DNA of 29,577 bases, from assembly GCA_028707105.1 (NCBI GenBank), contig JAQTUY010000003.1:1-29577 (forward strand), in the 5' to 3' direction. Each line of letters opens with the position of its first letter. The stretch's first letter is position 1. A model generated the notes under the pieces. It was given only the letters and a program-made list of their open reading frames with translations, did not search any database and was not told the origin of the DNA. Position numbers and translations under genes: made by a program. Of this stretch, positions 1 to 29,577 are shown in pieces. The DNA comes from Candidatus Omnitrophota bacterium. Its GTDB lineage: Bacteria; Omnitrophota; Koll11; Gygaellales; JAQTUY01.

Positions 1-253
1 GCTGGTGCAGTGTTTTTCCGCTCCAGGGGCTCCCCTTACCGATTTTGAAATACTTGTTATCGGCGTTGAGCGTGATGGTATCAGGAGTGAAGGTCTGGAA
101 TTTTACCGCGTCTGCCCCGGTTTTCTTGATGGCTTGTATGGATCTTACGGCAGTCTTAAAACTGTGGGCGTGGTTCGCGGACAGCTCAGCGACTATGAAT
201 ACCGGGTTGTCCGCGCCAATCCGGCGCTGTCCGATTTTAAAATTATTCTTCAT
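1..253 (-). CDS. pseI: Pseudaminic acid synthase PseI, N-terminal 84 codons (cut by window edge)
   Basis: PseI condenses phosphoenolpyruvate with 6-deoxy-AltdiNAc to form pseudaminic acid in the cytoplasm. Translating the minus strand from the ATG at 253-251 gives 84 codons that run off the window. They carry the NeuB-family start: VFIVAELSANH at residues 18-28, GADAVKFQTFTPDTITL at 46-62, then NADNKYFKIGKGSPWSGKTLHQ-type sequence at 64-84. The TPDT-I-TL stretch followed by the aromatic DNKYF and PWSGKTL is typical of PseI rather than of sialic acid synthase NeuB. The start lies 11 bases inside the end of the WbqC gene, with GAAGGA four bases upstream, so translation is probably coupled. The C-terminal SAF (antifreeze-like) domain must lie outside the window. 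Family assignment is firm; the exact nonulosonate made is inferred. Confidence 0.88.
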   Translation of the reverse strand, partial: MKNNFKIGQRRIGADNPVFIVAELSANHAHSFKTAVRSIQAIKKTGADAVKFQTFTPDTITLNADNKYFKIGKGSPWSGKTLHQ

Positions 254-1031
254 CTTGTCCTTCAATTTTATTCTGCGTAGAGGCATGCGAAGAATACATC
301 GCTTTCATCTCTTGCCAGGTTAACCAATTTTTAGTTCCACTACCGGCCATTTCCGCTGTTTTTTGCGCTCCCGCGTTGAAAAGCGCGTCAAGCACGGAAA
401 GACATGGTATAAAGCCTTGCCTTGAACTTGTTTGCGGATATTCCCGAGGGACAAAATCCTGAAAAAAAACTTCTATTGATCCTAAAGGAAATATCTTGTC
501 ATTGAGCATGTATTCAAAAGAACCCTTAGCGCAAAAATAATGGGTGGCTTTGCACCAGTTTAGTAATTCCGTTACCCGCTTTGAACGTTTTTCAATAGTC
601 TGATATTCTGAGCTGCAGCGGAATTGCGGCTGTAATCCCAGCATCGCGCATACGATCTTTATAAAGGCGATATTTTGTTCTGCCAATGATCCGTATGAAG
701 AGAATAACCACGACTTGATTTCGGGGGATATATCTTTAAAAAAAGGCGTTCCGGAATAGTTCATTTCCAGCCTCTTCCAAAGCTTCTCTCTCCAGGGGAT
801 CAAGTCGTTAGTCTTAGCCTTGTTTAGAGGCGCCCCGAAAGACTCAGCCTTAAGGATAGGCACCGTATACCATCCGGCCTCCCCCTTATTCACAAAGAGC
901 CTGTTCCTTTGATGGTAGCTCTGAACGGAGAACTGGAAATCATCCAAGAAGATAAAAATATCCGCTTTGGATATAAGTTCAAAGTATCCCTGCCAGGGCA
1001 TGAATGCCGGCTGCATCATCGCTACGTTCAT
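243..1031 (-). CDS. WbqC-family protein
   Basis: A 262-residue protein of the WbqC family, which is found in O-antigen and nonulosonate clusters and whose reaction is not established. The N-terminus MNVAMMQPAFMPWQGYFELI shows the QPxFxPWxGYF motif, followed by DIFIFLDDFQFS, a QRNR element and a WYTVP element, all in family order. I choose the ATG at 1031 rather than an upstream in-frame codon because the family starts just before the QP motif and because this ATG forms a four-base ATGA overlap with the stop of the GNAT gene. Its 3' end overlaps the pseI start by 11 bases. Sitting between a PseH-type acetyltransferase and PseI suggests a role in modifying or maturing the nonulosonate, but this is inference only. 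No signal peptide or membrane segment is seen. Confidence 0.82.
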   Translation of the reverse strand: MNVAMMQPAFMPWQGYFELISKADIFIFLDDFQFSVQSYHQRNRLFVNKGEAGWYTVPILKAESFGAPLNKAKTNDLIPWREKLWKRLEMNYSGTPFFKDISPEIKSWLFSSYGSLAEQNIAFIKIVCAMLGLQPQFRCSSEYQTIEKRSKRVTELLNWCKATHYFCAKGSFEYMLNDKIFPLGSIEVFFQDFVPREYPQTSSRQGFIPCLSVLDALFNAGAQKTAEMAGSGTKNWLTWQEMKAMYSSHASTQNKIEGQDEE

Positions 1032-1534
1032 ATTTTTAGTTCCATCCGGATCACTTTGCAATTATGGGCTTGCCAGTCAGCTTCAGGAACAGCGTCTTCT
1101 GATCCGGTAAACCCGCGTTGTTCATAGAGGCGCCTGGCGGCTTTATTAAAATCTGCCACATGAGCGATCAGCTTCTTCAAGCCTATCCGGCTGTCTGCCA
1201 GGCCGATGAGGAGCTCGAGCGCTTTTTTCCCTAGGCCCCTCTTGCGCATTGCGGGTTCGCCGATATAGATCCATAGTTCGCCTTCTTTTTTCTCAAGTGC
1301 TATATGCTTAAGCCCGCAATTCCCCGCGTGCGTGCCGTTTTGTATGATCGCGAACACTTTTTGCCCCGGATCTGCCAACGCTTTTTCAAAATAGCGCAGG
1401 TGCTCATCCCAGGTCGGCTTTTTGCGGATAAGGAAATCTTTTTGCAGCTCTGAGTCGGATACCCATTCAAAGGTCTTTGCTAGATGCCGCTCGGTAAATG
1501 GTACTAAAGATACAGCTACGTTTTTAGAGGTCAT
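1028..1534 (-). CDS. GNAT N-acetyltransferase, PseH-like by context
   Basis: A 168-residue GNAT-fold acetyltransferase. The N-terminus (VSLVPFTERHLAKTFEWVSD) matches the opening of RimJ/PseH-type enzymes. An acetyl-CoA loop is seen in the RKRGLGKKALELL stretch near residues 97-109, and the closing LYEQRGF motif lies near residues 136-142. In the pseudaminate pathway PseH acetylates N4 of UDP-4-amino-4,6-dideoxy-L-AltNAc. The position two genes from pseI and three from pseG makes that role plausible, but the primary sequence alone says only GNAT. The ATG overlaps the end of the radical SAM gene by 11 bases and no strong ribosome binding site is visible, so translation is probably coupled. An alternative is acylation of the sugar with another group, since GNATs in such clusters vary in donor. 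Confidence 0.78.
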   Translation of the reverse strand: MTSKNVAVSLVPFTERHLAKTFEWVSDSELQKDFLIRKKPTWDEHLRYFEKALADPGQKVFAIIQNGTHAGNCGLKHIALEKKEGELWIYIGEPAMRKRGLGKKALELLIGLADSRIGLKKLIAHVADFNKAARRLYEQRGFTGSEDAVPEADWQAHNCKVIRMELKI

Positions 1535-2588
1535 AATCAGTGCATTCCGCGCAGGGCTGGAGATTCCAGATGCTTCCTTTTTTGTTCATCTGTAGTATCT
1601 TGCTCCGCGTGCTCCCATTCCAGATCTCATAGACCGTATTACTGCCGATATTGCCGATATCCATCTGGTTATTATAGGCATTGTCGCAGATAGCCACGCT
1701 TCCGTCGGAATTAATAAAACAATCCGCGCGCTGGATGCGCTTACAGCTGGTCCGCTCGTTATGTTTTCTCAGCGACTTGCCTTCTTTATTGAATTTCAGG
1801 TCCGTGTGCTCAAGCATATTCACACTGATCAGATCGCACTTTTCGTAGAAATTCCGCAAGAATGGGTCGATCTCGTCAACAGTATGCTCCTGTTCGATGA
1901 TCTGCAGCCTAAAAAAAGGCTTTTTGCCCAGCATTTTTTGCTTTTTTTTGATCAGGGAATCCAGATTGGCAAGGATCTTACTCGACGGCGATAAAGGCGC
2001 GATTTTCTTGTAATTAACATTAGAGATACTTTGAAGGGAAAAATTCAGGAAGCTCAGCGAGGAACGCAGGAGAAAATCCTGCATATCACCATCGAGCAGG
2101 ATGCCGTTGGTGCTCAGCCAGATATAGCCCAGGTTTTTCTTGGTATTGACATATTCGACTAATTCTTTAAAGTGGGGATGGACCAGGGATTCACCGAAAT
2201 GATAAAGCCACAAACCTTCGATCCCGTGCTGATTTAGCTCATCGATGACGCTTTTATATTTTTCCTTATCTATATGCATCAATTTTCTTTTAAGGTTCAT
2301 CTGGGGACACATCCGGCATTTTGTATTACAGATACTGGTCATCTCAAAGAGCACGCGCTGTGGAAAGTCTTTGCGGCCGGGATAAGGGCTGTCCGCGGAT
2401 ACCCTGCGCACCGGAAATAACGTATATCCCTTCGCGGCTAAGGCATCCAGGCGCGCGATATTTTCCTTATCTTCGCATAATTCCAGATCCATGGTAACGG
2501 CCACAGGCTCTATGGTCCGCAATTCGCTGAACTTAGCGAAATATGCCTTCGTTGCGCCCCGGAACCGTGCCATCGGCAGGAATTCCAT
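1524..2588 (-). CDS. Radical SAM/SPASM-domain protein
   Basis: A 354-residue radical SAM enzyme. From the ATG at 2588, residues 1-78 form an N-terminal extension. The 4Fe-4S motif CNTKCRMC has cysteines at 87, 91 and 94. A GESLVHP element lies near 132 and an LSTNG element near 158-162. The C-terminal part has a SPASM-like pattern with cysteines at about 282, 290, 301, 346 and 349, including a DGSVAICDN segment, and could hold an auxiliary iron-sulfur cluster. The start forms a TGATG overlap with the methyltransferase stop and has GGGGAGGG four bases upstream, which rules for this ATG over the TTG one codon earlier. Radical SAM enzymes in polysaccharide loci can dehydrogenate, epimerise or rearrange sugars; the substrate here is unknown. 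Its place among the pse genes suggests a modified nonulosonate or modified glycan. Confidence 0.85.
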   Translation of the reverse strand: MEFLPMARFRGATKAYFAKFSELRTIEPVAVTMDLELCEDKENIARLDALAAKGYTLFPVRRVSADSPYPGRKDFPQRVLFEMTSICNTKCRMCPQMNLKRKLMHIDKEKYKSVIDELNQHGIEGLWLYHFGESLVHPHFKELVEYVNTKKNLGYIWLSTNGILLDGDMQDFLLRSSLSFLNFSLQSISNVNYKKIAPLSPSSKILANLDSLIKKKQKMLGKKPFFRLQIIEQEHTVDEIDPFLRNFYEKCDLISVNMLEHTDLKFNKEGKSLRKHNERTSCKRIQRADCFINSDGSVAICDNAYNNQMDIGNIGSNTVYEIWNGSTRSKILQMNKKGSIWNLQPCAECTDYDL

Positions 2589-3478
2589 CAAGCCCTCCCC
2601 GTGGTGGCGTATATCGTTACCTGCCTGCCCAGGTCCAATTGGGCCAGCGCGCGGTAAAAAGCGGATAATTTTTTCTCCTTACCGTGTTTTTTCATCAGGT
2701 CCTCAAAGGCCGCCCTTTTTTGATGGCAGGCTTTTCCCAGCTTATTATTTCCCACGTAAACATCGCCCATAAGCAGGAATAACTCCAGCGGAAAAGAAGC
2801 CTCGGAATGGATGACTTGATACCCGCAGGCCGTAAGGAGCTTGCGTAGGCTGCTCGCGCTGAAATAATTGATATGGTTAGGCGGGCAGATCCACCATTCT
2901 TTGAGCTTGTGTTCCTTATTGGCTACGGTTTGAAAGTCGTTGAATTCGTTCGGCACGTCGATCACCAGCAGCCCCCGAGGTTTTAACAATTTTGTTTTGA
3001 TCCGGCGCAGGATCTGCGCCGGATGGCGAAGATGTTCCAGGACGTTAAGCATAGTGACGACCTCGTACTGTTTGTTCCCCACGCACGAGAGATCTTCTAT
3101 TCCCGTTTGGAATATTTTAAAACCCCGCGCCCTGGCATATTTAGCGCCCTCCGCGGACGGTTCCAGCCCGCTTACCCGCATCCCTTTTTTATGAAAATAT
3201 ATCATGGCTTGCGCGAATCCAAATCCGATATCAAAAAGGCTCAAACCCCTGGTTTTACCAAAGTGCTCTTCACACGTCTTACAGATCGATTCCCACTTGT
3301 TATAAAAGAAATCCCGCTCTTCATTTTGTACCTGCAGAGAGGAATCGTTGAATTTCTTGTATCGGTCAGAGTAAAATTCCTCCAGGTAGTACTTATTCAC
3401 CTCTTCTTGTGACGGAATGGGCTCCGCGCGCAGGTAGCCGTATTCAGGGTCGGTTATGATCTTATATTTGCTTGCCAT
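2588..3478 (-). CDS. Class I SAM-dependent methyltransferase
   Basis: A 296-residue methyltransferase of the Methyltransf_11/23 type. The SAM-binding glycine-rich segment LFDIGFGFAQ is at about residues 80-89. It is followed by a GLEPSAEGAKYAR element (motif II acidic residue), a VVTMLNVLEHLRHP motif in which the EHL-xHP signature is typical of sugar methyltransferases, and an LLVIDVPNEFN strand. An N-terminal region of about 75 residues and a C-terminal tail of about 60 lie outside the core. I take the ATG at 3478, with AAAGGTGA just upstream; an in-frame GTG two codons earlier lacks a ribosome binding site. It is coupled to the radical SAM gene by a one-base overlap, so the two may modify the same sugar. 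It probably makes an O- or N-methyl group on a glycan or sugar nucleotide; the target is not known. Confidence 0.85.
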   Translation of the reverse strand: MASKYKIITDPEYGYLRAEPIPSQEEVNKYYLEEFYSDRYKKFNDSSLQVQNEERDFFYNKWESICKTCEEHFGKTRGLSLFDIGFGFAQAMIYFHKKGMRVSGLEPSAEGAKYARARGFKIFQTGIEDLSCVGNKQYEVVTMLNVLEHLRHPAQILRRIKTKLLKPRGLLVIDVPNEFNDFQTVANKEHKLKEWWICPPNHINYFSASSLRKLLTACGYQVIHSEASFPLELFLLMGDVYVGNNKLGKACHQKRAAFEDLMKKHGKEKKLSAFYRALAQLDLGRQVTIYATTGRA

Positions 3479-3498
3479 ATTCACCTTTAGCTATTAAG

Positions 3499-4587
3499 TT
3501 AATTTGTTTGTATCAATGTTTTGGCGCACCGTAAAGCTCCCAGCCCGTCAACCAGCTTTAAAGAATTAAGAGAATATCTTTTAAGGCGCCTCGGATGCGT
3601 AAGAAAATACTCGATATCTTTTTGGATGCGCGCGCTTTTGACCTTATGGCTTTCTCCGATATAAAAAAGGATATTTTTTTTGGCCAGGTATTTAATGATC
3701 TTGACTTGATTCCTGGCTATGGTGATGACTAACGATGGTAATCCCAGGCAGCATCGTTCCCAGGTCGTGATCCCGGCAGTGCCTATAAACAGGTCTGCCG
3801 AACGCATCAGCTTTGAGATATTTCTTACTTTATTATAACAAGTCAGGTTCGGCATTTTTTTTATCAGGCTCTCGATCATTATCTTGTGAGGGTTATTGAT
3901 CCCGACTGCCACATCCACGGAAATATCCGCGCGCTTAAGGCGAACGAGAGCCTCCAGCACTCTCTGCGTTTCGTTGGCCAAGTCCACTCCTCCGAAAAAA
4001 ACCAGGATCTTTTTGACTTTTCCATCGCGGCAGCGGGATTTTGCGCGGGCTTTTCTGAATTCAGGCCGCAATAACGCAAATTCCGGGCCAAGTAATTCCT
4101 TGCAGCCTTCAGGCAGGAGTCTTTTATAACGAAGGCGCATACCGGCGTACAAGTTTTGGTCAAGCAATATATCGCATTCATGACTGCGGTTTGCCAGGTC
4201 GTCTATAGACATGACTTTGTTTACGGCGGTTTTAAGTTTTTTTTCCCAGTTCCTGCCGATGGCGTAGTGGTCGACGATTATCCAGTCGGGTTTAATAAGA
4301 TTTACGATATCCAGCGTTTGGGCGGCGTCGTTCTGCCAATCGGCGCCCAGCCATTTTTTATACGGGTCCGGATCTTTTTTTATCATCCGGGACAGGCGGC
4401 AATGCGGCAGGCAATGCACTTTATAGCCTTTCTGCGCGATAAAATCAATAAGATCGCCTTCAAATTTGCGGCAAATAAAACTGATCTTGACCTTTAGCCG
4501 CCGTAATTCATCGGCAAAAGCCAGACAGCGCATCACATGTCCGGAACCGATAATATTTGACGAATCTACCCTGAAGCAGGCTTTCAT
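3499..4587 (-). CDS. pseG: PseG, UDP-sugar hydrolase of the pseudaminate pathway
   Basis: PseG removes UDP from UDP-2,4-diacetamido-2,4,6-trideoxy-L-altropyranose, releasing the sugar that PseI condenses. The 362-residue protein has the family opening FRVDSSNIIGSGHVMRCLAFA at residues 5-25, with the catalytic-type histidine of the GHxMR motif at position 17. It also has IIVDHYAIG near residues 103-111, LVFFGGVDLANETQ in the second half and GTAGITTWERCCLGLPSL in the nucleotide-binding C-terminal domain. The GT-B-like fold and length fit the PseG/SpsG family. One departure is GTAGITTWE where many members have an AxSTxWE form. It follows the aminotransferase gene after eight bases, with no obvious Shine-Dalgarno sequence, so translation may be coupled. 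Confidence in the family is high; the exact stereochemistry of the substrate is inferred. Confidence 0.9.
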   Translation of the reverse strand: MKACFRVDSSNIIGSGHVMRCLAFADELRRLKVKISFICRKFEGDLIDFIAQKGYKVHCLPHCRLSRMIKKDPDPYKKWLGADWQNDAAQTLDIVNLIKPDWIIVDHYAIGRNWEKKLKTAVNKVMSIDDLANRSHECDILLDQNLYAGMRLRYKRLLPEGCKELLGPEFALLRPEFRKARAKSRCRDGKVKKILVFFGGVDLANETQRVLEALVRLKRADISVDVAVGINNPHKIMIESLIKKMPNLTCYNKVRNISKLMRSADLFIGTAGITTWERCCLGLPSLVITIARNQVKIIKYLAKKNILFYIGESHKVKSARIQKDIEYFLTHPRRLKRYSLNSLKLVDGLGALRCAKTLIQTN

Positions 4588-4595
4588 ATATTTAT

Positions 4596-5906
4596 CTAAG
4601 TTAGGCGCTGAAATCCTGAATGGCAGACAGGCCCCTTGAGGTTTTTTTCCGGCTCCTTCTCTTTGGATATTTTCGCGATAAAAGCAAACGCTTTATCCGC
4701 CGCCTGGATATAAGAACGGAGATCCCCGTCTTTATGTGCGTATGAGGCATAGAACGCGTTCGTCGCCAGGAACCCTTGATCAAGCATCTTATGGTTAAAA
4801 ATGGTTTTCAGGACCAGCGGTTTGGGGTGAACGAATGAAAAATGGCCGAGCGGATATATACCCGATACCTCTATTTTGACGCCGTTCTTTTTCGCGCACA
4901 TATTCCAGCCGTCCTGGACCTTTTTGCCCACACGCTTTAAATGTTGGGGCACGTTTAGCTCTTTAAATTGGGCGATCGTAGCCAGCGCGGCTGCAGGACC
5001 GATTCTGTCCGTCCAGTAGGTGCTGCTGATGAAGGTATCCTGGGCCACCTGCATTACGTTCTTTTTTCCGATAATGGCAGCCATCGGGAAGCCGTTGCTT
5101 ATGCCCTTGCCAAAGACAGCGATATCCGGCTCGATGCCGTAAAGCAGGTGCGCTCCTCCGACATTCAGGCGAAAACCCGATGTTACCTCATCTACGATAA
5201 AGGCCGCCTTTAATTTACGGGCAGTTCGGCAGATGGCCTGGATGAACTCCTTGCTTGGGTCCTGGCTGCGGATGCATTCAAGGACTATGGCTCCCACTTT
5301 ATTGCCGTATTTATGGGCTGTCTTGAGGAACCCTTCGGTGTCGTTATATTTAAAAGGGTAAGAAGTGCCTTTAAGGGAGCGCGGCACTCCTAAGGGGCTT
5401 AAGCCCGGCAACAAGTGTCCGTCAAGCGCCCTGTTTGAGGCAAGATTTGCCGAAAGGTACCAATCATGCCAGCCGTGATAGCCGCAGAATAAAACCGTGT
5501 CTTTGCGGGAATACGCCCGTCCGATGCGGACCGATACGGCCATCGCGTCCCCTCCGCCCCTGGCATAGCGGGCCATCTCTGACCAGGGGTGGAGCCGGAT
5601 AAGCGTTCTTGCTAACTCTACTTCTTCGGGCGCGTTTAAGGTGGTCATATTCGCGCTGTCGATGGCTTTTTTGACCGCGGCATTGACGCGGCTGTCCGCG
5701 TATCCCAGGATGCAGGAGCCGATACCCATATAGCTCATATCCGTATATTTACGGCCGTCTAAGTCCCAGACCTTGCATCCTTTGGCCTTGCTGTAATACG
5801 CCGGCCATAGATCAGGCAGGCACATTTCCGGGCGTTTGGATAAAAGCTGGGTTCCGCCGGGGATAAGTTTTTTTGCCTGTAGGTATAATTCTTGTCCTTT
5901 TCCCAT
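4596..5906 (-). CDS. Class III (glutamate-1-semialdehyde-type) PLP aminotransferase
   Basis: A 436-residue class III aminotransferase resembling glutamate-1-semialdehyde 2,1-aminomutase (HemL fold). Features are the IPGGTQLLSKRPE opening, the CGYHGWHDW motif at about 141-149 that stacks on PLP, AAFIVDEVTSGFR with the cofactor aspartate near 239, and AVFGKGISNGFPMAA with the Schiff-base lysine at about 267. Housekeeping HemL would not be expected in this operon, and relatives are common in SpsF/PseG-type sugar clusters. Here it sits where a PseC aminotransferase would be expected, between a cytidylyltransferase and PseG, so it may aminate a keto sugar or sugar nucleotide. The ATG at 5906 has AAGGAG nine bases upstream. 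Family certain, sugar role inferred. Confidence 0.85.
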   Translation of the reverse strand: MGKGQELYLQAKKLIPGGTQLLSKRPEMCLPDLWPAYYSKAKGCKVWDLDGRKYTDMSYMGIGSCILGYADSRVNAAVKKAIDSANMTTLNAPEEVELARTLIRLHPWSEMARYARGGGDAMAVSVRIGRAYSRKDTVLFCGYHGWHDWYLSANLASNRALDGHLLPGLSPLGVPRSLKGTSYPFKYNDTEGFLKTAHKYGNKVGAIVLECIRSQDPSKEFIQAICRTARKLKAAFIVDEVTSGFRLNVGGAHLLYGIEPDIAVFGKGISNGFPMAAIIGKKNVMQVAQDTFISSTYWTDRIGPAAALATIAQFKELNVPQHLKRVGKKVQDGWNMCAKKNGVKIEVSGIYPLGHFSFVHPKPLVLKTIFNHKMLDQGFLATNAFYASYAHKDGDLRSYIQAADKAFAFIAKISKEKEPEKNLKGPVCHSGFQRLT

Positions 5907-5919
5907 TTACGCGGGCTCC

Positions 5920-6684
5920 TTAAGTTAAGACTTTGTCATTCTTGAGAGATTTGGCGTATCCTTCATTCCGGGATATCTTCGCGTTGATCATTTCGTATTC
6001 CGGATGGCTCTTCAGCAGCTTCAACACGTCCGTCATTCCAAAAGATCTTTTTTTGCCGTAAAGATGCCTATAGATCATGTCGATAAATTTAAGGTCTTGG
6101 GGGTTATCTAAGGTCCATCTTTTAGCCGATAGGTCATCCTGATGCTCTATTCCGGAAAGGGTGAACCGGCGCGGATTTTTCCAGATGTATGGAGTAACGT
6201 GCTCACGCTCTGATAACAGACGGGCTTCTTTCCAGGCTTTTTCCAGGGCATTGAAGGAAAACACCTCCACATCTTCGCCGTCCGGAAAGGTGTGCTTCAG
6301 GACGTTCGCGCTGTAATCCGCCCTGCTGCGCAGGTGATGGTTTATTACTTTATTTATGATCACAGGGTCTATCAAAGGGCAGTCGCCGGTTATTCGCACG
6401 ATATTATCCGCCTGTACCAGGCGCGCAGCCTGATAATACCTGTCCAATACGTCATTTTCCGACCCGCAATATACCCTCACTCCCTTTGCCGCGCACAGGG
6501 AGACTATATTCAGGTCTTCTTTTAAGATAGTCGTTGCCACCATTACTTCCTGTATCCTGCGCGCGCCTTTTACCCGGTCGATAATATGCTCTAATACCGG
6601 CTTCCCCGCCATCAAGCGCAGCACTTTGCCTGGCAGCCTTCGTGAACCGGTACGAGCCTGTATAATTGCTATAGTTTTGTCCAT
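5920..6684 (-). CDS. spsF: SpsF-type cytidylyltransferase
   Basis: A 254-residue nucleotidyltransferase of the SpsF family (CMP-Kdo synthetase homologues). It starts AIIQARTGSRRLPGKVL (residues 6-22), the P-loop-like NTP-binding motif with the QAR-xxSxRLPGK pattern typical of SpsF. It continues with VMVATT, SENDVLDRYYQAA and the metal-binding VRITGDCPLIDP (residues 96-107). It then shows the EHVTPYIWKNP element and WTLDNPQDL, also family hallmarks. In spore-coat and nonulosonate clusters such proteins activate a sugar acid with CMP or a related nucleotide, but few have been assayed. True PseF has a PARGGSKRIP motif and is not in the window, so this protein may replace it. The start forms a TAATG overlap with the aldo/keto reductase stop and has GGAAGG upstream. 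Confidence 0.85.
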   Translation of the reverse strand: MDKTIAIIQARTGSRRLPGKVLRLMAGKPVLEHIIDRVKGARRIQEVMVATTILKEDLNIVSLCAAKGVRVYCGSENDVLDRYYQAARLVQADNIVRITGDCPLIDPVIINKVINHHLRSRADYSANVLKHTFPDGEDVEVFSFNALEKAWKEARLLSEREHVTPYIWKNPRRFTLSGIEHQDDLSAKRWTLDNPQDLKFIDMIYRHLYGKKRSFGMTDVLKLLKSHPEYEMINAKISRNEGYAKSLKNDKVLT

Positions 6685-7562
6685 TATCCTTCCGTAATTG
6701 ACGCATTAGCCCAGTTAGACGGCACTATTATTTGTTCGTCATCGATCTTTAGTTTCGATAAGTCCTGCTTTACCCGGCCATAAGCGCTAAGAAAGCGGTC
6801 TGCCTCCAGGATTTGGCGTAAATGAGAAATATTATCAATACCCACGACTACTTTATCTATCAATTCATTAGTTAACGCGAAGTTTAAACACAAGGAGAAT
6901 ACCGGCGCGTCATATTCTTCGGCAAAACGGCGAAGCTGCGCTATCTGTTTTTTCGCGGGAATGAAACGCGGATCCAGTTTATCCGGATCTTTAAAAAATA
7001 ATCCTTGCAGGAATACGGAGCGGATATGGATATCCACGCCTTTTTCCCTTAATTCCCGGAAATAGCCGGAAAATCTTTGATCAAGCACGTTAAAGGGGAG
7101 CTGCACTATATCAAAGTGTATATCCCGCTTGAATATATACTCAAGCTCTTGAGGCGTATATAGAGAAAATCCGATCTTGCCGGCCTTCCCTTGAGCTTTT
7201 ACCTTTTCCAGCTCTTCCCAGATACGGCTGTCCTGTTGAAAAGCCTTGAAATCATGGATAAGGCAGGCGTAGAGCCGTTGTATCCGCAGGGCCGATAATC
7301 CCTTATCTATGATATTCCGGACGGACGCCGGCTCGCAAACAGGGAGTTTGGTGATCACATTGACATTTGCCCGCGTGATCATAAATTCGCCGAGGACCTG
7401 CTGGCTCTCTCCGTAGGCGTAAGCAGTATCGTACGTATCGATACCCGCCTCGTACGCTTCCGAGAGGATCGTTAAAGCTTCATCTTTGGGGATACGGCCC
7501 CTCGGGTTATTAATGCCGTAATCCATTCCGAATTGCGCCGTTCCCAGGACCAATTTTTTCAT
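6684..7562 (-). CDS. Aldo/keto reductase
   Basis: A 292-residue NAD(P)H-dependent aldo/keto reductase with a TIM-barrel fold. The four catalytic residues of the family are visible: Asp45 in DTYDTAYAYG, Tyr50 in the same motif, Lys72 in VITKLP and His103 in CLIHDF. The opening LGTAQFGMDYGINN is characteristic of the subgroup found beside SpsF-type cytidylyltransferases and class III aminotransferases in polysaccharide clusters. It presumably reduces or reversibly oxidises a carbonyl on the sugar before or after amination. The gene begins 71 bases after pseB, the second-longest gap in the window, with no good ribosome binding site before its ATG. Its stop overlaps the next start (TAATG). The substrate is unknown; the pseudaminate pathway as described does not need such an enzyme. 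Confidence 0.85.
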   Translation of the reverse strand: MKKLVLGTAQFGMDYGINNPRGRIPKDEALTILSEAYEAGIDTYDTAYAYGESQQVLGEFMITRANVNVITKLPVCEPASVRNIIDKGLSALRIQRLYACLIHDFKAFQQDSRIWEELEKVKAQGKAGKIGFSLYTPQELEYIFKRDIHFDIVQLPFNVLDQRFSGYFRELREKGVDIHIRSVFLQGLFFKDPDKLDPRFIPAKKQIAQLRRFAEEYDAPVFSLCLNFALTNELIDKVVVGIDNISHLRQILEADRFLSAYGRVKQDLSKLKIDDEQIIVPSNWANASITEG

Positions 7563-7633
7563 ATTGACGTGACTGCTGGAATAATCTAAAGGTGTATCCG
7601 CCGTATACCGTTGTTATGGGGGAGGAGCTTAAG

Positions 7634-8629
7634 TTAGTCAATGGATATCTTATCGATTATTTTTTTTAATTCCGCCACCGAAAGAACCTGATCGTTTGTA
7701 TCGCTTCTATATGCAAAGCCTTCGGGCACGCTGGGGAAGCTGGCGTACTTGTTTTCTGTCGCCGTGCTTACGATAAATTGCGGTAAAACCACGTACATAC
7801 CCTGGAATTTTTTGGTTTTGCGCGCTTCGTCCTCGGAAAATAATATTTCGTGGATTTTTTCTCCCGGCCTGATACCGATGATCTTGAATGAGCATTTCGG
7901 CTCGATAACCCGCGCCAGGTCGGTTAACTTCATCGAGGGTATAATGGGGACAAAAATCTCTCCTCCTTCGGATTCTTCCAGCGCCTTGATCACCAGCGCT
8001 ACCCCTTGTTCCAGGGTGATCCAAAAACGGGTCATCTGCTCATCGGTTATCGGGAAATCAAGCTTATTCTCGCTTTTTAATTTCATGAACAGCGGGATCA
8101 CGCTTCCCCGGGAACCGATGACATTACCGTATCTGACTATGGAGAATTTTACCCTGGTCCCGCCATAGGCATTGGCGGCAATGAATATTTTTTCGGCAGC
8201 CAACTTGGTGGCGCCATAAAGATTGACCGGGCTTACCGCCTTGTCGGTGGAAAGAACGATTACTTTTTTAACTCCCCGGTCCACTGCCGCGTCAACGATA
8301 TTATCCGCAGCCACGATATTAGTCTTGACCGCCTCCATGGGGTTGTATTCCAAAGCGGAAACTTGTTTTAGCGCAGCCGCGTGAATGACGTAATCTACCC
8401 CTTCAAAAGCGCGATAAAGCCTGTCTTTATCCCGGATATCCCCTAAAAAATAGCGGATCGCGGGATATTTTGACTCGGGGAAGACCTTGGCCATTTCATG
8501 CTGTTTAAACTCATCCCGGCTGAAAATGATCAGTTTTTCCGGATGGTAATCCCGGAGTATGGTTTCAGTGAATTTTTTGCCAAAAGACCCGGTTCCGCCG
8601 GTGATTAAGATGACTTTATTATTTAGCAT
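7634..8629 (-). CDS. pseB: PseB, UDP-GlcNAc 4,6-dehydratase (inverting, C5-epimerising)
   Basis: PseB converts UDP-GlcNAc to UDP-2-acetamido-2,6-dideoxy-beta-L-arabino-hexos-4-ulose, the first step towards pseudaminic acid. The 331-residue extended SDR has ILITGGTGSFGK at 8-18 (NAD binding) and IFSRDEFKQHEM. HAAALKQV is at 83-90 and VLSTDKAVSPVNLYGATK at about 125-142, giving the catalytic Asp129, Lys130, Tyr138 and Lys142. RYGNVIGSRGSVIPLF and MTRFWITLEQGV follow. NLYGATKLAAEK and GGEIFVPIIPSMK are PseB-type; FnlA/WbjB proteins have an INAMGxSKAMMEK form instead. A strong AAGGGAGAT precedes the ATG. It is the only nucleotide-sugar 4,6-dehydratase in the window, so neighbouring pathways may also depend on it. 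Confidence 0.92.
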   Translation of the reverse strand: MLNNKVILITGGTGSFGKKFTETILRDYHPEKLIIFSRDEFKQHEMAKVFPESKYPAIRYFLGDIRDKDRLYRAFEGVDYVIHAAALKQVSALEYNPMEAVKTNIVAADNIVDAAVDRGVKKVIVLSTDKAVSPVNLYGATKLAAEKIFIAANAYGGTRVKFSIVRYGNVIGSRGSVIPLFMKLKSENKLDFPITDEQMTRFWITLEQGVALVIKALEESEGGEIFVPIIPSMKLTDLARVIEPKCSFKIIGIRPGEKIHEILFSEDEARKTKKFQGMYVVLPQFIVSTATENKYASFPSVPEGFAYRSDTNDQVLSVAELKKIIDKISID

Positions 8630-8646
8630 ATCTCCCTTTCTGGTTA

Positions 8647-9207
8647 TTAATGTTGAACGCCTTCTTTCCTGATTACTTTCGGTATCGTTAAAAATAAAAT
8701 ATAAATGTCCAGGGTAAAAGAACGATGGAGAAAGTAGTGTTCATCAAAGTCTACCTTTTCCCTGATCGTCAGGTTATCCCGTCCATTTACCTGCGCCCAG
8801 CCGGTGATTCCCGGGAGCAGGGTATGGATATTCTTTTTAGTGCGCATCGCCACAAGGTCATCCTGATTGAACAATGCCGGGCGCGGCCCAATAAAGCTCA
8901 TATCCCCTTTTAATATATTGATAAGCTGCGGTATCTCATCAAGGCTGTATTTACGCAGGAACGCCCCGATCGGCGTCGAGTAAGCCTTGGGGTTATTCAT
9001 CAAGTGCGTGGCTACTTGCGGCGTGCTTAACTTCATGGTTCTGAATTTCGCCATTTTAAAGATCGTGTTATTTACTCCGACGCGGTCCGTCCAAAAAATA
9101 ACCGGTCCGGATGACGATAGTTTTATCGCGATAGCAATGATCAGCATGGGAATGATCAAGATGAGCAGCAGGATCAACGCCAGGACCAGGTCAAAAACTC
9201 TTTTCAT
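8647..9207 (-). CDS. Initiating sugar-phosphate (phosphoglycosyl) transferase, PglC/short WcaJ type
   Basis: A 186-residue monotopic phosphoglycosyl transferase that moves a sugar-1-phosphate from a UDP-sugar onto undecaprenyl phosphate, starting glycan assembly at the inner membrane. Residues 6-29 are a hydrophobic re-entrant helix. Then come SSSGPVIFWTDRVG (31-44), FKMAKFRTM (50-58), LRKYSLDEIPQLINILKGD (84-102) with the catalytic Asp90-Glu91 pair, MSFIGPRP (103-110) and PGITGWAQVNGR. It lacks the N-terminal membrane domain of full-length WbaP/WcaJ, so it is the compact class. Its start lies 17 bases inside the WbpV-type reductase gene, which suggests that the reductase product (a 6-deoxy-HexNAc such as QuiNAc) is the first sugar of the repeat. 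This link is inference from gene order. Confidence 0.92.
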   Translation of the reverse strand: MKRVFDLVLALILLLILIIPMLIIAIAIKLSSSGPVIFWTDRVGVNNTIFKMAKFRTMKLSTPQVATHLMNNPKAYSTPIGAFLRKYSLDEIPQLINILKGDMSFIGPRPALFNQDDLVAMRTKKNIHTLLPGITGWAQVNGRDNLTIREKVDFDEHYFLHRSFTLDIYILFLTIPKVIRKEGVQH

Positions 9208-10165
9208 ACTTCTTATCCTTATAAAAACCGACGGTCTTCGCTATTCCTTCTTCAACTGAGAAGCGAGGTTTCCATCTCGTAAGGGTTGAAAATTTCTCAG
9301 TCCGTAAGCAAAATGAATCAGTCAATCGGCTGATCGCATCCGCCTTTGCGGTCAGCCGGCCGATAACACGCAGTATGGATACGGGACAGGCGAGCAAACA
9401 GGCTTGTTTTTTAAACGCTCCGGCAATAGTAGAGATCAGCTCGGGAGTAGATATATCAGCGCCGTCACCGGCTAAAAACAGCTGTTTTGCGGCCGCAGGG
9501 TGGCTCAGACATAGCTCCATTATATCACAAAGATTGCCGGTGTAAATAAAACTACGCTTGTTGTGTATCGATTTAAAAGGCAACGGGATACCTCTTTCTA
9601 CAAGCCGGATCAACTGCAAAAAATTAGCTTTGACCCCGGGGCCGTAGACTAGCGGCAAGCGCAAGATAACCTCCTGCATCGCGCTGTTGCCGCAGACAGT
9701 GATGAGCTCTTTTTCCGCGTCGAGTTTGGAAAGGGCGTAATCGCCTTTGGGCCGCGGCCGGTCTTTTTCAGTAAAGACGCCGCTTTCGCCGTTTACCTTA
9801 GCTGAACTTACAAAAATAAACCGTTTTACTCCCGCTTGCGCTGCCTGGCAGGCTAACTGCCGGGTACCCAGGGTATTAACCCGATGATATGCCGAAGCCG
9901 GGTCACGCAGATGTTCATGCATTACATGCGCTCGGCCGGCAAGGTGGATCACACAGTCTACATCTTGAAGGACAGATGTCCAATCGGTGGACTCATTTAT
10001 ATCCCCCACTTTAGCGTAATCATCGACTCCCGGAATATCGCGCGCGTCGATGCGCACGGCTGCCCGGATACCCCAGTTTTTTTCTTTTAAAAACAAGCAT
10101 AAGTGGCGTCCGATGAAACCGTTAGCGCCTGTTACTAAAACACGCCTTTTGATTATCTGCGCCAT
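9191..10165 (-). CDS. WbpV-type NAD-dependent epimerase/4-keto-sugar reductase
   Basis: A 324-residue extended SDR. It shows VLVTGANGFIGRHL (9-22) for NAD(P) binding, IHLAGRAHVM near 73-82, FVSSAKVNGE at 118-127 and the catalytic pair Tyr143/Lys147 in DYALSKLDAEKEL. LRLPLVYGPGVKANF and NKRSFIYTGNLCDIM follow, with a C-terminal GDGADISTPEL segment. HVM, the SS-x-KVNGE form, VYGPGVK and the STPEL segment are characteristic of the WbpV/WreQ-like reductases that make UDP-D-QuiNAc from UDP-4-keto-6-deoxy-GlcNAc. The partner dehydratase (WbpM-like) is not in the window. The ATG forms a TAATG overlap with the epimerase stop, so translation is coupled, and the 3' end overlaps the initiating transferase. 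UDP-Glc 4-epimerase activity is a less likely alternative. Confidence 0.8.
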   Translation of the reverse strand: MAQIIKRRVLVTGANGFIGRHLCLFLKEKNWGIRAAVRIDARDIPGVDDYAKVGDINESTDWTSVLQDVDCVIHLAGRAHVMHEHLRDPASAYHRVNTLGTRQLACQAAQAGVKRFIFVSSAKVNGESGVFTEKDRPRPKGDYALSKLDAEKELITVCGNSAMQEVILRLPLVYGPGVKANFLQLIRLVERGIPLPFKSIHNKRSFIYTGNLCDIMELCLSHPAAAKQLFLAGDGADISTPELISTIAGAFKKQACLLACPVSILRVIGRLTAKADAISRLTDSFCLRTEKFSTLTRWKPRFSVEEGIAKTVGFYKDKKYEKSF

Positions 10166-11286
10166 TATTTATACCAAACCGTGCGGTTGATATAATCCGT
10201 ATAACTCATAATGATCCTAACGACTTTCTTGGAAACATTATTCACGTCATAATCCGGGATGATCTTGAATTGACGCCTGGCTGGGGAGTATTGGGCGGAT
10301 ACCGTTTTGACCGCTTCAATTATATCCCGGGATTTGAGGCCGCACATGATCAGGGTCCCTTCATCCATTCCTTCCGGACGCTCGTGCGCCTGTCGGATGG
10401 TCACCGCGGGAAAATTAAGTATGGATGATTCTTCGGTTATCGTTCCGCTGTCGGAAATGACGCAGGCGGCATTCATCTGCAGTTTTATATAGTCAAAAAA
10501 TCCCAGGGGTTTTAAAAATGAGACCCGGTGATCAAAATTCCGGCGTTTTAAGCTTTCCAGTTTTTTTCTGGTCCTGGGATGGGTTGAGACGATTATCTTC
10601 TTTTTAAGATCGCGCGCTATCTTGTTTAGCGAGTCAAGCAGGTCGGTAAAGTTACGCTCACAATCTATATTTTCCTCGCGGTGCGCGCTTAATACAAAGT
10701 ATTCGTCTTTTTTTATTTTCAACCGCTCTAAAACGGCGGATCTAAGGATGGAAGGCATATAGAAATCAAGGATCTCTTTCATCGGAGAACCGACTTTTAT
10801 GATGGTCTGCGGCTTTATCCCCTCGGCTATTAAATACCGGCGGGCATGTTCCGTCTGGGTCATGTTTATATCGCTTAAATGATCGACGATCTTGCGGTTC
10901 AGTTCTTCCGGCACGCGTTGGTCAAAGCAGCGGTTACCGGCTTCCATATGAAAAACCGGGATCTTCCTTCTTTTTGCGGGAATAATCGAGAGGCAGCTGT
11001 TGGTATCTCCGTAAATAAGGATGGCATCGGGAGATTCTTTTTCCATCACCTTATCGGACTTGGCGATTATATTCCCGATGCTTTCCGCGGGGTTTTTTCC
11101 TGCCGCGTTAAGGAAGTGATCCGGCTTTCTGATGCCCATATCCTTGAAAAACACCTCATTAAGTTCGTAATCATAATTTTGCCCCGTATGCACTAGGATG
11201 TTCTTTAGGCTTTTTTCAAGTTCAGCGATCACCCGGCTCAGTTTGATTATTTCGGGCCGTGTCCCTACTATCGTCATGATCTTCAT
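10165..11286 (-). CDS. fnlC: UDP-HexNAc 2-epimerase (non-hydrolysing), FnlC/WbjD type
   Basis: A 373-residue GT-B-fold 2-epimerase. Motifs include IVGTRPEIIKLSRV (6-19), LVHTGQNYDYELNEVFF (31-47), YGDTNSC (92-98), HMEAGNRCFDQRVPEELNR (113-131) and DHLSDINMT. SAHREENID (about 203), VSTHPRTRKKLE, SDSGTITEESSILNFPAV and RQAHERPEGMDEG follow. The RCFDQRVPEE segment, YDYELNEVFFKD and AHERPEGMDEG match the FnlC/WbjD subgroup, which epimerises C2 of 6-deoxy sugars such as UDP-L-PneNAc to UDP-L-FucNAc or UDP-L-RhaNAc to UDP-L-QuiNAc; generic WecB differs at these sites. It follows the RmlD-like reductase after four bases, in the order expected for the pathway. Which of the two sugars is made cannot be decided from sequence alone. 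Confidence 0.87.
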   Translation of the reverse strand: MKIMTIVGTRPEIIKLSRVIAELEKSLKNILVHTGQNYDYELNEVFFKDMGIRKPDHFLNAAGKNPAESIGNIIAKSDKVMEKESPDAILIYGDTNSCLSIIPAKRRKIPVFHMEAGNRCFDQRVPEELNRKIVDHLSDINMTQTEHARRYLIAEGIKPQTIIKVGSPMKEILDFYMPSILRSAVLERLKIKKDEYFVLSAHREENIDCERNFTDLLDSLNKIARDLKKKIIVSTHPRTRKKLESLKRRNFDHRVSFLKPLGFFDYIKLQMNAACVISDSGTITEESSILNFPAVTIRQAHERPEGMDEGTLIMCGLKSRDIIEAVKTVSAQYSPARRQFKIIPDYDVNNVSKKVVRIIMSYTDYINRTVWYK

Positions 11287-11290
11287 ACTC

Positions 11291-12157
11291 TTATTTTCTT
11301 CCTTTCAGCGTATTTGCCAGTTCCGCGGCCATTGCTTCCCATAACGGCGGATGATAGGCCGTTTCCCTGCGAAACCTTGAGGAATCCAGGCTGCGGTCGA
11401 TCTTGACCTCGTCATAGGGGATTATCTTGATTTTAAGCCCCAGTTTTGCGTTGATCAGCGATAATAATTTGTATTTACTGATCGGCTCGCTTGAAATGTG
11501 GTAGAGCCCTTTAAGGTCCGCGTGATTAAAGATGATCTCTTTGAGTATCGTGCATAATACCGTAGTAGTAAAGCCGGAGAATATGACTTTGGTATAGCCC
11601 TTTACGGTTTTGCCTTTCTGGCTTAGGAACCATTCTAATAATCCGTGCCTGGTATTCAGTTCCCTCCCGATCATCGAAGTCCTGATGGTCAGGGCATTGG
11701 CGTCGGTTACCTCTCCCAGTAGTTTTGTCCGGCTATACAGGTCTACCGGGTCAGGATTGTCATTTTCGGTATAGCGGCCTTTTTTGCCGGAAAAAACGCA
11801 ATCAGTGCTTAAATGGATCAGCCGGCAATCATTCCTGCGGCATAATACGGCTAGTTTGTGGGGGAAAAGCGAATTTACCTCTATGCTTTTTGTGGGGTCG
11901 GAGGCTTCTTTTGTCTGTTTAACGATTCCGATACAGTTGAGGATGACATCGGGCTTGACCGTATTTATTGATTTTTCAAAAGCCGGAAAATCTTCCGCGC
12001 GGGCGCCGCAAATAGTCTTCTTCCTGTCGAATAGCTTAAACCTCGCGTTTTCGGCGAAAGCGCCCCGAAGCGTGACATAGGTGTCAAAATCGTTCCTGAA
12101 TGACTGCCAGGCGGCATGGCCGAGCATCCCGCTTCCACCTAAAATTAAAATACGCAT
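11291..12157 (-). CDS. RmlD-like nucleotide-sugar 4-reductase (FnlB/WbvR role)
   Basis: A 288-residue SDR of the dTDP-4-dehydrorhamnose-reductase (RmlD) family. It has ILILGGSGMLG (3-13), a VKPDVILNCIGIVKQ element (68-81), HLSTDCVFSGKKGRYTE (115-131) and the catalytic pair Tyr141/Lys145 in DLYSRTKLLGE. Beside a FnlC-type epimerase, such proteins reduce the 4-keto group of UDP-2-acetamido-2,6-dideoxy-hexos-4-ulose to UDP-L-PneNAc or UDP-L-RhaNAc. Its length is that of the short WbvR-like class rather than the longer WbjC/FnlB class of about 370 residues. The ATG forms a TAATG overlap with the preceding glycosyltransferase stop. True dTDP-rhamnose synthesis is unlikely because RmlA, RmlB and RmlC are absent from the window. 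Confidence 0.82.
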   Translation of the reverse strand: MRILILGGSGMLGHAAWQSFRNDFDTYVTLRGAFAENARFKLFDRKKTICGARAEDFPAFEKSINTVKPDVILNCIGIVKQTKEASDPTKSIEVNSLFPHKLAVLCRRNDCRLIHLSTDCVFSGKKGRYTENDNPDPVDLYSRTKLLGEVTDANALTIRTSMIGRELNTRHGLLEWFLSQKGKTVKGYTKVIFSGFTTTVLCTILKEIIFNHADLKGLYHISSEPISKYKLLSLINAKLGLKIKIIPYDEVKIDRSLDSSRFRRETAYHPPLWEAMAAELANTLKGRK

Positions 12158-13383
12158 TACGTCCTTGCTCCCCTTATCTTTCCGACCAAGTCGTTTAGTT
12201 GGTTTATCAGCATTGCCCGGTTGAAATTATTTTCAAAATAGGCGCGTCCCTTTAAACCCATTACACGGCGTTCCTGCACATCTATATGATACATCTTTAA
12301 GACCAATTCCGCAAGCAGAGAAGGATCTTCCGGACAGCAGGAGAACCCGGCCCGGGATTCTTCGATGATCCTGGCGCCTTCACCCGCCAACGCGGCAATT
12401 ACCGGCTTGGCACAGGCTAAATACGACTGGAGCTTCGAAGGAATAGTTAACTTAAAGATCTCTTCATCTTTTAGCGTAACAAGCAAAACATCGGCCAGCG
12501 CGAAATAGCGCGGCATCATTTGCGCGGGATGCTTTCCTAAAAAAATGACATTCCGGCTTAGATTCTGCGCGTTTACCTCTTCCTGCGCCCAATGGAGCAT
12601 TCTTCCCTCGCCGATGATCACCCAGTGGATTTGCGGATAGCTTTTTAGCTTTTCCGCGGCAGTGATTATTGTGGGAAAGTCCTGCGAAGCCCCGATATTA
12701 CCGGCAAACATGACAATGAATCCTTTCGGCAATACCTTCCGTTCCGGGGCATCGGGTCCGAGTTCAAGAGGTTGATAGAAATCTTCCGCGAAATTCGGGA
12801 AATACGAGATCTTTTCCCGCGCTACGCCTATTTTGCTGATAAATGGCACAAATGAGCGCGATTGCACCAGGATCCTGTCGCAGGAATTATAAATGCGACT
12901 GATGATCTTGCGTATTATATCATGTAAAAAAGGATTTAGGAAAACTTTACTGGCTGAGAGGCTTTCCGGCCATAGGTCCTGGACCCAAAAAACCAGGGAC
13001 GCTTTTTTGAGCTTTTTTAACAGGACGGCAGGAATGCCTTCGGCAAGCGGAGACAGGCTGAAAAGTATAACGTCCATTTTTCCCCGGCAAAGAAAAGGCG
13101 CGAATATAAGGGCCGAGGCCAGGAAGGTAAGATAATTTATCGTGATCCGCAGCCTCCCTCCTTTGCCCCGGGGTATTACCGGCAGGCGCAAAACCCTGGC
13201 TCCGCGATACTCTTGCCGCAGGTTCCTGAATAATCCGTATCCGCTGAAATATTGTCCTCCGGGATAATTAGGTATCCCCGTAATTACGGTGACCTCGTGG
13301 CCTTTTTGCACCAGGCCGGCGGTCAGGTCGTTGATCCGGAAGTCTTCCGGCCAGAAATATTGGGTCAATAATAAGATCTTCAT
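12157..13383 (-). CDS. GT4 glycosyltransferase, WbuB/WcaI-like
   Basis: A 408-residue GT-B glycosyltransferase of family 4. The N-terminus MKILLLTQYFWPEDFRIND, then GHEVTVITGIPNYPGG, matches the WbuB/WcaI group. The VFWVQDLWPESL motif at about 131-142, FAGNIGASQDFPTII and TIPSKLQSYLACAKPVIAAL are also diagnostic. WbuB transfers L-FucNAc in E. coli O26-type clusters and is usually encoded next to the fnl genes; here it directly precedes the RmlD-like reductase and FnlC-type epimerase. That supports transfer of an L-6-deoxy-HexNAc onto the lipid-linked acceptor at the cytoplasmic face. It starts one base after the preceding GT4 stop and overlaps the following start (TAATG). The donor is inferred from context. 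Confidence 0.87.
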   Translation of the reverse strand: MKILLLTQYFWPEDFRINDLTAGLVQKGHEVTVITGIPNYPGGQYFSGYGLFRNLRQEYRGARVLRLPVIPRGKGGRLRITINYLTFLASALIFAPFLCRGKMDVILFSLSPLAEGIPAVLLKKLKKASLVFWVQDLWPESLSASKVFLNPFLHDIIRKIISRIYNSCDRILVQSRSFVPFISKIGVAREKISYFPNFAEDFYQPLELGPDAPERKVLPKGFIVMFAGNIGASQDFPTIITAAEKLKSYPQIHWVIIGEGRMLHWAQEEVNAQNLSRNVIFLGKHPAQMMPRYFALADVLLVTLKDEEIFKLTIPSKLQSYLACAKPVIAALAGEGARIIEESRAGFSCCPEDPSLLAELVLKMYHIDVQERRVMGLKGRAYFENNFNRAMLINQLNDLVGKIRGART

Positions 13384-13384
13384 A

Positions 13385-14521
13385 TTATTTACCGGCCAGT
13401 ATCCTATCGTATAATCGCAGGGATTTATCCACAGTTATATCCCAGGTAAAGTTATCTTCCACGTGTTTTTTAAGGTTTCTTCCCATCAAGCGCAATCTTT
13501 CCGGGTCGCGCAGGGCCTGCGTAAGCCCCACCTGAATACCTTCTACGGAAGCCGGGACGACTACCCCCCCATTGATCGCGGCCACATCGTTAAAACCGCA
13601 TTGGTCTGTGATCAATACCGCTTTTCCGGATATACCCGCTTCCAGGACGACTATAGACATCGCTTCCTGCCTGGAAGGAATGGCCAATAATTCAGCCCCC
13701 CGGTAAGCCGCTGTTTTATCCGCCGCCCCAAGATAACCCGTAAAATGGACTCTGTTACTCAGGGAATGCCGTTTACACAGATCTTCAAGCTCAGCGCGCA
13801 TTCCGTCGTCCGGCCCGGCAAAAATAAGATGATACATTTTTAGCTGTTCCCGGGCCCCCAGAAAAGAGCGTAGAAGCAGGTCCGGGCCCTTGATCTGGTT
13901 TAAACGGCCCATAAACAATATGAACGGATGCGGGCCGATGTTATATTTCTTCCGGAATTCACTTTCATTCCCCGTTTTAAAATCATCGGGGTTAATACCG
14001 TTGGGGATCAAGGTTATTTTATCGGCGGCTACCCGGTAAGCTTTAAAATGAGCTTTTTCGTTCTCTGCTATCGCTACGCAGGCCGTCGCGTTACAAATGA
14101 TCTTTTTTCCGATGAGCAGGTTATAAAGTTTTTTCAGGATCCTGGACCTGCCGTATATCGGAAGCGCTCCCGCGGGGCATACGGCGTATGGTTTTTTAAG
14201 CCGGCGCGCGGCGCAATAAACCAGGGCGTTCAATATTGTCCAGTGGCCGGTAATATTGATGATATCGGCATCGCTTACCAGGCTTTTGATCTTTCTATAC
14301 GAGAATTTTGGAATATAGAAACGCCTGGATAGGCAGGGTAAGGATACGATCTTTACCCCTTCCAGCGTGATCTTGCGCTGAGGGCCCGGTTCCGGGTCTA
14401 TGGTCAGGACAGAGCATTCCGCGCCCTTTTTTGCCAAAAATTTGCTGATCTGGGAAGTCCTCTCGGCTGTCCCGCCACCTGATACGGGGTCCAGCGTCAT
14501 ATTAACGTTGAGTATCTTCAT
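13385..14521 (-). CDS. GT4 glycosyltransferase
   Basis: A 378-residue retaining GT-B glycosyltransferase. The N-terminal acceptor domain has a glycine-rich SGGGTAERTSQISKFLAKKG stretch near residues 14-33. The C-terminal donor domain shows ITLIPNGINPDDF, FILFMGRLNQIKGPDLLLRSF and the EX7E-type segment SRQEAMSIVVLEAGISGKAVL, with the two glutamates seven residues apart. This is the classic family-4 architecture of O-antigen assembly enzymes. A four-base ATGA overlap links it to the epimerase gene upstream, and its stop is one base from the WbuB-like start. It presumably adds one sugar of the repeat unit from a nucleotide-sugar donor at the cytoplasmic membrane face. Donor and acceptor cannot be told from the sequence. 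Confidence 0.88.
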   Translation of the reverse strand: MKILNVNMTLDPVSGGGTAERTSQISKFLAKKGAECSVLTIDPEPGPQRKITLEGVKIVSLPCLSRRFYIPKFSYRKIKSLVSDADIINITGHWTILNALVYCAARRLKKPYAVCPAGALPIYGRSRILKKLYNLLIGKKIICNATACVAIAENEKAHFKAYRVAADKITLIPNGINPDDFKTGNESEFRKKYNIGPHPFILFMGRLNQIKGPDLLLRSFLGAREQLKMYHLIFAGPDDGMRAELEDLCKRHSLSNRVHFTGYLGAADKTAAYRGAELLAIPSRQEAMSIVVLEAGISGKAVLITDQCGFNDVAAINGGVVVPASVEGIQVGLTQALRDPERLRLMGRNLKKHVEDNFTWDITVDKSLRLYDRILAGK

Positions 14522-15456
14522 AAGGCAGTTTTATACCATTTGCTGAAATCCGCCAGCCCATCCTCAAATGAGATATTTTTTTTAAACCCGAAGTTTGAGA
14601 GTTTCCGCGAACTGTACACGCGGGCAGGATCAAACATCGTTTTACCCATTAACTTCAATAATAGTTTGAGCAAAAAAGATGGGAACGGGATCACCGGGAT
14701 CGGGTAATCGTTAAGGCTTAAAGCTTTCATCAGATACTGCTCGATATAACGATAGTTATTGCGCCGGTCATCATCATCGGAAATAATATAAATATCGCGA
14801 CTGATCTTTTCTTCCGTGTTTATGAATAATTCAATGGCAGAAACAACATTATAAACACTTACCAGGTTCATTTTCCGCGTATTAAACAAACAGGACTTGA
14901 GGTAGTTGGCGGCTTTATTCCCGGACCTCAGATCTCCGGCTAGCTTTAACAAGTTCTTCCCGCCCGGGCCAAAAACAGCCGTCGGGCGCAAGATCACGGT
15001 CTCGAATGCGCCGCCTGCGCACCCCAGGATGGTCTTCTCTATTTGTAGCTTAGCGGCCTCATATTCATTAGCAGGATTACATGCCGTATTTTCTGAGACT
15101 ATATCGGCAGGGAGCCTGCCAAAAACAGCGGCGCTGCTGCAGTGAATAAAGCGTTTTATCCCGGCTTTCGCGCAGGCGTCAAGCAGATTATTGACAGCGG
15201 CTAAATTATCCTGCCTTGAGCGACCTCCAAGGTAAGCTAAATTGACTAATGTGGCGCCTTTGGCGCAGAATCTATCCAGGGTCTGGCGTCGCGTAAGATC
15301 GCCTTCGATCACCGAGATATTATCCTTATTCAGCAGGCCGGTATCGGGCTTTTTATGGACTAATGCCCTGATCCTGATATTCTTTTGACCTTCCAGGCGC
15401 CTTAACAGGTGTTTTCCGATAAAACCCGTAACACCCGTGATAAGGATCTCGTTCAC
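14518..15456 (-). CDS. NAD-dependent epimerase/dehydratase (extended SDR)
   Basis: A 312-residue nucleotide-sugar SDR. NAD-binding ILITGVTGFIGKHLL is at residues 4-18. A VNLAYLGG segment follows at about 71-78, then FIHCSSAAVFGRLP (103-116) and the Tyr132/Lys136 pair in NEYEAAKLQIEK, then ILRPTAVFGPGGKN. I take the GTG at 15456 as the start because AAGGAG lies seven bases upstream and the SDR fold begins immediately; an in-frame TTG at 15483 has no such support. It is the first gene after the AT-rich gap and may begin a transcript. The YEAAK form of the catalytic motif is seen in epimerases and 4-keto reductases alike, so the exact reaction (4-epimerase or reductase of a 6-deoxy sugar) is open. 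Its stop overlaps the next ATG by four bases. Confidence 0.82.
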   Translation of the reverse strand: MNEILITGVTGFIGKHLLRRLEGQKNIRIRALVHKKPDTGLLNKDNISVIEGDLTRRQTLDRFCAKGATLVNLAYLGGRSRQDNLAAVNNLLDACAKAGIKRFIHCSSAAVFGRLPADIVSENTACNPANEYEAAKLQIEKTILGCAGGAFETVILRPTAVFGPGGKNLLKLAGDLRSGNKAANYLKSCLFNTRKMNLVSVYNVVSAIELFINTEEKISRDIYIISDDDDRRNNYRYIEQYLMKALSLNDYPIPVIPFPSFLLKLLLKLMGKTMFDPARVYSSRKLSNFGFKKNISFEDGLADFSKWYKTAL

Positions 15457-15463
15457 GAATAAA

Positions 15464-15469
15464 CTCCTT
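15464..15469 (-). promoter_or_regulatory. Shine-Dalgarno AAGGAG fixing the GTG start at 15456
   Basis: The minus strand reads AAGGAG seven bases before the GTG at 15456-15454. It is a near-perfect ribosome binding site at standard spacing and sets the start of the SDR gene, shortening it by nine codons against the longest frame. Confidence 0.75.
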
Positions 15470-15506
15470 ATGATTATCGTCAATAAATATATTTGCGAGT
15501 ATTAAT

Positions 15507-15532
15507 TAAAATGTTGCCATTTCTACATTTTA
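15507..15532. repeat. AT-rich inverted repeat in the longest intergenic gap
   Basis: TAAAATGT (15507-15514) and its exact reverse complement ACATTTTA (15525-15532) flank a 10-base loop. The stem is AT-rich and lacks the GC stem plus U-run of an intrinsic terminator. It could be a regulator site or a weak transcript-end or attenuation structure, or chance in AT-rich DNA. Confidence 0.35.
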
Positions 15533-15543
15533 TGTTACACAAA

Positions 15544-15549
15544 ATTATA
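15544..15549 (-). promoter_or_regulatory. Possible minus-strand -10 box (TATAAT) before the SDR gene
   Basis: The minus strand reads TATAAT, a perfect sigma-70 -10 hexamer, just after the ligase-like gene. With 17-base spacing the -35 position reads AAATAT, a poor match, and there is no TG extension. It lies in AT-rich DNA where such hexamers are common, so a promoter is possible but weakly supported. It would give a leader of about 80 bases before the GTG at 15456. Confidence 0.25.
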
Positions 15550-15561
15550 AGAAAATTAGCA

Positions 15562-17859
15562 TTAAGATATTTTTTTAAAATCGGGATGTATCATAACCGC
15601 TGTGGCTATACCAAATACAAACCAGATGTATTTTAAAAACACATAGGGATGTGCATACATCAATATAGCAATTACTAATAGCTGGCAAAAAACAGATAGA
15701 ATAAAAGGAAATTCACTGGAGAAACGAGACACCCATGTAAAGTTAGCAAAAGCGATTAGTAGGGAAAATATGAAAAATAGAAATAGGACGAACGGAATAG
15801 GCCCAACGTAATAAAGCCAATCCAAATATACGTTATGTAAAGATCCCCTATTAGTAAAAGTGCGATCAACGGTAAAAAGTATACGTGGGTCATTGACTGA
15901 AATTGTCGATTTTATGTCACTTTTGTTTTCTGTCTTTATTCGGTATAAATCGCTTCTTGGTATCTTGGATACAACCGTATCTTCTGTCAGGACGGGCTCC
16001 CAAAGACGGCTTATTAGGTTCTGTCCTTTATTTCCGCAGCGTACTTCATGATTGAATAATTTAATTGGGTTAGCTCCGTAAGGCATCTCATTACTTATAC
16101 GAGCTGACCAATAAATAAACTTTGCTTCTTGGTTTTTTAAAGCTATCTCTGTCTGGAATTCTGTCACAGCTACTTCATGTCGGATTAATAGACCGTTTCG
16201 AATGAATTTCCATTTTTTCTTATTCTGATCAACATCCGTATTATCACTCAAACCAGCGTAGAACACCAAAGGTGATTCTTCTAGTGATAAAATTCGGTGG
16301 GACTTTATATTAACAGTATATTCTAAAATTAATGTGTTTTTTTTGTTATAGTTGTTAGCTGTATCGGATATATAACCACGCAATCGCATAGAATCTGCGT
16401 TGATTTTGATGTGGTTATCAGTTAAACTAATAGATGGCTTTGCGGCTCCATTGAATGGTTCTTCAAATAAGTACACCGATTGATGGTTTAAACAATTATT
16501 ATTGATTTCTTTTCCATTGTTTATTGTAAATGCAGATAAATCGGCATTTAGAAAAACAAAGTTTGAGTTAGTATCAGCAATAAAATAATATACATTTGAT
16601 AATTCCCGAGAGGAATTAAGTGTCATCCCTATGCTTCCAATAAGTTGCTTTCGATGAGTATCTTTAAAAATCTCCAGCACTGCAAGATTATTATCATTAG
16701 CCTTTGGTGTCAGTATGAGCCGTACATAGTAGGGGATGCCCATCGTCAAATCAGGAATAGTATTTGAAATAGTCTTACAACCCTCAGTTATGCCGATTAA
16801 GCCTACGGAGAATCTGTGAGTGCTGAATGATGTGTTGTTGTCCTTTTCTCTAGGTTCATTGATTCCATAAGACTTTAGAGCCTTAGACCAAAATTCGTAG
16901 CGAGGAGATCCTCTTTCTCCTCCTGCAACAAGATTAATGTGATTCGTCCATAAATCCTGAAAAATACTCATTGATCTTGCGATTGGAGTCCAGCCTGAGT
17001 TAAAATAAATTAAAGAATATCCGATACACAGGCTTACCAGGAGTATGATTGGGTTGAGAGGCAGATTTTTTGTGATTAAACTAAGAGCGATCCGAAAGTA
17101 ATATATGGTGTATATTACTACATAGGCTAAGATTATAATGGTACATACAAACATGCTTGATCGTGAACCGGTCAAAGCCGCCGCCAATAAAAAAATTGGT
17201 GGACCCATAAGGAGAAGTATTTTTGTGCCTCGTGTTAATGCTATACCAATACAGCCAATGCAACAAAGAGTTAGAAATATTGCTGCATAATTCTGGGATG
17301 GGAAGGGAAAAGAAATAGACGACGGTGTTTTAAAAGGATAATTGAACAAAAAAAACTGAAAAGCTAATAGCGCAAAATAGCATAATACGGTAACTCCTAA
17401 TACTGTAATGCTATAGAAGATCTGCGCCCCTCTGACTATACGGGAAAAGGGTATCTGAATGGCCATCAGCGCAACGCAGACGGCTACAGCAGAGTGAATT
17501 ATAAGACTACGGACATCAATTACATTTACTATAGTTGGTGTCAGGTAGGGTAGCTTCACACGTTGTTGGAAAAAAAGAATTACGGCGAGTATCGCGCAAA
17601 TTCCCCAGCAAAACAGATGCCAATCAAAAAGAAGCTTTTTTTTATATGCTCGCCAAATTAGAGGTACACAAGAAATAGCAAAAAAAACAAATACTATATC
17701 AAATACTGACGCAGACAAGTAACTGTTAAGGTCAATTACAATTGGTCGACCTTTTATGGGTAGGCCAATGAATTTCCATTCAGCAAAAGGAAGCAATGCC
17801 ACCAAAATGCAAAAAAGCAGAATACGAATTTGAAACCAATACTTATTACAACCGCGCAT
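15562..17859 (-). CDS. O-antigen ligase/polymerase-like membrane protein with large inserted soluble domain
   Basis: A 765-residue polytopic protein of the Wzy_C/O-antigen ligase superfamily, acting at the periplasmic face of the inner membrane to polymerise or ligate lipid-linked glycans. Hydrophobic segments fill residues 10-30, 50-70, 82-97, 118-138, 147-173, 190-208, 213-231, 236-262 and 268-287, and again 686-706, 716-736 and 741-758. Family landmarks are TGSRSS (230-235), RYEFW (320-324) and SLHNVYLDWLYYVG (673-686), the last carrying the conserved H-N-x-Y-L motif. Between residues 337 and 665 lies a polar, strand-rich, Asn-rich region with no membrane segment, where most relatives have a much shorter loop. 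It may form one or two beta-sandwich, carbohydrate-binding-like domains. DNA here is clearly AT-richer than its neighbours, which suggests transfer. The ATG has GAGG seven bases upstream. Confidence 0.83.
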   Translation of the reverse strand: MRGCNKYWFQIRILLFCILVALLPFAEWKFIGLPIKGRPIVIDLNSYLSASVFDIVFVFFAISCVPLIWRAYKKKLLFDWHLFCWGICAILAVILFFQQRVKLPYLTPTIVNVIDVRSLIIHSAVAVCVALMAIQIPFSRIVRGAQIFYSITVLGVTVLCYFALLAFQFFLFNYPFKTPSSISFPFPSQNYAAIFLTLCCIGCIGIALTRGTKILLLMGPPIFLLAAALTGSRSSMFVCTIIILAYVVIYTIYYFRIALSLITKNLPLNPIILLVSLCIGYSLIYFNSGWTPIARSMSIFQDLWTNHINLVAGGERGSPRYEFWSKALKSYGINEPREKDNNTSFSTHRFSVGLIGITEGCKTISNTIPDLTMGIPYYVRLILTPKANDNNLAVLEIFKDTHRKQLIGSIGMTLNSSRELSNVYYFIADTNSNFVFLNADLSAFTINNGKEINNNCLNHQSVYLFEEPFNGAAKPSISLTDNHIKINADSMRLRGYISDTANNYNKKNTLILEYTVNIKSHRILSLEESPLVFYAGLSDNTDVDQNKKKWKFIRNGLLIRHEVAVTEFQTEIALKNQEAKFIYWSARISNEMPYGANPIKLFNHEVRCGNKGQNLISRLWEPVLTEDTVVSKIPRSDLYRIKTENKSDIKSTISVNDPRILFTVDRTFTNRGSLHNVYLDWLYYVGPIPFVLFLFFIFSLLIAFANFTWVSRFSSEFPFILSVFCQLLVIAILMYAHPYVFLKYIWFVFGIATAVMIHPDFKKIS

Positions 17860-17872
17860 AATTATACCTCTG

Positions 17873-18628
17873 TCATTTTTTAAGCATGTTATACCAACTG
17901 CTTCCTACCCATTCTTGCAGGAAAATAGCGCTTGTTTGCAGGGAACCCGAATTAGGAATAATATCCAGCCAGTTCGTTGAATAGGCGCCTGCCGCCACAG
18001 GATTGATCCGCACGGAGGAAAAATAACGACGGAATTCCCGCTGCGCCCTGCGCATATGCCAGTTGGATGTTACCACGCCGATCGGGGTCTCAGGCGTGAT
18101 CCCGGGTATCTCCAGGGCCCTGGCCGGGTGTTCCTGTGTATTTCTTGAATTGCTCTCCAGAAGTAGATGTGATTTAGGGGCGCCATGGCATATGGCGGTT
18201 TCAGACATCAATTGAGCCATGCGCTCGTTTGATCGGTTCTTGATCTTTCCGGAGGTCCCGGCAAAAACCAATTTAGCTTGGGGATACCCGCTGCGCCAGC
18301 TTACAGCGGTTAGAACGCGGCGGGCGCTCTCTACCGTCAATACATCCTGGTCTAAAGATGCGCCGGGTATATAGCCGCCCCCTAAAACGAATATGTAGGT
18401 TGGCGCGCTTGTCCCCTGGTCGTTTACCGCGACCGAGAGGGAACGCTCCAGGCTATGGCAGGCCAACGGGGTCGATAACGCGGCCAAGCCAAGCAGGGAT
18501 AAGAATAGCAGCGTCCAGGCAGACTTCCAGGCGCCGGATATCTTCATCCAGCAGCGGGCGCGTAAAACTGCCAGGCATGCCAGCTGAAGTAAAATAAACC
18601 AAAGCAAGGGATCCACAAATTGTTTCAA
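17873..18628 (-). CDS. YdcF/ElyC-like DUF218 membrane-anchored protein
   Basis: A 251-residue DUF218 (YdcF/SanA/ElyC family) protein. Two hydrophobic segments (about residues 7-25 and 37-56) anchor it in the membrane. The conserved domain follows: YIFVLGGGYIP near 78-88, KLVFAGTSGKIKNRSNER, LLLESNSRNTQEHP and GVVTSNWHMRRAQREF. The glycine-rich start, the S-x-NT element and the VTS-xxHMRRA element are the family signature. Members affect cell-envelope or lipid-carrier steps in E. coli, but their reaction is not settled. The start is taken as TTG at 18628 because GGAAGG lies eight bases upstream and the first helix begins there; a GTG four codons in is the alternative. It is 13 bases from the ligase-like gene, which suggests a linked role in glycan polymerisation or carrier handling. 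Confidence 0.82.
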   Translation of the reverse strand: MKQFVDPLLWFILLQLACLAVLRARCWMKISGAWKSAWTLLFLSLLGLAALSTPLACHSLERSLSVAVNDQGTSAPTYIFVLGGGYIPGASLDQDVLTVESARRVLTAVSWRSGYPQAKLVFAGTSGKIKNRSNERMAQLMSETAICHGAPKSHLLLESNSRNTQEHPARALEIPGITPETPIGVVTSNWHMRRAQREFRRYFSSVRINPVAAGAYSTNWLDIIPNSGSLQTSAIFLQEWVGSSWYNMLKK

Positions 18629-18643
18629 TTAAACCGCCTTCCG

Positions 18644-19792
18644 TTAATTCGATCGCGCGGCAAGGACCTTACTTTTGAACTTCTCCAGCGCCGCGCCGGA
18701 TCGAGCGTTTGTTATAAAGCTTAACGTCCTATAGTATATCGACTCTATATTCCCGGTAAAGACCGGGAAAAAGCTTAGGAAATATACAAGCCCGAAAAAA
18801 TTAGACCAGCCTTTTGCCTGGATATGTCTTTTTAAAACATCCCGCGCATGATCATGCTTGCCGTCGCGCAGCAATACGAATACCCGTTTCTTGAGGATCT
18901 GTGTTTTCTTGTTTTCTTTTATTTTCTGAATCAGGCTGTCCGGCAAGCCTAGTTCAGGCTTAAGAGAGCCATAAATACTATTGATCAGTTTTTCCGCCGC
19001 GCCGGATTCACCAACACAGTCCTTTATATTATGCAGTATCTTCCATAAGGTTCCCAGCTCTTCTTTAGTCAGCGCGCTGTTAGTAAAATTCGTCAGGTTC
19101 TTTTGCATTACATCGACTATTTCCAGGTCGCGGGTATTTTTCCCGCGGGATGTCGCTGAAACATTATGGATCCTGGTAGCGGTCAATATTTCATTGATAT
19201 TGACCAGTTTATATTTTTTTATAAGTAGCCTTGTCCACAGGTCGTAATCCGCCACGATCTTGTAATTATCGTCGTAGCCGCCTTCTTTGATAATATGTTC
19301 CTTGAGCATCAGGGAGCCCACATGGTTTATCGAGGACTCCAGTATATTCTTTAAAATAACTTCCTGGTATGAATCCGGCGCCCCTGTCACGAACTTGATC
19401 CTGTCATTCTCATCGATTATGATGGACTGGCAGCTGACAACGGAATAATCTTTATTTTTCCTGGCGAAGCCGTATACTTTTGCAAGCCAATCCGGGAATG
19501 CCATGTCATCCGCGTCCATCCTGGCGATATACTTCCCCCTGGCTTCTCTTAAGCCGATGTTAAGCGATCTTGTCTGGCCCTGGTTTACCGCATTTTTGCG
19601 TAAGACTACCCTGCTGTCATTATATGACTGTATTACAGAGGCGCTATCATCGGTGCTGCAATCATCTATTATAAGGAATTCGAAATTATCAAAGGTCTGG
19701 GCAAGCACGCTTTTAACGGATCTTTTTAAAAAGTCTCCGCCGTTATAGACGGTCATAAGAACTGTAATATCGATCGCGCCGGTTTTGTCCAT
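18644..19792 (-). CDS. GT2 glycosyltransferase
   Basis: A 382-residue GT-A inverting glycosyltransferase. The catalytic domain occupies roughly residues 8-225: ITVLMTVYNGGDFLKRSVKSV (9-29), FLIIDDCSTDDS (39-50), a QGQTRSLNIGL element and the metal-binding ARMDADDMAFPDWL with the DxD aspartates at 93 and 95. An ADYDLWTRLLIKKY segment follows, matching the acceptor-site region of GT2 enzymes. The C-terminal 150 residues are helical with no clear membrane span, unlike processive synthases, so it probably adds a single residue. It starts two bases after the upstream gene, with GAGGT before the ATG. Donor sugar unknown. Confidence 0.9.
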   Translation of the reverse strand: MDKTGAIDITVLMTVYNGGDFLKRSVKSVLAQTFDNFEFLIIDDCSTDDSASVIQSYNDSRVVLRKNAVNQGQTRSLNIGLREARGKYIARMDADDMAFPDWLAKVYGFARKNKDYSVVSCQSIIIDENDRIKFVTGAPDSYQEVILKNILESSINHVGSLMLKEHIIKEGGYDDNYKIVADYDLWTRLLIKKYKLVNINEILTATRIHNVSATSRGKNTRDLEIVDVMQKNLTNFTNSALTKEELGTLWKILHNIKDCVGESGAAEKLINSIYGSLKPELGLPDSLIQKIKENKKTQILKKRVFVLLRDGKHDHARDVLKRHIQAKGWSNFFGLVYFLSFFPVFTGNIESIYYRTLSFITNARSGAALEKFKSKVLAARSN

Positions 19793-19794
19793 AG

Positions 19795-21573
19795 TTACCT
19801 CATAAAATCTTCAGAAGGATCCTCTGGCGGTATTTTGAAATAGTTATCCAGGAAATCGCGCGCGTTTTCGTATTCATTTTCTGTCCTGCTTTCGCTTTCC
19901 TTTGTTATTTTATCCAGGACTCGCGGGAGCTCATCAGCGCTTGATACCGAGTATTTCCATCTATCCAGGCCCTGAAGCGGATCTCCTAAAAGAGGCGAAT
20001 TGATATTCATATAGACCACGGGCACGCGGTTTAGAAGCGCCTCAATACCCAGCTGCGAATGCCTGTAAAGGACGCATTTGCAGGATGAGAGGTCGCGCTC
20101 AAGGCTGTTATTTGATATAGCTACATTACCGGGCCCGGTGTTTACGCATTGTTTTAAGGCCCGGTCTTTAGAAATATTAGGATGGAATCTGACTATGAAC
20201 GATTCATCGCCGGCGTTTTGCGCGGCGGTAAATATCCAATCAAGGACAGCTGCCGTATTGGCGATGCTGATCCCGTCAAGCACGACAAGCACATTTTTTT
20301 CCTTACGATCATTTTTACCGATAGCGCGCGGGATCCTTTTGATCATATAACCGCTTTTCACGGAGGCTTCTTTATATTCCCGTCCTATTCTCAGAAAAAG
20401 TTCTTTTGAATACGGCCCTACGCATATATATTCATCCGGGCCGGGTTTAAGCAGGCTTTCTTTGCGGGTCAGTCTTATTTTAAGGTGATATTCATACATC
20501 ACAGTGTGGACATAGCCGATAATACGCGCCACGCCCGCCTCGCGGGCGGCCTGGATGCAGGCTCTCTCGTTTACATTGCCTTCAAATTTGGTAATAACCT
20601 TATCGTATTTTTTGTCCTTTAATATTTTTTTCACGCCGGTGTAGAAAAGTTCGGCGGTCATATTAAATGAGTTAAAAGAACCGGACTCCCATAAAAGCAG
20701 GCCGGAAAGGTCGCAACTTCCGAAAAAACACCCTGAAAATCCTATTTTTCTGGAGCACATCCTCCAGAAGGCCTTCATGATACCGGTATACCCCAGGAGT
20801 AAAAATAAGGGCAGCACTTGCGCGTCCCTGCATAAAGACGCTCTTTTGACGGCTTCCCTGCCGTAGTTATCGAGCATATCGCAAAGATAAGTCACTTCGT
20901 AGCCTTTTCGCCCGATATGCAGGTGCAGGTCGTTGAAAAAGGGGTCCCTGTATCCGTCTTTCCCGATCGATGAGAAGTACATCATTGATGTTATAAGGAC
21001 TTTCGGCCGGCCCCCGGGCGTAACCGTCTTTGGCAGGGATATCCCCAGAGTCGATGTTTTCTTCCACAGGCAATACGCCAGCATGCGCAGTAAGCATATG
21101 ATCCTGCCTGCTCTGTCCTTTAGCTTAAGTAAAAGCCCATTTTCAAAATAAGAAGCCGGATCTACCTTCCATTTATTTGTATTAGCCCAGGCCAGGACCG
21201 CCTTTTTCATTTCCAGGCTGTTTACCAGTATTATGACTTTGTCCCGGATATTCATCCGCGCGAGCGTAAAAAGGACCAGGCATAGGTATCCCACGGAATT
21301 ATCTAATGGCTGCATTTTTGAAGAGAGCGCGGTCCGCCAGAAAACATGCTCCGTGTTTTTTCCGCGCGTGACTTCATCCCAAAAAATATCGAAATCCCTG
21401 AAGAAATCTTCCGACTGTTGTTGAAGAAGAAGAGGCAGTGTTATTTTTTTGATATTGCCCCTTCTTATTCCGGATATATCCCTATGGGTAAGGTCCCGGA
21501 AGGCGAAAAAACAGCCGTTTTCAGCCCTTTTTGCCAAACCATCAGAAAAACTTTGACTTACGATTATTTCCAT
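19795..21573 (-). CDS. Putative surface-carbohydrate glycosyltransferase (GT-B-like, large)
   Basis: A 592-residue protein without membrane spans or a signal peptide. The C-terminal half looks GT-B-like: KVLITSMMYF opens a Rossmann-type region at 191, VITKFEGNVNERACIQAAREAG lies at 326-347 and IIGYVHTVMYEYH at 351-363. FIVRFHPN (459-466) is followed by YRHSQLGIEALLNRVPVVYMN at 503-523. The HPN element and the S-QLG-EAL-RVPV element resemble the nucleotide-binding halves of capsule/Kdo-type transferases, and the layout recalls the surface carbohydrate biosynthesis family described from Leptospira O-antigen loci (TIGR04326), an assignment from memory. Residues 1-185 have no match I recognise. 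Lying at the end of the unusual-sugar cluster (18 bases after the cyclase gene), it may transfer that sugar. The ATG lacks a clear ribosome binding site. Confidence 0.6.
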   Translation of the reverse strand: MEIIVSQSFSDGLAKRAENGCFFAFRDLTHRDISGIRRGNIKKITLPLLLQQQSEDFFRDFDIFWDEVTRGKNTEHVFWRTALSSKMQPLDNSVGYLCLVLFTLARMNIRDKVIILVNSLEMKKAVLAWANTNKWKVDPASYFENGLLLKLKDRAGRIICLLRMLAYCLWKKTSTLGISLPKTVTPGGRPKVLITSMMYFSSIGKDGYRDPFFNDLHLHIGRKGYEVTYLCDMLDNYGREAVKRASLCRDAQVLPLFLLLGYTGIMKAFWRMCSRKIGFSGCFFGSCDLSGLLLWESGSFNSFNMTAELFYTGVKKILKDKKYDKVITKFEGNVNERACIQAAREAGVARIIGYVHTVMYEYHLKIRLTRKESLLKPGPDEYICVGPYSKELFLRIGREYKEASVKSGYMIKRIPRAIGKNDRKEKNVLVVLDGISIANTAAVLDWIFTAAQNAGDESFIVRFHPNISKDRALKQCVNTGPGNVAISNNSLERDLSSCKCVLYRHSQLGIEALLNRVPVVYMNINSPLLGDPLQGLDRWKYSVSSADELPRVLDKITKESESRTENEYENARDFLDNYFKIPPEDPSEDFMR

Positions 21574-21591
21574 TTGATATTTTTAAGCGTT

Positions 21592-22647
21592 TTATTTAAG
21601 ACGGTTAAAATACTCATTTATGGCGGACCGCAGCCGGCTATCCATGGGTACCTGTCTTTTTTCCATTCTTCCCGGCCCGCGCGTCAGGATGCAGGTCAGG
21701 TTCGCGTTCACATTTTTTTTATCTTTTGATAACGCTTTAATATACTCTGCCATGGAGAAGGGTTTCCATGTTTTAGAGGGTAAATTTTTAGATAGGGCCT
21801 GGTGCATATCCTTGAATTGTTTCGGGGATATCAGCTTCATTTTAAAGGAAAGATAATTTGCCATATCCATGCCTGCCGTGATCGCCTGGCCATGGGAAAC
21901 TTGATATCCGGTTACGCTTTCAAGCGCGTGGCCGAAAGTATGTCCGTAGTTAAAAAGATTGCGTTTTCCCTGGTCAAATTCATCCTTCTCAATGACCCCC
22001 TTCTTGATCCTCAGGCTTTCATGTATATGAGGGATCAATTTCTTCCGGTCGGAGAAAAAATCGCAATATTCTTGATTAAGCCGGTCAATATACGGGCTGC
22101 CGGCAATGAGATAATAATGAAGGATCTCCCCTATCCCGGATTTAATGTCTTTTTCGGAAAGCGTTTTTAGAAAGTTAACATCAATGAAGATGCGGGATGG
22201 CGGGTAAAAATTGCCGATAAGGTTCTTGAAGTTCCTGAAATTAATGGATGTCTTGCTGCCGATACAACTGTCGGCTTGAGCCAGCAGGGTAGTCGGGAAG
22301 AAAAACCACCTGATCCCCCTGAACAGTATCGAAGATACAAAAGCGCCTACATCCTGCAGTATGCCGCCTCCAAGGATGACCAGGATAGACCGTTTATTCG
22401 CTTTATTGGCGAGCAGCTTGTCAATTACCTTTTCGCAAGATGCTATTGTTTTGTTGGGTTCAACCGCCTCAAGAAGGATCAAGCGTTTTTCAAAGGGAAG
22501 CTTTTTTAAAAAGCCGCTATAAAGCCGGTAGATACTTTGGTCGACCAGGAAATACGCGTTGGGGTTGGAAAGAAGCTCCTGAAGCGGCGCGGAATAGTCG
22601 TTTACGAATTCCGCGGTATAAGCCCTTGACCTGGATTGGATATTCAT
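21592..22647 (-). CDS. 3-dehydroquinate-synthase-like sugar phosphate cyclase
   Basis: A 351-residue member of the AroB superfamily, whose enzymes cyclise C7 (or C6) sugar phosphates using NAD and a metal ion. Visible: LGGGILQDVGAFVSSILFRG (92-111), FFPTTLLAQADSCIGSKTSIN (116-136) and FKNLIGNFYPP (140-150). SGIGEILHYY (170-179) holds metal-ligand Glu174, and GKRNLFNYGHTFGHALE (227-243) with VSHGQAITAGM (250-260) holds His236 and His252. The residue three after the ligand glutamate, lysine in AroB (GxAEVIK), is His177 here. A housekeeping shikimate role is unlikely: the gene sits among sugar enzymes and is flanked by an SDR and a putative glycosyltransferase. I choose the ATG at 22647, four bases after the SDR stop, because family members begin near NIQSR; GTG or TTG codons upstream are possible. 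Product unknown. Confidence 0.8.
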   Translation of the reverse strand: MNIQSRSRAYTAEFVNDYSAPLQELLSNPNAYFLVDQSIYRLYSGFLKKLPFEKRLILLEAVEPNKTIASCEKVIDKLLANKANKRSILVILGGGILQDVGAFVSSILFRGIRWFFFPTTLLAQADSCIGSKTSINFRNFKNLIGNFYPPSRIFIDVNFLKTLSEKDIKSGIGEILHYYLIAGSPYIDRLNQEYCDFFSDRKKLIPHIHESLRIKKGVIEKDEFDQGKRNLFNYGHTFGHALESVTGYQVSHGQAITAGMDMANYLSFKMKLISPKQFKDMHQALSKNLPSKTWKPFSMAEYIKALSKDKKNVNANLTCILTRGPGRMEKRQVPMDSRLRSAINEYFNRLK

Positions 22648-22651
22648 TGAT

Positions 22652-23398
22652 TTACGCACAGGTATATCCGCCGTCAACTACGATATTTTGGCCGGTTAAA
22701 TAAGTATTTTGATCGCTGGCCAGAAAAAGGACTATCTTGGAGATCTCCCCGGGGCTGCCGAAGCGCCGCAAAGGGACCTGTTTTACCAGGTTTTCCCGTT
22801 CTTTTTTCCCCAGGATCTTTTCCGTAAGATCGGTTATTATGAATCCGGGAGATACCGCGTTTACCAGGATGCCGTACGGAGCAAGCTCGATCGCCGCGGT
22901 CCGGGTCACCGCTGTCAGGGCGCTTTTTGTCATTGAATATACCGAACGTTTTTCCCGGGTAACAACGCTGAATATCGAAGAGATATTAATGATCCGTCCA
23001 TAGCCGCGTTTCTTCATCCCCGGAATGACCGTCTGCAGGATGCGGTATGGGGCGCCTAAATTAACATCTACGATCTCCCGCCAGTCCCCTTCTTTAACGT
23101 CCTCTAAAAGATCGATACGGTTAATGCCGGCGTTATTGACGCAAATATCGATAGACAGCGGCCGGATCATGCCTAAAAATCGTTTCAGGGATCCCTTATT
23201 TGAGAAATCCGCGAGCAGGTATCTTATCGCGCGCTTCTCTCTGGCTGCCTGAGAGTTCAGTTTTTTGATCTCAGACGGCGAGGTCCCGGTCAAAAATAAA
23301 TTTGCCCCTTCCGCTTCAAGATCCATGGCGATCTGCCGGCCGATGCCGCGGGTCGCTCCCGTAATAAGGACGGTCTTATTTTTAAATCCGATCTCCAT
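22652..23398 (-). CDS. Classical SDR oxidoreductase (FabG-like)
   Basis: A 248-residue classical short-chain dehydrogenase. It has TVLITGATRGIGRQIA (9-24) for NAD(P) binding, ICVNNAGINR (85-94), GRIINISSI (134-142) with the catalytic serine, and the YxxxK pair Tyr154/Lys158 in SVYSMTKSALTAVTR. GILVNAVSPGFIITDLTEK follows, and it ends with the usual YLTGQNIVVDGGY. The start is the ATG at 23398, two bases after the dehydrogenase stop and with AGGGG five bases upstream; in-frame codons further upstream extend into the neighbouring gene. It is FabG-like in sequence, but no acyl carrier protein or other fatty acid gene is nearby. Next to a sugar phosphate cyclase it more probably oxidises or reduces a hydroxyl of the cyclic or sugar intermediate. 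Substrate unknown. Confidence 0.87.
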   Translation of the reverse strand: MEIGFKNKTVLITGATRGIGRQIAMDLEAEGANLFLTGTSPSEIKKLNSQAAREKRAIRYLLADFSNKGSLKRFLGMIRPLSIDICVNNAGINRIDLLEDVKEGDWREIVDVNLGAPYRILQTVIPGMKKRGYGRIINISSIFSVVTREKRSVYSMTKSALTAVTRTAAIELAPYGILVNAVSPGFIITDLTEKILGKKERENLVKQVPLRRFGSPGEISKIVLFLASDQNTYLTGQNIVVDGGYTCA

Positions 23399-23400
23399 TT

Positions 23401-24309
23401 TTACCCCTTTTTTAATGCTGCTAGCAAGTTCTTTGCGGCCTGCATCTCCATCTGGCTCCGGCATTCACCGGTATATGAGCCGATATGCGGCGTCAGTAAA
23501 ACCAGGTCATTTTTTAATAATGAGCCTGTATAAGGTTCTGTTTCAAAAGTATCCAGCCACGCGCCGGAAACCTGGCCCCGTTCCAGGGCTCCTTGCAGCG
23601 CCGGTTCGTCTATCAATCCTCCTCTTGCCGCGTTAAGGATCAAGGTGCCTTTTTTTATCAAAGATAATTCTTCCCGGCCAAGGACGCATTTATCTCCGCT
23701 GCAATGAAGGCTTACGATATCCGCTAAGGGGAGCGCGTCCTTTAAAGCCATTCGCGTGATTCCAGCAGGTATATCGTCGACCAATGGGTCGACGATTATT
23801 TGTTTGACCGCAAAGGGCGACAATAAGGCGGATAACCGGCGCCCGATCCTGCCAAAACCGATGATTACGATGGTTTTCCCGGTTAATTCCCTGCCTGTAT
23901 GTTTCTTCCAGGTACCCTGGTGCATCAGCTGGTCAAGCTGGCTTATCCGGCGCAACAGGCTGAGCAAACAGCCTAAGGTCAATTCAGCGACCGCGTTCAC
24001 CGGCGCCTCGGGGGTCGAGCAGACCTTGATTTTACGTCTCTTCGCGGCCTCCAGGTCCACATTTGACATCCCGGATCCGCAGCGGGAGATGACCTTCAGG
24101 TCACAAACAGATAAAACTTCATCATCCAGTGTTTCTAAGCCCGCGATCAGCCCGGTATATCCCGGTAAAAGTTTTTTCGACTCTTCTTTGGTTAACTTAC
24201 GTTTGTAGGGGTTTAAAATAACTTTATACCCGGCTTGTTCAAGCAGGCGGACCGGCGAGGGATCGGATTCGGCAAAAGTAGATGTAGTAACAAGGATCTT
24301 ATCGCTCAT
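23401..24309 (-). CDS. D-isomer-specific 2-hydroxyacid dehydrogenase (phosphoglycerate dehydrogenase-like)
   Basis: A 302-residue dehydrogenase that interconverts 2-hydroxy and 2-keto acids. The NAD-binding motif IVIIGFGRIGRRL (147-159) sits between two halves of the substrate domain. The catalytic set is present: Arg229 in NAARGG, Glu256 in TFETEP and His275 in TPHIGS. SRCGSGMSNVDLEAA (75-89) resembles the serA-type phosphoglycerate dehydrogenase loop, but the C-terminal ACT regulatory domain is missing, so serine biosynthesis is less likely. I take the ATG at 24309 with AAGGTG six bases upstream; an in-frame GTG three codons earlier is weaker. The start overlaps the SIS gene by 11 bases. 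In this cluster it may act on a sugar acid or the keto acid that the aminotransferase uses. Confidence 0.85.
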   Translation of the reverse strand: MSDKILVTTSTFAESDPSPVRLLEQAGYKVILNPYKRKLTKEESKKLLPGYTGLIAGLETLDDEVLSVCDLKVISRCGSGMSNVDLEAAKRRKIKVCSTPEAPVNAVAELTLGCLLSLLRRISQLDQLMHQGTWKKHTGRELTGKTIVIIGFGRIGRRLSALLSPFAVKQIIVDPLVDDIPAGITRMALKDALPLADIVSLHCSGDKCVLGREELSLIKKGTLILNAARGGLIDEPALQGALERGQVSGAWLDTFETEPYTGSLLKNDLVLLTPHIGSYTGECRSQMEMQAAKNLLAALKKG

Positions 24310-24886
24310 CCGTTTCACCTTTTAGGGCGGCAATGAAATATGAGGTGATCATATGGTCCAGAACCAGGTGCAAGTCTTCGACCGGGCCATATTCCCCTAT
24401 TTCGCTCTTGATATGGATGAGATGGTCGCAGAGCCCGGCTAATTTCCCTCCGGTAAAGCCCACCAGGCCGACAGTCGTTCCGCCCTTTTCTTTAGCCAAT
24501 TTTACGGCATTAACGACATTCGGGCTGTTCCCGCTGGCGGAAATAACTACCAAAACATCCCCCGGATTAAAATTATACTGGATTTGCATTGAAAAGATAT
24601 TCTCGTATCCATAATCATTGCCGATAGCCGTAAGCGCCGCGACATTATCATTGATGCTTTGGGTGCGAAAGCCCATGCCCGTTATCTTCCTTCCTACTTC
24701 GTCAAGGTCCTGGGCAAAATGGGACGCTGTCGCCGCGCTCCCTCCATTCCCGGCAAAATATATCGTTTTATTGTTGCGGCGGGCCTCCAGGAAGCAATTA
24801 ATAACGTCGTGAACTCTGACAGCGTCTATATTATTCAATAAAGTCGTCAGATACCCGCGGTACTTATTGACAAATTCTTCCACCAT
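24299..24886 (-). CDS. SIS-domain phosphosugar isomerase, GmhA-like
   Basis: A 195-residue SIS protein resembling sedoheptulose-7-phosphate isomerase GmhA. Seen are IYFAGNGGSAATASHFAQDL (42-61), LTAIGNDYGYENIFSMQI (85-102), GDVLVVISASGNSPNVVNAVKLAKEKGG (about 109-136) and the C-terminal EDLHLVLDHMI helix, the counterpart of the GmhA metal/catalytic region. There is no CBS domain, so it is not KdsD/GutQ. I choose the ATG at 24886 because AGGGAGAG precedes it and this leaves the upstream gene intact; a start 17 codons earlier would overlap that gene by 34 bases. GmhA makes D-glycero-D-manno-heptose 7-phosphate, and a C7 sugar phosphate would also suit a downstream cyclase. HldE and GmhB are absent from the window. 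Confidence 0.85.
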   Translation of the reverse strand: MVEEFVNKYRGYLTTLLNNIDAVRVHDVINCFLEARRNNKTIYFAGNGGSAATASHFAQDLDEVGRKITGMGFRTQSINDNVAALTAIGNDYGYENIFSMQIQYNFNPGDVLVVISASGNSPNVVNAVKLAKEKGGTTVGLVGFTGGKLAGLCDHLIHIKSEIGEYGPVEDLHLVLDHMITSYFIAALKGETDER

Positions 24887-24890
24887 TTTT

Positions 24891-24898
24891 CTCTCCCT
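24891..24898 (-). promoter_or_regulatory. Shine-Dalgarno AGGGAGAG fixing the SIS gene start
   Basis: The minus strand reads AGGGAGAG four bases before the ATG at 24886-24884, in the short gap after the oxidoreductase stop. It supports this ATG over in-frame codons inside the preceding gene. Confidence 0.7.
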
Positions 24899-24903
24899 AT
24901 GAT

Positions 24904-25935
24904 TTAGGTTTCTTTGATCTTGTATTTTTCTTTCCACCGCGGGTCGGCGCAGTAGATCTTATATACCAGTTTCATCGTCATCAACGCGTCATGGCTTGTT
25001 CCGGTCTTGACCGGCCGGTTATTTACAACGGCATCGGCAAATTCATCGACTTCGTCTTTCCAGGAAGTGTCGTCCAGGTAATTAATGATCTGCTCTTCCT
25101 GGGATCCGGCATTGCCCCCGGACCTGTGGATGATGTAAAGGCGCTCCTGCCCGTAGCTTTTTGACCCGGAGAGGATGCCTTGTAGGCTTAACGCCCCTTT
25201 TGTCAGGGCGATATCCAGCATGAACCGGTGCTGCCACTGGGTGGCGGTCGAGTGAAGGATGGCTACCCGGTGTTTTTTGTCGCGCATGATCGCGTACGCG
25301 TTATCTTCGACGTCATGGCCCCAGAATCCGTTTGAAATGAAGCTCTTGACTTCTACAAACTCCCCGCAAAAGAAGCGCATCAGGTCTACCATATGTATAC
25401 CCTGGTCTAAAAGGATGCCGCCTCCGGCAAATCTCCTGCAAGACCTCCATCCGCCTGAGAAAGGTATTATTTTGCTTTTTCCGTAAACCCCCCGCATATT
25501 GACTATTTGCCCCAGAATTTTTGACTGGATTATCCGGTGTGCTTCCTTGACCGAGTCATGGTACCGGTGGTTAAAACCGTATTTTAACTTTAAATCCGGG
25601 TATCTTTTTTCAACTTCAATGACATTTTTTATATCCGATACTGTCCTGCCGGGCGGTTTCTCGCAAAAAACATGCAAGCCCTTTTTTAAGCCCGCGATAG
25701 TTACTTCGGAGGCCAGGTAATTCGGCAACGATACGAATAATATGTCTAAGGGGACCTTAAGCAGCTCGCTGTAGTGCTTGAAGTATTCTATCCCGCCGGG
25801 CATAACGCCCCTGCCCTTCATTTTTTTATCGCAAACAGCCGCCGTTTTAAGCCTGGGATGCTGATCGATAAAACGATGCCTTATTTTTCCTACCACACCG
25901 TAACCGGCGATGCCTACACGTAATTTTTTCGCCAT
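24904..25935 (-). CDS. Gfo/Idh/MocA-family oxidoreductase (second copy)
   Basis: A 343-residue NAD(P)-dependent oxidoreductase. The Rossmann motif is RVGIAGYGVVGKIRH (6-20) and the catalytic-type EKP is in HVFCEKPPGR (88-97). FNHRYHD follows, then GGGILLDQGIHMVDLMRFFCGE with the conserved GxxxDxGxHxxDxxxF pattern of the substrate domain. It differs from the adjacent copy in having an AGGGILLDQGIH form and a shorter C-terminus. Members oxidise or reduce hydroxyls of sugars, sugar nucleotides or inositols, often at C3 or C4. AAGGAG lies nine bases before the ATG. A 16-base palindrome (25951-25966) covers the end of the preceding gene just upstream. Substrate not identifiable. Confidence 0.87.
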   Translation of the reverse strand: MAKKLRVGIAGYGVVGKIRHRFIDQHPRLKTAAVCDKKMKGRGVMPGGIEYFKHYSELLKVPLDILFVSLPNYLASEVTIAGLKKGLHVFCEKPPGRTVSDIKNVIEVEKRYPDLKLKYGFNHRYHDSVKEAHRIIQSKILGQIVNMRGVYGKSKIIPFSGGWRSCRRFAGGGILLDQGIHMVDLMRFFCGEFVEVKSFISNGFWGHDVEDNAYAIMRDKKHRVAILHSTATQWQHRFMLDIALTKGALSLQGILSGSKSYGQERLYIIHRSGGNAGSQEEQIINYLDDTSWKDEVDEFADAVVNNRPVKTGTSHDALMTMKLVYKIYCADPRWKEKYKIKET

Positions 25936-25956
25936 TCCTTGGTTCTCCTTTTTGAT

Positions 25957-27033
25957 CTAGATCAAATACTGGGTCAGCAGCTTATCGTTGCGCTCTCCCA
26001 GCCGGTCCGACTCAGCCTGTTCATCCAGCCGGACCCAGCGGCGCTCTTCATTGCTGCGGTAAAGCGCGTGCAAAAGCCTGATGGTATTGAGCCCGTCGTC
26101 AAATTCAACCGGATCCGGTTGCCCCTCAAGAATAGACTTAACCAGCATTTCATAGACCTTGTGATGACTTACTCCGTAGGCCATCGGGACTTCTTCGCTG
26201 TAAACAGCCTGTTCGGAAGGATCAGGTGAAAAAGCCTCGAGTTTATTGGTGCAGATCCCGCCAAGCACAGCCAGGCCCTTACTTCCTACAATAGAGACTG
26301 AAGCCTCAAAATCATCGGGCCTTGCGGCCATAGTGATCTCGATCTGCCCAAGCCCGCCGTTCTTAAATTTTACAATGCTCACGCCCGTATCTTCCGCTTC
26401 CAGCTTGGCGCCTAATTGCGCGAATGTAGAATTTACTTCTTCGAGCTCTCCGGCCAGGTAGCGCAGGATATCGATATAATGGATGCCTTGATTGACATGC
26501 GCCCCTCCATCCATCGAGAAAGTCCCCCGCCATGGCGCCAGGTTATAATAACGCTGCGGCCGGCACCAGCGTACCCGTACCGTTCCCAGCACCACATCGC
26601 CTAATTCACCGCTGGTCAGGGCTGACTTGACCCTCTGGACAGCCTTATTAAAGCGGTTTTGATAAACCGGAAATATCCTCACCCCTTTTTCTTGAGCTAA
26701 AGTCTTTAATTCCAGCCCGTGGGCTATGCGCAAGACCATTGGTTTTTCTAAAAGGATATGCACCGGCCTCTGGTTAAGGATGTCTTTGACGTGCTCGTAA
26801 TGAGCGCCGGTAGGCGTGGCCAGGGTTACGATATCAATGTCTTCTTTTTTGAGCATCTCGCGATAATTAGTGTACGCGCGTGAGCCTGCCTTTTCCGCAT
26901 GGCTTTTCGCTTTTTCCTCAATTAAATCGCAGGAAGCCACTAATTTGATCCCCTCGACCCCTTTAAGCATCTCCGCGTGATGAAAGGCCACGCGGCCGCA
27001 GCCTACAATAGCCAGGTTTAGACTCTTCTTCAC
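25957..27033 (-). CDS. Gfo/Idh/MocA-family oxidoreductase (first copy, WlbA-like site)
   Basis: A 358-residue oxidoreductase. NAD(P)-binding LAIVGCGRVAFHHA is at 7-20, the EKP motif is in ILLEKPMVL (93-101), and MDGGAHVNQGIHYIDILRYLAGE spans 174-196. The NQGIH-xxD-L form is also seen in WlbA/WbpB, which oxidise C3 of UDP-GlcNAcA, but the other genes of that pathway (WbpA, WbpD, WbpE, WbpI) are not here. The start is GTG at 27033, with GGAGG four bases upstream; no in-frame ATG with a ribosome binding site is nearby. It lies 10 bases after the cytidylyltransferase gene. The two adjacent Gfo/Idh genes may act in sequence or in opposite directions on the same intermediate. Substrate unknown. Confidence 0.87.
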   Translation of the reverse strand: MKKSLNLAIVGCGRVAFHHAEMLKGVEGIKLVASCDLIEEKAKSHAEKAGSRAYTNYREMLKKEDIDIVTLATPTGAHYEHVKDILNQRPVHILLEKPMVLRIAHGLELKTLAQEKGVRIFPVYQNRFNKAVQRVKSALTSGELGDVVLGTVRVRWCRPQRYYNLAPWRGTFSMDGGAHVNQGIHYIDILRYLAGELEEVNSTFAQLGAKLEAEDTGVSIVKFKNGGLGQIEITMAARPDDFEASVSIVGSKGLAVLGGICTNKLEAFSPDPSEQAVYSEEVPMAYGVSHHKVYEMLVKSILEGQPDPVEFDDGLNTIRLLHALYRSNEERRWVRLDEQAESDRLGERNDKLLTQYLI

Positions 27034-27043
27034 AACTCCTCCA

Positions 27044-27790
27044 TTATTTGATTTTTCGTTTCTTCAGGTATTCTTCAACAGTAGGAACGTCTTCGGGTAC
27101 ATCCACCCCGTAAGCTGTCACCAGGGCCTTGACCAGCCTGACGTTAAATCCGTCATTGATCAGCCGGAGCATATGAGTATCCTCGATGTATTCCAGTTCA
27201 CATTTTGGCGTCTCTGAGAAACGGCGGATAGCGTCGGCTTTCCATAAATAAAGCCCCACTTGTTTATAGTATTTTACATCCCTGTTCTTAAAATTGTACG
27301 GTACGACGCTGCGGGAAAAGAAAAGCGCCCGATCACCCGGCCCTTTGACGATCTTTACATTATGAGGATACTTGGCCTCTTCCAACGGTATTTCGGCATA
27401 CTGGGTCACGACGTCAAAGTCTTGATGGGCAAAAGCCGCCTCCAGGAAGGCGTCGATATCGGACGCCAATAACGCGGGTTCGTCCCCCTGGATCTCAGAG
27501 ACATAATCCGCGCCCATTCTTATGGATACTTCATTGGATCGCTCCGAGCAATTCTTATGTTCCGCGGATGTCATCAGGTAGCGCATACCCTTCGCTTTGC
27601 AGAATTTCTCGATATCTTCATGGTCGGTGGCCACGTAGATCTCTTTTAATATTTTTGATCCGGCGCAAGCTTCATAAACCCACTGGAGCATTTCTTTATC
27701 GAGGATCTTGACCAGCGGCTTACCGTAGAAACGGCTTGAAGCCATACGCGCGGGGATTACCGCGATGATTTTTTTATTATTATCGATCAT
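27044..27790 (-). CDS. KdsB-like CMP-sugar synthetase
   Basis: A 248-residue cytidylyltransferase of the 3-deoxy-manno-octulosonate (Kdo) CMP-transferase family. It has IIAVIPARMASSRFYGKPL (8-26), IYVATDHEDIEKF (51-63), EIQGDEPALL (99-108) with a metal-binding aspartate at 103, HNVKIVKGPGDRALFFSRSVVPY and GLYLWKADAI. In place of the usual KdsB segment SGT-[DE]R-xAE it reads NCSERSNEV at 80-88, and where KdsB typically has EQLR-xLE-G it has EDTHMLRLINDG. These sit in substrate-contact regions, so the acceptor may be a different sugar acid. There is no kdsA, kdsC or kdsD in the window. The gene follows the aminotransferase after 13 bases. The family is secure; Kdo as substrate is doubtful, so I give no symbol. 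Confidence 0.82.
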   Translation of the reverse strand: MIDNNKKIIAVIPARMASSRFYGKPLVKILDKEMLQWVYEACAGSKILKEIYVATDHEDIEKFCKAKGMRYLMTSAEHKNCSERSNEVSIRMGADYVSEIQGDEPALLASDIDAFLEAAFAHQDFDVVTQYAEIPLEEAKYPHNVKIVKGPGDRALFFSRSVVPYNFKNRDVKYYKQVGLYLWKADAIRRFSETPKCELEYIEDTHMLRLINDGFNVRLVKALVTAYGVDVPEDVPTVEEYLKKRKIK

Positions 27791-27803
27791 TTTTTATCCT
27801 GTT

Positions 27804-28865
27804 TTAGATCAATTCCTTGATTGTTTTAAATAACATTTCCATTTGCGCGGCATCGCCCACCGTGATCCGGATCAGGCCTTGCACGGGGATCTCTTTAAAC
27901 GGCCCCTTGATCCAGATATCCCTGTCTTCCAAGTCCTTAATAAGTTTAGCTGCATCTATTTCCGTTGGGAGGCGCACAAACACAAAATTTGTCACTGACG
28001 GAAGCATCTGGGCTCCGATCTTCGCGCATTCGCGTTCGATAATAACCTTACCCTTTTTAACATCGCGCACGCACTTTTGCATGATTTGGAGATGATCAAG
28101 CAGGTATTCCACAAATTTTGCGGTTACGGAAGTAATGTCATATGTTAATTTTACCTTAGTCAGGTTTTGGATGTTTTGAGGCTGGCTGACCAGATATCCC
28201 GCGCGCAAGGGCGCGATACCAAAAGCCTTGGAGAATGTGCGCGCGATGACCAGGTTATCATAGCGGTTTATCAAGGGAACTAGAGTGCCGGGGTAATAGT
28301 GATGGTATGCTTCATCGACTAGGACTAAACTGTTATGTCCTTTGGCCCGGTTGATAACCGCCTCAATATCTTTGTCAGGTAAAGCTGTCCCTGTGTGATT
28401 CGGATTAGCGATGATCACCAGCCTTGTCTTAGGCCCGATCTTATCAAGGATACGCTCAACCGGCAGCGAAAAGTCCGGATTGTATTCAACAGGTACTTTT
28501 TTGCCGCCGAACATATCCGTGTAGACCGGAAACATCCCGTAAGCAGGCTGTAAAAAAATGACCTCCTGCCCGTCATCTACATAGGCGTCAAAGACCATGC
28601 GGATCCCGGTATCGGACCCGTATGTCAGCAATAAATGATCCCGCCCCATTCCGACGAAATCCGCCAGTTTCTTATAAGTCGATTCCAGCGCCGGATAGGC
28701 CACGACCTCTTCAGGTTTGATAGTCTTCCAGACCGCGTCCAGCACTGCCTGCGGCAAAGGCGTAGTGCGCTCGTTATGATCCAGGCGCATGACCTTTCCG
28801 ATGCGCCCTTCTGTATTGGAAGGCGCGCGGGTGATCTTCTTTAATCTCTCTTTGACTTCGATCAT
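27804..28865 (-). CDS. HisC-like class I/II PLP aminotransferase
   Basis: A 353-residue fold-type I aminotransferase resembling histidinol-phosphate aminotransferase. It starts with MRLDHNERTTPLP (26-38), then LTYGSDTGIRM (80-90), FLQPAYGMFP (104-113), IIANPNHTGTALP (151-163) with the cofactor asparagine near 156, and LVLVDEAYHHYYP (180-192) with Asp184. The Schiff-base lysine 213 is in ARTFSKAFGIAPLRAGYL. No other his gene is present, so a role in histidine synthesis is unlikely. Similar enzymes in other loci aminate keto acids or phosphorylated sugars, and here it heads a set of sugar-acid enzymes. AAAAGGA precedes the ATG. Position between a GNAT and a CMP-transferase suggests it installs an amino group that is later acylated, but this is inference. 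Confidence 0.85.
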   Translation of the reverse strand: MIEVKERLKKITRAPSNTEGRIGKVMRLDHNERTTPLPQAVLDAVWKTIKPEEVVAYPALESTYKKLADFVGMGRDHLLLTYGSDTGIRMVFDAYVDDGQEVIFLQPAYGMFPVYTDMFGGKKVPVEYNPDFSLPVERILDKIGPKTRLVIIANPNHTGTALPDKDIEAVINRAKGHNSLVLVDEAYHHYYPGTLVPLINRYDNLVIARTFSKAFGIAPLRAGYLVSQPQNIQNLTKVKLTYDITSVTAKFVEYLLDHLQIMQKCVRDVKKGKVIIERECAKIGAQMLPSVTNFVFVRLPTEIDAAKLIKDLEDRDIWIKGPFKEIPVQGLIRITVGDAAQMEMLFKTIKELI

Positions 28866-28889
28866 AACAGTCCTTTTCTAGCGGTCCAA

Positions 28890-29447
28890 TTATTTGTTAA
28901 AGAATAGTTTAAAATCATCCTTTAATGCCGATAATGCTATGGCGGTGCGGTAGGCGCCGTTCTTGAACAGATAATCCCGCAGTTGGCCTTCTATCTTAAA
29001 GCCTGAGGCCTGGGCTGACTTTATTGAGGCGATATTATCCTTCAGAATAACTGCGGCGATCCTATGCAGATTCAGGGTATGGAATCCGTAGTATGCGGCC
29101 ATATTCCAGGCCAGTTTTCCGTAGCCCTTGCCCCAAACTTCCTTCCTGCCTATGACTATACCCAGGTCTGCCGAACGATGCACCCAGTCTATATTGTGCA
29201 GTCCGACGCAGCCGATATGCTTTTTTGATCTTTTTTCAATGATAGCGAGAACTATATCACTTTCGCTCTTTAAGATCTTTTTTATATAGTCTCTCTGTTT
29301 CTTTTGGGTATTCGGGAAGACCCCCTTATTTTGATATTTAGTTACTTGCGGATCATTAAACCAGGCATACCAGTCGCTTTTGGCATCTTTTGCGCCGGCA
29401 AGCCTCAAATAGATCCTCTCACCCTCAATAAAGACATCTTTCATCAT
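28890..29447 (-). CDS. GNAT acetyltransferase (RimJ/RimL-like)
   Basis: A 185-residue GNAT-fold protein. The opening IYLRLAGAKDAKSDWYAWFNDPQVTKY (12-38) and QRDYIKKIL match RimJ/PseH-type acetyltransferases. The core shows HIGCVGLHNIDW, SADLGIVIGRKEVWGKGYGKLAW with the acetyl-CoA loop and LNLHRIAAVILKDNIASIKSAQASGF with the N-xx-S-xK-xxx-GF closing motif. Two adjacent ATG codons (29447 and 29444) could start it; GGAGG lies six and nine bases upstream. Together with the trimeric acetyltransferase fragment just upstream it suggests N- or O-acylation of an amino sugar, possibly the one aminated by the HisC-like neighbour. The substrate is not visible. Confidence 0.85.
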   Translation of the reverse strand: MMKDVFIEGERIYLRLAGAKDAKSDWYAWFNDPQVTKYQNKGVFPNTQKKQRDYIKKILKSESDIVLAIIEKRSKKHIGCVGLHNIDWVHRSADLGIVIGRKEVWGKGYGKLAWNMAAYYGFHTLNLHRIAAVILKDNIASIKSAQASGFKIEGQLRDYLFKNGAYRTAIALSALKDDFKLFFNK

Positions 29448-29472
29448 AAGTTGCCTCCGGCTATCTTTTTTG

Positions 29473-29577
29473 TCAGCCCTTTTTCTCGGCCGCGTCCATT
29501 TGTTTTAATACCTTTGCGGGGTTGCCTCCAGCAATGCAATTGGCGGGGATATCCTGCGGAACTACGCTGCCCGCGGA
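29473..29577 (-). CDS. Left-handed beta-helix acetyltransferase, C-terminal 34 codons (cut by window edge)
   Basis: The minus strand from the window edge reads an open frame of 34 codons ending at the TGA at 29475-29473. It contains the terminal coil of a hexapeptide-repeat acyltransferase, with GSVVPQDIPANCIAGGNPAKVL at residues 3-24, the classic end of maltose O-acetyltransferase, NodL and CapG-like enzymes. The rest of the protein lies outside the window. It ends 25 bases before the GNAT start and probably belongs to the same transcript. Acetyl-CoA-dependent O- or N-acetylation of a sugar is likely; the target is unknown. Confidence 0.85.
   Translation of the reverse strand, partial: SAGSVVPQDIPANCIAGGNPAKVLKQMDAAEKKG

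Follow-up and report, generated by a model that had tools for sequence, protein, structure and literature searches.

The cyclase-bearing gene run described here is made up of two blocks with separate inheritance, namely a core coding for a Gfo/Idh oxidoreductase (Gfo1), a SIS-domain isomerase, a D-2-hydroxyacid dehydrogenase (HADH), an SDR and a TIGR04425 sugar phosphate cyclase, and an exchangeable head with which a KdsB-like CMP-transferase travels. This two-block inheritance is a new result. The cassette is tentatively read (probability of about 0.38) as a pathway in two blocks that leads to an unusual building block of a surface polysaccharide; the core would close a ring and the head would carry out amination, acylation and CMP activation. 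A description of such a cassette was not found in the open-access literature searched.

Organization of the locus

In the window, that is, the whole analysed stretch of 29,577 nucleotides, all eight genes of the run are present and intact at 21592-28865 on the minus strand. The first-pass annotation had described eight tightly packed genes, and both this single close run and its family calls for every gene are borne out, the latter by the Pfam and NCBIfam profile assignments (Table 1). A GNAT gene is likely the ninth member. With the chosen starts, the intergenic gaps from GNAT to the cyclase are 24, 13, 10, 21, 17, -11, 2 and 4 bases. Internal stops were absent from all ten frames examined (the eight genes, GNAT and the gene after the cyclase), and a ribosome-binding-like stretch, as judged by eye, precedes 8 of the 10 starts, the two exceptions being the cyclase ATG and the gene after the cyclase. 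The start of the cyclase is uncertain; the ATG was used, and alternatives reach TTG at 22677.

The gene after the cyclase follows it by 18 bases. Its structure model (pLDDT 86.5) gives GT-B-type matches over model residues 176-580, the best folds being those of UDP-sugar 2-epimerases and of various GT-B transferases, which do not point to CMP dependence in particular, and E319, H452 and P453 (P0121 numbering) are invariant in 12 aligned rows. It is a candidate glycosyltransferase for the pathway product.

Table 1. Genes of the cassette and the adjoining gene, with the assignments on which their names rest
Feature	Position	Strand	Evidence
GNAT N-acyltransferase, head block (likely)	28890..29447	-	PF13302 91.8 bits; similar gene before HisC in L015, L019
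HisC-like PLP aminotransferase, head block	27804..28865	-	PF00155; TIGR01141 239.3 bits, below cut-off 276.55
KdsB-like CMP-transferase, head block	27044..27790	-	PF02348; subfamily model NF003952 224.8 bits, over 193
Gfo/Idh oxidoreductase 2 (Gfo2), WlbA-like, head block	25957..27033	-	best solved relatives 3q2k/3q2i, 219/217 bits
Gfo/Idh oxidoreductase 1 (Gfo1), core block	24904..25935	-	PF01408/PF22725
SIS-domain GmhA-like aldose/ketose isomerase, core block	24299..24886	-	PF13580/PF01380; start = chosen ATG
D-2-hydroxyacid dehydrogenase (HADH), core block	23401..24309	-	PF02826/PF00389; start = chosen ATG
SDR oxidoreductase, core block	22652..23398	-	PF13561; start = chosen ATG
TIGR04425 sugar phosphate cyclase, core block	21592..22647	-	PF01761/PF24621; TIGR04425 435.5 bits, over curated cut-off 400
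GT-B-fold protein, candidate glycosyltransferase	19795..21573	-	weak TIGR04326 26.8 bits; predicted structure

Recurrence and inheritance of the two blocks

Among 62 distinct loci, 37 (window included; about ten phyla) have the cyclase accompanied by at least two of its three main core partners (HADH, Gfo1 and SIS). The conservation of the eight-gene set, which the first-pass annotation had proposed to check, holds for the core genes, whereas the exact set represents one of two versions that can replace each other; the scattered or single occurrence which it had named as contrary evidence is seen in part, as fewer than two of these partners were found in 25 of the 62 loci, some of them truncated and others of different context.

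Two types of head were distinguished among the 37 core loci. An HpcH/HpaI aldolase constitutes the first (17/37), and the second, which is the window's kind, comprises HisC and the WlbA-like Gfo2, sometimes with GNAT (8/37); both heads were never observed in one locus (0/37, hypergeometric 0.0033). Pedobacter yonginense is one carrier of a HisC head. Two Bacteroidota loci with different heads, L015 and L021, agree in the gene order KdsB-HADH-Gfo1-SIS-SDR-cyclase. Where found, the genes of head and core mostly adjoin one another; in L001, L009 and L112 Gfo1 sits between Gfo2 and the CMP-transferase, so that gene order does not keep the blocks apart in every locus. Neither head is present in L028, L030, L032 and L117, whose cores are accompanied by a CMP-transferase, and the core of L030 (Alteromonas arenosi) is accompanied by a PseF-like CMP-transferase and one extra SDR. 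In L001, L112 and L115, ten genes of at least 160 residues lie upstream of HisC; a second aldolase that could take the place of HpaI was not detected among the seven of them that were scanned, six being methyltransferases and one being without a Pfam match. Thirteen loci have the SDR-cyclase pair together with a TPP-enzyme family but lack SIS, Gfo1, HADH and the CMP-transferase, hence the cyclase substrate need not come from the SIS, Gfo1 and HADH enzymes.

The head label was mapped on 22 loci (18 rows in the SIS tree). On the CMP-transferase tree head type needs a single change (bootstrap range 1-2), a value reached by none of 500 shuffles, whereas 8 changes are needed for the cyclase, 7 for Gfo1 and 6 each for SDR, HADH and SIS, counts that were matched by 186-500 of 500 shuffles. 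The CMP-transferase is therefore inherited together with the head. For all three genes put to the AU test, the cyclase (5.8e-08), Gfo1 and HADH, a single HisC-head clade is rejected.

Active-site conservation in the core enzymes

The window cyclase scores above the TIGR04425 cut-off and reaches 267.9 bits against the AroB/DHQS model TIGR01357, under the cut-off of 305, while its structure model (pLDDT 89.1) has dehydroquinate synthases as nearest folds. Thirteen positions known from fungal DHQS, covering Zn ligands and substrate-binding residues, are almost fully kept: in fungal numbering, the equivalents of R130, D146, K152, E194, K250, R264, N268, H271, E278, H287 and K356 are retained in 61 of 61 cyclases and those of N162 and H275 in 60 of 61. 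Two positions depart from AroB: at the K197 place 33 of the 61 cyclases, the window's among them, have H and the other 28 have K, the locus scan pattern GIGE[IM][LM]H[YF] being itself biased toward H at this place, and the E after HG of AroB is replaced by Q in 30 and by I in 19 of the 61. The use of K197-to-H as a mark of the cassette is weakened, K being also present in core-bearing loci.

Since nearly all checked DHQS residues are kept, presumed carboxylate binders included, the substrate is probably a sugar-acid phosphate. Of the C7 compounds that the first-pass annotation proposed for testing, sedoheptulose 7-phosphate may serve as the starting point of the pathway; it is a poor candidate for the substrate of the cyclase itself, because the presumed carboxylate-binding residues are kept. 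An AroB in disguise is disfavoured by the TIGR01357 score and by a separate AroB over the cut-off in 11 of the 14 cyclase-carrying genomes searched, drawn from those of 35 loci.

Of 7998 candidates scored in the search for the cyclase, 6884 matched at E<=0.001, AroB-like ones probably included, and family members are labelled 3-dehydroquinate synthase or hypothetical lyase in the sources. Plasmid (limit 1e-40) and phage (limit 1e-20) searches gave 9 and 14 records respectively, with 29.0-34.7% identity among the 19 matches listed.

The residues taken to be catalytic in three other core enzymes are kept throughout, namely R, E and H of HADH (37/37 relatives), S, Y and K of the SDR (68/68) and the EK and D..H of Gfo1 (36/36), whose nearest named structures are inositol dehydrogenase and glucose-fructose oxidoreductase. 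The SIS isomerase scores 110.5 bits against the GmhA model TIGR00441, below the cut-off of 209.45, and 31 of 32 SIS rows have D in the place of the GmhA glutamate E65.

Head-block enzymes

The residues taken to be catalytic in Gfo2 and the HisC-like enzyme, the PLP lysine of the latter included, are kept in 8 of 8. By sequence Gfo2 is akin to WlbA-type dehydrogenases, 3q2k and 3q2i being its best solved relatives. GNAT is present in 3 of the 8 HisC-head loci, and L018 ends just before a possible GNAT position. Plasmid searches gave 7 records for Gfo2 and 1 for an HpaI-type CMP-transferase, this single record carrying no annotation at that place.

The window CMP-transferase has HKNCSER where the solved Kdo enzymes 1gq9 and 3k8d have HxSGT[DE]R, and HMLR where they have EQLR, and it scores 132.3 bits against the KdsB model TIGR00466, below the cut-off of 155.2. 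Kdo, one of the substrates that the first-pass annotation proposed for testing, is unlikely because these two motifs are missing. A Kdo pathway is likewise disfavoured by this and by the lack of a DAHP/KDO8P-synthase family among the Pfam matches of the 29 window genes scanned. The same matches held neither the NeuB-type condensing synthase of a nonulosonate (Neu/Leg/Pse) pathway nor the PEP mutase family looked for with regard to FrbH, in which a similar CMP/HisC-type pairing serves a phosphonate pathway.

Proposed pathway and its alternatives

Gene content, active-site conservation and two-block inheritance are observed; the substrates, the step order, the action of the head on the core product and the final structure are proposed as follows. 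The route would begin with a ketose phosphate, of which sedoheptulose 7-phosphate is the simplest choice, and the SIS isomerase would turn it into an aldose phosphate. Gfo1 would oxidise this at C1 to an aldonate, and HADH would oxidise the aldonate at C2 to a 2-ulosonate 7-phosphate, equivalent to DAHP with the 3-hydroxyl kept. The cyclase would then close the ring with phosphate loss to a hydroxylated dehydroquinate-like ring, which the SDR would reduce to a polyhydroxy cyclohexane carboxylic acid. In the window's head, Gfo2 would oxidise a ring hydroxyl, the HisC-like enzyme would aminate it, GNAT would acylate it and the CMP-transferase would activate the product for a glycosyltransferase, the destination being presumably an O-antigen-like glycan. 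The product may be a sugar-like building block not yet isolated. Counting against this two-block reading are the want of an aldehyde in the core acid for the HpaI head to extend, the want of an anomeric hydroxyl in a carbocycle for CMP, the two cyclase departures from AroB, the replacement of E65 by D in SIS, the patchy GNAT, the SDR-cyclase/TPP loci and Gfo1 lying inside the head.

It is rather unlikely that the core ends in a true ulosonic acid, the cyclase merely eliminating phosphate and reducing, the ring opening, and the SDR reducing a methyl ketone to a 7-deoxy hept-2-ulosonate whose anomeric hydroxyl is CMP-activated in the ordinary way. Known PF02348 CMP-sugar synthetases act on an anomeric 2-keto acid, 60 of 64 rows (a total that includes two duplicates) have the SDR immediately ahead of the cyclase, and the headless L030 core has its own PseF-like enzyme and SDR, all in favour of such a route; however, the cyclase retains the DHQS fold and nearly the whole active-site set, and we know of no family member that stops before ring closure.

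Formation of two separate products is unlikely. The head would supply a CMP-sugar by itself, while a polyhydroxy acid made by the core would decorate this sugar or another residue, the two being neighbours because both serve one glycan. The differing inheritance of head and core (trees and AU test) agrees with this, and the HpaI head would suit a free-standing pyruvate-type ulosonate route, but their mostly contiguous genes and the cores with a CMP-transferase yet neither head argue otherwise. An amino-shikimate-like route, as for 3-amino-5-hydroxybenzoate, with Gfo2 and HisC aminating ahead of a cyclase acting as amino-DHQ synthase, recalls the similar enzyme classes of the rifamycin-type gene set but is very improbable, as the cyclase tree ignores head type, so that closely related cyclases serve both heads, and a DAHP-synthase family is missing from the Pfam matches mentioned above.

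Returning to the two-block reading, its most far-reaching form is improbable as it stands: the product would be a carbocyclic sugar acid activated by CMP, namely a carba-ulosonate resembling quinate (in the window's version aminated and acylated), which CMP would carry into a surface glycan. Its ring would arise by shikimate-like closure, with sedoheptulose 7-phosphate rather than PEP and erythrose 4-phosphate as the starting material. If true, the CMP-transferase would act on a tertiary ring alcohol beside a carboxylate, and interchangeable heads would modify one shared ring precursor. The N-acylated product suggested by the first-pass annotation may hold, as a carbocycle.

Comparison with known systems

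One core with two exchangeable CMP heads gives a large cyclase family a testable biochemical role and is a natural case of a modular pathway, the activating enzyme moving together with the tailoring enzymes. It also raises the possibility that the surface glycans of several bacterial phyla contain carbocyclic or ring-modified acids that have gone unnoticed. TIGR04425 is typed in NCBIfam as a hypothetical equivalog (AroB-related putative sugar phosphate phospholyase, cyclizing), and its two-block context is new here. The window cyclase shares with AroB the fold and nearly all checked active-site positions, yet differs in the TIGR01357 score and in H at the K197 position. BtrC, the 2-deoxy-scyllo-inosose synthase (2d2x), is a member of the cyclase superfamily and converts a sugar phosphate into a carbocycle; when residues are counted backwards from its GHTIGHA motif, it carries G and E in the places of R264, a carboxylate binder, and N268, whereas all 61 of the aligned cyclases keep R and N there. 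KdsB, the CMP-Kdo synthetase, resembles the window CMP-transferase in PF02348 and the QGDEP motif and differs in the TIGR00466 score and the replaced Kdo-type motifs. WlbA, WlbC and WlbB form the C3 amination module of UDP-GlcNAcA, in which WlbA oxidises the UDP-uronate at C3; the head likewise combines Gfo/Idh, aminotransferase and acetyltransferase, with 3q2k/3q2i closest to Gfo2, but its aminotransferase is HisC-like, WlbC being of DegT type, and it is linked to a CMP-transferase. Compared by description only, the ebo operon, which is conserved in multiple phyla around the uncharacterised sugar phosphate cyclase EboD and contains a prenyltransferase and hydrolases (PMC5133447), is alike in being a multi-phylum operon built around an uncharacterised cyclase.

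Gene organization and family assignments

All eight genes of the run that the first-pass annotation had proposed as a route to a CMP-activated unusual sugar or carbocycle were found intact on the minus strand, and the gaps of -11 to 24 bases make one transcription unit likely. The head genes are contiguous in the order GNAT-HisC-CMP-transferase-Gfo2 (the last a WlbA-like Gfo/Idh oxidoreductase), ahead of the core genes for a second Gfo/Idh oxidoreductase (Gfo1), SIS isomerase, D-2-hydroxyacid dehydrogenase (HADH), SDR and cyclase. None of the equivalog models TIGR01141 (HisC), TIGR00441 (GmhA) and TIGR00466 (KdsB) was reached by the window proteins, so these names are not to be read as function; the CMP-transferase did reach the KdsB subfamily model NF003952, and the cyclase scored above the TIGR04425 cut-off and below that of AroB. 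The nearest solved structures to Gfo2 were 3q2k/3q2i (219 and 217 bits, a wide margin over the next at only 97), presumably WlbA enzymes with UDP-GlcNAcA as substrate.

Coordinates of the features in the window
Feature	Position	Remark
GNAT gene	28890-29447	precedes the eight-gene run
Eight-gene run	21592-28865	minus strand
CMP-transferase	27044-27790	KdsB-like, PF02348
Cyclase	21592-22647	TIGR04425
GT-B-fold protein, 592 residues	19795-21573	18 bases after the eight-gene run
PF02719, RmlD-like and 2-epimerase genes, initial sugar transferase	7634-12157	likely UDP-L-FucNAc genes
Second CMP-sugar-like block	3499-7562	PseG-like GT28-domain protein, class III aminotransferase, CMP-transferase, aldo/keto reductase
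Radical SAM/SPASM protein	1524-2591	adjoins methyltransferase and GNAT, within polysaccharide locus

The remainder of the window resembles an O-antigen-type locus: it holds UDP-sugar genes, genes for glycosyltransferases and an initial sugar-phosphate transferase, and a gene whose product matches Wzy_C weakly. The second CMP-sugar-like block stands without a NeuB family among the window genes scanned. The GT-B-fold protein has an invariant E and HP and just 4 further relatives at E<=1e-10; a related-looking family directly follows the cyclase in loci L016 and L031 and lies near it in L001, L012 and L019, its L016 member being TIGR04326 (260.8 bits).

Distribution of the cyclase and its neighbours

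A profile scan across the genome collection found 35 loci, the titles of which span Omnitrophota, Syntrophaceae, Chloroflexi, Chlorobiaceae, Bacteroidetes, Aminicenantes, Brocadiaceae, Gemmatimonadaceae, Thaumarchaeota, Alpha- and Gammaproteobacteria, Campylobacterales, Denitrovibrio, Micromonospora and others; 31 of the 35 titles name a MAG, the exceptions being L015 (Pedobacter yonginense), L016 (Brocadiaceae S225), L030 (Alteromonas arenosi) and L034 (Micromonospora sp. HK10). The distribution of TIGR04425 is sparse: phylum-wise family searches placed it above cut-off in 5/285, 10/395, 4/345, 5/398, 1/247 and 2/246 genomes, counts that are not unbiased rates because the phylum samples were centred on known carriers. 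A separate AroB above cut-off accompanied it in 11 of 14 carriers searched, and the remaining three genomes may be incomplete. Two TIGR04425 cyclases occur within the single locus L026, and genome G010 has two cyclase places (L017 and L018).

For neighbourhood comparison, 65 stretches including the window were scored with profiles of 13 families built from the first clustering; L119, which extends L098, had no match. Dropping the repeats L096 (= L005) and L097 (= L011) reduced 64 cyclase loci to 62, and the short loci L036-L095 were left out. The cyclase had two or more of HADH, Gfo1 and SIS as neighbours in 37 of the 62, from about ten phyla by titles and centres. The head among these was an HpcH/HpaI aldolase (PF03328, from one annotated member) in 17, HisC with Gfo2 in 8, neither in 12 (some of them short, so that absence is not firm there) and both in none (P 0.0033 if independent). 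L023 and L025 carry the aldolase with too few core genes to enter this count; L025 has a HisC-like gene 8 kb off on the opposite strand (289 bits, threshold 300) and lacks Gfo2. L015 and L021 share an identical core order with different heads, and Gfo1 sits among the head genes in L001, L009 and L112.

Thirteen loci (L098, L099, L102, L103, L105, L106, L109, L110, L111, L114, L120, L122, L123) lack the other core genes and combine the SDR-cyclase pair with one family roughly 600 residues long; SDR and cyclase therefore form a still smaller portable unit. That family has one annotated member, from L105, which is an acetolactate synthase-like TPP enzyme. A further family is often present in these loci, with a weak match to HpcH/HpaI in its L105 member, and the lineage may represent a route to a branched or cyclised sugar.

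Two further groupings were observed. A family with a PF04199 member in L012 follows the cyclase at a short distance in several loci (L012, L014, L019, L021, L022, L023, L035, L104, L107, L108), and L125 (Azospirillum sp. TSA2s plasmid) groups a class I/II aminotransferase, sugar isomerase, acylneuraminate-type CMP-transferase, N-acetyl sugar amidotransferase and Gfo2-like gene.

Inheritance of head and core

Tree changes, AU test, motifs and gene order together argue that the core is inherited independently, whereas the activating enzyme travels along with the head. Per-gene trees covered the 22 loci in which a KdsB-type CMP-transferase occurs with a known head (8 HisC, 14 HpaI; 18 rows for SIS, which is missing from L013, L019, L026 and L112). 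The head label changes once on the CMP-transferase tree, a count reached by 0 of 500 shuffles; on the core-gene trees it changes 8 (cyclase), 6 (SDR), 6 (HADH), 6 (SIS) and 7 (Gfo1) times, which between 186 and 500 of the 500 shuffles match. With references included the CMP-transferase tree again needs one change (1-2 across bootstraps); the branch dividing the head types is weakly supported (67/41), but the HisC-head loci form two groups, one of the window and L018 and one of the other six, each supported at 100/100. The AU test, run for cyclase, Gfo1 and HADH, rejected a single HisC-head clade in all three.

CMP-transferase motifs agree with this division. HxR[AC][ST][DE]R and SRE[PA]IPS each occur in 12 of 14 HpaI-head enzymes (exceptions L016 and L031, and L026 and L031, respectively), HTR[AC]L[DE]R and CDSNR in 5/5 of the HisC-head enzymes shown, and HKNC[SA]ERSNEV and EDTHMLR in those of the window and L018. 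The L009 enzyme, split by a frame break, is outside the motif alignment and enters the trees by its larger piece only.

Proposed pathway

Every core enzyme can be assigned to a textbook reaction, in a step order that we infer. The SIS isomerase would convert a ketose phosphate to an aldose phosphate, Gfo1 (with glucose-fructose oxidoreductase among its nearest structures) would oxidise C1, HADH would turn the aldonate into a 2-ulosonate, the cyclase would close the ring with loss of phosphate and the SDR would reduce the ketone, after which the head enzymes would provide amination, acylation and activation. The weakest point of this carbocycle reading is chemical, as a closed carbocyclic acid without anomeric hydroxyl or aldehyde leaves the replacement of amination genes by an aldolase unexplained. 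That swap is answered differently by two rival readings of similar, rather low probability, in which the core product would be a true deoxy-ulosonate or head and core would yield two separate products; sequence favours neither.

Comparison with known systems

No description of the cassette was found in the open-access literature searched, and neither 'TIGR04425' nor 'sugar phosphate phospholyase' appears in those papers. EboD represents another uncharacterised cyclase branch (PMC5133447).

The confident structure model of the cyclase (pLDDT 89.1) has dehydroquinate synthases as its top matches. Across an alignment of 61 rows (score at least 330, length at least 300 residues, L026 giving two), thirteen checked positions, presumably those that bind zinc and substrate in fungal dehydroquinate synthase, are conserved in 60 or 61. 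In contrast, two of the thirteen are occupied by G and E in the solved 2-deoxy-scyllo-inosose synthase, the substrate of which lacks a carboxylate; retention of the positions in the cassette cyclases suggests a sugar-acid phosphate as their substrate. Compared with AroB, the position that we take to be K197 is H in 33 and K in 28 of the 61 (H in the window), under a scan pattern that favours H, and both states are found with the core; Q or I mostly replaces the E that follows HG. These differences count against simple identity of the cyclase with AroB.
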